A stretch of DNA of 64,000 bases, taken from the NCBI GenBank assembly GCA_029582265.1, contig CM055823.1, positions 29,293,560 to 29,357,559 of the forward strand, in the 5' to 3' direction. Source of the DNA: Zoroaster sp. YZ-2022. Lineage: Eukaryota; Echinodermata; Asteroidea; Forcipulatida; Zoroasteridae. The translations under genes and the position numbers were made by a program. The notes under the pieces were generated by a model. The model made no database searches. It was not told the DNA's origin and was given only the letters and a program-made list of their open reading frames with translations. This document shows positions 1-64,000 of the stretch, piece by piece (position 1 is the stretch's first letter; each line of letters starts with the position of its first letter).

Positions 1-144
1 ACATGCCCAAGAAAAATCCAATAGTCCAACAACAATGGAAACAATAGAGAGAAACAATAGGAGGTCCTCATTAGTATAGTAATACAGACAAGTATATTAT
101 GATCAAGGGTTTTAATCAATTCTCAGTTTCACATTCTGTACAGT

Positions 145-358
145 GGGGGTCATGCCTATGTTCCTCAGCCCTATGTTCCTCAGCCCTATGTTCCCTCAAT
201 GCTCTAACATTTTTAAATCAAATTAGGCCCTATCAACCTTTATAAATTTCCCTCAGCCCTATGTTCCCTCATGGAGTGTTAAGACTGGATGAGGGAACAT
301 AGGGCTGAGGGAACATAGGGTCTATTTAGGGCTGAGGGAACATAGGGCTGAGGGAACT
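145..358. repeat. foldback made of CCTATGTTCCCTCAGCC repeats
   Basis: The 17-bp unit CCTATGTTCCCTCAGCC occurs several times in one orientation (about 153-200 and 248-274). It then appears as its reverse complement, GGCTGAGGGAACATAGG, several times (about 287-352). The two groups can pair into a long hairpin. No coding sequence is present. It is probably a foldback or MITE-type repeat. Confidence 0.75.
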
Positions 359-761
359 TGAGTACGGTCCCGTACAGTGTACAGTGCTATACATGTACGT
401 TGATTACTGTACACATGTACACTGTACATGCACATGTACACACACAGTAGCAGCCAAGTGTACACCTTGGTAGTCCAGACATGAATCATGTGCATGACTC
501 ATGAACAATTATAATTCATGCATTCACTATAAAAAACACATACCTGTACATACACAGTACTGTCTATGGTAGGTATACACAGCTACATGTACACTGTACA
601 TGTACATAGTATGTATAATTTTTTGTCAGTGCAGTGCATGTACGGTCTATGTACTTAATCATTTAAACACAAAATTGCATTCAAAACAGGGGATAACCTT
701 ACACAGAACAACCATGAATTTATTGTATGAAGACCTACAGTGTACATGTATGTATGGTAAA
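359..761. repeat. ACATGTAC-rich intergenic DNA
   Basis: This stretch is dominated by the palindromic octamers TACATGTA and GTACATGTAC and by near variants. No gene or transposon end is recognised. The same motif is scattered through the whole window, with another dense cluster near 22.1-22.7 kb. Confidence 0.6.
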
Positions 762-1565
762 TTTTTAAATTGATGCTCAAAAAAAATTTTGGGTTGTTTT
801 TAAGACCAACAGTACATTTTAACATTGCAAGTAAAAAATTGTTTTTGTATGAAGGTCTGATGGTAAATTTTTAAATTGATGCTCAAAAAATATTTTTGTT
901 TAAATTAAAACAGTAAATTTTAAAATTAATGCTCAAAAAAATTTGTTTTTGTATGAAGGACTACAGTTACATGTAAAATGACTAAAAATTGATGTGTTTT
1001 AACACAAATTAATTCAACTATTTATTAGTAATTACCGATTACTTTTTAAATTGATACTCAACAAAATATTTTTGTTTTAATTAAGACCTACATGTACAAT
1101 GTACAGTAAATTATAAAATTAATGCTCAAAAATTTTTTTTTTTGTATGAAGGACTACAGTTAAAAGGACTACGTTAAAATTGATGCTAAAAATACTGTTT
1201 TAACACAAATGAACCCTAACCCCCCTAGGTATTCTGGCTAGGAAACTTCCTGAATCCCCCACAATCTATCAGTGCACTTTTGGAAACATGCCCTTATCTG
1301 TAAAATGCACCATGCATTTTTGTTGATCTTTCATATTCAGCACTTGTACTATCCTTCTTGCCAGGTAGTAATTTTGTCCCATTTGAAGAGGTGAAAGTTC
1401 CAGTTTCCAACAGTGCTGAATTTTTCCCCAAAAGTGTCCCTTGGAGGATTTTGCAGGATATGGGGTGGTTAGGGTTAATTCAACTACATGTACATGTAGT
1501 TACAGTGTATTAGTAATTACCGATTACTTTTCAAATTGATGCTCAAAATATATTTTGTTTTTACA
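762..1565. repeat. diverged A/T-rich repeat, TAAATTGATGCTCAAAAAA units
   Basis: Units beginning TAAATTGATGCTCAAAA followed by T-rich sequence and GTATGAAGGACTACAGT recur near 762, 863, 913, 1046, 1111, 1180 and 1530. They are imperfect and partly out of register, so this is an old decayed tandem array. A TTAA-type MITE (1211-1478) interrupts it. Confidence 0.6.
1211..1478. mobile_element. TTAA-type MITE (AACCCTAACC ... GGTTAGGGTTAA)
   Basis: The inverted ends AACCCTAACC and GGTTAGGGTT bound about 265 bp. The right end is followed by TTAA, while the left target has decayed to TGAA. The TTAA target and CCCT/AGGG termini are those of the piggyBac superfamily, so I class this as a non-autonomous piggyBac-like MITE. 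It contains no ORF. Confidence 0.65.
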
Positions 1566-1694
1566 TGAATAATACGACTTGATATTGTGTGCATGAATTA
1601 GGATTATCATAAAATGAATAATGAAAATATAATGTGTACACCCATGTACAGTATGTACATGTATGCCATCATGTACTGTACATGTACATGTATG

Positions 1695-2705
1695 TGGATA
1701 ATTCCACCAGGTTGAGGCAAGCTTTGTGACATGGTGTCCTTGTTTACGTATTCATTATCCTTATTATGAGTGCACATTCTCGGGTCATTCCACCAGGTTG
1801 GGGCAAGCTTTGTGACATGGTGTCCTTGTTATGAGTGCACATTCTCGGGTCATTCCACCAGGTTGAGGCAAGCTTTGTGACATGGTGTCCTTGTTACGTA
1901 GGTAGATGTACATGTACCATTCATTATCCTTATTATGAGTGCACATTCATGGGTCATTCCGCCAGGTTGGGGCAAGCTTTGTGACATGGTGTCCTTGTTA
2001 TGAGTGCACATTCTCGGGTCATTCCACCAGGTTGAGGCAAGCTTTGTGACTGGTGTCCTTGTTACGTACATGTAGGTAGATGTACCATTCATTATCCTTA
2101 TTATGAGTGCACATTCATGGGTCATTCCACCAGGTTGGGGCAAGCTTTGTGACATGGTGTCCTTGCTATCAAATGAGTGCACATTCTTGGGTTATTCCAC
2201 CAGGTTGAGGCAAGCTTTGTGACATGGTGTCCTTGTTACGTAGGTAGATGTACCATTCATTATCCTTATTACGAGTGCACATTCATGGGTCATTCCACCA
2301 GGTTGAGGCAAGCTTTGTGACATGGTGTCCTTGTTACGTAGGTAGATGTACATGTACCATTCATTATCCTTATTACGAGTGCACATTCATGGGTCATTCC
2401 ACCAGGTTGAGGCAAGCTTTGTGACATGGTGTCCTTGTTACGTAGGTAGATGTACATGTACCATTCATTATCCTTATTACGAGTGCACATTCATGGGTCA
2501 TTCCACCAGGTTGAGGCAAGCTTTGTGACATGGTGTCCTTGTTACGTAGGTAGATGTACGTGTACCATTCATTATCCTTATTACGAGTGCACATTCATGG
2601 GTCATTCCACCAGGTTGAGGCAAGCTTTATGACATGGTGTCCTTGTTGCGTAGGTAGATGTACCATTCATTATGTACTATTCATTATCCTTATATGAGTG
2701 CACAT
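1695..2705. repeat. ~104-bp minisatellite array
   Basis: About ten head-to-tail copies contain GGCAAGCTTTGTGACATGG, TCCTTGTTACGTAGGTAGATG and GTGCACATTCATGGGTCATTCC. Early copies vary in length and later copies are nearly identical at 104 bp. Several short ORFs run through it on both strands, but they only reflect the repeat and are not genes. The motif GGGTCATTCCACCAGGTTGGGGCA resembles the terminus of the 14.9-17.6 kb TIR element, so the array probably grew from a transposon end. Confidence 0.85.
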
Positions 2706-2759
2706 TCTCAAATTAGAATGAAATCAATCTCAGTGCCTTGAAATAGGAAGTTACTCAAT

Positions 2760-3420
2760 TAGGAGAGATAATAAATGATAATAACAGGTACATTTACCTG
2801 CGACAGTGGACACCTATCACAAAGCTTGTCCCAACAGGACATAAGTGCAATATGTCACGAACGAATTTTAATTAAGGCCAAGTCAATTTTAATCAATAAT
2901 TTTTATGAGGAAATGAGGTCTGGTAGGAGGCTGAGAAGTCTGAAGTGCAGAACTAGTAGATATTTAAACTCTTTTTTACCACACTCTATTCGTATTTTTA
3001 ATGATAGTCAGTAACTTGTACAGGGAACAGAGGATACAGGCCGAGGGGGAGGAGGGGCTGCACGAAATAACATGAAATAGTGGTTTCCTGGATACAATGT
3101 AGTACATGTATTTCTATTTTTCAATGTGTTTGGTCCAATGATGTCTTCTGTTTTGGTCTGGTGAGTGGGTAGAGGTTTTTAGGGGTAGAGGTTTGCCGGA
3201 CAAACCTACCCGAATTTCTCTTGTTTTTATTGAATCTTATTTTGTATGCCCTCTTGTGTATATATGGTTTTTAGTTCTTTTTCTTTTTTTATTAGGTGTA
3301 ATAATTTGTTTTTGTAAATAAATTTAAATATTTTTAATCTTATATATGAGCAGGTTCGACAATTACAAATTTCCATTTTAAGGACAATAAAAGATGAATT
3401 GAATTGAATTGAATTGAACC
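2760..3420 (+). mobile_element. LINE 3' end fragment with (GAATT)n tail
   Basis: A 79-codon ORF (2775-3014) ends with RSLKCRTSRYLNSFLPHSIR and a stop, which looks like the extreme C-terminus of a non-LTR retrotransposon ORF2. A 3' UTR of about 400 bp follows and ends in tandem GAATT units at 3391-3418, as expected for a LINE tail. The copy is 5'-truncated. Just past the tail, GGAATGACCCATGTACATG is the inverted counterpart of the minisatellite edge, so the LINE seems to lie inside that element. Confidence 0.6.
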
Positions 3421-4281
3421 TGCTGGAATGACCCATGTACATGTAGTTTTAATTTGATGGCCAGCAATTTTTTGTCATAATTGAATATAATGTACTATTT
3501 GATATTGAATGCATGAGTTATGTAGATTATCAAGTAATAAAAAAACATAAATGTTTGCACATCCATACACGTTGTAAAAATATTTTGAGTTCCTGTCTCA
3601 TCTAACAAGTTACCACCGTAAGGTACGTTGTACACGTAAATGTCTACACTAATGATGTAATTATGGGTAAGTATCACGATACTCTACACGTTTGTGTGTA
3701 CCACATAAACAGTGCCATACATGTAGGTCATGTACATGTATCTAGTACAGGGTAATCACATTATGTCGACAGGAAACTGATGCATTGGATTGTACCACGG
3801 TCACAGAGAAGTAAGCCATCAGGACTACTGGTCGGATGGATGGCATAGTAATCACGGAAAGATTATTAATTTTAAAAGGAAATCAAATAATGCCATCATT
3901 TACTGAATACAAGCCAGAGGCAACTGTAATGAAGGATAGCAAAGAGCTTCACAAAATTCACAATTTGCCAATCAAATTTCAAGATTTGCTAGTCAAAATT
4001 TTACATTATAAATACATGTACATGCAGAGATGCCAATATTTTTACGATTTGGGCGTAATTTTTACGATTTATTGAGTCCAATTACGATTGTACGATCCTT
4101 GTATCAATTTTGGCCAGTCACAAACCAACGATGTAAAGAACCACATGTGTTTACGGCACGCGCACCGTAGTTCATCAGCTGTTTACATGACCAAAACCTT
4201 TCGTTAGGCGAATTACCCTTTTTCAATTTGGAATGTTGGCATCTCTGTACATGTACTGTACTGTAAAAAATAGTTTTGTCT
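3421..4281. other. non-genic stretch
   Basis: No gene is recognised. The ORFs at 3495-3677 and 3836-4075 show no domain or splice support. The only notable feature is more ACATGTA palindromes, plus a segment near 3890-4010 (CACAATTTGCCAATCAAAT) that is weakly repeated at 10640-10700 and 42790-42830, so it is probably a dispersed repeat. Confidence 0.5.
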
Positions 4282-4631
4282 TTAACCCTTCTGTGACTGC
4301 AAGGGTCAAAATCAGTCAAAATGTTCATGTACATTGTACGTGTACTTGCCAGGGTATGTAGTCCATTTGTGTAAAAGTCAAACACTGTCAAACCTCATGT
4401 GTAGTAATGTACATGTACAGGTCAAAATGTGTCAACTGTTTTTGACTGGTAAAAGCATTGACCTTGTGTTGTTGCGGGTGGTCAAAATGACAGTCAAAAC
4501 CAGTCAAAAATGCCCCTGTGTGCACATTTGGGTCAATGTTCAGTCAAAAGAGTCAGTTGACTGATTTTGACCACTATACATGTAGCTACATGTACATGCC
4601 ACTAAATTTCAGCTATAGTAGGAGGGTTAAA
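4282..4631. mobile_element. TTAA-flanked MITE, CCCTTCTGTGACTGCAAGGG subfamily
   Basis: TTAA at 4282-4285 and 4628-4631 flanks about 342 bp that begins CCCTTCTGTGACTGCAAGGG and ends AGCTATAGTAGGAGGG. The interior is rich in GTCAAAA repeats. Sister copies lie at 5654-5981, 11132-11454 and 59812-60127. The TTAA target and CCCT...AGGG ends indicate a piggyBac-like non-autonomous element. Confidence 0.8.
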
Positions 4632-5164
4632 CAAATATTGCTTTAAGATGTAAATTTGTTTTTATTAAATTATTTCCTGTCCAGACCTGGGTTTGAATAC
4701 ATGTACATATGTCAAAGCGAATTCAAATTAAATTTTCAAATAAATGCAAATTACGAATACAAATACTCTATGACAGATTGGTTTCAGTAGACGCTTGATA
4801 AACTAATGTCCGGATGCATGTACAGACATTTTGCCAGTGGTATACAATTCCTCTAACTCAACAAGCATGTGGTAATTAATTGGCATACATGTATGTACAT
4901 GAATTGCCTATTGAATGAATCTGAGCATGACTCAAGTCAACATATTGTACACGTATGTTTTGATGACTTATTTATGTGTCACCATTCGGCGAGATGTCAT
5001 ATAGATTATGTACGTGTACCAAAGTTGAAGAACTTGTACTTTTTTCTGTACTCATACTCATAACTCATGAAACAGTTATTGAGTACACCTCTAGAGTTAA
5101 GTACTCATACATGTACATGTACTTGTATAAGTTTGAGTTAATTTTTTTATCATAATTGTGCTCG

Positions 5165-5561
5165 TTAACCCTCTTATAAAAATTGCAGTTTTGGGCCTAG
5201 AAACTGCACCTTTCAAAACCTGTCAGCCGGAGGGTTTTGAAAGGTTATGTAGTTGCTTCGCTATGCACTGCACTGGCAGGTTTTATACTACCACATGTAC
5301 TATACATACATGTACATGTAGTTTGTGTACATGTACATAACTGTTTACTGAACTTACAGACTTACATACATGTAGCTTACTTTATGACTTAGTATCAGCA
5401 CCTTTCAAAACCCTCCAAACCCTCCAAAGGGTTTTGGCATGTGGATGTACTTACTATACAAGTGTTACGACATGCATTGGCAGGTTAATGCTGTGGGCCC
5501 TATGCTTATTACACAGTGCAAATTTGACAGGTTTTGGCATTTACAGTAACAGGAGGGTTAA
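5165..5561. mobile_element. TTAA-flanked MITE, CCCTCTTATAAA subfamily
   Basis: TTAA (5165-5168) followed by CCCTCTTATAAA opens the element, and AACAGGAGGG followed by TTAA (5558-5561) closes it. Inside, CCTTTCAAAACC and GGGTTTTGAAAGG occur in both orientations, so the element can fold. It has no coding capacity. Confidence 0.7.
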
Positions 5562-5653
5562 AAAAGGACTATAATACATGTAATTGGAGTAGTCATACTT
5601 GTTACGTACATATGTACTCGTTCATTCTTTTTACTGTACCCGTACTCTTATTC

Positions 5654-5981
5654 ATAACCCTTCTGTGACTGCAAGGGTAAAAACCGTCAAAATGTTGATA
5701 TACATGTACTTGCCAAGATATACATTATCAAGTGCAATTAAAAGTTGAACGCTGCCAAAACTTACGTGTTACCGGTTAAAATGAGTCTACCGTTTTTGAC
5801 GAGTAAAAGCAGTGTCTGGTGTTGTTCAGGGTGGTCAAAATGACAGTAAAAACCAGTCAGTAAATGCCACCTGTGTTCACATTTGGGTCAACAGTCAAAA
5901 CAGGCAGTTGACTGATTTTGACCTCTACAGCTACATGTACATGTACTTGCCCCTAGAGTGCAGCTATAGTAGGAAGGTTAA
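5654..5981. mobile_element. TTAA-type MITE, CCCTTCTGTGACTGCAAGGG subfamily
   Basis: This is a close relative of the 4282-4631 copy, with the same CCCTTCTGTGACTGCAAGGG start and CTATAGTAGGAAGG end. The right flank is TTAA and the left flank is ATAA, a one-base change of the target duplication. Confidence 0.75.
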
Positions 5982-6279
5982 AAAAATACTCAACTCATCC
6001 TCTGGATTTGAAGTACTCATAATACATGTACTCGTGTATATTTTTCTGTCATATTGGTACTCAAATGGTAGTTCAAAATGTGTGTATACTCACGAAAAAG
6101 TACAGTGTACTCAACGACATGTGTACACGTCTGATGTGTGTACATGTACATTATTCACTTTGTACAGTAAGACAAATAATACAGCTTACATGTATTTAAT
6201 CACATACATGTGTACACGTCTGATGTCCACTTTGTACAGTAAGACAAATAATACAGCTTATAATCACATACATCTATAC

Positions 6280-8197
6280 CAGTGTTTTAGCCAGGATTTG
6301 GTAAAGTGGGAGTGCAAAAAAAAAAAGTGGGAGTGCAACTTATTGGAGTCCAAAATTTGTGTGCGATCGAAGCACACAACAGGAGAGCGCAAAGTCCCTC
6401 ACGGTCGAAGCCAGAGCTTCCAGGGTCCTTAAGCGGGTCCTGGAAGCTCTGGCTATTTTAGATGCTCTCTGGGGGTCTCTAGTGCATTTCTGATACCCGT
6501 TTTTCAGGTAGAAATGAGCTAATTTGGTTAGATTTTTTCCTTTAAAAAAACAAAAAAACATGATCCTCAGGACCAAAATCAGAATCTTCTTGGATGTCTT
6601 GTACATGTACATCCCTATTCTCGTCTTGAACTGTGGCCTTATTCTGAAATGAAATTGAAAGTAGCTACAGCTGTCAAAATGTTCCTAAAGATATTTTTAC
6701 CTAAGTGGGCCTAATCTGAATAATTGTAGTCACTGTGATGTTTGATAATATATAATCTCTAAGAATAGAACATTAAATAAATTGAGATCACAAGAAAGTT
6801 TTTAAGAAAGTTTGTTAACACAATATATTTGGAAATGCGTATGCCACGAAACTAGTATTTATACCAGCAAGTGTTTATTATATATATAAAAAAAGGTTAC
6901 ATTTTTAAAATGAAATTATGTTTCGATGTATTTTAATATAAAATGTAATTTAATGTCAGTTTATAGTATTAAACCACAGCTATGTCAATTAGTTATGTAA
7001 ATGAGAATATGACACAAATGTTTTCTTTGACAAATCACTACAATTTTTAATTATATTTTTTTAAAGAAAAAAAATTAATGTACGTGCATATGAATGAACC
7101 TTTGTATTTTTTCAGATTTTCTTCAATTTGCCATTTTGTTTGAAGTACATTGAGGTGTTATGTGACTAGATCAAGTTTACTATTTTTTGCACACGGCGCC
7201 CGGGCGCATATAATACGTATAAGCCCTCTGCGCTATTTACAGCGCTATTTACAGTGCCCCATCACAGCGCGCGCACGTCGCACGTGCACACACGTCGTAG
7301 TCGTACACACACAAACATAAACAGTCCGACCATGCAATGTACAATGTACATACACCACGAGTCGACGAACGATGTGGTATGCACATTGACATGTTTTTGA
7401 CATGTGAGATCGGTCTTCAATTCTTATGATTTTAGATTTGCCAGTGGATTTATGTATTATATTATGAGGTGTTGTTCTTTAACAAGGTAATTTTCTGATC
7501 AGTTGATTTCGGCAGAATGATGGCAAAATTCTGATGCCAATTCCGATCAAGTTCATGAAACTCTCATCATCCCACATGACATGGCATTTGTTAAACAAAA
7601 CAGTATGGACGTTGAGCAACACAACCCAAATTTGGTAGGCCTCACCACTGCATTGTACCCCAAAGTATTTTGATTGTACATGTTGTAAGTTAAACGTGAC
7701 AATTTTGCTCTTACCTTTGTGAAGAAGTCTGTTATTTTTCCCTTTTGGCCGACATGATGTAACTGACGCTTCTGACTAAATCAAGTCTATGAACACGGAC
7801 TGGTTCCCTGCTTCGTTGTGCACATGTAAATACAGAGTTGATTTTATACCAACACGTGTACCAGACTAAAGTCGGACTACAAGCGTGACAAGTCAATCGA
7901 GACTCCGCCAGCGTGAACGGAGGTGAAAAACTGGTGAAATTAAATTTATCTGCGTTACGTCTTTTATGTTTTAAATTGTCCACAAGAAAAAGAAAACTTC
8001 AAAGTTAACAAAAATTGTTTTCATAAAATAAAATCACAAATTATTGACATGCATTTCTCTTTTACTGAAATAGATTTTCTAAAATATTTTAGCACGGCTT
8101 CGATTTAAAAATACAAGCCGTGCTTGAAAATATAGCCCGTGTTTTTTTTTAACTGGCCGTGCTAAAAGGCCTGCACGGCTCGCTGGCTAAAACACTG
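6280..8197 (-). mobile_element. non-autonomous hAT-like transposon
   Basis: The ends CAGTGTTTTAGCCAG (6280) and CTGGCTAAAACACTG (to 8197) are perfect inverted repeats of 15 bp. The 9-bp direct repeat CATCTATAC sits immediately outside both (6271-6279 and 8198-8206), which marks the target-site duplication. hAT elements usually give 8 bp, so the ninth base may be chance. The right half, read on the minus strand, matches the element that starts at 63183, including its first exon. A perfect 16-17-bp hairpin (AGCCAGAGCTTCCAGG and its complement, 6409-6453) lies near the left end. The copy is about 1.9 kb, too short for a full transposase. Confidence 0.75.
7715..7755 (-). pseudogene. broken first exon of hAT-like transposase
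   Basis: On the minus strand ATGTCGGCCAAAAGG begins at 7755 and ends at a GTAAGA donor at 7715. It corresponds to the 43-nt exon at 63651-63693, which reads MSAKRGKITDFFNK. Here the exon is 41 nt, with a G missing after the AAAAGG stretch and a further base lost near the donor, so the frame meets TAA after MSAKREK. A start with basic residues followed by ITDFF is typical of hAT transposase N-termini. This copy cannot encode protein. Confidence 0.6.
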
Positions 8198-8288
8198 CAT
8201 CTATACATGTACAATATCATGGATCTTTAAACTTGCTTTTCCTTAAAGTTGATAAGGAGCTACATGTACACACAACAGATTTAATAAT

Positions 8289-8683
8289 TTAACCCTAACC
8301 TTCCCAAATCCTCCAAAAGCCTCCAAAATCCTCTTTGCTAAAGTGAAGGATTTTGAAGGATTGAGGTTACATGCTACATTGTACATGCTCTTTGCTAAAG
8401 TGAAGGATTTTGGAGGATTGAGGTTATTAGGCATACTTGCCTTTCCATGGTACATGTACATCCATGTTTGTTGTAGTGATTGCAAGGTCAGTGCTTAGGT
8501 CAGTGGACACAGTTTATTGCTCCATGCATGCAGGGAGGGTCCCTGGCCATGTACATGTACAGCACATGTATCACAGATTAGAAACACATGTGTGCATACA
8601 TGTCATGTGCTTGCTTTACTACTGAAGGATTTTGGAGTATTCAGGTTATGTGTAAGCAAATGGGCCTAGGGAGTTAGGGTTAA
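8289..8683. mobile_element. TTAA-flanked MITE, CCCTAACC subfamily
   Basis: TTAA-CCCTAACCTTCCCAAATCC opens it (8289) and GGGAGTTAGGG-TTAA closes it (8683). Inside, GTGAAGGATTTTGGAGGATT is repeated. An inverted copy of the same element lies at 58055-58404 and shares the central segment around CCATGCATGCAGGGAGGGTC. There is no ORF of interest. Confidence 0.8.
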
Positions 8684-8689
8684 TGAAAC

Positions 8690-9466
8690 TTATAAAACGC
8701 CATCTATCTAGAAACCTAATCCGAGGTGCTGGTGATAATGAAAAAGACACAAAGATATATGGAACATTAGATAAGCAAAGTACATGAAACAAAATGCACA
8801 AAATTAACATTCATTATAAGCATGCACAAAAAGGTGAGTTTTCAAACGTTTTTTGAAAGAATTAAAATTGTCACACAGTCTTAAACTTGTGGAAGCATAT
8901 TCCAAAGAGAAGGAGCTGCAACAGAAAAAAGCCCTATCCCCAAAAGTTTTACAAGTTCCATGTGGTACAGTAAGGAAGTTTTGGTTTGCTGAGCGTAGTC
9001 CACTGCGATTAGAGTTGTGAATGGTAAGAAGATCTTGAATATATACAATGTATGAAGGTGAGTTGCCATGTCGAGCTTTCCATGTAAGAAGACATATATA
9101 TTATATCTTGAAAACTATCCGTTGTTGAACTGGGAGCCAGTGTAATTGCTTCAGTGAGGATGTTATGTGATCTGACTTATGAATCATAAATATAGTCCTT
9201 GCCGCAGCATTTTGGATTAATTGAAGTCTGTGAATGAGGTTTTTAGGTATTCCATAGAGCAAAGCATTACCACAATCCAAACGAGATGATATGAAAGCAT
9301 GAATCAATTTCTCAGTACTCTCTTTTGACAGAAGTTTGCGTATACTGTTAATATTCCGGAGATGAAAATAACCAGTTTGACAAATTTTATTAACATATGA
9401 TTTCATGGACATTTCGTCATCAAAAACAATACCAAGATTGCGAGCTTTGGAATTAGCCATGTACAT
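8690..9466 (-). mobile_element. CR1/L2-like LINE ORF2 3' fragment
   Basis: The minus-strand frame 9466-9101 reads ARNLGIVFDDEMSMKSYVNK, then LNSI-type sequence, HAFISSRLDCGNALLYGIP, IQNAAARTIF and LHWLPVQQRIVFKI. This is the thumb and C-terminal part of a CR1/L2/Jockey-type reverse transcriptase. After one frame change it continues at 9069-8881 to FSVAAPSLWNMLPQV and a stop, the usual ORF2 end. The copy is 5'-truncated at about 9466 and frameshifted, so it is dead. Confidence 0.85.
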
Positions 9467-9499
9467 GTAGGTGTGTTTTTGATGTCAGAAATCATGCTT

Positions 9500-9727
9500 T
9501 TAAAGGGACAATATCGTCATGATCAACAGGGCATGGAATCGGAGTGCTAGTTTTAGATTAACTCAGTGACTGAAAATAATACCCCACATGATAAGGTCAT
9601 ATTACCATTGCTGCTGCATAAACGAGCCAGTAATTTTCAGTCACTGTGTTCATTAAAATTAAAATAGGACACCGATTCCATGCCCTGTTGAAAGTCTGCT
9701 CTGATCGTGATGATACTGGCCCTTTAA
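9500..9727. mobile_element. AAAGGGACA MITE copy 1
   Basis: This is a palindromic element of about 225 bp. It begins AAAGGGACAATATCGTCATG, has GGGCATGGAATCGG and CCGATTCCATGCCC as inverted blocks, and ends with GGCCCTTTAA. The inner inverted block is CAGTGACTGAAAAT / ATTTTCAGTCACTG. Other copies lie at 35700-35885, 44048-44265, about 55533-56232 (interrupted) and 57838-58055. Confidence 0.85.
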
Positions 9728-9767
9728 GGAGAATAAAATGCTAACGATATTGAATGTAATCAACTCT

Positions 9768-10213
9768 TTAAAACCCTCCTACACATGGAGGCCACTCCGA
9801 TCCACAAAATTCTGTTCTTTAGCAACCTTCAGTACATGATGTCCTTTTCCAAGTAATCTTACAAAATCAACTGTGTGCCACCCAAGGTCACTGTAAATGT
9901 TTGAACATATGAGTATGGCCTACAATGTATCAATGGGAGACCACCTTACTCTGTAATCTCAGTGGTGTGACAGTCACAGAAGGGTATACATAGGAGGCCA
10001 CTGGCAACAGCTAATGGCTTGGAGTGGCCTGAATGGGTTGTTTCAAAAATTGCACTGATTGTAGGAGGGTTTGGGAGACCACCTTACCCTGCAGTCTCAG
10101 TGGTGTGACAGTGCACAGAAGGGTAACCATAGGAGGCCACTGGCAACAGCTAATGGCTTGGAGTGGCCTGAATGGGTTGTTTCAAAAATGACACTGATTG
10201 TAGGAGGGTTATA
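9768..10213. mobile_element. TTAA-type MITE with internal direct repeat
   Basis: It opens with TTTAAAACCCTCCTACA and closes with TGTAGGAGGGTTATAA, a clear TTAA-family inverted pair with a decayed right target. Inside, the segment GGAGGCCACTGGCAACAGCT ... TTTCAAAAATGACACTGATTG is directly duplicated (about 9930-10070 and 10075-10210). A related truncated copy starts at 27977. Confidence 0.7.
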
Positions 10214-11003
10214 ACATTTGGATTCTGACTCATCAATGAAAGAGAGAAAGAAATATAAAAAAACACCAAATAATACTCGACTGTTGTGCATTGCTGGCTG
10301 TTCTTGAAAGCTTTTCTCCACCAAATGTGTGATGAATTATAGAATAATAGACTGTGATGTTGTACATGTATAGTGTGCATACAATGTAAATTGGCTGTGG
10401 GTGGGACAGTGTGTCGATAGATTGAGTTGGATTGAGTTGAAGGTGAGGGCACGCATTGGTATTAGATATGTAAAGCTCTATTTTATTTCATTCCCAATCA
10501 GATGTTTAAAAAACATGTTTTTTTTATTTTAACAAATTGAGCATGTTACACAGTACACATTATTGTACGTCTATACATGTCTCCTATTTGTACTTACAAT
10601 GCAGCCAAGGATTTTTACTTTTATCGAACAGCAAAAAATGCCACACAAAATTCACACTTTGCTAATCAAATTCAAGATTTGCTATCAAAAATTAGTATTA
10701 CATGCATTGAAAAATATTTCTGTAAAAAAAGTTGTGCCATGCCAAAATATTTGAACAAAATCGTTCCATGTGTACAATGTGCAATTTATTCTAGATTTAG
10801 CAGTACGTGTACACATCCTGTGTAACAATAACAGTGTTATTAATAGAGTCTCTGTATTGACAGCCAGGTCAAGTTTCAGAGTAAATGATGAAAGTGACTG
10901 ATGTTCCATTTCTTGGGTTTAATGTCTTTTGTCTAACTACCGGAGATTATCTGTGACATGCTTGCGATCATGTATAAAGGTTTCATACAGATCCGGATAC
11001 ACT
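10214..11003. other. non-genic stretch
   Basis: I see no gene here. The small overlapping ORFs (10563-10754 and 10577-10825) share CACAAAATTCACACTTTGC with 3940-3980, so they belong to a dispersed repeat. Confidence 0.5.
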
Positions 11004-11075
11004 GTTAACCCTAACTCCCTAAGCATTGTTTGTGAACAATAAAAATCCTTCAAAATCCTCCAACTGCCTTTGTGG
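11004..11075. mobile_element. truncated TTAA MITE (CCCTAACTCCCTA end)
   Basis: TTAACCCTAACTCCCTA matches the end of the 8289-8683 / 58055-58404 elements, and TCCTTCAAAATCCTCCAAC follows. No matching right end is found before the next TTAA element at 11132, so it is a fragment. Confidence 0.5.
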
Positions 11076-11131
11076 GGAATTCTTAAAAAATTTGTTGTGT
11101 TCCCACGGGACATTTTTTGTTTTTGTAATAA

Positions 11132-11454
11132 TTAACCCTTCTGTGACTGCAAGGATCAAAATGTTGATATTGTGTACTTCCCAAGGTAATGTATCTAGTG
11201 CACTTGAAAGTCAATTCTTGTCAAACCTTACGTGTAGCAAGTACATTTACAGGTCAAGATGAGTCGACCGTTTTTGACTGGTAAAAGCATTGTCTGGTAT
11301 TGTTCAGGGTGGTCAAAATGACAGTAAAAACCACTCAAAAATGCCCCTGTGTGCACATTTAGGTAAATAATCAAAACAGGCATTTGACCAATTTTGACCA
11401 AGTAGCTACATGTACTACTTGCCACTGAAGTTGCAGCTGTAGTAGGAGGGTTAA
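11132..11454. mobile_element. TTAA-flanked MITE, CCCTTCTGTGACTGCAAGG subfamily
   Basis: TTAA at 11132-11135 and 11451-11454 flanks a sister copy of the elements at 4282, 5654 and 59812. Its ends are CCCTTCTGTGACTGCAAGG and CTGTAGTAGGAGGG. Confidence 0.8.
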
Positions 11455-11555
11455 AATAGAAGTTACAATCCACCTTATGCATGATGTCATCATGTGGCCA
11501 TAATCGAGGGCAAATAGAAGGCAAACAATGAGAATGTGCAGAGCATATTCAGACT

Positions 11556-11806
11556 TGTACGTGTACTTGTACGGTATGCGTGTACGCAGTATGCGTGTAC
11601 TTGCACGTGTACTTATGCGTGTGCACGTACTGTGCTTATGCGTGTACTTATGCACGTGTGCAGACTTGTATGCGGTATTTGCACGTACTTGCACGTGTAC
11701 TTGTACGTGTACTTGTACGTGTACTTGTACGTGTACTTCTACGTGTACTTCTACGTGTACTTGTACGTGTACTTGTACGTGTACTTGTACTTGTACGTGT
11801 ACATGT
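11556..11806. repeat. GTGTACTTGTAC minisatellite
   Basis: The 12-bp unit GTGTACTTGTAC, with GCGTGTAC and GCACGTGTAC variants, runs for about 250 bp. The unit is a multiple of three with no stops, so several frames on both strands stay open (VRVLVRVL, TCTCTCTC and QVHVQVHV runs). These are repeat artefacts, not proteins. Confidence 0.9.
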
Positions 11807-11967
11807 AAGCGAGGGCACCCTTCAGTTTGCGACATCAAATGCATTTAGAACGGTATATTTCAAGTCCATATAAACAGGCTGAAAACTTCCACGCCTGAAA
11901 ATGTTTACAGGGATAATGTACAGTGTATGTGTAAATATAATACAGGAAAATTCTGGTTGCTGAAACT

Positions 11968-12341
11968 TTAACCCTCCTACTATTTGGCCATTTGAAACCG
12001 TTAAAAATTTCCACTTTCAAAAATGCCTGTTGGTTTTGTACACACATGGTGGTACCATTTGAACAGTGTTGGTAGCAAGCTTTACTACCATTCAAATCCA
12101 TTCAAATGCATAGAGGGTCCATTGATTCACCACTTAGAAGTATCCAAACAAGGTTTTGTATAAGCTGTACTACCATTTGGAAAGATCCAAACAAGGTTTT
12201 GTATTAGCTGACCTACCATTCAAAACCATTTGAGGAATCAATACTGTACACAGTTATTTCACCATTCAAAACCACAAAAGCGAATGGTTTCAAATGGTGC
12301 ATCAACTTGTATGAAAAAGGTACCAAAAGTAGGAGGGTTAA
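11968..12341. mobile_element. TTAA-flanked MITE, CCCTCCTACTATTTGG subfamily
   Basis: TTAA (11968-11971) and TTAA (12338-12341) flank an element with ends CCCTCCTACTATTTGG and CCAAAAGTAGGAGGG. The interior has repeated ACCATTCAAA and TTTGAATGGT words. Confidence 0.75.
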
Positions 12342-12982
12342 TGAAGTCCTGTGTGATCAGTTTATCTAAAAAAAAATAATATAATTGATCACACTTTTAT
12401 ATGAAAGTTAATTGTTGAAAAATTGATGACGGTATGATAGACATAATCTTAGCTAACCTATTCTCAAAACCCTTTGTCTGTCATAGGGTTTTCATGGATC
12501 GAACTGTACAAGGGTTACTCATGGAATTTGTCCTCCAGAGCATATTTTGTACAAGAATACCACAAAGATTGGTGCCTTCAAATGAACGCAAACATTCTTG
12601 CCAAACAGATGTGGCTGCAATCCTATATAGTTTGTGTATTTTATTGAGATTTAGAGTACCCTGGGAATTTAGAGGACCCTGGGAATTTAAAACCTTTGAC
12701 TGCCCATCATGTGATAGAAGTTATTTTCGTTATGCCAAATATGTCCAACCGTTGATCTGACTTCTCATGTAATGACCACTTCAGTAGCTTAGCATTTTCA
12801 CTGCTGAAGACTGCTGCATATATTAAATCAAATTGTACTGATGGGCAAATTCAGTACACAGCGTTCCAATCATGCCATGTTATTTGGGTTTATGAGTTTC
12901 CCATTTGTGAATAGTGTTCATTATTGCCTGTTACACTGTATCTTGTTAAAATGATGTGGGGGTGTAATTAAACCAAAGAAAA
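12342..12982. other. non-genic stretch
   Basis: A 108-codon ORF (12434-12760, +) begins MIDIILANLF and ends AKYVQPLI. It has no recognisable domain, no splice or promoter context and an internal TTTAGAGNACCCTGGGAATT duplication. I do not call it a gene. Confidence 0.45.
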
Positions 12983-14275
12983 AATCCTGAAAATGGGTTG
13001 AGTGCCTGGGTCTCCCTTTGGTCTAGAGGACAAAGCCCCCTGAACCTCCTGTGGGTAGCAGGCCTGGGTCTCCCTTTGGTCTAGAGGACAAAGTCCCCTG
13101 AACCTCCTGTGGGTAGCAGGCCTGGGTCTCCCTTTGGTCTAGAGGACAAAGCCCCTGAACCTCCTGTGGGTAGCAGGGCCTGGGTCTCCCTTTTGGTCTA
13201 GAGGACAAAGCCCCTGAACCTCCTGTGGGTAGCGGGCCTGGGTCCCTTTGGTCTAGATGACAAAGCCCCCTGTACCTCCTGTGGGTAGCGGGCCTGGGTC
13301 TCCCTTTGGTCTAGAGGACAAAGCCCCCCTGAACCTCCTGTGGGTAGCGGGCCTGGGTCTCCCTTTGGTCTAGAGGACAAAGCCCCCTGAACCTCCTGTG
13401 GGTAGCGGGCCTGGGTCTCCCTTTGGTCTAGAGGACAAAGCCCCTGAACCTCCTGTGGGTAGTGGCTGGGTCTCCTTTGATCTAGAGGATAAAGCCCTGA
13501 ACCTCCTGTGGGTAGCGGGCCTGGGTCTCCCTTTGGTCTAGAGGACAAAGCCCCTGAACCTCCTGTGGGTAGCGGGCCTGGGTCTCCTTGGTCTAGAGGA
13601 CAAAGCCCCTGAACCTCCTGTGGGTATGCGGGCCTGGGTCTCCCTTTGGTCTAGAGGACAAAGCCACCCTGAACCTCCTGTGGGTAGCGGGCCTGGGTCT
13701 CCCTTTGGTCTGGAGGACAAAGCCCCCCTGAACCTCCTGTGGGTAGCAGGCCTGGGTCTCCCTTTGGTCTGGAGGACAAAGGCCCCCTGACCCTCCTGTG
13801 GGTAGTGGGCCTGGGTCTCCCTTGGTCTGGAGGACAAAGCCCCTGAACCTCCTGTGGGTGGCGGGCCTGGGTATCCCCTTTGGTCTGGAGGACAAAGCCC
13901 CCTGAACCTCCTGTGGGTAGCGGGCCTGGGTCTCCCTTTGGTCTAGAGGACAAAGCCCCCTGAACCTCCTGTGGGTAGCGGGCCTGGGTCTCCCTTTGGT
14001 CTAGAGGACAAAGCCCCCTGAACCTCCTGTGGGTAGCGGGCCTGGGTCTCCCTTTGGTCTGGAGGACAAAGCCCCCTGAACCTCCTGGATTTTTAACTCT
14101 GGAGGATTTACAGACTCTCCACATCCCCACAAACAAAAAACTAGAGGTTTGGACACAATACAGGCTACTTCTTTCTTTCCTTGGTGGCTACTTCTCTTCT
14201 TTCAAGAAAAATCTGAGGCAAAGGGAGATTTATAAAAAATCCTGAAATCATGAAAAATCCTGAGAAATCACAGGC
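12983..14275 (+). mobile_element. repeat unit carrying the 58-bp minisatellite, copy 1
   Basis: The unit starts near AAAAATCCTGAAAATGGG and contains about 19 tandem copies of a ~58-bp repeat (13008-14090). A fixed flank then follows: TGGAGGATTTACAGACTCTC, CACATCCCCACAAACAA and AGGCTACTTCTTTC, ending near AAAATCCTGAAATCATG. The same flank follows the array at 61441-61780 and, inverted, borders the array at 31555-32620. An array-plus-flank unit at several loci behaves like a mobile element with an internal minisatellite. Confidence 0.65.
13008..14090. repeat. 58-bp minisatellite array
   Basis: About 19 copies of GGGCCTGGGTCTCCCTTTGG / TCTAGAGGACAAAGCC / CCTGAACCTCCTGTGGGTAG are present, with 1-3-bp length variation. 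Open minus-strand frames (repeating DQRETQARYPQEVQG and PRPATHRRFRG) arise only because the unit lacks stops. The copies here are far cleaner than those of the same repeat at 30.4-32.6 kb. Confidence 0.95.
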
Positions 14276-14734
14276 CTGTGTACATGTACATTATGAGTGG
14301 TGAACTGAAAATTGAAATTGGTGAATGAGTGTGCATGTGTACATATTTGTTTGTTTTCCTTCCGTGTATTGGTTAGAACAGTTGGATCACTAGATAATAA
14401 TAATCATACTTATCATTCAGTGATTTATTATTTTTTTCATTAAAAGAATAACTTAATAAACTGATTGTTTTCACTCATTAAATTGGCCGACACATTGTTT
14501 AGTTTTTCGTCAACTCTGCATAGCCTATTGTGATATTTAGCCATTTGAGGCTCTATTTCAAAACAAAATTCACCACCTTTCATAAACAAATAACACGCTT
14601 GCAATTTTGAACTTTCGTGTACAATAACTTATTATCCATAGCGAGGCAGCGGACACAAATATAGAATGGTACCCTGTACGTATAGTTAATGAACCAGTCT
14701 TGCATGAAATTACTGATTATCTCTATGGAGGAAG
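14276..14734. other. non-genic stretch
   Basis: A/T-rich sequence with no recognised gene or element boundary. Confidence 0.5.
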
Positions 14735-14912
14735 TGGACACAATATAAGTCTCTGGTTTCTGGTCTGCGCGTGTGTCACCTCAGACCCACACGTCTGCAT
14801 TTTAAATTTTAAAAAACAATTTTTTTTTTACTATGAAACAATGTCCAACTGTAGCGAAAATTGCTGGATCGGTTGGAATTCTGCCGTGCTGTGCTTTATG
14901 ACTTTTTCACAT

Positions 14913-17635
14913 ACATGTGGGTCACTCCATGAAGTTGGGGCACAAAGTGTGACATAAGGGTTGAATTTTCAAAATCAATATATTTATATAATTTTACCAT
15001 TTTTAGTTTATCCAAATATTCAATTAAGAAAAATCAAAACATATTATTGCTGATTGTTTCCTGATCATCAGTGATCCTTGTTCAATGAGAGACTGACGCT
15101 GGTGAAAATACCTATGCTACATGGACACCTTTGTCATATTTCTTGTGTTTTATTTTGTAAACAGTTCATCATATTCCAACTTTATCCAATGTTTAATAAC
15201 CATTTCAGGGGAGTGTAATAATAACATAAAACTAACATTACTATTATTGACCACTTAATACCCTAACAAGACATGACAATTGAGCTTTTTTGATAGTTTT
15301 AAACAAAATTTGGCAATAATTACTTGAAATTCTGTTACATGTTCCTCGTTAAAGAAAATGTGAATCATAGAATCCCATCAGTTTGTTAAAAGCATACACT
15401 ATTCCCAATAAAGACTTGCTCAGACTAAAATCGGATATTATGAGTACATGTACCTCTTTTTCCAAATACCTATGCTACATGGACACCGTGTCCATGTAGC
15501 ATAGGTATATAATGTAGAAATCTTTGTCTATTGTCCCCCTTCAAAGAAGTTTTAATCATAGCATCCCATCAGTTTGTTAAAATATACACTAGTCATGTTC
15601 TATGGTTATAGAAACTTACTCTGACCAAAATTACACATCTGTGCAAACCATTTTCCCAATACCTATGCTACATGGACACGGTGTCCATGTAGTGTAGGTA
15701 TACATTGTTGAAATGTTGTCTAATTGTCTCTCTTTAAAGAAAAGTTTAATCATAGCATCACATCAGTTTGTTAAAACATACACTAGTCATGTATTGTTAT
15801 ATAATGCTAGACTTTAATCAGACTAAAATTTTGACTTAACCCTTTTTTCCCAAATACCTATGCTACATGGACACCATGAACCAAGTCCATGTAGAGTAGA
15901 TAATTTTTAATTTTTTGTGCAATTGTTTTACAATTATTTTTTAGTTAAAACATGTTTATAATAATAATAGTGGTGTACATTTATAATGCGCCATGTCTGT
16001 CATAAATGACTATCTGGAACAATAACTAAAGTAAGATTAATTTAAACTAAAAATCGTTTAGATCTACGAAAAATCCGGACCCGGGAAAACAACTATGACA
16101 GTATATGAGATGAACTTTTAAATCAGCGATACTTAAAAACTCCAAGTCAATTTTGCACTCAAAATCACCCTTTGTTGCTGTTGAAATTACCACTTGTTTC
16201 CGTTCGATTAAGGAGGACAAATGCTACATTCTGTCAACTGTAAAAAATAAAATGAAAAACAATGTATCGTAATTTCTGGAATATAAGCCGTGACTTATAC
16301 GTTGATTTTGACACGGTAAAAGTTGCCTGCGGCTTATACGCGGTGCGGCTTATACGCTGAGGTATGATCTTGAAGAACAAAACACAATGCACAACTAAGC
16401 AAAAATCGTTGGTAAACAGACAGAAACAGAAACCTAAAAACCTTTATTGTTCGTAGCGAAAATGGTCTGGTCATTGTCAGTTTTAGTGAGCGGACCTCGA
16501 TACACACAGATTTATTCAAAACTTCTGAAAAAACTGTTGCAACGTTTAGCGCCAGCGACATCAGAATCCACTACGTAGATCGTAGTCTATGCCATGCGTG
16601 TACCAGAGAGCCAATGGGAAAATTCGTTATATCGTAGTCTATAGAAGGAGCCAATAGGAAAATTCGTTACGCGTGGCAGGCGATGAGTCATCGTTTCGTT
16701 GGTTGCCGTTGTAGTGATTACATGTACGTTGTGCAGAAAGCAGGTAACCAGCGGGACCACGCTCGACATTCCCGAATGCCGTAAATAGTGATACGGAACG
16801 GAACAATCCTCGTGGTAGTTCCGGGACACCGACGCTACATGCGGACACCCCACACACAGTCAATCGCACTGTGCTTATGTAAGCGGTTTTGCCACAGGTA
16901 TTGGTTCGAGCAGTGCCATGACCTCCCGAGGTCAACCTATGGCGGTACCATTTCAAAATGGGTGGTGTTTTTATTTATGCGGAAGCGTTGCTATCGACGC
17001 TACATTTCACTTTCATGGACACCCAAATAACAACCGATCGTATATTTCCCAATCGCATGGAAATTTGCAATCACACTTCAAGTTTTTACTTCTCATTGTG
17101 ATTTATGGATGTTTTAAAGCCGTGAAACAAGATTCCCCAATGAAAGTATATCTTTCGAGTCGTGAGCAGTGGGGAATACCGATGCTTACGTGTTTATTTT
17201 ACGCGGACACCCCATGTAGCGTCGATGCACGCTGAATTCACCGATATGGCGTTGGAAATCTGAAAAATTTTAAACTAATATTTTATTATTTATATGCTAT
17301 TTGAAAAGTAAAAAAACGGATAAGCATGGTTTGTGTGGGTTCGCAGTAGATTTTCTTTGAAAATACGGAGATAAAGTTGGAACACTTTGTATGTCACAAT
17401 TTTTTATAAAAAATGGCACTGGACACGGACAAATTTTCGGTCATATAAAAAAAAGAAAAAGAAAAAAAAAAGACCCCTTTTCCTCAAAAGCTACTTTTCT
17501 ATACCAGCTTTCATTATAAAAAAAATAATTACCTTGAAACATTTAACACCAACAACTTAAACATGGTTAAATAACTACAAGGTAGCAATGTACCCATGTG
17601 TCCCAGGTTCATGGAGTGACCCATGTACATGTGTA
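14913..17635. mobile_element. 2.7-kb TIR element (GGGTCACTCCATGAA ends)
   Basis: The inverted ends ACATGTGGGTCACTCCATGA and TCATGGAGTGACCCATGTAC bound the element. No transposase is recognised. It contains four copies of a palindromic motif (15100-15900), a GCGGCTTATACGC segment (16320-16365), a direct repeat around AGCCAATAGGAAAATTCGTTA (16570-16670) and an inverted pair GACGCTACATGCGGACACCCC / GGACACCCCATGTAGCGTC (16825 and 17205). The interior looks built from subterminal repeats rather than genes. Confidence 0.6.
15105..15900. repeat. ~190-bp repeats each with an ACCTATGCTACATGGACAC palindrome
   Basis: ACCTATGCTACATGGACAC occurs near 15108, 15468, 15660 and 15855. The copies at 15468 and 15660 are followed directly by the reverse complement, forming ~39-bp near-perfect palindromes centred on GGACAC-GTGTCC. 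Between them, ATCCCATCAGTTTGTTAAAA and ACACTAGTCATGT recur. No ORF is present. Confidence 0.8.
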
Positions 17636-17907
17636 GGGTTATAATGAACGTTTGCCCAATTTGTGAGGCCTCTCTTAGCCACCATACATTTTGTACTTCT
17701 ATGGGAAATTTTGTTCCCCGTGTATACAATGTATCACATATTTCCCTGTTGGCAAAAAAATAAAATAAATAAAAAATAAATAAAAAAATTGCCGTTAAAA
17801 TTTTTGAATCCGACTAATGACCAGAAACCGGAGACTTTTTTTTGGCCTAATAGAACATGGGGGATAAGATCCAGAGAAGGTAAAATCCCTCTGTAGCTGA
17901 GCAAGGT

Positions 17908-18071
17908 GTTAGTCAGGATTTAGAAATACCGTAGGGTGTCCACATCTGCTGGAAATTTCAAAACAGCGTGTCCAAATTGTTCACTTACAATTCATTTACA
18001 TGTAAATGACTTAGGGTGTCCAAAATTGAAACAGGGTGTCCAAAAAGACACCCAGACATCCATCTGGCTAA
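17908..18071. mobile_element. GTGTTAGTCAGGATTT MITE copy 1
   Basis: It begins AGGTGTTAGTCAGGATTTAG and ends near CATCTGGCTAAT. AGGGTGTCCA occurs several times inside. Related copies lie at 55592-55772 and 60818-60987. The TTAGCCAG terminus resembles the hAT-like element ends at 6280 and 63183. This copy abuts the long-TIR transposon at 18072. Confidence 0.6.
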
Positions 18072-18507
18072 TAGTGCAGCGGATTAGCAAGAAAATTGTG
18101 CACTTTTTGAGAAAAGCATGAAACTTCTAGCATAGTTAGCTTTCACCATAAGATTTATTTTCAGATGTGGAGGGAAGTCAGATTTGACCTCTGATGACCC
18201 TGAGAGGTCAAATCCAAAATGGCCGCCAGTCCGCATGGTCTAATGTACAAACACGCTTAACTTTTGAACCAAATAGTCCAGAAAAACGTTTAAGGTGTCA
18301 TTTCCAACTAAATTGGGGATGCCAATTCATTTGGTAATACTTTTGAGATCGCCAGAACTCAGGGATTTGCAATTAGGTCAAGGTCAAGGTCAAATTAGGC
18401 CAAAAAAGTGATTTTGTTTTTAAAAATTTGCCTCTATTTTGACACTTAAGGAGTCATTATTTTAAAAAATAATAAAAAAGACCCATGTACCACCACTTTG
18501 ACTATCC

Positions 18508-18795
18508 AGGGCCAAATTTCATAGAGCTGCTTAACGGCCGATTCTGTGCTGACGTACGAGTTTCTACTTCATAGCGCTGCTAACCGTAAGCACAAAATGC
18601 ATGCTAACCTTACGGTGCTTACTGCACGAAAATGAATTTTGTAACAATGCAAATCCATTGTGAACGCCAAGAAGGTGGACGCCTTGTTTTCTTGCTAACC
18701 CAGAGACCTTGTTAACCTGCTTAAGCAAATTTTTTCTGCTACAGTTAGCACGAAAATTTGCTTACCGGGTAAGCAAGCTTTTATGAAATTGGGCC
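18508..18795. mobile_element. GGGCCAAATTTCATA MITE inside the long-TIR element
   Basis: The inverted ends GGGCCAAATTTCATAGAGCT and GCTTTTATGAAATTGGGCCC bound about 285 bp with repeated GCTTAAC/GCTAAC words. A second, shorter copy lies at 49873-49996. Confidence 0.7.
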
Positions 18796-18917
18796 CAGAA
18801 GACCCAAAAAGCTATTCCAACACGACCTAAAACCTGTTCATTACCACAGCTATAGATATCCACATAAATTTAGCACTGTCCACAACTTATGAATATCCTA
18901 ATGGTAACGATCAAAAT

Positions 18918-20860
18918 CTAACAGTCTCCAGAACAAGAGCACAGTGCAGTGCACTTGAGTGCAGCTTTGACACATTTGCAACGCCCAGTGCACCCTTTCT
19001 TGCAGCGACAGTGGATCAATTCATGGCACGATTTTGATGCCTCCGGAGAGTGGTCGAAAGAGGCTGCCACCCAGTTGTTTCGCTTTGTCCAGCCCCAGTC
19101 AGATGGCTCTGGCATCTCTGGATTCTTGGCCAATGTCTGGTTCCAACAGTTGGCCTGGTAGCAAGTGCGCTTGATGTGCTGCTTGAGTGCTGCCTGGGTT
19201 GGAGGAATGTTCTCCAGGTTTCTAGACTTCTGTGCGAAGAGCTGTTTCCTGGCATCATTCACTTCCATGCTCTCACTGGTTCGGTCGTACATCAGCACCA
19301 CAAATCGCTCTAGCAGTAACATTGATCCTTCACTGACCTCACTTGGCATGCACAGGAGTTCACTGAAAGCATCATTCACCTCTGGGAAAGACTTCAAGTT
19401 TCCCAGGCAGTCTTCTTTCCTCTGCCAGCTTAATGCAGAAACAGTGTCACACCCGGTGAACGCATGAAAGACTGGGAGAGTCATACACCGTGTCGGACTC
19501 ATGGTGGCAACCATTTCGTGAACAGCTATGTACCGAAAGCTTGATCCGACAAAAGCGATCCACAGCTCATCAGGAGCTGTCTTGCTGAATGAAGCCACGG
19601 CCAGTACAACCACATCAGTATCAACGGCACGTATGGTTACCTTTACACCTTTTGCACAGCATCTGCCACATGCAGAAGTAGACGAGTGTCAGCCTCCTCG
19701 GCGAGCATGGGGCAAGGCCTGCCAAGTGTGACTCAGCAGGAGGCAGAGTACTCCACTTCCATCTGTTGCATACAGTTCCTTGCCCTGTGGTAGAGGAAGA
19801 TGAACGGCTTGCGTGACAGGAAAGCAAACAATTCGGTTTTGTTCTCATTGACTCAAGGAAGTCCTTCCAGTTTTTGGCAGCACAGTAGAAGGAGCCACCC
19901 TTTCCTGGTGCCCTTTCCCTTTTCTGTCTTGTTGAGGCTTTCAGGCTAGCAGGTAAGTATACATCCCAGACAAGGTCGATGCGGATGCTTTTCTCGAGTT
20001 GAGCAAAGATGTATGGGGCAAACACTATTTCTCCATACTCTTGAAATGTTCTTGATGTTCCAGGATTGAGCATTTGAATCACAGCTGCACCATCAAGAAT
20101 GATTGCTTGGGCCACAGGTGCACTATTGTTTTCGAGCAGATTTGATTCCAGGCAGCGAAGTAGATCTGCTTTAACTCCAAACCGCATTTTTCCTCCAGTT
20201 GACAGCTGGCGGGGCTGCCTGGTTTTCATGGGAGAAGAAATTGTCCATGTCTCCATCCCGTGTCTGACACGAGATGTACAGCCTCGAAAAGAGACCACAG
20301 TCACTCTTAAGTGCTGCGAGCTGTGCCTTCTGTTTTGACATAACCTTGGCCGGCTGCCGACTGAAAAGTGGCAACTTGTTCTTAGGAAGTGTTTGTGTGA
20401 CAGGTGTTGTACACTGCTCTAGCCTTTCTGTCACAAACTTTGTGTACTGCTCCTCACCGAGGGTCTCAATCCTTCTCACCGTTTCAGCCACTTGGGTGTC
20501 CATGATGTCGCTTGTGTCAATGACTAGTAGGTCTTGACTTTGTTCTAGAAATGGATTCCCCATCTCTTTCAGTACTGTCACAAGTGCCTTAACATCCCTC
20601 AGGAATGCTGCCTGCACTCCAGGTTGCTGGTCATGGTGATGTTGTCCAGTGTTAGCAGAACCATTATTTTGCTTTATGGCCTGTTCCTCAAACTCTGTAG
20701 TGATCCTGGCAATTTCTGGCCCTGCTATCATCCAGCGTCGGAGTGCTCCTGGATTGCCAGTAAGTCCAATAGCTCCTCCAGAACCTTTCACCATTGCATT
20801 GTTCTGCTCATGGCACTGGTCAATTGCCATGGCAGAGAATTTGTTGCCTTAAAGACATAG
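18918..20860 (-). pseudogene. transposon ORF with GLT/HEQNN region and Cys-rich CXC tail
   Basis: Three overlapping minus-strand frames form one decayed coding region. The first (20830-20171) begins MAIDQCHEQNNAMVKGSGG, then IGLTGNPGALRRWMIAGPE. The second (to 19621) has LLRCLESNLLENNSAPVAQA and FQEYGEIVFAPYI. A third frame near 19730-19660 has AEEADTRLLLHVADAVQK, and the fourth (19613-18918) has VVLAVASFSKTAPDELW, LPVFHAFTGCDTVSALSW and SMEVNDARKQLFAQKSRN. It ends with a 30-residue Cys-rich CXC (tesmin-like) motif, CRCKKGCTGRCKC followed by CTALCSCSGDC. I know this protein type as a multicopy invertebrate family; the EADT...DTD block is reminiscent of PIN/XPG-like nucleases, which is inference. 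At least two frameshifts near 19.65-19.85 kb and a missing 5' part make it non-functional. Spacing to the TIRs shows it is transposon cargo. Confidence 0.75.
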
Positions 20861-21624
20861 CTTATCTAAGAAGTTTTAAAGGGACAGTTCACCAATATGC
20901 AGCTAAATGATAATGCAACTTAAATGCAGCACTAAGGAAATTATATTAATTCAAAAAATAACTGTCACACAAATAAAACACAAAGTAACTTAAAGAACAA
21001 CTTACCAGTATTATTGAGCAGTAATGGAAAGGAGCAGTTTTCCCGACTTGAATTGAGGTGTTTGCCGTATACTGCCTAGCTGCCCACTGACCATGCTATG
21101 CATATGGTCAGTTACAAGACAAAGAATGGTCTGGTGCTAATTAGTGAAATAAACTAACTGAAAGGGATTAAGATGGGGGACTATGCAGGGGAACCACTCC
21201 TAAAGAAATTTGAGAACATAGGGGAGAACAAATGACAAATAAATGGGAAAACTTTTTGTAAACATTCAAAACTTGCTATTTTTTAGTCAATTTTGACCTT
21301 GACCTTGACCTAAATGCAAAACCCTGAGTTCTGGCGATCTCAAAAGTATTACCAAATGAATTGGCATCCCCAATTTAGTTGGAAATGACACCTTAAACGT
21401 TTTTCTGGACTATTTGGTTCAAAAGTTAAGCGTGTTTGTACATTAGAATAGGCGGGACTGGCGGCCATTTTGGATTTGACCTCTCACAGTCCTCAGAGGT
21501 CAAATCTGACTTCCCTCCACATCTGAAAATGAATCTTATGGTCTAAACTAACTATGCTAGAAGTTTCATGCTTTTCTCAAAAAGTGCACAATTTTCATTA
21601 TATGGGAGCTTATCCGCTGTACTA

Positions 21625-22883
21625 TAACACTACATGTACATATGTATGGAGCTGAGTACTGCTGATGATTGTGTTATGCACACACTGAACAGTACCTCAG
21701 CACTGTACAGCTGTACATAATATTCAGTGCTTTCCAGTATAGCCTGTGGTAGCATGAAGATCTGACATCACACTTTGAGGCTCGTGAATTACGCCAGATA
21801 CTGGCCGTGCGGCCGCCATGTTTTCCCCCGAGATTCAACTTTGACCTTGGTTGGTAGCTAGCGCGCGAAACCTCGAAGCGTGACATCAGATCTTCAGCAC
21901 AACATATCCAATGAAATCCCTTGAATGGTACGCCAGGAGCCTGTCTGTATCCTTGATTATACATGTAGGATAAAGACCAGTCTAGTTGTAATCAAGCTCA
22001 TTACAACCTTTTTCATTTTTACGCACTTTATTATGGGGATAAAGACAGGGGACCCGTCTAAGCCTGTGGAAGAAAAAAGTCCACAGGGGTAGACATTAGA
22101 CGTGTACTGCACTGTATGCAGCTACCATACATGTACTGTACATTTGAACAGCGAAGCCACAGCCCTGTGTAGTATGTAAGGTACATGTACGTACAGTACA
22201 TGTGTACATTACCGTACTGTATACAAGTAATAGTACATGTAGGTCAATAAAGTACTTTAACCTTGTATTGATGATCAAGTGCATTGTACACCATAATGTA
22301 CATGTACAATGGCAAGGGTACATACTGTATACATGTAATGTACACGTGTACGTATGTCATATTCAATTACATATTCACTACAGCATGCACACTATTGATA
22401 GACTGCTGATAGTGCTGTTAATGTACTGTACATACATGTACATGCATATACATACACGTACAGAATATACAATAATAACTGGATTTATAGAGTGCCAAAT
22501 TGCCAAAGGATCCATGGCGCTTTTACATTATTATCCCTGGTCATTGGGCCAATATCAATCCTTAAACTTTCTCAGCTCCCTGGGGATATTCTGTACATGT
22601 ATTTTGTACATCTCTACATATAGAGAATATATATATATTCTCTACATGTACATGTACAGAATACAGACTTACTCACACAACTACTACATGACAACCCATA
22701 CGGATCTGATTGTAGATTTATTCAGCATTTTTATGACTAAATGTTTTTTTGTTTTGCAAGTTGTGTTCACGGTTGAGTAACAACGAGAGTGGCATTTCAC
22801 TTGCTCAGGTTCACACGAGTCTGTGTCGTGATACGTTAATTATCCCCCAGATGAAAGATCATTTCAACTACATGTAATTCGCA
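21625..22883. other. non-genic stretch with small repeats
   Basis: It contains a short palindromic element at 21755-21898 (GAAGATCTGACATCAC ... GTGACATCAGATCTTC), dense ACATGTAC palindromes (22.1-22.45 kb), a SINE-like fragment at about 22466-22590 and ATATATATTCTCTA inverted words near 22620. The 192-codon ORF (22202-22780) is ACATGTA-derived and is not a gene. Confidence 0.6.
22466..22590. mobile_element. fragment of tRNA-type SINE tail region
   Basis: AATAATAACTGGATTTATAG and CTCAGCTCCCTGGGGA match the 3' half of the SINEs at 55787-56126 and 56963-57338. The tRNA-like head is missing, so this is a 5'-truncated, diverged copy. Confidence 0.5.
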
Positions 22884-23012
22884 CCTGGAATTTCACCGAG
22901 GCCTTTATCCTCTGTCGCCCTGGTCTTGGCCTCGGTGCCCCTTAAATATTCTGATCTTCTAATGGAAGTGCCCTTTACTCAGGAAAGTAGCCTTGTCCCT
23001 AGAATGAAATTC
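22884..23012. mobile_element. CCTGGAATTTCA MITE copy 1
   Basis: The ends CACCTGGAATTTCACCGAGG and AGAATGAAATTCCAAG are inverted. Inside are CCCTGGTCTTGGCCT, GTGCCCCTTAAA and GGAAGTGCCCTTTACTCAGG. A second copy in the same orientation lies at 23318-23477, so the pair brackets the first SBF exon. Confidence 0.65.
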
Positions 23013-23063
23013 CAAGCTTGCTAATTGTACAGATATTCCTTCTTCTTTGTTGTTCTTGTACAG

Positions 23064-23155
23064 AGACTGCATCCACATATAGTCGTGGGAAGATACTCCA
23101 ACGTTTTCCAGAGAAGGACTGGGAAGATGTCCCCTTCATCCAAGGAATTGATCTG
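23064..23155 (+). CDS. SBF1/SBF2 (MTMR5/MTMR13)-like exon, start of uDENN
   Basis: After a CTTGTACAG acceptor the exon reads [20 protein letters not shown], then [10 protein letters not shown], and ends at a GTAAGA donor. [14 protein letters not shown] followed by PF-QGI-L is the hallmark N-terminal uDENN sequence of the myotubularin-related pseudophosphatases SBF1/MTMR5 and SBF2/MTMR13. These use their DENN module as Rab28/Rab21-type exchange factors on endosomes and pair with MTMR2. The exon is 92 nt, and its frame joins exactly to the next exon. The initiator exon upstream was not found. It is not clear from this piece whether the gene is SBF1, SBF2 or the single invertebrate orthologue. 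Confidence 0.9.
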
Positions 23156-23317
23156 GTAAGAGGAGTAAAACAAAACAAAACTTGTAATTTCCCCCACTGA
23201 AACATGATTGAAATTATTGAAACCTTAGACAGGCAGACAGAGTTATAGCACGCCTTCTCGTCTTTAATTATCATTATTTTTATTTTGCCACAACAAGAAA
23301 ATAGGAGTAAGGTTTCA

Positions 23318-23477
23318 GGTCTGGAATTTCACAAAGTCTACGGATGCCATTGCCTCCATTGCCCTGGTCTTGGCCTTGGTGCCCCTTAAAAATGTTCCCT
23401 TGGACATTCTGATATAATGGAAGTGCCCTTTACTCAGGGAAAGTGGCCTTGCCCCTACAAGAATGAAATTCCAGGGC
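23318..23477. mobile_element. CCTGGAATTTCA MITE copy 2
   Basis: It begins TCTGGAATTTCACAAAG and ends GAATGAAATTCCAGGGC. The interior is nearly the same as copy 1 at 22884-23012 (CCCTGGTCTTGGCCTTGGTG). It lies in the intron after the first SBF exon. Confidence 0.65.
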
Positions 23478-23599
23478 TAAGGTTTGCAGTAGAACTATTT
23501 AACAATTGTAATAAACAGTGGCAGGTACTGCTTAGGTACATGTACATGTATGTATGTGTAGCAGAGTGGAGGATCTAGATGCAGGTGGATGGATCTTGA

Positions 23600-24003
23600 T
23601 TAGGCCAAACAAAAAGTCTCCGGTTTCTGGTCACTGGTCGGCATCAAAATTGGTGTGTTGACGCTCTTTTTTTGGGGTAATTCCCCCCCCCCCCCCTCCC
23701 CCTGCCAACCAGTGAAATATGTGATACATGTACATGCAGTTATTGGAACAAGACCAGATTTCCCATACACAAAGTATGGTAGCTAAGAGAGGGCCCACGA
23801 ATTAGGCAACTGTTCACACCCCTAGATGTGAAAAAGTTGTTTAAAACACAGCCCGGCCAGAGTTCCAATCGATCCAGCAATTTTGGCTGCAATTGGACAT
23901 CGTTTCATAGCAAAGAAAAAACAAAACTAAAAATGCTGACGCGCCGGTCTGAAGTGATGTACACGGAGACCAGAAACCGGAGACATTTTTGTTTTTGCCT
24001 TAG
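23600..24003 (+). mobile_element. CTCCGGTTTCTGGTC MITE, full copy in SBF intron
   Basis: It starts AGGCCAAACAAAAAGTCTCC-GGTTTCTGGTC and ends GACCAGAAACCGGAGAC-ATTTTTGTTTTTGCC. These are inverted repeats of roughly 35 bp. Inside is GATCCAGCAATTTTGGCTGC, shared by all copies (split copy 14735-17850, full copy 45243-45620, fragments at 42950 and 44523). Its right end is only ~74 bp before the second SBF exon. Confidence 0.8.
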
Positions 24004-24076
24004 CTCGATGAAGCGTGAAGGCAAGACAAGTCAAAACAAGTCAAAATAATCTTGAAACAATTGTCTGTCTGTTCAG

Positions 24077-24331
24077 TTTTGCCAGCCCGGTGGCTGGAAG
24101 CTTCTCTCCAAAGCCCTGGAGCCCACCTTCTTCATCGCCGTCCTGACAGATATAGAAGCTGAGCGTCACTACTGCGCCGTCCTCACCTTCTCCGAGGCTG
24201 TCAAGATGACACCCACGAGGCCCGACGACTTGGAGGATGAACTGGATGGCGCCCTTGTCCACCATACGATGATGTTTGCACCGAAGAGTCTAGTTCTTAT
24301 TTCAAGACTGTGTTATTTCGAAACACTCAAG
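24077..24331 (+). CDS. SBF1/SBF2 (MTMR5/MTMR13)-like exon, uDENN continued
   Basis: The exon follows a CTGTTCAG acceptor and runs 255 nt (85 codons) to a GTAGAT donor. It reads FCQPGGWKLL, EPTFFIAVLTDIEAERHYCA, VLTFSEAV and MMFAPKSLVLISRLCYFETL. Joined to the previous exon this gives GIDL-FCQPGGW, the SBF uDENN signature. The region LTDI.-ER-YC and the APKSLVL-SRL block belong to the uDENN/cDENN linker. The frame is clean. The next expected exon (start of cDENN) is not seen in the following 4.8 kb before the N gap, so over 90% of this ~1,800-residue protein is absent from the window. Confidence 0.92.
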
Positions 24332-27290
24332 GTAGATACATACATGTAATCCAAGGAAGATTTGCACACATGAATATTTTATCACTAAACTATGTTTTCC
24401 TTACGTACATTTCATTTTCATTTTAGTAGAGAAATGTTTTTAAGAAAATATTTTATTCTATTACCATTTTAACGGAGATTTGTTTCAAGGAATATTTGCA
24501 CAATGAATATTTTATTCCTGAAATATTTTTTCCTTATTACTGAAATATTTTTTCCTTATTACTGAAATATTTTTTCCTTATTACTGAAATATTTTTTCTT
24601 TATTACTGAAATATTTTTTCTTTACGTACATTTCTTTTCATTTTATTAGAGAAATGTTTAGAAAATATTTTATTTCCATTTTAGTAGGGCTCGCGCACAT
24701 GGTGGTTGAAACTGGTTCCACTTTGTGTACAAAATTAACGCCCGCAATCACTGCACGCACGCTACGCATCAACGCCAACAGAACAAAGATTTTTAGTTTT
24801 AAAAAGTCGGATTTATCATTCCTTGTTTAAGAGTGAAATCTAAAAAAGATTCCTCAGAATTTTGAAAAATAGTTGAATCATGTAATAAACTTACATTATA
24901 TTCCCATTTTGATTGAGATTGACGTTTAAATTACACTTTTTTTGCTGTTTGAAAAGTCTCATTTTATCATCGAGTACGACAAGCGTAGTGCTTGCCATGG
25001 TAAATTCACAGCCGTCCGGCAGGTCTCCACGGCCGGCCGGACTCGACTCTGCTGGTGACTGTTTTTAACTCAGTTTCGACAGTAGTAACACACTGTAGAC
25101 GTCTAGGAACCATACATTAGTCAGAAGCTGATGAAAAACTGCATTCAACCGTCCTCGGTCCATGATTATCTGTCATCGCGTTGCAAAGTTGTGATATTTA
25201 AAAAAAAATTCAATACTTTTTCTTTACTAAAAATTGTTTAAATAGTAATCGGACCTTTTATATTTTAATAAGAAATATTTAATCTTAAAATAAGTTTTTT
25301 TTTATCCTGAAAATATAATTTTACTTCGAGTTATAGAAATTTTGTGATTTCATTAGCGGCCTTTTGTTTGATGGTTACGGCCACAGATTTTTTTTTTTTG
25401 TACACCGCAGCGACGGTTTTGCACGCATTTCGCCTTGTGTCAAGACTATGAACCCATTCAGCACGCATGCTGCCGAAGGGAATTTCGACACGCAAAAAAC
25501 CTACCATCAACGGAGAGGGAATGGCTCCATGAGTTCCACTGCAGAGCGCGACTGCAGCTTGGAGTTTTCTATCGTCGCGCGCCTAGGGTTTCGTAGTCTC
25601 TCTCTCAAGACTGGAATTGGCACTTTTACTGCACAAAACCCGTCGCTGCGGTGTAAAAAAAAACGCGCTTGGTTTGGACGTTGAGTCATGAGCTACTCGA
25701 TGTAAACACATGTTCGAATGAAAATGGAGAAGTCGCACGATTCAGGTAACTAGAAAAAAGAGTTTTTTTTGAGGCACAAATTTTCCACTTTTGCAAACGG
25801 CCATGTGACGTCATAGTTAATGTGTCATTAGGGATAAAAAATAACATTAAACAGAATTCGGCAAGGTATAAAAACTTTTTTTTTAAATTAACGTTTAATG
25901 TTTGACCTTAACGTTCTACATGTCTAAGGGATTTATATTTTGTGGTTATTATATTATTCATATTAACTTCGCTAATAAAATGAAACTTGAAAGATATGAA
26001 TATCTAAGACCAAATACAAAAATAAACATGTTTAGCGTCCCCGCCCGCTTCCTTTTTGGCCCCCGCATGCTTTTTTTACTATTTTTTATTTTCAATTTTT
26101 TTTATTTTTTTTTTATTTTTATTTATTTTTTTATTTTTTTAGAATTGAGGTAAAATTCACAAAAATCATAAAATAAAACCATTTAAGGTGCTCCAGATTG
26201 CACAGTAAAACCTACATTGCTTTCTTTTTAACCAAAATGATCTTGGTTTCAAATTTTGTCAAAATTGGGCATTCAGAATTGGACTTATGACATTTACGCA
26301 TATTAATGAGCTAAAATGTCCGTTTTTGGTAAAAAATTGCTTAAAAGTAAGTTTTTTTTGTAAAAATTCAAATGTTTTCTTTCTTTTTAATGGTCAAGAT
26401 AGTGTAACTGCACTCATTCCACATGTGATCCAAATTTTGTGAAAATATGATGTAGCTAATGGAAGTTATGTAACTTTAAGTGTTTTTTAGGTTGGACTTA
26501 GTCATTTTTCGACCTTGCCGTCGGTCAATTTTGGTGAAAATTACATTTTTGACGTCCATTTATTTGCAAAATATTATTTGGAGCAACTCAAAACCAACTG
26601 GAATCGATAGTATTTCTGGGTAACAATGGACAAAAATAAGTTTAAGATGAATAAAATGTTTATTTACACTTTAACAGGTGTTTAAATATGCCTTCTCATT
26701 CAATTTGTTAAAAATTGACCATTTTCAAACACGTTTCCTATACAAATTAGCGTCATTTTGATCGTCATATATTTGGCCATAACTTTGGAGTGCATTGGTC
26801 AATTGTGACCATTTTACCACCATTTGTTTTCTTTTTGGATGGCCTTTCCAATGAAAGCAACCTTATGAACAAAAAACAAACTTTTAAAAAAAGTTCACTA
26901 GCCCTAATTTTAGTGGAGAAATGTTTTGACGATGCTAAAGTACAGTACATATATGTAGGAAGATTTGCTTCATGATTATTTTATTACAACAATATTTTTT
27001 CTTATGTACATGAACATTTCATTTTCATTTTCATTTTAGTAGAGAAATGTTGTTTAGAAAATATTAGATTTTATTACCATTTTAGTGAAGAAATGTTCCG
27101 CTCATGTTCCTAGGACCGTACCATTATGAAAATGCCATCATTTGAATGGGGAAACATTATGAGTGGGTCAATCAAAAGTCGGCCGAGAATTGCAGATAAT
27201 TTTCAGAACCGTTTATTACCTAGATGCAACTTCCCTGAAGAACTTCCATGTAAAAGTAGTTCACATTTCGGTGTCCAATGTTACTGACGA
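24332..27290. other. SBF intron-like region; simple repeats and low-complexity DNA
   Basis: No further exon is recognised. There are tandem TACTGAAATATTTTTTCCTT units (24510-24620), which recur in diverged form near 26960-27060. An inverted pair, ACACCGCAGCGACGGTTTTG (25398) and CAAAACCCGTCGCTGCGGTG (25634), bounds a ~270-bp element. A T-rich tract fills 26069-26140. If the SBF gene is intact, this is intronic. Confidence 0.55.
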
Positions 27291-27740
27291 TACATATGAC
27301 ATAAAACACAATAAAGGGGGCCACTTTCCTACCGTCACGTTAGCAGTTTTTCTAATGGTTGTAATTTTTTTTAAATATCTGAAACCACCCAAAAAGAATT
27401 TCAACATTTGAATAGACATGCATGCTTATCCTAAAGATAATTTGAGTTGGTTATTACTATTAATTTTTTAATTACCCTAAAGTTTCCATCAACAAATGGA
27501 CGGAAAAGTGAGGTAACTTTTTCCGTCCAATTTTTATGGAAATTTGAGGGTAAAAAAATAAATTTAAAAAAATAAAATAAATCAACTCAAATTAGTTCTA
27601 GATAAGCCTGCATGTCCATTCACATGTTGAAACACTTTTTGGTCAGTTTCAGGTACTTAAAAATAAATAACAACCATTGGAAAAACTGCTAACATGACGG
27701 ATGCAAAGTGCCCCCCTTTATTGTGTTTTATGTCATATAC
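27291..27740. repeat. 450-bp foldback (arms ~215 bp)
   Basis: The left arm starts CATATGACATAAAACACAAT and the right arm ends ATTGTGTTTTATGTCATATA. Internal pairs such as TTAGCAGTTTTTCTAATGGTT / AACCATTGGAAAAACTGCTAA confirm that the arms pair almost to the centre near 27515. It is a foldback-type MITE with no ORF. Confidence 0.8.
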
Positions 27741-27976
27741 ATTTTTTCATGTATTTAAAAAATCCGCGTATTGAGACGATAATGTCGTATATATCGCTGA
27801 TATCATGGCCGTCAATAATCGACTATAAAAAAAATTCAATATCGTCACCCCCTACTCTGAGTACATGTACAGTGTATGTAGAAAGAAGGGAAAACACAGA
27901 AATTTTATTTCCAAATTATTGTTTTTCTATTCTTAATTTCCATTTCAATTAAGGCTTGTTTTGACAGTGCTATTGA

Positions 27977-28940
27977 TTAACCCTCCTACATGTACAATCA
28001 GTGCAATTTTTGAAACAACCCATTCAGGCCACTCCAAGCCATTGCTATGGTACATGTAGGCCATGGAGGAAGAAAACAGAAGGAGTCACAACGAAGGCAT
28101 ATCAAAGGTTCAATGTCTTTTGCCGCGGTCGTAAAACTTCCAAGCCAGCGCTAATCGTTTAATCCGATTATCGAGGAGAAATACAGCCAGGCTTTCTTTG
28201 CACATGCGCATTGCGCGCATTGCTGACGCGTTGTCCTATTGCACTACACGGAAGGCTGGCTCCCGATCCAACTCGACCTACGAATCCAACACTGCAATAT
28301 CTTCATTGCACAGCATCGCACAAATATGAGGATTGAAATGATAAAAAGCTAAACAACATGTCTTTGAATTTGACAATTTGTTGGCTTCCGGAGATCACCG
28401 GAAATATCCTTAAAATAAGTTGCTATAAAGACACTTTATTGTAACATCTGAATGTTATATTTACCGTAAGTCAGCTTCGGATTCGCCAAATTCGACGATC
28501 AAAACACCAAAATACCGGTGGAAAAATCGCTATTGAAGACAATGAACTGCGCAATATAAAAAGCCCGCGAAAAGTAGTGCGAATGCTTTGTGTTTATTTT
28601 GCTACAGATTTCAACCATCCAATATGTATGCTGGTCGCGAGCAGGCCGAGCGGCAAAAGACATTGTACACAAGGGGATTATCGCGGTCGTAAAACTGGTA
28701 AGCGTAGCGGGCGGCCGTAACGTATTTTCAATGGGCCACTCCGAAGTGCTAATTGGTTATGAGATAAGAGGCTGTACATGTAGTTCTCCTCGATAATCGG
28801 ATTAAACGATTAGCGCTGGCTTGGAAGTTTTACGACCGCAGCAAAAGACATTGAACCTTTGATATGCCTTCGTTGTGACTTCTTCTGTTTTCTTCCTCCA
28901 TGGGTAGGCAGTGGCTCCTCATAGCTACATGTACATGTAT
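27977..28940. mobile_element. truncated TTAA MITE hosting a nested TIR element
   Basis: TTAACCCTCCTACATGTACA opens the element. ATTTTTGAAACAACCCATTC and AGGCCACTCCAAGCCAT then match the end of the 9768-10213 element. The match is broken at 28060 by a TIR element and seems to resume at 28904 (GCAGTGGCTCCTCATAG). No right TTAA end was found. Confidence 0.6.
28061..28903. mobile_element. 843-bp TIR element with GTAGG target duplication
   Basis: The ends CCATGGAGGAAGAAAACAGA and TCTGTTTTCTTCCTCCATGG begin inverted repeats of about 115 bp that extend through GATTATCGAGGAGAA / TTCTCCTCGATAATC. The 5-bp direct repeat GTAGG flanks both sides (28056-28060 and 28904-28908). The core contains a second partial copy of the GCGGTCGTAAAACT motif. 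No transposase is present, so it is non-autonomous; the superfamily is not certain. Confidence 0.8.
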
Positions 28941-29122
28941 ACTGCATAGTAACATAATGCCTCATATGTCTGTTGGTTTTAGTGGTTTGTGATTGACATA
29001 TTACAGGGCATATTACTTTGTTCCAGACTCAGTGGCTGGTGGTAGGTTACTATGGATCGGAGAATCTGTGTTTACAAAATAACTGCTGAAAATCCCAATG
29101 GATGATGGAGGCTTGGTATGGT

Positions 29123-29622
29123 NNNNNNNNNNNNNNNNNNNNNNNNNNNNNNNNNNNNNNNNNNNNNNNNNNNNNNNNNNNNNNNNNNNNNNNNNNNNNN
29201 NNNNNNNNNNNNNNNNNNNNNNNNNNNNNNNNNNNNNNNNNNNNNNNNNNNNNNNNNNNNNNNNNNNNNNNNNNNNNNNNNNNNNNNNNNNNNNNNNNNN
29301 NNNNNNNNNNNNNNNNNNNNNNNNNNNNNNNNNNNNNNNNNNNNNNNNNNNNNNNNNNNNNNNNNNNNNNNNNNNNNNNNNNNNNNNNNNNNNNNNNNNN
29401 NNNNNNNNNNNNNNNNNNNNNNNNNNNNNNNNNNNNNNNNNNNNNNNNNNNNNNNNNNNNNNNNNNNNNNNNNNNNNNNNNNNNNNNNNNNNNNNNNNNN
29501 NNNNNNNNNNNNNNNNNNNNNNNNNNNNNNNNNNNNNNNNNNNNNNNNNNNNNNNNNNNNNNNNNNNNNNNNNNNNNNNNNNNNNNNNNNNNNNNNNNNN
29601 NNNNNNNNNNNNNNNNNNNNNN
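29123..29622. other. assembly gap, exactly 500 N
   Basis: There are 500 consecutive N. A round number like this is a placeholder used by scaffolding software, so the true distance and even the join are unknown. All ORFs spanning it are artefacts. Confidence 0.98.
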
Positions 29623-30030
29623 GGTTTTTGGTGGGGCCCCACTTTGTCTTCGGATTTTAAATGCTCTTTTGTTGCAATCTGAGGCTTCCAAATTTTTTCC
29701 GGTTATTGGGGATTCTGAGCCTATTTATACACATATAATATTTTCAGAAATGAAGAATAGATCCTGCCTTTGCCGCCGCTTAATTTTTGGGAGATGTGGG
29801 AGTGAGTGGGAGACTGGGTTGTGGGTGGGAGTTGGAGATAAGGATATGGAGCGGATATATGCATGTTGTTGGGAGATGGGTGTGAGTAAGTGACTGCTGT
29901 GGGGGTGGTGACTGGGTTGTGGGTGGGGCGACTGGGTTGTGGGTGGGAGTTGTGAAGCATTTTACACCACTGGTACATATTTTTTCATGGCGAACAAGCT
30001 TAACTCTCTGTGAAAACACAATCCTGACAG
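29623..30030. other. right edge of gap, TGGGTGGGAGTTG repeats
   Basis: It contains GTGGGTGGGAGTTG and GACTGGGTTGTGGGTGGG repeats (29800-29950). Near 29948-29980 a short stretch could read CEAFYTTG, which resembles the first zinc finger of ZNF143 (CG-LYTTA). It breaks after a few codons, so I do not annotate an exon. Confidence 0.4.
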
Positions 30031-30244
30031 GTTCATTTAACGCCTCCCACTCTGGGAGAGAAACCGCATAAATGTGAAGGCTTGCTGGGTGTGGTGGTAA
30101 AGACGGTTTGTTTCAGGTTACGGGTCTTGAAGAGCCACACCTTTAGTCCATACCCGAGAGAAGCCGTATCGTTGTCCAGTGGAGTGTGTGCACTAGGGCT
30201 TGAAGACATCAGGTGACCCGGTGAAACATGTGAGAACACACACA
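30031..30244 (+). CDS. ZNF143: ZNF143/Staf-like exon, zinc fingers 2-3 (indel-damaged)
   Basis: A CTGACAG acceptor precedes it. Across shifting frames one can read GEKPHKCEG, then GYG-LKSH, HTREKPYRCPVE, and KTSGDPVKHVRTHT. Vertebrate ZNF143/ZNF76 has GYGLKSH in finger 2 and KTSGDL-KHVRTHTGE in finger 3, in this order. Staf factors bind SNAP-type snRNA and many mRNA promoters in the nucleus. At least four small indels break the frame within about 200 bp. The damage pattern matches that of neighbouring non-coding repeats, so I favour poor base accuracy over a true pseudogene. The 3' border (CACACAT-GTCAG) is approximate. Confidence 0.7.
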
Positions 30245-30388
30245 TGTCAGAGAGAGAAAAACAGAAGTTTTCAGTTTTCTGTTTGTTTATTTTTAGTTTT
30301 GTTTGTTTGCTTTTATGTTTGTTATTTGGTTTGTTTGTTGTCTGTTTGTTTGTTGTCTGTAGAGCATGTAGCATGTATTGTGATTCAG
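30245..30388. other. intron start, TTTG-rich
   Basis: A TGTTTGTTTG-rich low-complexity stretch (30275-30360) follows the exon. ORFs here (FVCLLLCLLF) are artefacts. Confidence 0.5.
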
Positions 30389-30830
30389 GGGGTTTGGTCC
30401 GGCTAGACCAAAGGGAGACCCAGGCCTGCTACTCCACAGGAGGTCCATAGTGGGCTGGTCCTGCTAGACCAAAGGGAGACCCAGCCCGCCAAGTACTCCA
30501 CAGTGAGTGTCCAGGGGGCTTTGGTCCCGCTAGACCAAAAGGGGAGACCCAGGCCTCAAGCTACCCACAGGAGGTCCAGGGGCTTTGTCCTGCTAGACCA
30601 AAAGGGAGACCCAGGCTCATACCCACAGGAGGTTCAGGGGCTTTGTCCGCTAGGACCAAAGGGGAGACCCAGGCCTGCTACCCACAGGAGGTTCAGGGGT
30701 TTTCTTTGGTCCTTCTAGGACCAAAGGGAGCATCCCAGGCTCCATGCTGGGCCCACAGGTGAGGTTCAGGGGGCTTTTGTCCGCTAGGACCAAAAGGGAG
30801 ACCCAGGCCCACTACTCCTTTTTTCAGGAT
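30389..30830. repeat. 58-bp minisatellite array, inverted, error-rich copy 2
   Basis: About seven copies of the same unit as 13008-14090 appear in reverse orientation (CTAGACCAAAGGGAGACCCA, GGCCTGCTACCCACAGGAGG, TTCAGGGGGCTTTGTCC). Almost every copy carries unique 1-2-base insertions or deletions, unlike the clean array at 13 kb. The array sits in a ZNF143 intron. Confidence 0.85.
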
Positions 30831-30919
30831 TTGTTACTTTTGGTTTCAAATCACACACTAAATCTTGGGTAATTTTATCTTATTTTTGTTCATCTACTTA
30901 AGTATATCAAGCAAACATA

Positions 30920-31315
30920 TACCTCATGATTTTCGATAGTAGTATCGCGATTATTTTTGCATTCATCACATGCTTTTGCTTTTAGAGCCGATAAACCACA
31001 GGCTGTACCCTCACAAGCTGGCCACAATAAATCACAAATTCATTTTATGCTATGTGTATGTACTTCTGAAGAAGTTCTCGCTTTATTTTCTCACCTCCAA
31101 AAGCTGAAAAAGGCTGTCCAAATTTTGTTTATGTGGAATTTCTGACTTGATCAATAATGGCGATTTTTTATATTTTTAATCGCAACATATGTTTTTAATT
31201 ATGCTACATATTTTTGTAATCACGACGGTTGCCGATATCTCTAATCGTGAATCGAATAAAAAGATATCACGATATTCGGATACATTACCTCGCCTTATCG
31301 CCAAGCTTAAATCAC
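30920..31315. mobile_element. CTTGGGCGATA-type MITE copy (degraded)
   Basis: TTTCGATAGTAGTATCGCGA and AATCGAATAAAAAGATATCACG, ending TTATCGCCAAGCTT, match the element at 59206-59694. Shared inner words include TAGAGCCGATAAACCACAG and CAATAAATCACAAATTC. Extra single-base insertions are frequent relative to the 59-kb copy. Confidence 0.65.
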
Positions 31316-31554
31316 CCCTGATATTTACTAAGGGCGGGCGATGGTAATGCCTCATACTCAAGTGTTAGCAATCACCTCGAAACACAGCAGATTATAAAGA
31401 CAGGCCTCAACTGCATCTTCAAGGAAATGGATGTAACTTAAAGATGTAAGGTGAGGTATGAATTGTTGCTTTCCTCAAAGCTGTATGGATCGTGAGGGTT
31501 AAGAGGAAGTATGTGACAGAAAAGCAACTGTCCATAATATCAGGTCTGTGATTT

Positions 31555-32640
31555 TCTTCAGGATTTTTCCCTGATTTTACTAACTTCTCTCCCTTTGCCT
31601 CAAAACTCATAAGCATGAATGAACAGAAGTAGCCACTCAAGGAAAGAAAAGAAGTAGTAGTCCTCGTTTTGGTGTCCAAACCTCTAGTTTCCCTGTGTGG
31701 GATGTGGAGAGTCTTGTAAATCCTTAAAATTAAACATGGTCTCCAGGAGGTTCAGGGGCTTTGCCTTCCCCTCTAGACCAAAGGGACAACCCCCAGGCCT
31801 TGCTACCCACAGTAGGTGGAGGTTCAGGGAACCTTGCCCTCTCAGACCCCAAAGGGAGACCCAGGCTCAAGTACCCACAGGAGGTTCAGGGAGCTTGCCT
31901 CTAGACAGACAAAGGAGACCCAGGCCCGCTTACCCACAGGAGGTTCAGGGCTTTTGCCCTCTAGACCAAAGGCAAGGGAGACCCAGGCTGCCACCTACCC
32001 ACAGGAGGTTCAGGGAGCTTTGTCCCTAGATCAAAAGGGAGACCCAGGCCGCACACCCACAGGAGGTTAGGGTCTTTGTCCCCAGGACCAAAGGGAGACC
32101 CAGGCCTGCTGCCACCACCCACAGGAGGTTCAGGGCTCTTGGTCCCTCTAGACCAAAGGTAGACCCAGGCCATACACCACAGGAGGTTCAGGGGCTTTGT
32201 CCTCTCTACACCAAAGGGAGACCCAGGCCCCTACCCACAGGTGAGGTTCAGGGGGGCTTTGGTCCTCTTCAGACCAAAGGGAGACCCAGGCCTGCTACCC
32301 ACAGGAGGTTCTAGGGGGCTTTTGTCCTCTAGACCAAATGGAGATCCAGGCCTGCTACCCACAGGAGGTGTCTAGGGGGGCTTTGTCCTTTGTCCTAGGA
32401 CCAAAGGAGAGACCCAGGCCTGCTACTCCACAGGAGGTTCAGGGGCTTGTGCCCTCTAGACCAAAGGGAGACCCAGTCCCCCGCTACCCACAGGAGGTTC
32501 AGGGGGCTTTGTCCCCAGACCAAAGTGGGAGACCCAGGCAGGCCCTCACCCACAGGAGGTTCTAGGGCTTTGTCCTCCAGAAAAAAGGAGACCCTAGTCC
32601 CACACTTACATCATCCACATATTTCAGGATTTGATTTTAC
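31555..32640 (-). mobile_element. 58-bp-minisatellite element, inverted copy 3
   Basis: Read in reverse, this is the same unit as 12983-14275. Its flank is at 31555-31735 (AGTAGCCACTCAAGGAAAGA, GGTGTCCAAACCTCTAG, TGGGATGTGGAGAGTC) and about 15 array copies fill 31740-32605. The far edge is TATTTCAGGATTTG. Indels are frequent in the array. It lies in the ZNF143 intron between the finger 3 and finger 4 exons. Confidence 0.75.
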
Positions 32641-32695
32641 TTTACCTGTCATATCACCCTGTAATATTTTGGTATGGACTTCTTTGCTTTTTTAG

Positions 32696-32887
32696 GGGAA
32701 AAGGCCATTCAAGTGTCCCTTGAAGCGATGCCGGTACATAGTGTCAATAAACATCCAACATACGGAAGGTTACACATCCGGACACACACGGGAGCCCGCC
32801 AGACACATCTGTGATGTGGGGGTGTGGGGCAAGTGTTTTCCGCCAAGTAAATCAACCACAAGAACTCATATGAGGATTCAGCTACAG
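32696..32887 (+). CDS. ZNF143: ZNF143/Staf-like exon, zinc fingers 4-5 (indel-damaged)
   Basis: A TTTTTTAG acceptor starts the exon, which reads KRPFKCPLKRC-RY, then N-IRKV-like sequence in another frame, HIRTHTGAR, CDVGV-GKCFPPS and STTRTHMRI before a CAG-GTAACA donor. Vertebrate ZNF143 has PF-CP-EGCGRSFTTSNIRKV, H-RTHTGERPY and NYKNHVRIHTG at these positions. The order and spacing fit fingers 4 and 5. The frame shifts at least three times in 190 bp. Confidence 0.65.
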
Positions 32888-32999
32888 GTAACATTTATCA
32901 CACCATGCGGCCATCTTTTGTCTGGTTTCCCTCGTTCATTATAAATTACAGAAGACATTAGGTGACATACCACAGCCTCACTGAAATAGTACTAGTTCT

Positions 33000-33660
33000 G
33001 GAGATTGTTAGCACCTGCTGAGTTAGTGTGTGCTTGATCGCCCTCAGGAGAAACCCGCCCATCCTGAGGACAATCAGAGCACACTGATCGAAACGCCGAC
33101 GCTGAGTTGTAACCTCCACTTCTTTTCAGAACCACCATTACTCAATTGAGAATTTCATGGTGTCACCGCGAATTGTTCTTTATCCTCCTCACTATGCAAA
33201 GCTGCAAGTTTTGTTATAAATCCATGTTTCAGTGCTGATGATCGAAGATACAAAACAGGTGCCAGACCATCTTTCCTTCCAGCTCGTTTGGTTAGTACAC
33301 GGATTTGAGGAAGAAAAAACAAGATGGCTATATCGCGGATAAGTATTTTTTTTTTAAAGGGGCCAAGCTCAGTTTTATAGAGCTGGTAAGTTTCATGGTG
33401 TCACCGCACTAGTCTTATCCTCCTCACCATGCAAAGCTGCAAAGTTTGTTATAACCATGTCGGTGCTGATGATCAGTATAAAACAGGTGCCAGACTATCT
33501 TTCCTTCCAGCCTCAGTTTGCTAGTACATGGATTTGAGTGAAGAAAAAACAAGATGGCTATATCATGGATAAGGTTTTTTTTAAGCAGCTAAGCTTCTCA
33601 GTTTTATAGAGCTATAAGCGGATAAATACGTTTTCAGCTGCAAAATTCTGTTACGGGTTT
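33000..33660. repeat. ~235-bp direct duplication in ZNF143 intron
   Basis: The segment TTTCATGGTGTCACCGC ... AACAAGATGGCTATATC ... AGTTTTATAGAGCT occurs at about 33155-33385 and again at 33390-33615. The copies differ mainly by short indels. The preceding text, ATCAGAGCACACTGATCGAA, belongs to the repeat that fills 35930-36960. Confidence 0.75.
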
Positions 33661-33679
33661 TTTGTAGGTTAGGCAAGGC

Positions 33680-34060
33680 AACATGTGTGGCCGGCTTCAT
33701 CAAAACCAGAGGAAATGTCCTTCCCCTCAAATTTCACATTTGAGATATATTTCAGAGGTCAAGTGTCACCTGCATGTACCGAAGCCATACTTTCACACGG
33801 GTTGTGTATGTAGGGTTTTTCCTTGTCAGAATATCGCTCTTTTTGCTCAGCATATCCGGACCAGGGCCAGTCAGCCTTTTTTACAGTCATTGTTCCTTGT
33901 AATTCTTATATTGCATTGTCTCTACCATGTATTTTGTGTTTATTGTTTACACTGGATGTGTCACTGCACCATGAGAGCTGCCTCTTTGGACGGATAAATC
34001 GCATTACAATGTTCATTATTATTATTATATATTATTTTAATTTGGTTGTAAAATAAGGTA
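33680..34060 (+). mobile_element. possible LINE 3' end with ATTATT tail
   Basis: Frames here include SISGPGPVSLFYSHCSL and an ending such as SCLFGRINRITMF, followed by TTATTATTATTATATATTAT. A short hydrophobic ORF end plus an ATT-rich tail suggests a LINE 3' end, but the protein is not clearly assignable. An intron-retained reading is equally possible. Confidence 0.3.
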
Positions 34061-34430
34061 TGTTGCATTTTTGGGACAGAACATTTAAATGGTTGTCTTT
34101 ATAATTAACCTCTGTCATTAAGCAGTGGACTTAGTATTCTTCAAACACAAATCTTTTGAGAAGAAGTAAATGATGAGAAATCATTGATGAATAAATTTGT
34201 TGTAACGTAGTTACTTCAGTGTTGACGCTTTCAAAGTCAAGTGTCACTGTTTGCGATGTCCCCGGGTTTTCATTTTAATTTGCTGTAAAATAAAGGTATG
34301 TTTCATTTTAGGACACAAAATTTAAATGTCTTTATAATTACTAACCTGTCATTCATCAAGCTTCCATGGACATTTTATTCTTCTTAAAGCACAAATCTTT
34401 TGAGAAGTAAAATGAGAAACTGATAAAAAA
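34036..34430. repeat. ~235-bp direct duplication (TTTTAATTTG ... CAAATCTTTTGAGAAG)
   Basis: The segment TTTTAATTTGGTTGTAAAAT ... ACACAAATCTTTTGAGAAG is present at about 34036-34190 and again at 34272-34415. The copies differ by many short indels. As with the 33-kb duplication, this may be real or may come from assembling noisy reads twice. Confidence 0.65.
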
Positions 34431-34937
34431 CTTTTCTTTATTTTACCCTTTTGATTTATCAATCATATTGACATGAATCATAAAGCATCCCCACACTTCT
34501 CTTCTTCTTCCTCCCAAAAAGTAACAATAAAACAAAACTCAAACAAAAATGTAACATGCCTTCCACTAGTTCAAACGCTGGGCTGTAAATGTGACCTTCC
34601 GCTTCATCGAAATGAGGAATGTCCCCAAATTTCATTTTGATACTTAAAGAGAATTTAATGGGCTTTCTGATGATACCAAATATTCATTTTGGTTCATTTC
34701 ATTCCTGTGTTTAGGATGTGATAAATTGATAATGAAATAATGCAGTCATGCACGTTTGTGAACTTTTGGGAAGTCCATTACGGAAACATGTTTAGGGGGA
34801 CATTACTCATTTCGATGGAGTGCTGTATATTTCATTTAATTTAGCAGACCTAGACTGGTTGCCAGTTAAATTGCTAACAAAAAATATTTGCGCTAAGTAA
34901 ACTTCTCTTCCGGATAATATTGTGTTCTTGCCACTAG

Positions 34938-35150
34938 GTGAGAAGCTGCATTTTGCCCGGTCGCTGGGCGGTAAACGCCACTGAGTACTCCAGTCTGTAC
35001 AAGCACCACGCCGTTCCACACTCATTCCAAACCCTACATTTGCTGCCACTGTGGAAAAAACCGGCAGACATCGACTCTGCAGCACAAGCGTACGCACATG
35101 GTGACGAAGAGGAAATTAGAGGACCAGAATCAGTTCTTAACAGTGCACAG
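34938..35150 (+). CDS. ZNF143: ZNF143/Staf-like exon, zinc fingers 6-7 (indel-damaged)
   Basis: After a CCACTAG acceptor one frame gives NATEYSSLYKHHAV, and a shifted frame gives KPYICCHCGKNRQTSTLQHK followed by RTHMVTKRKLEDQ. Vertebrate ZNF143/ZNF76 has GCGKRFTEYSSLYKHH and then KPY-C--CGK-YRQTSTL--HKR at exactly this place, one of the most diagnostic stretches of the family. A third frame near the end gives AHGDEEEIRGPESVLNSAQ up to a CAG-GTACAG donor. At least two indels separate the frames. This exon is the strongest evidence for the orthology. Confidence 0.8.
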
Positions 35151-35189
35151 GTACAGAGTTATTTTTGGGGATTATATCGTTTATCAGTG

Positions 35190-35390
35190 GAACAAGGTCG
35201 TATTATAGTTATGACCTGTTGCAGACATGGATTTTTTCAGTACAACAAGGTCGTGATTACAGTTATGATAGTTTTACAAAGTTCCAGGACAGACACGCAA
35301 AACCTATGGAAGAAGATACGACGTTGTTGCACCCAATTGTTTTATCGTATGCAAATTTATGCACTATTGCACATACTTAAAAATTTTCGT
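35190..35390. repeat. CAACAAGGTCGT repeat, paralogue of 62343-62560
   Basis: AACAAGGTCGTATTATAG, ACGCAAAACCTATGGAAGAA and ACGTTGTTGCACCCAATTG recur in the same order at 62343-62560. CAACAAGGTCG and CGACCTTGTTG words can form hairpins. It is a dispersed repeat of unknown class. Confidence 0.6.
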
Positions 35391-35533
35391 AGATGGATCT
35401 CCATCACAATGACCACTCCTTTTTATTCACACATGCACGCAGCACTGCAGCAAGTTTTCCTCATTTTTTCTCTCTTGGTAATAACCACTTTTAAGTTTGA
35501 CCATTTACAATTTATTCATTGATGTCATTGCAG

Positions 35534-35690
35534 ATAGAAATCAAGATATCACCGCGTTGTTCCAACATCGTTGACAAAACGCCACGTGTCCAGTATGAAT
35601 CACCACGGTCACTTGTGAGGGCTGGTGGTTCTTCACTTAACACGGATAGCATCGTCATGCATGCCCCAGGAGCGGTTTTCATTTCAGCAG
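35534..35690 (+). CDS. possible ZNF143 exon downstream of the fingers
   Basis: A GTCATTGCAG acceptor and a GCAG-GTCAGT donor bound about 157 nt. An open frame reads IEIKISPRCSNIVD, then RVQYESPRSLVRAGGSSLNT and DSIVMHAPGAVFISA. The position between the finger exon and the clear C-terminal exon fits a Staf activation-domain exon. The sequence itself is not diagnostic, and an undetected indel could have changed the frame. Confidence 0.35.
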
Positions 35691-35699
35691 GTCAGTCAT

Positions 35700-35885
35700 A
35701 GAACCTGTCACCATGATTCACAGGGCATGGAATCGAGGCGAAGTTTTAGATTAACTCATTGACTGAAAATAATTCCCTCACATGATAAGGTCATATTACC
35801 ACTGTTTTGGAGCAACAATATTCAGTCACTGTGTTCATCTTAAACTCAGGACACCATTCCATCGTGGGCAGTATTGTACCTTTAA
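35700..35885. mobile_element. AAAGGGACA MITE copy 2 (shortened)
   Basis: CAGGGCATGGAATCG, GTTTTAGATTAACTCATTGA, CATGATAAGGTCATATTACC and ATTCAGTCACTGTGTTCATC match the 9500-9727 copy in order. The ends are degraded by indels. Confidence 0.75.
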
Positions 35886-35929
35886 AATATTATCGTTATT
35901 TTTTAATATCAAAGAAGTGAACATCTTTT

Positions 35930-36965
35930 GTAATTAGGTAAAACTTGTAGCTTTTTACAGCATGGTGAGGAGGATAAGGCAGACTATTTATGGTGACACC
36001 ATGTGAAATTCTCTATTGAGTAGCACTAGTTCTGAAAGAACTAGAGGTTACAACCTGACGCTTCGATCAGTATGTTCTGATTAGAAAATTACTGAATAAT
36101 AATTTAAGATTTGTAGCTCTACATGGTGAAAAGGATAAGTAAAGACTGTTTTATGGTGACAATTGCATGTAGAAATTCTCTTTGAATTAAATAGTTCTGA
36201 AATAAAACTGGTGATTACATCTTTGACGCTTCGATCAGTATGCTCTGATCGTCCTCAGGAATAAGTAAGACTAATTGTGGTGACACCATGTGAAATTCTC
36301 TATTGAGTAGTAATTAATTCTGAAAAATAACTAGAGGTTACAACTCGATCGCTTCGATCAGTATGCTCTGATTAGAAAATTACTAAATAATAATCTAAGA
36401 TTTGTAGCTTTACATGGTGAAAGGGACAAGTAAATACTGTTTGCAGTGACAATTGCATGTAGAAATTTCTTGAATTAAATAGTTCTGAAATAAAACTGGT
36501 GATTACATCTTGACGCTTCGATCAGTATGCTCTGATCGTCTCGGACAATAGTCAACAAATTTATTTGATGTAAAGTTGGTGATGGTGCCAATATCACAGG
36601 AAATTATTCCATCTGTCATATTTTAGAAAATGTGAAATACATTACAAATTTGAAATGGAAGTTACGTCGGTGATCCACTTTCTGCATTAGAAATCTAAAT
36701 GTTATTTCAATATTTTCTCGAAGATGCCACAACGGACTAAACTTGTTGCACTCATGTATTGTTGTAAATTCTAGGACCAAATAGTACTGGTAGTTAGGTA
36801 AACTTGTAGCTTTGCATGGTGAAGAGGATAAGTAAGATTAATTGCTGTGGACACCATGTGAAATTCTCAATTGAGTAGTAATTAGTTCTCAAAGAACTGG
36901 AGGTTACAACTCGATCGCTTTGATCAGTATGCTCTGATCGTCTCAGGAGAATGAGTACTGGGAGT
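35930..36965. repeat. tandem units with GGTGACACCATGTGAAATTC and CGCTTCGATCAGTATGCTCT
   Basis: Units of roughly 120 bp repeat around 35940, 36110, 36265, 36400 and 36790. Each holds GTAGCTTTACATGGTGAA, a GACACCATG word, AGTTCTGAAA and GATCAGTATGCTCTGATCGT. The 33.0-33.2 kb region has the reverse complement. The ends resemble the GGTAACACCATGTGATTATC MITE at 51976-52235. Confidence 0.7.
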
Positions 36966-37291
36966 TATCTGGGTTAGTTCGCTAACTTTTAACCCAAACA
37001 TTCACAGTCGGTTAAACCAAAGTCGGCAACCGACAGCCACACAAACTAGATATAGTCGATTATTTGCTTCCAGCAATGATTGTTTAATAACCATTGCAGC
37101 AAAAATTAATAAATGGGCAGCATAGTCTTCAAAAATTTATATTTTTTCTTAGCTGTCGTTAGCCGATTAGCAAATTTCTAACGGTTAGTGAAGTTTCGGT
37201 CAGTTAACCATCCCAGCACTAATTCCAAATGGTATGTCATATCATGGTTTCCATCATTTTATAGAATTCTGTCAATCTATTTCTCTTCCAG

Positions 37292-37468
37292 GCCACAGCA
37301 GCAAACGTAATCCAGTCCCAAATTAACGACATTGTCGGCTCATCCAGTAAAGTCACCATGGTAACGAATGTGGATCCAGAGGTTGCCATGGCAGCCATCA
37401 AGGCAGCAGCTGAGGAGACAGCGTTGCACGTGGTTACAGCCAATGGGCAGGCACTAACAGAAGATCAG
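37292..37468 (+). CDS. ZNF143: ZNF143/Staf-like C-terminal exon (clean)
   Basis: A pyrimidine-rich CTCTTCCAG acceptor and a CAG-GTGTGT donor bound 177 nt, or 59 codons without a stop: ATAANVIQSQINDIVGSSSK, VTMVTNVDPEVAMAAIKAAA and EETALHVVTANGQALTEDQ. The C-terminal activation region of vertebrate ZNF143 also ends with a VA-LATANGT-like stretch followed by an acidic EEQ run and an AI-VA helix. The match is by pattern and position, not by close identity. Unlike the finger exons this one needs no frameshift. Confidence 0.65.
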
Positions 37469-37598
37469 GTGTGTAATGAACGCTGATTTTAATTGGAACA
37501 TTTTGAATTTTGGACAAGCCTTTTGCTTGTATGTCTGCATCTGTAAATGCAGTGTTCTCTGCTGCCTCATCCACTGGACAGTCTTAAACTACCTCAGC

Positions 37599-38347
37599 TT
37601 AACCAGTTCGCCGGAATCAAAAAGTTTTTCTGGGCCCCTCAAAGGGCTTTTTTTCCCACACAAAACATGTTTTGTTTGGCGTGAATTTTTTTTGGTTATG
37701 TCAATGAAACTAAGACAGGACACCTCCATTTAGCTTATTGGCATATAATTTAAGGAAGTTTCCTTGGGAATTATAGCCAGGAGGGCTTTTTGTGTTGCAT
37801 CTTTAGAAGTCCACCGAGCCCTCTAAAGAATTCTTCGTCAGATGACATCGCCATCCGAAAGTGGTACCGAGCATACCGAGTAACAATGGGACAATGGTGC
37901 ACGGAAATTGGTCTATAGAAATCTTCATTCGCCAGCGGTCTGCCAGGTAATTGGTCTAGAAATCTTTGTATACCACAGCTTTACAGATTTCAATGGAGAC
38001 AAAGACAAAGGTGTGGAACAGGTTTACGAGTGCCCCCATGCGTCAAGACCCTTGTTAGCATGTTTACACGGCCCTCGCTATTGCCGAACAATTGCTGCTA
38101 ATAACATCGCCAACCGGGCACGAGCACTGCCAAAATGGCATGGTTTTACGTCAATTCAAAAGGACAACGGAAGTTTGGCCAGCGTGTGGCCACGCCTTCC
38201 CGAGCATGTCACTTTACGCCAGGCTCGTTGTCACGCCAACCCAGCATGCATACAAATATTCCCCGAAGTTTCCTATGGCGTGTTTAGACGCCGATCCGCT
38301 GTGCAAAAAATTATGCATACATCGCCTCCGACGCTGGAACTGGTTAA
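37599..38347. mobile_element. TTAACCAGTT...AACTGGTTAA element (large copy)
   Basis: TTAACCAGTTCGCCGG opens it and CGACGCTGGAACTGGTTAA closes it, with TTAA at both edges. The right third (GTGGCCACGCCTTCCCGAGC ... TTTAGACGCC) matches the 242-bp element at 60327-60568, which has the same ends. The ORFs within (37908-38432 and 38092-38511) are not protein-like. Confidence 0.7.
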
Positions 38348-38394
38348 AGCATACCGCTCTACCAGGAAGTCATCTGCATCCCATCAACATACAG

Positions 38395-38575
38395 TTTGTT
38401 ATTCCAATATCTCGCACTTCACAGCATCATAGGTCTTTTAGCTTCTTATGCCAGGCTCTGGAACTCTTTACCTGCCTCTGTTGTGGATGTTCCATCTGGT
38501 CAGTCCTTTAAATCTAATGTTCATCATCATCTGATTAATTCTGCCACCTGCTTAGAATAAATGAACTTTAGCTTA
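38395..38575 (+). mobile_element. LINE ORF2 C-terminal relic
   Basis: Frames give FVIPISRTSQHHRSFSFLC, then with one shift ARLWNSLPASVVDVPSGQSF and KSNVHHHLINSAT. S-ARLWNSLP is the common end of CR1/L2/Rex-type reverse transcriptases. It is 5'-truncated and carries a 1-base shift. Confidence 0.65.
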
Positions 38576-38693
38576 AGCATCCCTCATGCTTCTTGTTCTC
38601 TTTGGCAGTGTTTCAATTTAAAAAAATAAAAAATAACAAATACAACAAATCTTATCTTTGTTATGTAATTCAGACAGGCCATGTCAGTAACCC

Positions 38694-39164
38694 TTAACCC
38701 CATAGTCATTTTCACTAGAAACCTCCTGAATACACCAAAATCAATCGATATGAACTAAATGTCACCCAGTTGTTGGACTTTGATGGAATTGGTACAGTGG
38801 CAAATGCAAAGCATCCATGGCTTGGCTATACACAGTCCTGAATCCAACAAAAGCAGCCGGTGGAGTTTGATGGATTTGGTACACATGGCTACATGGTCTA
38901 TTCACTCATTATACTGTGGAGTACTGAATCCAACAAAAGCAGCCGGTGGAGTTTGATGGATTTGGTACACATGGCTACATGGTCTATTCGCTGGGCTATA
39001 CTGTGGAGTACTGAATCCAACAAAAGCAGCCTGTGGAGTTTGATGGATTTGGTACACATTGCTACATGCTCTATTCACTGGGCTATACTGTGGAGTACTG
39101 AATCCATCGAAGATGGATTAAGGAAATCATTTATAATTGATGAATTTGGGGTAATCAGGGTTAA
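38694..39164. mobile_element. TTAA MITE with 3-4 units of the 87-bp repeat
   Basis: TTAACCCCATAGTCATTTTC opens it and GGGGTAATCAGGGTTAA closes it. Inside are tandem units of 87 bp (GAGTTTGATGGATTTGGTAC, ACATGGCTACATGGTCTATT, CTGTGGAGTACTGAATCC). The same unit, inverted and expanded to about 12 copies, fills the element at 40811-42061. Confidence 0.75.
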
Positions 39165-40470
39165 GCTTGGGCGATAATACGATAATATTGAATATCGCGA
39201 TACCTTTTTTTATTCGATTATGATATCAACCACCTTTTCAAGTTATTGCAATGTATGTTTGGCTATTATATCGTGATGAATTTTTTTATATCATCCAAGC
39301 TTAATTAGGGTTTATTTGTCCTGCTCCATTTATCTTGAGAATAGAAATAAAATGTAATATCGATATCATCCAAGCTTAACTAGGGTTTATTTGTCCGCTC
39401 CATTTATCTTTGGAGAATAGAAATAAATGTAATATCGATATCAACCAAGCTAACTAGGGTTTATTTGTCCGCTCCATTTATCTTGAGAATAGAAATAAAT
39501 GTAATATCGATATCAACCAAGCTTAATTAGGGTTTATTTGTCCGCTCCATTTATCTGGAGAATAGAAATAAATGTAATATCGATATCAACCAAGCTTAAT
39601 TAGGCTTATTTGTCCGCTCCATTTATCTGGAGAATAGAACAAATGTAATATCGATATCAACCAAGCTTTAATTAGGGTTTATTTGTCCGCTCCATTTATC
39701 TGGAGAATAGAAATAAATGTAACATCGATATCAACCAAGCTAATAATTAGGTTTATTTGTCCGCTCCATTTATCTGGAGAATAGAAATAAATGTAATATC
39801 GATATCATCCAAGCTAATTAGGGTTTATTTGTCCGCTCCATTTATCTGGAGAATAGAAATAAAATGTAATATCGACATCATCCAAGCTTAATTAGGGTTT
39901 ATTTGTCCGCTCCATTTATCTGGAGAATAGAAATAAATGTAATATCGATATCATCGGGCTTTTCAAGCTTATTAGGTTTATTTGTCCGCTCCATTTATCT
40001 GGAGAATAGAAATAAATGTAATATCGATATCAACCAAGCTTAATTAGGGTTTATTTGTCCGCTCCATTTATCTGGAGAATAGAAATAAATGTAATATCGA
40101 TATCAACCAAGCTTAATTAGGGTTTATTTGTCCGCTCCATTTATCTGGAGAGAATAGAAATAAATGTACATCGATATCAACCAAGCTTAATTAGGGTTTA
40201 TTTGTCCGCTCCATTTATCTGGAGAATAGAAATAAATGTAATATCGATATCAACCAAGCTTAATTAGGGTTTATTTGTCCGCCTCTGCTTATCTGGAGAA
40301 TAGAAATAAAATGTAATATCGATATCAACCAAGCTTAATTAGGGTTTATTTGTCCGTTCTTTCATCTGGAGAATAGAAATAAATGTAATATCGATATCAA
40401 CCAAGCTTAATTAGGGTTTATTTGTCCGTCTGCTTATCTGGAGAATAGAAATAAATGTAATATCGAATTG
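39165..40470. repeat. ~73-bp satellite-like array with GATATC ends
   Basis: It begins with the GCTTGGGCGATAATACGATA end of the CTTGGGCGATA MITE. From about 39290, some 16-17 copies follow of TAATTAGGGTTTATTTGTCC, GCTCCATTTATCTGGAGAAT, AGAAATAAATGTAATATCG and ATATCAACCAAGCT. The array seems to have expanded from inside the MITE, and its far end was not found. Copies differ by small indels and a few substitutions. Confidence 0.9.
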
Positions 40471-40588
40471 AATTTGTAAAATTACTTTCAAATGAAACTG
40501 TTGCATATTCCCTTTATAATACAATTATTGCCCTTCCTCCTCATGCCTAACATTCACCATATATCATTATGTTTGTCATCTTTCTCAG

Positions 40589-40679
40589 AGGCAGCAACTG
40601 CAGGATGCCATTGTTGCAGTTAATGCAACAAGAGTCTCCAGAGGGAGTGAGCATAGCAAATGTAGCATCTGCAGCTTAA
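40589..40679 (+). CDS. ZNF143: ZNF143/Staf-like last exon, one indel before the stop
   Basis: A TCTTTCTCAG acceptor is followed by RQQLQDAIVAVNATR in phase with the previous exon (ALTEDQ-RQQLQDAIVAVNA). One base further on, the frame ESPEGVSIANVASAA and TAA follows, which would be a natural C-terminus; in the unshifted frame the exon runs on as VSRGSEHSKCSIC. Vertebrate ZNF143 ends with EEQ-LEEAINVATAA and a short tail, so the EDQ-L-DAIVAV match is good. The stop placement depends on the shift and is tentative. Confidence 0.6.
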
Positions 40680-40810
40680 ACAGACACAGTGATGACACCT
40701 TTAGAAGTATAGAGGTTATTGATCCAGAGGGGTATGCATGAAGCATATATGGGCCAATTTCACAAAGATAATTGATAATATTAAGTGTAATAGTGAATTA
40801 TTTATTACTC

Positions 40811-42061
40811 CCATCCTAACTACCCCAAATCCTCCAAACCCTTCTGGTTTTGCCTGATTTTATGGATTCAGTACTCCACAGTATAGCCCAGTGAATAGAG
40901 TACAGAAACATGTGTACCCAAATCCATCAAACTCCACCGGCTGCTTTTGTTGGATTCAGGCACTACAGTATAGCCCAGTGAATAGACCATGTAGCCATGT
41001 GTACCAAATTCATCAAACTCCACCGGCTGCTTTTGTTGGATTCAGTACTCCACAGTATAGCCCAGTGAATAGAACATGTAGCCATGTGTACCAAATCCAT
41101 CAAACTCCACCGGCTGCTTTTGTTGGATTCAGTACTCCACAGTATAGCCCAGTGAATAGAACATGTAGCCATGTGTACCAAATCCATCAAACTCCACCGG
41201 CTGCTTTTGTTGGATTCAGTACTCCACAGTATAGCCCAGTGAATAGACCATGTAGCCATGTGTACCAAATCCATCAAACTCCACCGGCTGCTTTTGTTGG
41301 ATTCAGTACTCCACAGTATAGCCCAGTGAATAGACCATGTAGCCATGTGTACCAAATCCATCAAACTCCACAGGCTGCTTTTCTTGGATTCAGTACTCCA
41401 CAGTATAGCCCAGTGAATAGACCATGTAGGCATGTGTACCAAATCCATCAAACTCCACAGGCTGCTTTTCTTGGATTCAGTACTCCACAGTATAGCCCAG
41501 TGAATAGACCATGTAGCCACAGGTACCAAATCCATCAAACTCCACAGGCTGCTTTTGTTGGATTCAGTACTCCACAGTATAGCCCAGCGAATAGACCATG
41601 TAGCCATGTGTACCAAATTCATCAAACTCCACCGGCTGCTTTTGATGGATTCAGTACTCCACAGTATAGCCCAGTGAATAGACCATGTAGCCATGTGTAC
41701 CAAATCCATCAAACTCCACCGGCTGCTTTTGATGGATTCAGTACTCCACAGTATAGCCCAGTGAATAGAGCATGTAGCCATGTGTACCAAATCCATCAAA
41801 CTCCACAGGCTGCTTTTGTTGGATTCAGTACTCCACAGTATAGCCCAGTGAATAGAGCATGTAGCCATGTGTACCAAATCCATCAAACTCCACCGGCTGC
41901 TTTTGTTAGATTCAGGACTGTGTATAGCCAAGCCATGGATGCTTTGCATTTGCCACTGTACCAATTCCATCAAAGTCCAACAATCGGGGTACCTTTTTAT
42001 TGCATGTTTATGGAGGATTTAGGATGGTTTATAACCAGAAACCCTAGGGGGTTAGTGTTAA
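40811..42061. mobile_element. TTAA-type MITE inflated by an 87-bp minisatellite
   Basis: The left end (CCTAACTACCCCAAATCCTC) lacks a clean TTAA, while the right end (CCCTAGGGGGTTAGTG-TTAA) has it. Between them about 12 copies of an 87-bp unit (29 codons) are so regular that both strands stay open: 433 codons on + (repeating YSPVNRPCSHVYQIHQTPP) and 336 on - (repeating SSRWSLMDLVHMAT). No promoter, splice or domain evidence supports a protein. It is the inverted, expanded relative of the 38694-39164 element. Confidence 0.8.
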
Positions 42062-43800
42062 ATGGAAAGTACAGCATTGGTAAAATACACAAATTATTTT
42101 TGGTGTCAATCATCCTTAGAAATTATTCTTTTTGGGGAACTTATGTCACATTTATGTCACATTTCAAATCCAAACAAATAAAAAACCTGTAACTGTTTTT
42201 CAACGTTTTCGCAAAAAACATGAGCACCTAGTGGGATAAAACTCTGACAGATTAGTTTTTTGTTATATTTCTTGAAAACTATAGGGTTGAAAGAAAAATG
42301 TATGTTTCCTTAATGTGATATCCTTCCCTTTAATCAAATTCAAGCATTTTCTGGCCATCCATTTATTGCTTAAAATCCAAACAAAGGAATATAATTTATG
42401 AAGCAGGAAGCTGTAAAGAGAAGCAAAAAATGATTTTGATTAGTTATTAAAAGACATATCACTATGTTTGGCTCAAGAAACCCCCAAAAATAGCACCAAA
42501 TTTTGACAGATAATGTCATTAAATGAACCCAAAAAAGTATGAAATTCAGTTGGAAACTATAAAGCCATATTTAAAACACGCTTGATTCTGATTGACAGCT
42601 ACACGGGCCATTCAGAAGACTGCGTGACGCCTCGTGCTTTCTTAAAACTTTCTTAACCCCAGAAAAATAGCAATTCAACATTTAAATCTATTTTTTAACA
42701 CAACCGCCCAGACGCTGGGTGATATATTTTGAATGGCAAGTTATGCCGATTTTCTTTCAAGAATGATTTTGCTTGCATTGAACAGCTAATGATAACATTC
42801 GCAATTCAAGATTTGCTGTCCAAAATTTGCATAACATTTACACAGATATTTCTGCCTAAACATTTTTCTATGCAGAATTTTTCATTGAAATTGTTCTTTA
42901 AGTTGATATTTTACTTTAGAAAAGGATTATAAAAACTGTAAAATGATATATTATTTCGAAGAAAAAAACAGAGACTTTTGTTTTTGGCCTAAAAATGTAC
43001 GCTACAAAAACTGGAGTCATTATAGATCGGAGTCGGTTTTTTATCAATTTATCATCGGTAAGTCATAACACAAAGACCTGAAGGAAGTAACAACAGGCCT
43101 TGACCTTTAAGGAAACATCTATTATCTGCAGAATGGTCAGCGGTTGGGTCCTTTAATTAAAGCAAAACTTAATACACGCACGCCATCAACCTTAAAGGTA
43201 CATTATATATATATTTTATTTTGCTCTTCATCAGCAAGATTCAGTATCGCTATATAATCAATAAAACTGTAAATGATATTTCAAAACCACTTGCCAGAAG
43301 AATAGTTTTACAGTAAATATGTCACAAAATTAATATAATGGTTGAAATTCACCAGCAAAAAAGCACATCTTGAATATTTGATCCTCAATTACTATGACTA
43401 CATGTATAGGCCTTTAATAACATTTATTACGTGGTGGATCCAGGAGAGGGCAAAGAGGGTGAATGCCTCACTCTTTTGAGAACCTTGATCCACACCTGTA
43501 TATATTAGCGTAATTGTAATATATAACTTCAAAGATATTTGTACATTTCAAAGTAAATGTGAATTTCATTAAAAAATGCAACACAAATGCTCCCATCATT
43601 TATCTGAAAATTGCAGAATTATTATATGAATAAAGAAAATAATGGGATTTTGTTTTGTATTTGTTGTTATTTATTTATACTCAACAACTAATGTGTTATT
43701 AAGATTAATACATGTATAGCATAGCTATATACACAGAACACCCAGGGCAAGCGTGTTATTTCATTATTGTTGTTATTTTAAACAATTTTTTTTTTTCGAT
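42062..43800. other. non-genic, small repeat fragments
   Basis: No gene is seen. At 42950-43075 a fragment of the CTCCGGTTTCTGGTC MITE with CTACAAAAACTGGAGTCATT is followed by GATCGGAGTCGG. The same run occurs at 44660-44815, and AAGATTCAGTATCGCTATAT occurs at 43231 and 45107, so about 300-450 bp is duplicated around the AT tract. Confidence 0.55.
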
Positions 43801-43802
43801 CA

Positions 43803-44045
43803 GTGCCAAGCAGTATACTCATTGACAGAATTAAAGAGTTCCAATACATTGATATCCCAACTGAAGAAGCTGTTTTAACAAGTAACTCAGGTCAATGTCC
43901 CTCCCCTCTTCAGCCAGTTCCTGCCCCCCAGCCAATTGTATTTTGTGTGGGGGTTTATATAAACCTGAATAGTGCCTTTATATAAATCTGAAATAATTAA
44001 CATACATTAGGCATTGCCACAATAATATACATCCGACACCAGAGT
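43803..44045. repeat. dispersed repeat next to AAAGGGACA MITE
   Basis: The stretch CAATGTCCCTCCCCTCTTCA to ATTAACATACATTAGGCATT is repeated at 57658-57830, and at both loci an AAAGGGACA MITE follows directly. A 60-codon ORF at 43803-43985 (IKEFQYIDIPTEEAVLTS) could be a transposon C-terminus, but the shared part is non-coding. Confidence 0.5.
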
Positions 44046-44047
44046 TC

Positions 44048-44265
44048 AAAGGGACAGTATCTTCACGATCAGAGCAGACTTTCAACAGGGCATGGAATCG
44101 GTGTCCTAGTTTAAGATGAACACAGTGACTGAAAATTACTGGTTCATTTATGCAGCAGCTACGGTAATATGCCCTTATTATGTGGGTATTATTTTCAGTC
44201 ACTGAGTTAATCTAAAACTGGCACTCTGATTCCATGCCCTGTTGATAGTGACGATATTGCCCCTT
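44048..44265. mobile_element. AAAGGGACA MITE copy 3
   Basis: It begins AAAGGGACAGTATCTTCACG and ends GACGATATTGCCCC. The inverted blocks GGGCATGGAATCGG / ATTCCATGCCC and AGTGACTGAAAAT / TTTTCAGTCACT are as in the other copies. Confidence 0.85.
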
Positions 44266-44813
44266 TTTTGTTATTCATAATCTCAATGATTGATACATAA
44301 ATAATAACAGTTTTACATGTAACTTAGGTCTAATTTCAGTGATTGTGCACACCAGGGTATTGGTGTACATCACCAGGGTATTAGTGTACATCACCAGGGT
44401 ATTGGTGATAATGTTCATTATGTTCCATTATCAGCTCTCAAAAAGAACGACAATATTGCAGGTCGGTTTGTACATAATTATATCTCGAGTCTTATAATGT
44501 ATGGCTGGATTTAATAGACATTTTTTTTGCCAACCAGTGAAATACGTGATACATGTAGGCCTATATGCGGTTTTTGGAAAAAGTCGTTTAAAACACAGTA
44601 CGGCAGAATTCCAATCGATCCAGCAATTTTGGCTGCAATTGGACATCGTTTCATAGAAAAAAAACCGGAAAAAACGGAGACTTTTGTTTTTGGCCTAAAA
44701 GTGTATGCTACAAAAACTGGAGTCATTGTAGATCGGAGTCGGTTCTTTTGTTATAAGGAGGCCGAGAAACAAAATAGCTGACCCTTTTTTTAAAATAAAT
44801 TTATCATCAGTAA

Positions 44814-44958
<145 letters not shown>

Positions 44959-45242
44959 CTCCTCATAATTTCTAAAGTAACAATTTCTTACAGATTACAA
45001 CTAGCATAGAATATACCTATGGTTATCAGGGAAATGTTGTGTGAAGATTGGAGGCATCCATGACTTTATGGTTGACTGAGCACAAATTGAAGACAAAATC
45101 ACCCAAAATCATCAGCAAGATTCAGTATCGCTATATAATCAATAAGTGTATTTATTAAAAATTGACTGCGGTAAATAGGTCATGCTGAACGAGCAGCATC
45201 GGGCCTTAAAACCAGTATAGGCCAGACCTACACTTTTAATAA

Positions 45243-45620
45243 AACTTCTCTTAGGCCAAAAATAAAAGTCTCCGGTTTCTTGTCATCGGTCGGCTTCAAA
45301 ATCGCTGCAGTGACGCGCTTTTTTTTGGCCATCCTTTTTTTTCTTTTGTCTTTTTTTTGCCAACAGGGAAATACGTGATACATTGTATACGCGGGGACCA
45401 AATTTCCCATATATACAAAGTATGGTGGCTAAGAGAGGCCTCACAAATCGGGCAAATGTTCATGTCCCCTATTTAAAGCACAGCAGGGCAGAATTCCAAT
45501 TGATCCAGCAATTTTGGCTGCAATTGGACATCGTTTCATAACAAAAACAAAACAAAAGAAAATTTAAAATGCCGACGCGCGCGGAGACCAGAAACCAGAG
45601 ACATTTTTGGCCTGATAAGA
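45243..45620 (+). mobile_element. CTCCGGTTTCTGGTC MITE, full copy 3
   Basis: TTAGGCCAAAAATAAAAGTC-TCCGGTTTCTTGTC opens it and GACCAGAAACCAGAGAC-ATTTTTGGCCTGATAA closes it. The interior includes CCAAATTTCCCATATATACA and GATCCAGCAATTTTGGCTGC, as in the copy at 23600-24003. Confidence 0.8.
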
Positions 45621-45770
45621 ATTGCTGTTAAGAAGAAGAACTCAGAAGAGCAAATCCGGAAATCATTTATTTGTTCTGTCATTTAGGTATGGTGTGGGTT
45701 GTTGATGTTTGTTTTATTTCTTTTTGAAGAAATAAACCACAAGGTGCATATACACACAGACAAAATTACT

Positions 45771-45848
45771 AGAGTGGTGGAATTTGAACCTGCGACACAC
45801 AAGTTACTGTACAAACAATCTACCAACTGATCGAGCCATCTAGCCCTA
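45771..45848 (-). mobile_element. tRNA-like sequence (SINE head or tRNA pseudogene)
   Basis: On the minus strand, GGGCTAGATGGCTCGATCAG-TTGGTAGA resembles a pol III A box, and 45 bp on, CGCAGGTTCAAATTCC resembles a B box. The spacing is that of a tRNA. No clean cloverleaf or CCA end can be shown by eye, so a tRNA-derived SINE head or a pseudogene is more likely than a functional tRNA. Confidence 0.5.
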
Positions 45849-45921
45849 TTTTGGCTGTCTCCCTAGTTTTGTCAATATGTTTGTTGGGGCTCTAACAAAT
45901 TAATGTTTTTTTTTTAATTCT

Positions 45922-46482
45922 CTAGAAGTGAAGTTGATTGGTAGCTGAGGAGGGTTGTTTACATACCGATACTCTTTTTGTTGTACATTTTGCATCTGCC
46001 CACAAGCTGAAGTCCCCTATATTGGTAGGGTTTATGTACATAATGATGCAGATCTCATCCCCACTGTTGTTGGGGTCTCCTGATACCCAAGTCTGATTAT
46101 AGCTGGGCCGATCGGTGTCATCTCCAGAGCAATTCCAACTGGTACTGCTGTTTCCTTCCATCCTACAGTTAATCCAAGACGCTGTCACCGATGGGTATAT
46201 CACCTTTGTCTTAAGAAAATTTGCTAAGAAATCATTTTCCATCTGGGAGCGAGGTGCTGCCATGGTTGCCCCCAGTTCTTCACAGAATTTTCTGGCTTCG
46301 TCCCATACCTTCTTGTCCTTGTTGACCGTATAGCATGATGATCCCCATGGCTGCCAGCTATGTGGACAGCCTCGGCTCGCAACTGAAGCCCGGCAGTTAC
46401 CAGAAACCAGCAGAAATGGCGGGGAAATCACAGCGATGATCATAGCTAGGGTGAAGTACGTCTGTGAGTTCATCATCATCAC
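45922..46482 (-). CDS. secreted single-domain C-type lectin
   Basis: This intact 186-codon frame has a start of four Met, a hydrophobic signal peptide (TLAMIIAVISPPFLLVSG, residues 11-28) and one C-type lectin-like domain (about 39-176). Landmarks are GCPHSW (C39), SSCY (C50), A-KFCEELGA (C67), WVSGDPNNSGDEIC (132-145), WADAKC (161-166) and VSVCKQ (C174). Standard pairs would be C39-C50, C67-C174 and C145-C166, and C106-C118 may form an extra bond. The sugar-specificity tripeptide is DPN instead of EPN/QPD and WND is WAD, so Ca2+-dependent sugar binding is uncertain. N-glycosylation sequons occur at N111, N117, N129 and N138. The gene is intronless, and an A-rich run follows the stop within 10 bases. 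Such lectins are abundant in echinoderm immunity. It is the only complete gene in the window. Confidence 0.92.
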   Translation of the reverse strand: MMMMNSQTYFTLAMIIAVISPPFLLVSGNCRASVASRGCPHSWQPWGSSCYTVNKDKKVWDEARKFCEELGATMAAPRSQMENDFLANFLKTKVIYPSVTASWINCRMEGNSSTSWNCSGDDTDRPSYNQTWVSGDPNNSGDEICIIMYINPTNIGDFSLWADAKCTTKRVSVCKQPSSATNQLHF

Positions 46483-46489
46483 AGCGGTT

Positions 46490-49382
46490 ACTGCTGAACG
46501 TTATTAACAGAAATGTTTGAGGCTGCGGGCTTGAGGATAAATCGAATTGTTAAACTGCGTTTTAAAGTTGACAATATTTTATCTTGACTTTCAACACATA
46601 AAGCATAACAGCTTTCAATTGTCAACTGTTCACGAATGTCTGTTTTTGTAAATCAATCAAATAAAGTACTATAAGCTGTTGCAAATTACAAAGAAGTAAT
46701 AAGTTTCAAGTTTCGCTCATAGCAGATCGAGTCTTTACCACTTGTAAATCACTTATAAATATTGCTTTAAAAACAACACTGAAAAGTACAATAGTAATTG
46801 ACCGTCGGTGCTACCGCTCACTACAAAATGGCAGGCCTGGCCTATGTCCAAATCGACGGAGAGAAAGGCTGGCTGTGGAGCAGTTACGTCCGTCGCAATA
46901 TTTTGCAGAATTCCGTTCCGAGTCGTATGTGACGTTTCAGGTGACTGATGGCTAAGCAGGAACACTTTGCTCTGATGTTATACTCAAAGAATTTCGAGTA
47001 GGCTTCGACAACAGAATTTATATAATATTGTCTGGAACTTGACCTGAAGAAAACAGGCGCACAAAACGATATCTTCGTTGCTGGCCCGAATCCATCTATT
47101 GGCGGCAACTCCCCACAGTTTAACCCAAATGCAATACCAGTCGCTCCCCACCACACAAATCACAATGAAATATCCAGAATATGATCAGCCTATCATTTTA
47201 GAGCAAAACATCCATCTAGCCTGTAAATCAAACGGCATTGAATAACCAATAATATTAAGTCATGCATTTCCATGACGATGGTGTTGATCACGGGCGCGCT
47301 TGATGTTATACAGGTGTCGAATTTTGCGGCGTTGCTATGGGTGGGCGGGGACTAGCTATGGCCAAATCTAGCTGGTTTATGCATGTCGACAGCAATACAA
47401 GCTGTTTCTTATGTATTTGCGCAATTGTTTAAATTCATACCTCTGGAAGCGTTTATTTGAAAGTGCGAGGGGTGGTTTCCTGTTTCCAAAATAAGGAGAC
47501 TCATGATTAGGCCTAAGTTCAAAATAATTATACAACCCCCAATATAAAGAGCAGGCAAATATTATGGCCCCGACTTCAAGATACTTCATAATCCAACCTG
47601 CTCCCCAACCCATATTTAAAATGCATGGCAACTACACTAGTTAAATAATGGAACTGCCTGTCAAATCAAGGCGTGGATTGGCCAACGTTTATAGCCATGC
47701 GTTTTACACATACATCAACCCAATAATCCATGAGTATTTCAGACGATCGATGGAAGTGAAATTAATGCGTGGCATGATATGTGCAACCTGTACAAAGCCC
47801 GTTTCGTTAATTTTTGCCCGACTGTAATTCAAGTAATTTTCAGGACAGCCCATTATCTTATCATTATACGAGGATGATGGATGTTTTGATTAATAGGAAA
47901 TTACATGGCTTTTAAGATCCTAAAAAAATAGATAAATTATAATACAATTTTCAAGGTAAAATCGGCCATGAGCATGAAACATTAATCTTAGAATTAATGG
48001 ATGTTCATTAAAAGCCGTTTGATAATGTTTTCCCTTTCACATAATAATACTATTAATATTATAATATTGTTGGTATATATTGTTTTCAGTAGTTCTTTTT
48101 GATGTATTTCTGAACGCACCGCCGGGTAGGCGTGTGCCACTGTTTTAAAAGTGTATGTTCAAATAAATAAATAAATAAATAATAGGAATGAGAAATTGAT
48201 GGCATACTTAACAGAGGTAAACCTTTAGAAGTGCCATGATGAATAGGCCATTAGGCCTTGGCTCATGTCATCTCTCCTAGGGGAAACAATTACATTACTC
48301 TTGATATTAACAAATTACCTAATTATTATCTGACAGTTAGCCCGGTGGTGTTGGTCGTTGGGTGTCCGTCTAGCAGTTTCCTTTCTGTTTTGTCCCCCAC
48401 AAAGGCTGGTTTATATATACAGGGTTTTTTATGTGTAAAAGATGATGACTCTCATCAGAGTTGCAAGACGGGAAATTTTTGTTTGAAATAATTTCTGATG
48501 TAAATGCCTTTTTTTTTTCACTTGTATATTTTTATGCATACTCAAAGTACAAGCAGACGAATAGAGGCAGTTTTGTCAACATTGCCAATGCTGTACCTTC
48601 CCTTTAATACATTTCGAAATCTGTTAAAGTGTTCCGAATAATTATGAGAAGCCGTTTGTATCATTAATACACAGAGACTTCATTTCTGCATATTTAAGCA
48701 TTATATTAACCCATTAAAGATGTTCTCCGCTACACATTGTTAACGACAGGATAAATGCACCAGTTCCGCCGACTCAATTTTACCCCGTGTTCCAAGAGGC
48801 AAGAAGGGAAGAAAGAACCAATAATTATGTCAACCCCGAGTCCCAATTCTCGGAAGAATATATCAAAATGTCAGACAAAGGCAAGTTTTGATGAGTTTTC
48901 CAATTGGAAATGCCAGAAGGCCTTCGTTTATTTATATTGCAGCAATCTAATAACACAAACGTTAACATTTTCAGGCTTCCCAGTGCCTAATCTACCAAAT
49001 ACAGGTTTTTTAAAATAGGTTTTAAAAGCAAAATATAGGTTATTATAGGTTTAAATGCCAAAAATATAGGCTTTTATAGGTTATTTCTTGTGATTATGCA
49101 GTGTTAGTAACAAGTTTTTGGTAAATTGCTCACCTTCGAGTACTTTTGCAACAAAGTACATTACCCCATAACCTGTCCAGCAGAAAATCTAAGAGCGGCG
49201 CACATGTTACAGTTTGGCTACTGTTTTGGCTTCATCTCTTTATACTTAAGAAGCAATTTTTCTTCAAAGCCATGAGGATTTTATGAGGAAGTTGAAAATG
49301 TGTTGCAGGAGATTTAAAAATATTGGTTTTTATAGGTTAATATAGGTTTTTGGGTGAAATAAACGTTCCCACTAGTTTTGAA
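46490..49382. other. mostly unannotatable intergenic DNA
   Basis: No gene is recognised. The ORFs at 46753-46965, 46884-47156 and 47377-47631 (-) and 48258-48491 and 48755-49018 (+) lack domains. AATAAATAAATAAATAATAG at 48164-48184 may be a retroposon tail. TATAGGTTATTATAGGTTTA at 49030-49090 and TTTTTATAGGTTAATATAGG at 49326-49348 look like the two ends of a hAT-type MITE. Confidence 0.5.
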
Positions 49383-49385
49383 ATA

Positions 49386-49652
49386 TACTACTCAAAACAA
49401 TTTAGGGAACACCGGAATAATCTCAGTTAAAGCAAGATCATTTATTTCAGATAAACACAATGTTTCACAGAATTTATGAGAAACAACTGCACAATGAAGC
49501 AGATGATAAAGGATGCATGTAGTGATTACACATTTCATGACATGACTACTGAAAGAGAGAGGGGTTGCAAATGAAAATCCAGGTTCATGGAACATTTCAA
49601 ACCTATTTGATGTTAAAAATCCGGTGTTCCTTAAATTGTTTTGAGTAGTATA
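49386..49652. mobile_element. Tc1/mariner-type MITE (TATACTACTCAAAACAATTT)
   Basis: The inverted ends TATACTACTCAAAACAATTT-AGGGAACACCGG and CCGGTGTTCCTTAAATTG-TTTTGAGTAGTATA are over 30 bp long and begin at TA. The TA target and the ACT-CAAAACAATT...GGGAACA end are typical of Tc1/mariner-related elements. A lone TTGTTTTGAGTAGTATATAT end recurs at 49998-50017. Confidence 0.8.
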
Positions 49653-49722
49653 TAATAACGAGAAATCGTTGAATTCGTGCTTCAGGTTTTGCAGATGCCC
49701 CTCCAATCAGGACCCCCTGCAG

Positions 49723-49817
49723 TCTGCAGCTGCGACAATGGACACTGTGTCCCCGAGAGATACGTCTGTGATATGGAACAGAAGATTGCATCGACGGTAG
49801 CGACGAGAAGCAGTGCA
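49723..49817 (+). pseudogene. orphan LDL-receptor class A exon with frameshift
   Basis: A CCCCCTGCAG acceptor and an A-GTGAGT donor bound 95 nt. The first frame reads CSCDNGHCVPERYVCDME; after a 1-2-base shift it continues DCIDGSDEKQC. This is the LDLa pattern C-x-x-GHC-x6-C-D...DC-DGSDE-xx-C, whose C-terminal acidic residues bind Ca2+. Both borders are phase 1, as normal for LDLa exons, which should be a multiple of three; 95 nt confirms a frame error. No neighbouring exons of a receptor or matrix protein were found. Confidence 0.7.
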
Positions 49818-49872
49818 GTGAGTACACACTAGAAAAGGGTGTTTGCTCATCACTTGGTTTTGATTGTTCAGG

Positions 49873-50017
49873 GACCAATTCCATAAAGCTGCTAAGCAGA
49901 GAATTCTGCTAAGCAATATAAAACAGACTACCAGCCAAATGCATACATTTTGTATGAAAGTTTGGCTGGTAACCAAAAAAATCTGCTAAGCAAAAATTGT
50001 TTTGAGTAGTATATATG
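49873..50017. mobile_element. GGGACCAATTCCATAAAGCTGC MITE (short copy)
   Basis: GGGACCAATTCCATAAAGCT and repeated TGCTAAGCA words match the MITE at 18508-18795. An inner palindrome is CCAGCCAAATGCATAC / GAAAGTTTGGCTGG. The right end merges with a Tc1/mariner-like end (TTGTTTTGAGTAGTATAT). Confidence 0.55.
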
Positions 50018-50157
50018 ATTTTATGGGTTTCACTGGAGGCCTGCATTTTTCTACCATTACTTTATACAGTGTTTGTGAATGTTTCTGCAAATTGCTGATG
50101 TATTATATTTATCTATCCCTCAAGTGGCCCTCCGTTTATTTCACAATAACAGAGTGA

Positions 50158-50680
50158 TCGCCCTCACGTGTTTTATGGATAGAATGTTGTGTTGTTTATC
50201 AGCTTGATGAGAAATGAAATTTATCACTGTATTTATCTGTCCCGAATAGTACACAAGCAAAGAAGACAGACTCTATTGCACAGTTTTGACAAATTTCGTA
50301 ATTTGCTCCCCCCGGTCAAAAACTGCACAAGAGTTCTTAGATCCAATGCTCAAGCCTCCTTAACTGTTCCTTTTTACAATACTGAGAGATATAGAAATTC
50401 CACCATACCCGCCATAACCAGACTCCTCAATGTCAATGTTGGAACCTCTTTTAGTTGTTTTAATTGGGTTTTTTTACCCCTTGTTAACTTGTGCAATTTG
50501 TATATTTATTTTTAGTATTTTTAGTATTTTTTAACTGTGTGTTTTTATATAATTTTGTGTGAATTTTAATGTAATGTTTTAACTCTTTTGTACATTGAAG
50601 CGCTTTTGGCCTTTGGGCCATATGCTTAATTTGATGTGAAATAAACCAGAAATAAATAAATAAATAAATAAATGTATAAA
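50158..50680 (+). mobile_element. LINE 3' end with (AAAT)n tail
   Basis: An ORF tail at 50189-50515 reads HKQRRQTLLHSFDKFRNLLP, then NCTRVLRSNAQASLTVPFYN and SLIP-like sequence. This resembles the C-terminus of a non-LTR reverse-transcriptase ORF. The 3' UTR has GCGCTTTTGGCCTTTGGGCC and ends AAATAAATAAATAAATAAAT at 50653-50673. Confidence 0.6.
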
Positions 50681-50689
50681 TGATAGTCC

Positions 50690-51515
50690 ACCATGAATCC
50701 ATATTGAGATCTTAGCCCATTTATAACGCTACTTGACTGGTTTGTAATGTTTACTTGTTTATTAATTATAAACTATCGAGTAATATATGAGGGAGCAAGG
50801 GGAATTCCCTAGAGCAATCATCTATATTCTCTTTAAGTTTTAGATTGAAACTAGGGGGAAATATTAAGCCATTTGTCACTAGTTCTAATCGGTTACAGTG
50901 CAATTTCAATCTAAAAATTTTAGAGGGTAATATTTTATCTCCATAGTGCCCCCCCCCCCCCCAGCAATCCTGAAAACCCAGTCACCTGTATTAAGGCATA
51001 GTTACAATTGTCATAGTTACAATTGTCATAGTTACAATTGTCATGGAAAAACATGATCCTATCCAGTTCGTAAATTGATACGTAATACGCATGCGCAATG
51101 GTAGTATGTGCATTCTTTTTGATACTTTTGGTTCCAGCTGGCATACCGTTGTGTGTAATTTAACCTAAAACCCTTGATTTTAACCTTCAAAAGCAATTCT
51201 TGAGGCAGAAATTGACTTTGTTAATAAGATTTCGAGTCTTTACAACACGCATGTTAAATGCAAGTCCCAAACGTTCTAATATCTTTTAGAGAAAAAGAGT
51301 GGTTAATGCATTTCTAATGGGCTTCTGATGATCGTTGGATCCAGCACGTGTGAAGTGGGCGTGGTTTATGTTGGAATTACATCATACACTTACCAACAGG
51401 ATTGGTTAATTCACGCAGTTTGATTGACAGGCTAGATGGGACCTTCCGTCAACCACCACCCCCCCCCCCCTTTCCATGATAACGCCACTATGAACAACAA
51501 ACGGACACCTTCGTC
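50690..51515. other. non-genic stretch
   Basis: No gene is seen. Three tandem CATAGTTACAATTGT units lie at 50998-51045 and C homopolymers at 50947 and 51461. The end of this stretch is the left flank of the 4-kb TIR element. Confidence 0.5.
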
Positions 51516-51544
51516 ACGATCATATGGTGTTCTATAATGGACAC

Positions 51545-51810
51545 CTACGCGGCGCCTTTTTTTTTCTACGCGGCGACTTTTTTTTTTTACGCGGCGACTT
51601 TTTGTTTTTGGGCGGCGACTTTTTGTTTTTGGACGGCGACTTTTTTTTTACGCGGCGACTTTTTGTTTTTGGACGGCGAGTTTTTTTTTTACGCGGCGAC
51701 TTTTTGGTTTTGGACGGCGACTTTTTTTTTTTACGCGGCGACTTTTTGTTTTTGGGCGGCGACTTTTTTTTTTTACGCGGCGACTTTTTGTTTTTGGGCG
51801 GCGACTTCCG
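51545..51810. repeat. tandem GCGGCGACTTTTT units in left TIR
   Basis: Units of 19-22 bp alternate between an ACGCGGCGAC type followed by T8-10 and a GGGCGGCGAC/GGACGGCGAC type followed by TTTTTGTTTTT. Open frames in both directions (FFFLRGDF, SPRKKKKS) are artefacts of the unit. Confidence 0.9.
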
Positions 51811-51975
51811 GGTTGTTGAGTGTTTAGGGATTCCCGTACTCACGCGCATGCGCTGATAATAGTGGCTACTTCCGCATTTGTACTCGACTGCATGGCAGCA
51901 AATGCATGACTGCAGTGGTATACTATATACTCATGAGAGTGGTGATTCAAGTTTCTTTTGTAAATATTACTGAGG

Positions 51976-52235
51976 TACGGTAACACCATGTGATTATCCA
52001 CTCTAGCTACTACTAATAGTTCTTAAAATAAATTATCTAACTTAAGTAGATAAGGGATCGGGGAATGATGCTAGTCAAAACGTTGAGACCACTTAGCGAC
52101 ATATCTCACTTAGCGACAGTGAAGATAATTACAAGAAGTCCCCCCATCCCTTATCTACTTAGCGACAGTAGATTAGCATGATAAATTCTTTCAAGAACTA
52201 TTCTGCTAGAGTAGATAATCACATGGTGTTACCGC
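51976..52235. mobile_element. GGTAACACCATGTGATTATC MITE
   Basis: CGGTAACACCATGTGATTAT opens it and ATAATCACATGGTGTTACCG closes it, with further pairing of CTCTAGC...AATAGTTCTT and AAGAACTATT...GCTAGAG. It lies inside the 4-kb TIR element. Confidence 0.8.
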
Positions 52236-53123
52236 AAACCAAAATCCTATAAATCTTTCATTACTGAGGGTGTTAACAAATTTATAAAAAAGTAGATATG
52301 GAGTATAATCTGATTGTGCAATGAACTTTTTAAGTCTTTAACGAGGTTAAACTTCAAATATGAACAGTAACACACTTTGGAACTAAAAACATTTTTAATA
52401 TATGTGTTAGAATGTGTACAAACATTATGTGAGAATACTGTGATAAAATCACGAACACTAACAATAAAATGGTTATATGTAGGCCTATACTGCATACATA
52501 TAGATTAGAAAATACCCTTTCATACTTTTTTCATGATTGAAAGGCACGTTTTACATACAGTACACACAAACTTATTTTATGACAACTGTGAAATTACACG
52601 CTTTCACCCTTGTTGATGAATACTGGCTTATTAACTGGCTTCCCCAATTGTCGTAATAAGGCACATGGGATCAAGTTATTTCAGATCCCTTCTATGTAAT
52701 TACAGTCAAAGATTACTTCTGGACATCATCACTTAAAAATAAAAGTATGCAGCATATCCATTTTTTAAACGAGTCCACATTAAAAAAAAAACTCCTTCAA
52801 ACAACCCCCCCCCCCCCCCCCCCCTTTACAACTGTAACCACAACAGTCTCTCTGTTATGAGAATAATGTTAGTTTGGTCCACTGAATTCATATTCCACAA
52901 TATGTATTCTATATTGTGCTATCTCTGAACTGGTGTAAAAATACAGAAACTTAACAAATAAACATCACACAAATAGTAACTCAGAACATGGACAGGATAT
53001 TTTTCTGGAAAATATAACCGTCAAGAAAAATAACAAAAACTGTAGGCCTATTAGCAAAGACGATGGTGATTATCGCACTGAAATTTAGGCAGTTAATGAT
53101 GATGGTTTAGATCTTTTATTATG

Positions 53124-53304
53124 TCATGCTATATTTTGCCAAAGCCATGGGCCTCGAACCGCATATTCCATCATATTCTGCAGCTCACTTGGATCATCAA
53201 CCCCTGGAATAATTTGTAAGTCATGTAGAACCCACAGGGTGGAATTGCGTTTGCTCCTGTCCAGAATTCAAGTACATTGGGGAGTGAGATCGCAGCTCGT
53301 CCAC
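53124..53304 (-). pseudogene. HECT-like last exon of the TIR-element gene
   Basis: A TTTATTTCAG acceptor (53305) starts a frame GRAAISLPNVLEFWTGANAI-PPCGF. After a 1-2-base shift DLQIIPGVDDPSELQNMMEY follows, with AVRGPWLWQNIA and a stop. AATAAA sits 7 bases later. VL-FWTG...IPP-GF is the HECT ubiquitin-ligase C-lobe pattern of the G2E3-like proteins that are multicopy in invertebrates, and LP...DDP..L...M..AV fits the end of that lobe. The segment with the catalytic Cys is missing between the two blocks. So this is a deleted, frameshifted remnant. Confidence 0.5.
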
Positions 53305-53977
53305 CTGAAATAAATTTATGAAATTTGTTATGATTAATGTTAGTCTCTTTCCACAGTATAGATTTAGAAATGTAGAACAACAGTCAGAGCTATAAACCTG
53401 AAACATGTAAAATAGTACAGTAATTTGCAATCCTTACTGTTGAAAAATAAAGTTTATACCAGGGCAGTCCAATATTTTTGGGGGATAATTCCGACTGACG
53501 AGGGGTTGGAAAAAGACCTCAGGGAGTCAGGTCCACCTTGCTCCCTTACGAACTCCTCGGAAAATGACACTTTGTGTAAGATTTTTGCATAGAAATACAC
53601 AAATGAAACAAAACAAACAAACCATCAAGGCCTATATTAAACAAACTTTGTAGAAAGAAGTCTTTTAGAACACTTCTTTACAGGATAAAATCCAATATTA
53701 ATTCACTTTATCTACTTCCAGGGTGGGGAACAAAATTTAATTTCCAAAGAGGAAATCGTTTTTATTAAACTTTAATAAATGATAACTTTGATAGAAAAGC
53801 AAAACCTTGAAATATTTCATACAATTAATTCATATGACTTTAAAATCATGAATGCAGCAGAGACAACACAAAGATTACAGTTGGTAAGGGTGAGAGTTGC
53901 TGTTAAAAGATAAAGTGCAGCTTTGGTGATTGCATGGTTAATTTATCCATTCCATCGAACACAGTAATCATACTTAC

Positions 53978-54089
53978 TGTCTATGCTCTCCTTGCATTTT
54001 TGTTTGATTCTGACTCAGTCTCCAACTTTGCAAACACCAAGTAACCCAAATTCGCATCTGTTAAACAAACGGCTTCTTTTTGGGCTGAC
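53978..54089 (-). pseudogene. possible internal exon of the TIR-element gene
   Basis: A TTTCATAG acceptor (54090) and a GACA-GTAAGTATG donor bound 112 nt. An open frame gives AQKEAVCLTDANLGYLVFAK and LETESESNKNARRA, but reaches TAG 4 bases before the donor. I do not recognise the domain. Confidence 0.35.
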
Positions 54090-54306
54090 CTATGAAACAA
54101 ATGTTGATACAGTGAACATTGGCAATAAACTTGGATGGAAAGAATTATTGTTTTAAGCCAGCACTGCATTCCCCAAAATGGCATCTGTGCCACCAATGTA
54201 CATATTTAAAAAATATACTACTTACTCTAATACTCCGCAATAAGAACAATGTCATTTTCTTCTGAAAGTCACCTTCTTAACCTTGAGACTAAGGAATCAC
54301 TTGACC

Positions 54307-54473
54307 TTAACCCTCAAAGAGCCAGGCTTTTATGACCTTCTCACCTCAGTCAGTCAAAATGTGGCTAAAAGGTCAGCCGAAAAGTCATAAAGCCTATAGG
54401 CTTAACATGGGGAAAAATGCACTGCCACATTATCACAATGGGGTGGATTCCGCCCTGGTTCTTTGAGGGTTAT
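54307..54473. mobile_element. short TTAA MITE (CCCTCAAAGAGCCAGG ends)
   Basis: TTAACCCTCAAAGAGCCAGG opens it and CCTGGTTCTTTGAGGGTTAT closes it, with about 18 bp of inverted repeat and a TTAA/TTAT target. At 167 bp it is the smallest clean member of the TTAACCCT...AGGGTTAA set. It interrupts the possible exon 54474-54610 of the surrounding element gene. Confidence 0.8.
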
Positions 54474-54610
54474 AGAACATTCCCAGAAACTGGCAGTAAC
54501 TTTTCCTCCCAATCTCATAACCATTCCATCTTTGTGTAGCCTCCGCCTCTTCCCTATTTCAAAGGTTTCAACAGAGCAACAGACCAGTGCCGGATTGTCA
54601 CCACTTCTAG
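54474..54610 (-). pseudogene. possible exon of the TIR-element gene, cut by a MITE
   Basis: After a GTTATCTAG acceptor the minus frame reads SGDNPALVCCSVETFEIGKR, RRLHKDGMVMRLGGKV and TASFWECS up to the MITE edge. No domain is recognised. Its 3' part is displaced by the 54307-54473 MITE. Confidence 0.35.
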
Positions 54611-54683
54611 ATAACAATAACAGTAGGCTAATCAACTTCAAGTGGAAAAAATACAGCTACACTTGGAAGAATGTGTGACTCAC

Positions 54684-54746
54684 CTGGTTCACTGCAAATG
54701 TATCTATTATGTGCTCCAAGCCGAGTGCTGATAGTATCTCATCCAT
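54684..54746 (-). CDS. SAM-like first coding exon of the TIR-element gene
   Basis: The minus strand has a CATACAG acceptor, AAAATGG start context and 21 codons, MDEILSALGLEHIIDTFAVNQ, to a CAG-GTGAGT donor. I-SALGLEH-ID-F is the start of a SAM-type five-helix domain as found at the N-terminus of several multicopy invertebrate proteins. The exon is intact, but downstream exons are broken. Confidence 0.5.
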
Positions 54747-55591
54747 TTTACTGTATGAAACATGAGGAATAATAACATAGCAGATTCACAAGTTACAATA
54801 TAGAGGGCGCACCCTCAGATATGCATTGTGCACACAAATTGCGACCAGTACAGACTACTTAATTTGGAATACTACTACTAGAGAAACACAAGGGAATATA
54901 ACCAAACAAAACAAAGGAGTGCAGGGTAGAGGTATTCTTGAAAAAAGGGATACACCACTAACTAGTAAACCTAATAAATAATATTTTATCATTATGGCCC
55001 GCCTTTGTTTTAATACAGGGCCACCAAACTTACAAATGAGGAAAATCATTCCCATCCCAGCAGCCAAGCAAACCCAAAGCCCTCTTTAGAATGAGAAACC
55101 AAAAGATTATTCTCATCAGAGCAACTTTAAATAATAAATGTTCATGATTAGCATTAACGTTAAACATGATTAGCATAATTTTGTATAGGCCTATAGTGCT
55201 TATCTCACCCCACAATATGTATAATCGTTAGTTGGGAACTATGGATTCATCGTATGCCATATGCTGTCGTTCAGACTACAAATGCGGAAGTAGATCAGTT
55301 AAGCGCATGCGTGAGTAACCTGTGCACGGGAATCCCTAAACACTCAACAACCCGGAAGTCGCCACCCAAAACAAAACGCCGCCAAAACAAAAAGTCGCAT
55401 TAAAAAAAAAAGTGGCATCCAAAAACAAAAAGTCGCCGCGTATATATAAAAAAAAAAGTTGCTGTCCAAAAACAAAAAGTCGCCGCGTAGAAAAAAAAGG
55501 CGCCGCGTAGGTGTCCATTATAGAACACCATACGATCAGAGCAGACTTTCAACACGGCATGGAATCGGTGTCCTAGTTTAACATAGTATTA

Positions 55592-55772
55592 GCCAGCAAT
55601 ACCTCTGCGTGTCTTTTGGACGCCCTGTTTGCTAAATGGACACCCTGTTTAATTTGTAAAACACATGCAGAAGTATTGTAAGTTCAAGTTTTGGACAACC
55701 CTGTTTTTCAAAGAATAACAAATTTGGATTCCCTATCTCCAAATCCTGCCTTATACTCTAGTTTACGATAAC
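55592..55772. mobile_element. TTAGCCAG MITE copy 2 (GTGTCCAAA interior)
   Basis: GTATTAGCCAGCAATACCTC, TGTCTTTTGGACGCCCTG and ATCTCCAAATCCTGCCTTAT resemble 60818-60987 and the reverse of 17908-18071. Confidence 0.55.
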
Positions 55773-55786
55773 ATAGTAATAATAAT

Positions 55787-56126
55787 AATAATGTGTGGAC
55801 TTATATAGCGCACGTATCCACTAACTGAGTGGTGCTCAAGGTGCATTATATTATTACCCCTGCTCATAAGGCTCATAAATCATTCCTGAAACCATCTCAG
55901 CTCCCTGGGGAGTATACAGCTCAATTGCTGCCATTACAGCGCATATAGGGCTAATCAACCATCTCTGCCCTCACAGGTACCCATTTCACCCCTGGGTGGA
56001 GAGAAGCAATTATGGTTAAGTGTCTTGCTCAAGGACACAAGTGTCACGGCCGGGATTCGAACCCACATTCTGATGCTAACACCAGATGCTAACACCAGAA
56101 GCTAGACCGCTCGGCCACGACACTCC
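55787..56126 (-). mobile_element. tRNA-derived SINE copy 1
   Basis: On the minus strand the head GGAGTGTCGTGGCCGAGCGG-TCTAG carries an A box (TGGCCGAGCGG), and GTGGGTTCGAATCCCGGCCG carries a B box, as in tRNA-Leu/Ser-type SINEs. The body has CCCAGGGAGCTGAGATGG and the tail ends (ATT)n at 55787. A second copy lies at 56963-57338. Confidence 0.85.
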
Positions 56127-56232
56127 ACATAGTGACTGAAAATGACTGCCTCATTTATGCAGCAGCAGTGGCAAGTCTAAAACTAGCACTCCGATTCCAT
56201 GCCCTGTTGATCGTGACGATATTGTCCCTTTA

Positions 56233-56962
56233 ATGCAGCGGCATAGCCAGGACTTTTTCAGTGGGGGGGGCATTGCTTTTCAGTGGGGGCCCAGGGGTAT
56301 GGGTTTTTTACCTTTTCTTTTTCTTTTCTGTTTTTGGGGCACTATCAGGATTTTTCATGGGGTGGGCACCTGGGGTGGGCACCTGGGGTGGGCACCTGGG
56401 GTGGGCACTGAACATTTGTGGGGGGAGGCATGACGCTGCATGATGCCGCATGACGATATTGTCCCTTTAAGTGACTGCAAATCAGTTTGTCCGTACATCA
56501 CTTCTTTGCTTAAAAGCACACCTTTTATTGACTCTGGAATAGTTACACAAAGTAGCCTTACTGCTTATAAAACATGGGAGGTGGTTGTGGCAAGTATAAA
56601 AGGAACATATCCCACTTCTTGTCCGGACTCTCAAGTACATCAAGCATGAAAATAAAAACCCAACACTGACTCTGGACATGCTGGAGGAACCTGATCAACA
56701 ACTTCATCAACATTACAACCAACAATTTATTTTTATTTTTAATTTACTGTCAGTCACCCTAAACAAGGCCAATAGCCACTAGAGTGTAAGGGGTTAAATA
56801 TGCGATATGTCATCCACCAATAGCCACTAGAGTGTAAGGGGTTACATATGCGATATGTCATCCACCAATAGCCACTAGAGTGTAAGGGGTTACATGCGAT
56901 ATGTCATCCACCAATAGCCACTAGAGTGTAAGGGGTTACATATGCGATATGTCATCTACCAT
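56233..56962. other. non-genic, two short tandem repeats
   Basis: Four GGGGTGGGCACCT units lie at 56356-56406. Four copies of a ~50-bp unit (CCAATAGCCACTAGAGTGTA, AGGGGTTACATATGCGATAT) lie at 56769-56962. The ORF at 56440-56649 is not supported. Confidence 0.7.
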
Positions 56963-57338
56963 TTAAGATAATAATAATAATAATAATGTGGACTTACATA
57001 GCGCACGTATCCACCAAACTGGTGCTCAAGGCGCATTATATTATTACCCCTGCTCATCAGGCGCATAAATCATTCCTGAAACCATCTCAGCTCCCTGGGG
57101 AGTATACAGCTCAATTGCTGCCATTACAGCGCATATAGGGCTAATCAAACAAAACAACCAACTCTGCCCTCACAGGTACCCATTTACTCCTGGGTGGAGA
57201 GAAGCAATTATGGTAAAGTGTCTTGCTCGAGGACACAAGCACCACAGTCGCAGTTGGGATTCAAACCCACATTCTGACGACTCGGCCATCAGAACACAAA
57301 TCCGATGCACTAAACCGCTCGACCATGGCACTCCACAA
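56963..57338 (-). mobile_element. tRNA-derived SINE copy 2
   Basis: Read on the minus strand, it has the same head (GGAGTGCCATGGTCGAGCGG), body (CTCCCCAGGGAGCTGAGATG) and (ATT)n tail as the 55787-56126 copy. Its head directly follows a LINE ORF2 C-terminus on the same strand. Confidence 0.85.
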
Positions 57339-57525
57339 GATTACATTTATTGATGTTTTTCTTAAACTTAAATAGATCGTAAGTTGGTGGAAAGCAATCA
57401 GCTGGAAGGGCATTCCATTGTAATGCTGTTCTAGGGAAGAAACAATTCAAAATGTTACTCAAAACTGCTTTCACATATCGACACAGATTTGCATATCTAA
57501 CAAAGAAGGACCCCCCATCCAATGT
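57339..57525 (-). mobile_element. LINE ORF2 C-terminus abutting a SINE head
   Basis: The minus frame reads SFFVRYANLCRYVKAVLSNI, then FFPRTALQWNALPADCF and LFKFKKNINK. FFPRT---WN-LP followed by F-K-L is the common C-terminal motif of Jockey/CR1/L2-type ORF2. The frame continues a few codons into the SINE head at 57338. Confidence 0.75.
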
Positions 57526-57837
57526 TGAGCTTTAAATTTGGCCAAGATATTACACTGCCAAATGTTTCCATGGAATTTCTGGTTTTAACTCAATATGTAT
57601 GGGATGTGAGAATGTGCCAACAGGCTTTGTACAAGAGTGTAAAAATATTCAGTTTGTGTCAATGTCCCTCCCCCTCTTCAGCCAGCCCCCCCCCCCCCCC
57701 CAGCCAATTGTATTTGTGTGGGGGTTTATATAAACCTGAACAGTGCCTTTATATAAATCTGAAATAATTAACAATTTATTTTGTATTAAATAAGTTTAGG
57801 CATTGCCACAATTAATATACATCTTACACCAGAGATT

Positions 57838-58055
57838 AAAGGGACATTATCATCACGATCAGAGCAGACTTTCAACAGGGCATGGAATCGGTGTCCTAGT
57901 TAAAGATGAACACATCGACTGAAAAATTACTGCCTCATTTATTCAGCAGCAATGGTAATATGATCTTATCATGTGGGGTATTATTTTCAGTCACTGAGTT
58001 ACTCTAAAACTAACACTCTGATTCCATGCCATGTTGATCATGACGATATTGTCCT
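57838..58055. mobile_element. AAAGGGACA MITE copy 5
   Basis: It begins AAAGGGACATTATCATCACG and ends ATGACGATATTGTCC. At its right edge the TTAA of the next element (58055-58058) replaces the usual CCTTTAA. Confidence 0.85.
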
Positions 58056-58404
58056 TAACCCTAACTCCCTAGGCCCATTTGCTTACACATAACCCGAATC
58101 CTCCAAAATCCTTCAGTAGTAAAGCAAGCACATGACATGTATGCACACATGTGTTTCTAATATGCGATACATGTACATGGCCAGGGACCCTCCCTGCATG
58201 CATGGAGCAATAAACAGTGTCCATTGACCCAAGCACTGACATTGAAATCAATACAACAAACATGGATGGACATGTATCATGGAAAGGCAAGTATGCCTAA
58301 TAACCTCAATCCTCCAAAATCCTTCACTTTAGCAAAGAGCATGTAACCTCAATCCTTCAAAATCCTTCACTTTAGCAAAGAGGATTTGGGAGGGTTAGGG
58401 TTAA
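58055..58404. mobile_element. TTAA-flanked MITE, inverted sister of 8289-8683
   Basis: TTAACCCTAACTCCCTAGGC opens it and GGGAGGGTTAGGGTTAA closes it. The content is the reverse complement of the 8289-8683 element, including CATGACATGTATGCACACAT and GGACCCTCCCTGCATGCATG. TTAA is intact on both sides. Confidence 0.85.
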
Positions 58405-59205
58405 TAAGGTTCTGTTGTTAGTTTTCAGGTCATTCAGTTCAATTCTACATGTACATCTACCTATGAAGCCAATTAGATGTAGAAAAGGATAGATCTATGT
58501 GCTTAAAATCTGGTGTCAGACGTACATTTGGCCACCTCATTTCCGTCCCTAATTTGCCATAGTGACCAATCCAAATTAAGTTGGCAGAGTGACCAATGCG
58601 GTATTGGTCACTTGCCCAAAATTACAAAATAGCCAGTTAGAGCATTCGTCATTTGAATGCATGCTCTATCTCCAAAACTATAAGGAATACATGCATGTGG
58701 ATTAGATACAATGGTAGGTCTCTTCCTGAATGTACTAATGGGCGGGAAAACTTAAAATTGAAAAAAAGTCGGATTGGTCACTATGGCAAATTAGAGACGA
58801 TTTGTGGAACTGCCTGCTTACAAAAGTACATGATTGTCTTAGAACCAGAAACTTTAAGCTGTAATAATAGTTGCTACTTCTGTACATATTTACAAAATGT
58901 TGAATTGTGTGAAGTATAGAGTCGATGTAGATGAATTGAAAGAAAAAACAAAAACAACTAAATTTTCACTTATTTTTAGTTTTCTAAACTCAATTGCAAG
59001 GCACTTTATACTTTTGGTAATTGATTGTGATTACAATTATCAAAATATAAAAACAGAAATTGTTTTGGTAGAAAGGATGTTATTATCCAACACAATTTCT
59101 GAAGTGCTTTTTACCAAAAAAATAAATTGTTATCAAACGTTGCTGTTTAAGTATTTGTGGTTTTGTAAAAATTGAAAATGAGCATATTGGATTTAATATA
59201 ACTGT
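58405..59205. other. non-genic stretch
   Basis: No gene is seen. AGTGACCAATCCAAATTAAG and GTCGGATTGGTCACTATGGC form an inverted pair (58560 and 58770), so 58545-58800 may be a small MITE (CATAGTGACCAATCC ... GGATTGGTCACTATGG). Confidence 0.55.
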
Positions 59206-59694
59206 GTAAGCTTGGGCGATATCAATTTTTTTCATATCGGCAAAAATATATTGCGATTTTCGATACCAGGTAGCCTATGTACCCCTCTACAAGCGAGACA
59301 ATAAATTCCAAATTCGTTTGCATAGTGTGTATATACTTCTACATATATCGCGATTTTCGATAGTATCGCAATTATTTTTTGCATTCACGCATGCTTGCTT
59401 TAGAGCCGACAACCACAGGTATGTACCCCTCTACAAGCGTCACAATAAATCACAAATTCGTTTGCGTTGTGTGTATGTACTTCTGAAGTAGTTCGCTTGT
59501 GTTTCTCATTTCCAAAAGCTGAAAAGACTGTACTAATTTTGTTTTCATGGAATTTCTGAATTGACTCACACTGGCGATTTTTTTAATCGCGATATATTTT
59601 GTTAATCGCGATTTGCTGATAAAGGTTCTCAATATCGTAATCGAATAAAAAGGGTATCGCGATATTCAATATTATCATGTTATCGCCCAAGTTT
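59206..59694. mobile_element. CTTGGGCGATA MITE, best copy
   Basis: AGCTTGGGCGATATCAATTT opens it and ATGTTATCGCCCAAGTTT closes it. The interior is full of TATCGCGAT words and has a direct repeat around GTACCCCTCTACAAGCG. Related copies lie at 30920-31315 and 39165. Confidence 0.8.
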
Positions 59695-59811
59695 ATAACT
59701 GTGTGCACCAATTAAATGGAAGGTACAACATTAATATTTGGTAATATATGTTCATTTCAGTGCTACCGCACACCAGAATTGTGGTTAATCCAGACAGTCA
59801 GTCATTTCTTA

Positions 59812-60127
59812 TTAACCCTCCTGCTACTACAAGGGTCAAAATCAGTCAAAATGTTGATATACTTGCCAAGGTATAACTAGTGCACTTAAAAGTCGAACAC
59901 TGTCAAACCTCAGGTGTAGTAAGTACATTTACAGGTCAAAATGACTCGACTGTTTTTGACGGGTAAAAGCATTGTCTGGTATTGTTCAGGGTGGTCAAAA
60001 TGACGGTAAAAACCAGTCAAAAATGCCCGTGTGTGAACATTTGGGTCAACAGTCAAAACAGGCAGTTGACCGATTTTGACCTCTTTTGCTACTTGTCACT
60101 GAAGTGCAGCTATAGTAGGAGGGTTAA
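59812..60127. mobile_element. TTAA-flanked MITE, sister of 4282-4631
   Basis: TTAACCCTCCTGCTACTACA opens it and GCTATAGTAGGAGGGTTAA closes it, with GTCAAAA-rich inner repeats as in the other three members. Confidence 0.8.
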
Positions 60128-60326
60128 GACATTTTGCATTTTTGTCACTAAATGTCTACCAAATAGCGAACCAAGGTCTAAGCCTAGATACAAAATGTGC
60201 AGGAGTGTGATCGGGCAGTTTTGAAAAATCCATGTCAATTTTGCTAGGGGTATTGGGGCTGCTGTTGTGAACAGCGCTGGGGTGAAATCTATAGTTCTGA
60301 GCGTTTGCTTTGCTTTCCTTTATTGC

Positions 60327-60568
60327 TTAACCAGTTCGCCGAATAAAAAGTTTTCTGGGCCCCTGTGCGGTTTCTTTTTCCCACACACACGTTAATGGAA
60401 GCTTCCACAGCTCGTGGCCACGCCTTCGAGCATGTCACCGTGCACACGCGTGGCTCAACCGAGCATGCATACAAATATATCGGAGTTTCCATGGCGTGTT
60501 TAGACGCTTCTCAATCCGTGGTGCAAAAAATTGCGTGTAAACACGGCCTCCGACGCAAAACTGGTTAA
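60327..60568. mobile_element. TTAACCAGTT...AACTGGTTAA element (short copy)
   Basis: TTAACCAGTTCGCCGA opens it and CGACGCAAAACTGGTTAA closes it, TTAA on both edges. The interior has GTGGCCACGCCTTCGAGCAT and GGCGTGTTTAGACGC, as in 37599-38347. Confidence 0.75.
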
Positions 60569-60817
60569 ATCATTAAAATGCCGGATCACAACATTGCGAT
60601 ATGTAAAAATCCGAAAATCAGGAAAATCCGGACAAATCACACCCTGAATTTGATTTTTTAAATGATTTCTTGGGATCCGATTGTCGCATGTACGCTACAC
60701 TGTACTATCAAATTATACAGCTGTATAGATTCTAGCCAACCTTTGGCCATTGGACAAGGTCGAGAGGTTAAGACGTCTGCACTAGCATTCAATGTGACAC
60801 ATTGTATGTGACACCAT

Positions 60818-60987
60818 AGTGATTAGCCAGAGGGGTGTCTGTATGTCTTTTGGACACCCGCTTTCAATTTCAACACCCTATTTTTATCCGTCATTTACAT
60901 GTAAAAGTATTTACATGTAAGTGAACAACACTGCTTCGAAATTTCCAGCAAATTTGGACACCCTATTTCTAAATCCTGGCTAACACA
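60818..60987. mobile_element. TTAGCCAG MITE copy 3
   Basis: GTGATTAGCCAGAGGGGTGT opens it and CTAAATCCTGGCTAACAC closes it. TTACATGTAAAAGTATTTACATGTAA lies in the middle, and GTGTCC/GGACAC words flank it. Confidence 0.65.
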
Positions 60988-61099
60988 TTGTGTGACACAT
61001 TGAAGGGAATAATTCTTATCAGAACTTAAAAAGGAAAATGGCAACTTCTAAGTGCAGCTTTAGCAAGATGGCGACTCCTGTTACTCTTAGGAATTATTA

Positions 61100-61156
61100 A
61101 AATAGTGGAGGATCATACCATGGGATTTCTCTCATCAAATCGACTAAGAAGCTGCA
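61100..61156 (-). CDS. possible last exon of an unidentified small protein
   Basis: On the minus strand a TTATTTTGCTGCAG acceptor (61157) is followed by LLSRFDERNPMV and a TGA. It keeps phase with the exon at 62743-62824, giving ...LALPGING-LLSRFDERNPMV. The 3' limit is drawn shortly after the stop codon (61118). I do not recognise the family. Confidence 0.35.
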
Positions 61157-61424
61157 GCAAAATAAACAAAATAATAAATAATATGTAAATAAAAATTTAC
61201 TTGAAATAAAAATTATAATTTATTTATATAACAAAACAATTGCAATATTGGAGTGAAAAGGGTCCAAGTATTGAGCCCTGTGGAACCATGATTATTTATG
61301 ACATGCTATATCAAAGTAAGTCTGTCAAGACTACTTGAATGAGTTTAAATCACGAGGACGTTTACATACAGTATTACATCAACATACTGTTTTTATATGT
61401 TAGGTGTGTGATTTGACAAAGGTA

Positions 61425-61960
61425 CAAAAATCCTTTAAAAATGGGTAGCGGGCCTGGGTCTCCCTTTGGTCTAGAGGACAAAGCCCCTGAACCTCCTGTG
61501 GGTAGCGGGCCTGGGTCTCCTTGGTCTAGAGGGCAAAGCCCCCTGAACCTCCTGTGGGTAGTAAGCCTGGGTCTCCCTTTGGTCTAGAGGACAAAGCCCC
61601 TGAACCTCCTGTGGAGCGGGCCTGGGTCTCCCTTTGGTCTAGAGGACAAAGCCCCTGAACCTCCTGTGGGTAGTGGGCCTGGGTCTCCTTGGTCTAGAGG
61701 ACAAAGAACCCCTGAACCTCCTGTGGGTAGCAGGCCTGGGTCTCCCTTTGGTCTAGAGGGCAAAGCCCCTGAACCTCCTGGATGTTTAATTTTTGGAGGA
61801 TTTACAGACCTCCACATCCCCACAAACAATAAACTAAAGGTTTGGACACAATACAGGCTACATATTTCTTTCCTTGGTGGCTACTTCTCTTCTTTCAAGA
61901 AAATTTTGAGGCAAAGGAAGATTTGTAAAAAAAAATCCTAAAATCAGGAAAAATATAGAG
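61425..61960 (+). mobile_element. 58-bp-minisatellite element, copy 4
   Basis: Six tandem copies of the 58-bp unit (61441-61780) are followed by the same fixed flank as at 14.1 kb (TTTTGGAGGATTTACAGACC, CCACATCCCCACAAACAA, AGGCTACATATTTCTTTCC). It ends near AAATCCTAAAATCAGG. The copies are clean, like those at 13 kb. Confidence 0.85.
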
Positions 61961-61975
61961 GTTCTAGACATTTCA

Positions 61976-62186
61976 TTAACCCTAACCACCCAAAACCATT
62001 CAAACTAAAACAGAGTTGATGGACTCAATACTGTATAGCCCTGACAGGAATACTTTGCATTGGGCATGGTGTCCCTATTCCAGCCAAGTTGAAATTTTTG
62101 GTTGTTGTGTTTTTGCATGGTTTTGGATTTTGGCAGATTCAGGAAGGTTCCTAGCCAGATAGCTAGGGTTAGGGGTTAGGGGTTAA
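61976..62186. mobile_element. TTAA-flanked MITE, CCCTAACCACCC subfamily
   Basis: TTAACCCTAACCACCCAAAA opens it and GCTAGGGTTAGGGGTTAGGG-GTTAA closes it. The triple GTTAGGG looks telomere-like but is part of the element end. Confidence 0.7.
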
Positions 62187-62342
62187 AAAGAAAAGGTACA
62201 ACATTGGTAATTACAAAATTACCAAATTATTAGATACTAATTATTCTGTTTGAAGTGTTGTCAAATAAATATGCAAATTACCATATGACAATGTTTGGCT
62301 CCAAGTGTTTCTTTCTTAAAACTGTGAAAACTGTCAAGATTA

Positions 62343-62560
62343 GTGCAACAAGGTCGTATCATACATGTAGTTCACGACCTTGTTGCAGACATAGATTCTT
62401 CGTGCAACAAGGTCTTATCTTTTACAAAGTTCCCGGATGAACACGCAAAACCTATGGAAGAAGATACCACGTTGTTGCACTCAATTGTTTTAACGTTTGC
62501 AAATTATGCAATGTGGCACCTTGTTGCATTATATAGATACGACCTTGTTGCTCTGACCTT
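62343..62560. repeat. CAACAAGGTCGT repeat, paralogue of 35190-35390
   Basis: GCAACAAGGTCGTATCATAC, CACGACCTTGTTGCAGACAT and GATACGACCTTGTTGC alternate in orientation and can form hairpins. AACACGCAAAACCTATGGAA is shared with the 35-kb copy. Confidence 0.65.
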
Positions 62561-62742
62561 GTTCACACTTTTCTCATGATTTGGATTCTGCTTTGAGGTG
62601 AAACCGGTTTAATTCTGCGTCATCTATCGCAGCTTGGTGGTGATCCCATTTTGAAGATGACCTTCATCTGATTAAGTCAACTAATCATATTGACTCAACT
62701 GTCGTCGGGGAGGGGGACATTTCTGAATGTTTATTTACTTAC

Positions 62743-62824
62743 CCCATTAATGCCAGGAAGTGCTAAAAATGTACCGAGTATAGGAATTCTACGAAGGAAG
62801 TTTACAACTACTGGGAGGAAAGCG
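62743..62824 (-). CDS. possible exon of an unidentified small membrane-associated protein
   Basis: The minus strand shows a strong TTTTTCCCCCCACAG acceptor (62825) and a GGG-GTAAGTAAA donor. The 82-nt exon reads AFLPVVVNFLRRIPILGTFL and ALPGING. The hydrophobic helix followed by LRRIP-LG-FL-LPGI looks like a C-terminal membrane anchor or amphipathic tail. It joins in phase to the short exon near 61.1 kb. Upstream exons may lie beyond the window. Confidence 0.45.
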
Positions 62825-62948
62825 CTGTGGGGGGAAAAACAATAAAAATAAATGAAGGAATACAAATTTTACATTTATGATGGAAATCTAGAAATGATCA
62901 TATCCAAGTGTATCTTGACATCTTTAAAATACAAACTAATACCTGTGT

Positions 62949-63181
62949 ATAGAGGAAGGAAGGAACAAAGGAAGGAACGAAGGAAGGAACGAAGGAAGAA
63001 ACGAAGGAAGAAACGAAGGAAGAAACGAAGGAAGAAACGAAGGAAGGAAGAAACGAAGGAAGGAAGAAACGAAGGAAGGAAGAAACGAAGGAAGGAAGGA
63101 AGGAAGGAAGGAAGGAAGGAAGGAAGGAAGGAAGGAAGGAAGGAAGAAACGAAGGAAGGAAGGAAGGAAGGAAGGAAGGAT
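62949..63181. repeat. (GGAA)n / GGAAGAAACGAA microsatellite
   Basis: Perfect GGAA tracts alternate with GGAAGAAACGAA units for ~230 bp. The 113-codon RK-rich frame across it is not a gene. Confidence 0.95.
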
Positions 63182-63182
63182 T

Positions 63183-64000
63183 CAGTGTTTTAGCCAGCGA
63201 GCCGTGCAGGCCGTGTTAGCACGGCCAGTTTTAAAAAAAACACGGGCTATATTTTCAAGCACGGCTTGTATTTTTAAATCGCCGTTGTATAAAATATTTT
63301 AGGAAATCTATTTCAGTAAAAATTTCATGTCAATAATTTGTGATTTTATTTTATGAAAAGGGACAATTTTTGTTAACTTGGAATTTTTCTTTTTCTTGTG
63401 GATAATTTAAAACATAAAAAGACGTAAGGCAGATAAATTTAATTTCACCAGTTTTTCACCTCAGTTCGATTGTGCACGCACAGCGCGAGCGGAGTCTCCG
63501 ATTGACTTGTCACGCTTGTGGTCCGACTTTAGTCTGGTACACGTGTTGGTATAAAATCAACTCTGTATTTACATGTGCACAACCGAAACGGGGAACCAGT
63601 CCATATTTCATAGACTTGATTTAGTCTATTCAGAGAACGTCAGTTACATCATGTCGGCCAAAAGGGGAAAAATAACAGACTTCTTCAATAAAGGTAAGAG
63701 CAAAATTGTCGCTTAACTTACAACATGTACAATCAAAATACTTTGGGGTACAATGCAGTCGTAGGCCTACCAAATTTGGGTTGTATTGCTCAACGTCCAT
63801 ACTGTTTAGTTTAACAATGCCATGTCATGCTGATGAGAGTTTCATGAACTTGATAAGAATTGGCATCAGAATTTCGCCGTCATTCTGCCGAAATCAACTG
63901 ATCAGAAAATTACCTTGTTAAAGAACAACATCTCATAATATCATACATAAATCCACTGGCAAATCTGAAATCATAAGCACTGAAGACCGATCTCACATGT
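63183..64000 (+). mobile_element. 5' end of hAT-like transposon, runs off the window
   Basis: CAGTGTTTTAGCCAGCGAGC starts right after the GGAA microsatellite and matches the right (minus-strand) end of the 6280-8197 element over its length. It includes an intact first exon at 63651-63693. The rest, with any transposase, is outside the window. Confidence 0.75.
63651..63693 (+). CDS. first exon of hAT-like transposase (intact, partial gene)
   Basis: ATG at 63651 gives MSAKRGKITDFFNK with a split last codon at an AAG-GTAAGAG donor. A short basic start and ITDFF are usual for the N-terminus of hAT transposases of the ZMYM/KRAB-A-like type. Compared with the broken copy at 7715-7755 the frame is preserved. 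The catalytic RNase H and dimerisation parts would follow after the window ends. Confidence 0.6.

Follow-up and report, generated by a model that had tools for sequence, protein, structure and literature searches.

We find that a 4-kb element in the 64,000-nt stretch of Zoroaster sp. YZ-2022 DNA analysed here (contig CM055823.1 of assembly GCA_029582265.1; hereafter the window) is very probably a non-autonomous deletion derivative of a 15.7–16.0-kb IS3EU/GingerRoot-like cut-and-paste transposon. Between inverted repeats built of beads, this parent carries two spliced genes in opposite orientation, one for a DDE integrase and one for a SAM/HECT ligase-type protein. The best reading of the sequences is an IS3EU lineage whose second gene encodes a predicted HECT-type ubiquitin ligase, the role of which we infer. 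The copy in the window is a dead deletion derivative that, judged from its DNA, would make neither protein.

The window element spans 51523–55532; by direct reading it starts with TATGGTGTTCTATAATGGACACC and closes with the reverse complement of TATGGTGTTCTATAATGGACACC. The target-site duplication CGATCA (51517–51522 on the left, 55533–55538 on the right) was identical at 6/6 bases by direct reading, as an earlier sequence-only reading had described. The left terminus TATGGTGTTCTATAATGGACACC (51523–51545, plus strand) is of the TAYGG type and forms an imperfect palindrome; it was read directly and is backed by alignment of the ends and by the genome matches given below. It is followed on the same strand by an outer domain of ~11 beads of 21 bp, GCGGCGAC-T(n), delimited by period and bead counts (51546–51807), and by an inner domain beginning GACTTCCGGGTTGTTGAGTGTTTAGGGATTCCCG (51808–51896), which was placed by the end alignment and has an approximate inner boundary; the match to the parental repeat stops at 51896. 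The right repeat, on the minus strand, consists of an inner domain (55258–55360; end alignment, boundary approximate), an outer bead domain that is degenerate and shorter (55361–55509; end alignment and bead counts) and the terminus GGTGTCCATTATAGAACACCATA (55510–55532; direct reading and end alignment). The tandem period of the repeats was 21/42 bp. The left repeat contained 11 occurrences of GGCGAC/GTCGCC, where shuffled sequences averaged 0.07, but the right repeat contained only two (shuffled mean: 0.01). Alignment of the two ends showed that the outermost 34 bases are identical and that gaps of whole beads and scattered substitutions occur further in, so that the inverted repeats, which had been called perfect, are so in their outer part only.

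A search of the genome with a 32-base terminus, allowing up to three mismatches, gave 519 matches (266 on the plus and 253 on the minus strand) and none with the reversed control; the repeated terminus is therefore not a product of chance. Since the repeats are multi-copy, the suggestion that they mark a local inversion was rejected. Larger copies with the same repeats (family A) measure 15.7–16.0 kb and hold the gene pair inside. Exact 6-bp duplications flanked 10 of the 13 family-A copies in which both ends were read, a count that leaves out L018, L024 and L026 with one end read each; the exceptions were L013/L014 (2/6), L016 (4/6) and L023/L041, which has the same flank, inverted, on both sides. 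The ends of L022/L039 and L028/L038 were not found on reading. With its multi-copy terminus and duplications that are exact in most copies read, the element can be accepted as a 4-kb transposon with a 6-bp target duplication.

The parent contains a multi-exon DDE integrase gene on the strand opposite to the SAM/HECT gene, both within the inverted repeats. The spliced integrase model matched PF24764 (E=1.2e-29), with no hit to PF00665 reported. When it was aligned to 12 relatives, D137 and D197 were invariant and E237 nearly so. The spliced HECT model exceeded the Pfam cut-off for PF00632 (E=7.3e-11), and Cys571 was invariant in an alignment with three relatives. Protein searches returned one HECT protein in one case and three, the query among them, in another, a yield probably limited by the word filter. 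The gene, which may be G2E3-like, resembles AREL1/G2E3-like HECT E3 ligases in its HECT domain and aligned catalytic cysteine, and its Patiria relative P0001 has AREL1 as its closest PDB match. It differs from those ligases in lying in a multi-copy transposon, in its SAM-like start and in the loss of the catalytic cysteine from the window copy. Copies carrying both genes are ~1% apart. HECT frame breaks relative to the gene model were seen in L011/L012 and L013/L014, some of which may reflect wrong exon borders, and no intact HECT frame was found in these two copies; L023 also spans the gene. Stop flags occurred in tblastn rows of the copies, and among the exon codons counted there were two stops, one in the HECT gene of L035 and one in the integrase gene of L024.

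The internal DNA of the window element is collinear with the larger copy L011/L012 at 92–95% identity, apart from three losses. At 51896–51901, ~4.9 kb of the parent with the integrase gene is gone, and parent position 10338 adjoins the repeat; the earlier observation that the window element has no transposase of its own holds. A 72-bp deletion at ~53207–53211 (between parent 8964 and 9037) removes the parental residues around Cys571. It interrupts the remnant of the HECT C-lobe exon (53151–53323, minus strand; identified by comparison with the larger copies), the halves of which sit in different frames, and HECT residues 548–574 have no match in the window copy, which therefore lacks the catalytic cysteine. 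At 53618–53621, parent 2717 joins 8550 with a 4-base overlap; the 5.8 kb lost there included the HECT gene's middle exons. The minus strand retains the SAM-like part of the second exon (53981–54090; comparison with the larger copies, boundaries approximate) and the first exon MDEILSALGLEHIIDTFAVNQ, followed by GTGAGT (54684–54746; direct reading and comparison). Pfam searches with ten window pieces, each alone, recognised neither HECT nor SAM. Comparison with the larger copies upholds the proposed order of a SAM-like first and a HECT C-lobe last exon, but the gene in the window is gutted and a deletion interrupts its last exon.

The sequence-only reading had proposed that a non-autonomous element captured a host gene, and a HECT/SAM gene lying between repeats without a transposase would suggest that the window element took up parts of a host HECT gene. 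However, the multi-exon gene occurs together with the integrase in larger copies that have these same repeats, and what is left in the window can be aligned with those copies, interrupted by clean deletion junctions. We conclude that the HECT/SAM pieces are leftovers of the parent's gene, where it stood beside the DDE integrase; the larger copies refute the capture, to which we assign next to no probability. Because these copies show the lost HECT exons, the cysteine segment and the integrase, the window copy is a deletion derivative and not a fresh gene capture. Other repeat pairs also enclose HECT/SAM exons, so the gene is not a mere neighbour.

Although the element type had been left unnamed, it can be identified as IS3EU/GingerRoot-like. 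Two papers describe elements of this superfamily as having 6-bp duplications and TA..TA ends, which in the fungal set read TAYGG..CCRTA (PMC10045372, PMC12730594). Here, the ends are TATGG..CCATA in family A and in a second family (B), the 6-bp duplications were exact in 10/13 copies of family A and 9/10 pairs of ends of family B, and an integrase-like DDE transposase lies between the ends of the larger copies and is lost from the window copy. The agreement of these three features fits the IS3EU/GingerRoot superfamily, an assignment made from sequence. No HHCC motif before the core was seen by eye in the 316-aa integrase model, the N-terminus of which is incomplete. The fungal elements share the extra opposite-strand gene as well; those bearing TET that are described carry an alpha-kinase and a TET/JBP gene, whereas the present elements have a predicted SAM/HECT ligase gene and long arrays of 21-bp beads (PMC10045372, PMC12730594). 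Term counts gave zero mentions of HECT and ubiquitin in the text of these papers, and no paper naming both HECT and IS3EU was found in the open literature.

Two other kinds of element were compared. Maverick/Polinton elements are virus-like, also make 6-bp duplications and have ends of the AG/TC type. A Maverick/Polinton or a derivative would agree with the large size, the long inverted repeats and the 6-bp duplications, but the ends are TATGG, no frame of L011–L014 that lies outside the bead repeats exceeds 195 aa, which is too short for polymerase B, and the integrase matches PF24764 rather than PF00665. No polymerase, protease, ATPase or capsid family was found in the frames of L011 (plus strand) and L012 (both strands), a weak scan since it also missed the HECT exons. 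With different ends and neither polymerase B nor virion genes in the frames scanned, this origin is mostly ruled out and, in our view, extremely improbable. Foldback and sea-urchin TU elements have 15-bp units and longer target duplications. The present elements are like them in the long inverted repeats of short tandem units and in short copies that nearly lack a centre, and differ in the 21-bp units, the 6-bp duplications and the identified integrase.

Further repeat families carry the same gene pair. Family B shares the GGCGAC beads with family A, and its integrase exons are 76–79% identical to those of family A. Four of its nine exact-duplication pairs (ten pairs were read) enclose a HECT match, and in L048 and L049, copies other than these four, the integrase lies opposite HECT before the right terminus. 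Integrase exons opposite HECT were present in 4/4 loci chosen by HECT alone (L048–L051, two HECT groups) and also in L042–L044, loci chosen because both gene families neighboured there. Four further lineages (C, D, E and F) pair the genes on opposite strands, the ends being defined for A and B only; no inverted repeats were found around the pair in D, E and F (L042–L044), nor in the L043/L045 lineage, where one side of the shared sequence breaks off in a GA run. L042 also holds reverse-transcriptase-like frames, seen by eye.

Such frames, the lack of inverted repeats in L042–L044 and the repeat-rich genome could mean that repeated nesting of unrelated repeats brought HECT and integrase together. 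Against this, family A holds both genes inside its own ends with exact duplications (e.g. L011/L012 and L019/L036), and family B shows HECT within exact-duplication pairs and the integrase opposite HECT in two other copies. Moreover, 7 of 75 HECT places had an integrase place less than 10 kb away, compared with 0.2 expected under uniform scatter, and all seven were on opposite strands, although the seven are not independent (~4 lineages). We consider nesting very unlikely.

The HECT protein is conserved between families, as judged from codon positions. C-lobe identity between A and B was 58/69/37% at the three positions, and among A, B and D second positions were 69–81% and third positions 33–38% identical; the active cysteine is present in lineages A–F. 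Because other repeat families of this genome carry the same pair, the predicted ligase gene looks like standard equipment and not an accident. In the IS3EU-type transposon we favour, the integrase would bind the GGCGAC beads, 21 bp or two helical turns apart, and would mobilise both full-length and internally deleted copies; the window copy would be mobile only with enzymes supplied by relatives. The HECT protein may serve as an accessory enzyme, with either silencing factors of the host or the transposase as its ubiquitination target. More tentatively, and with clearly less than even confidence, we suggest that an animal IS3EU lineage encodes a dedicated HECT ligase, co-evolved with its transposase, that tags silencing proteins of the host (or transposase in excess) for degradation. 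If so, many of the HECT genes that occur in multiple copies in marine animals would belong to transposons. Accessory enzymes on transposons, such as TET/JBP and the alpha-kinase of fungal IS3EU elements, are an emerging theme, and with a ubiquitin ligase the means by which a cut-and-paste element may handle its host would extend to protein degradation. Carriage by transposons would offer a reason for the multi-copy HECT genes found here, and some entries that gene catalogues list as host genes may in fact belong to transposons. With six gene-pair lineages in a single genome, of which two have defined ends and one includes young copies, the question can be put to the test.

A neutral passenger, acquired once by an ancestor and without function in transposition, is an unlikely alternative of some weight. 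It would fit the near-neutral pN/pS among family-A copies (0.94 for HECT and 0.86 for the integrase), values so close to 1 that they carry no information on HECT function. A passenger should, however, decay as families diverge, whereas the protein is kept across A, B and D and the active cysteine in A–F. Short same-ended elements without room for genes have also spread: among the first 100 terminus places listed, 21 of 25 inverted pairs no more than 25 kb apart were shorter than 0.8 kb. Their spread is expected under either view, because short copies need only the ends.

The element at 51523-55532 starts with TATGGTGTTCTATAATGGACACC and ends with its reverse complement, both read directly, and CGATCA abuts both ends on the outside, confirming the target duplication that the sequence-only reading had proposed. 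The same reading described the inverted repeats as perfect. This holds for the outer 34 bases, but further in the end-to-end alignment contained whole-bead gaps, a bead being a 21-bp tandem unit with GGCGAC. The outer repeat domain has a 21/42-base periodicity, with ~11 beads at the left end and 3 recognisable at the right (13 to 31 per end in the larger copies of the family, termed A), and alignment of both ends delimited an inner domain of ~75-100 bases. Within the element, 51978-52234 is self-complementary (30-bp arms, 97%). The same self-match occurs in other family-A loci of this genome (e.g. L009, L012, L014, L017, L019-L022 and L025), pointing to an old hairpin or a small repeat nested within the element.

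The left repeat of the element gave at least 94 matches in the 1.0-Gb genome (40 of 470 candidates scored), and the 32-base family-A terminus matched 266 places on the plus and 253 on the minus strand (reversed control: 0). The element is thus multi-copy, and these matches rule out a purely local oddity. Among the first 100 terminus places listed, 25 inverted pairs lay within 25 kb, and 21 of these spanned less than 0.8 kb, being repeats almost without a centre. Short copies occur in both family A (~0.16-0.8 kb) and a second family, B (~0.8-3.3 kb), among the pairs listed, and may be of use as insertion markers.

Both ends were read in 13 family-A copies, and an exact 6-base duplication flanked 10 of them (CGATCA in the window, CCATAT, GTTTTA, CCTACT, CTAGCA, ATTATA, GTAAAG, CTCCAT, CATTAA and GCGGAC). 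The exceptions were L013/L014, L016 and L023/L041; for two more copies, outside the 13, the second end was not found. L016 is an inverted twin of the L015 insertion ~60 kb apart, and the L023/L041 element is bordered on its two sides by one and the same flank in inverted orientation. Both cases appear to be local inverted duplications around these elements.

Comparison of 20 stretches retrieved around family-A repeat matches included two larger, parental copies, L011+L012 (15.7 kb end to end) and L013+L014 (16.0 kb), which are 97.9% identical over 14.4 kb. On one strand the parent carries a multi-exon gene with a SAM-like start, a middle that two Patiria relatives share, and a HECT domain (PF00632 against the spliced model: E 7.3e-11), with the conserved C-lobe cysteine at model residue 571. 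The opposite strand encodes a multi-exon integrase (PF24764, E 1.2e-29); alignment with 12 relatives showed D137 and D197 to be invariant and E237, separated from D197 by 39 residues, nearly so. For each of the two proteins the closest database relative belongs to the bat star Patiria miniata (integrase: 69% over 75% of the query; HECT protein: 32% over 93%), which points to an echinoderm as the probable host. Relative to the spliced model the HECT frame is broken in L011/L012 and L013/L014, and no intact HECT frame was found in these copies, checked exon by exon.

The internal DNA of the window element is collinear with L011+L012 at 92-95% identity, with three losses. The first (parent 2717-8550, 5.8 kb) removes the HECT gene's middle exons; the second (8964-9037, 72 bp) removes the stretch surrounding the catalytic cysteine and throws the rest of HECT into another frame; the third (10338 to ~15250, 4.9 kb) takes the integrase. 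Judged from these losses, the window copy is non-autonomous, as the sequence-only reading had suspected, and its HECT gene is dead. The element type, previously left open, can now be proposed: ends, duplication length and transposase type fit the IS3EU/GingerRoot superfamily. No paper joining HECT and IS3EU was found in the literature searched, and nothing on point appeared among the titles and abstract openings surveyed on HECT and transposons; prior notice in Repbase or the GingerRoot paper is possible.

The family-B terminus, TATGGAATTCCATA in L049 and differing by one base in L048, matched 217 plus- and 222 minus-strand places (control: 0). Exact 6-base duplications were present in 9 of the 10 family-B pairs with flanks read; in four of the nine, a HECT match lies between the ends (C4:34820144-34831821, C4:47880087-47891995, C2:44236861-44251340 and C1:71443865-71463479). 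These four are known by their ends and HECT match; the integrase was read inside L048 and L049, two members of the same HECT-match group. The GGCGAC bead occurs in the repeats of both A and B far more often than in shuffled sequence, and integrase exons of the two families are 76-79% identical, as expected if the bead were the transposase binding site.

Genome-wide, PF24764 gave at least 152 matches (150 of 709 candidates scored) and PF00632 at least 102 with E at or below 1e-5 (129 of 253 scored). After merging, at least 7 of 75 HECT places had an integrase place no more than 10 kb away (0.2 expected under uniform scatter); the low scores of spliced integrases make this count a lower bound. 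Strands were opposite in all seven, which represent about four lineages and are not independent. In four of four loci picked by HECT alone from two other multi-copy HECT groups, integrase exons lay opposite HECT within ~6 kb (L048 and L049, family B; L050 and L051, family C). Both genes also occur in L042, L043 and L044 (D, E and F), picked because of their neighbouring matches. HECT in family A is therefore no one-off. At L043:2823-3177 and 3195-8592, an intronless 320-aa integrase frame lies opposite a 642-aa SAM/HECT frame; the pair adjoins an array of units again 21 bp long, and an inverted terminal repeat looked for around it was not found.

Identities of the HECT C-lobe at codon positions 1/2/3 were 58/69/37% (A-B), 56/70/33% (A-D), 64/81/38% (B-D) and 41/53/25% (A-C), and A-B integrase exons gave a similar pattern (63/86/37% and 74/92/53%). 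Both genes thus evolved under constraint at the protein level during the divergence of the families. Within family A, whose copies are ~1% apart, pN/pS was 0.94 for HECT and 0.86 for the integrase; copies drift once landed, in the usual way of transposon copies. The near-neutral HECT value would also suit a gene that is a neutral passenger of the transposon, but we consider this unlikely given the codon-position constraint on HECT between families. We lean, at somewhat under even chances, towards an accessory role, in which the ligase would act against host silencing or tune the transposase. A possible parallel comes from fungal transposons with TET/JBP enzymes; the authors who described these enzymes regard them as likely aids in escaping methylation. 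The integrase itself is predicted to recognise the GGCGAC beads, whose 21-bp spacing, two helical turns, would place the sites on the same face; it would cut at the TA ends and join them at target positions 6 bp apart, and short and internally deleted copies may be mobilised in trans.

Elsewhere in the window, an array of an 87-bp unit (38834-39106) and a reverse-complemented array of the same unit (40863-41919) enclose a 73/147-bp array (39288-40466); judged by eye, 38834-41919 is possibly another fold-back element. What seems, compared by eye, to be one 57-60-bp minisatellite (GCCTGGGTCTCCCTTTGGTC...) occurs in both orientations at 13004-14087, 30384-30818, 31818-32594 and 61442-61780. On the minus strand, an open frame at 45922-46500 resembles, by eye, a C-type lectin domain.
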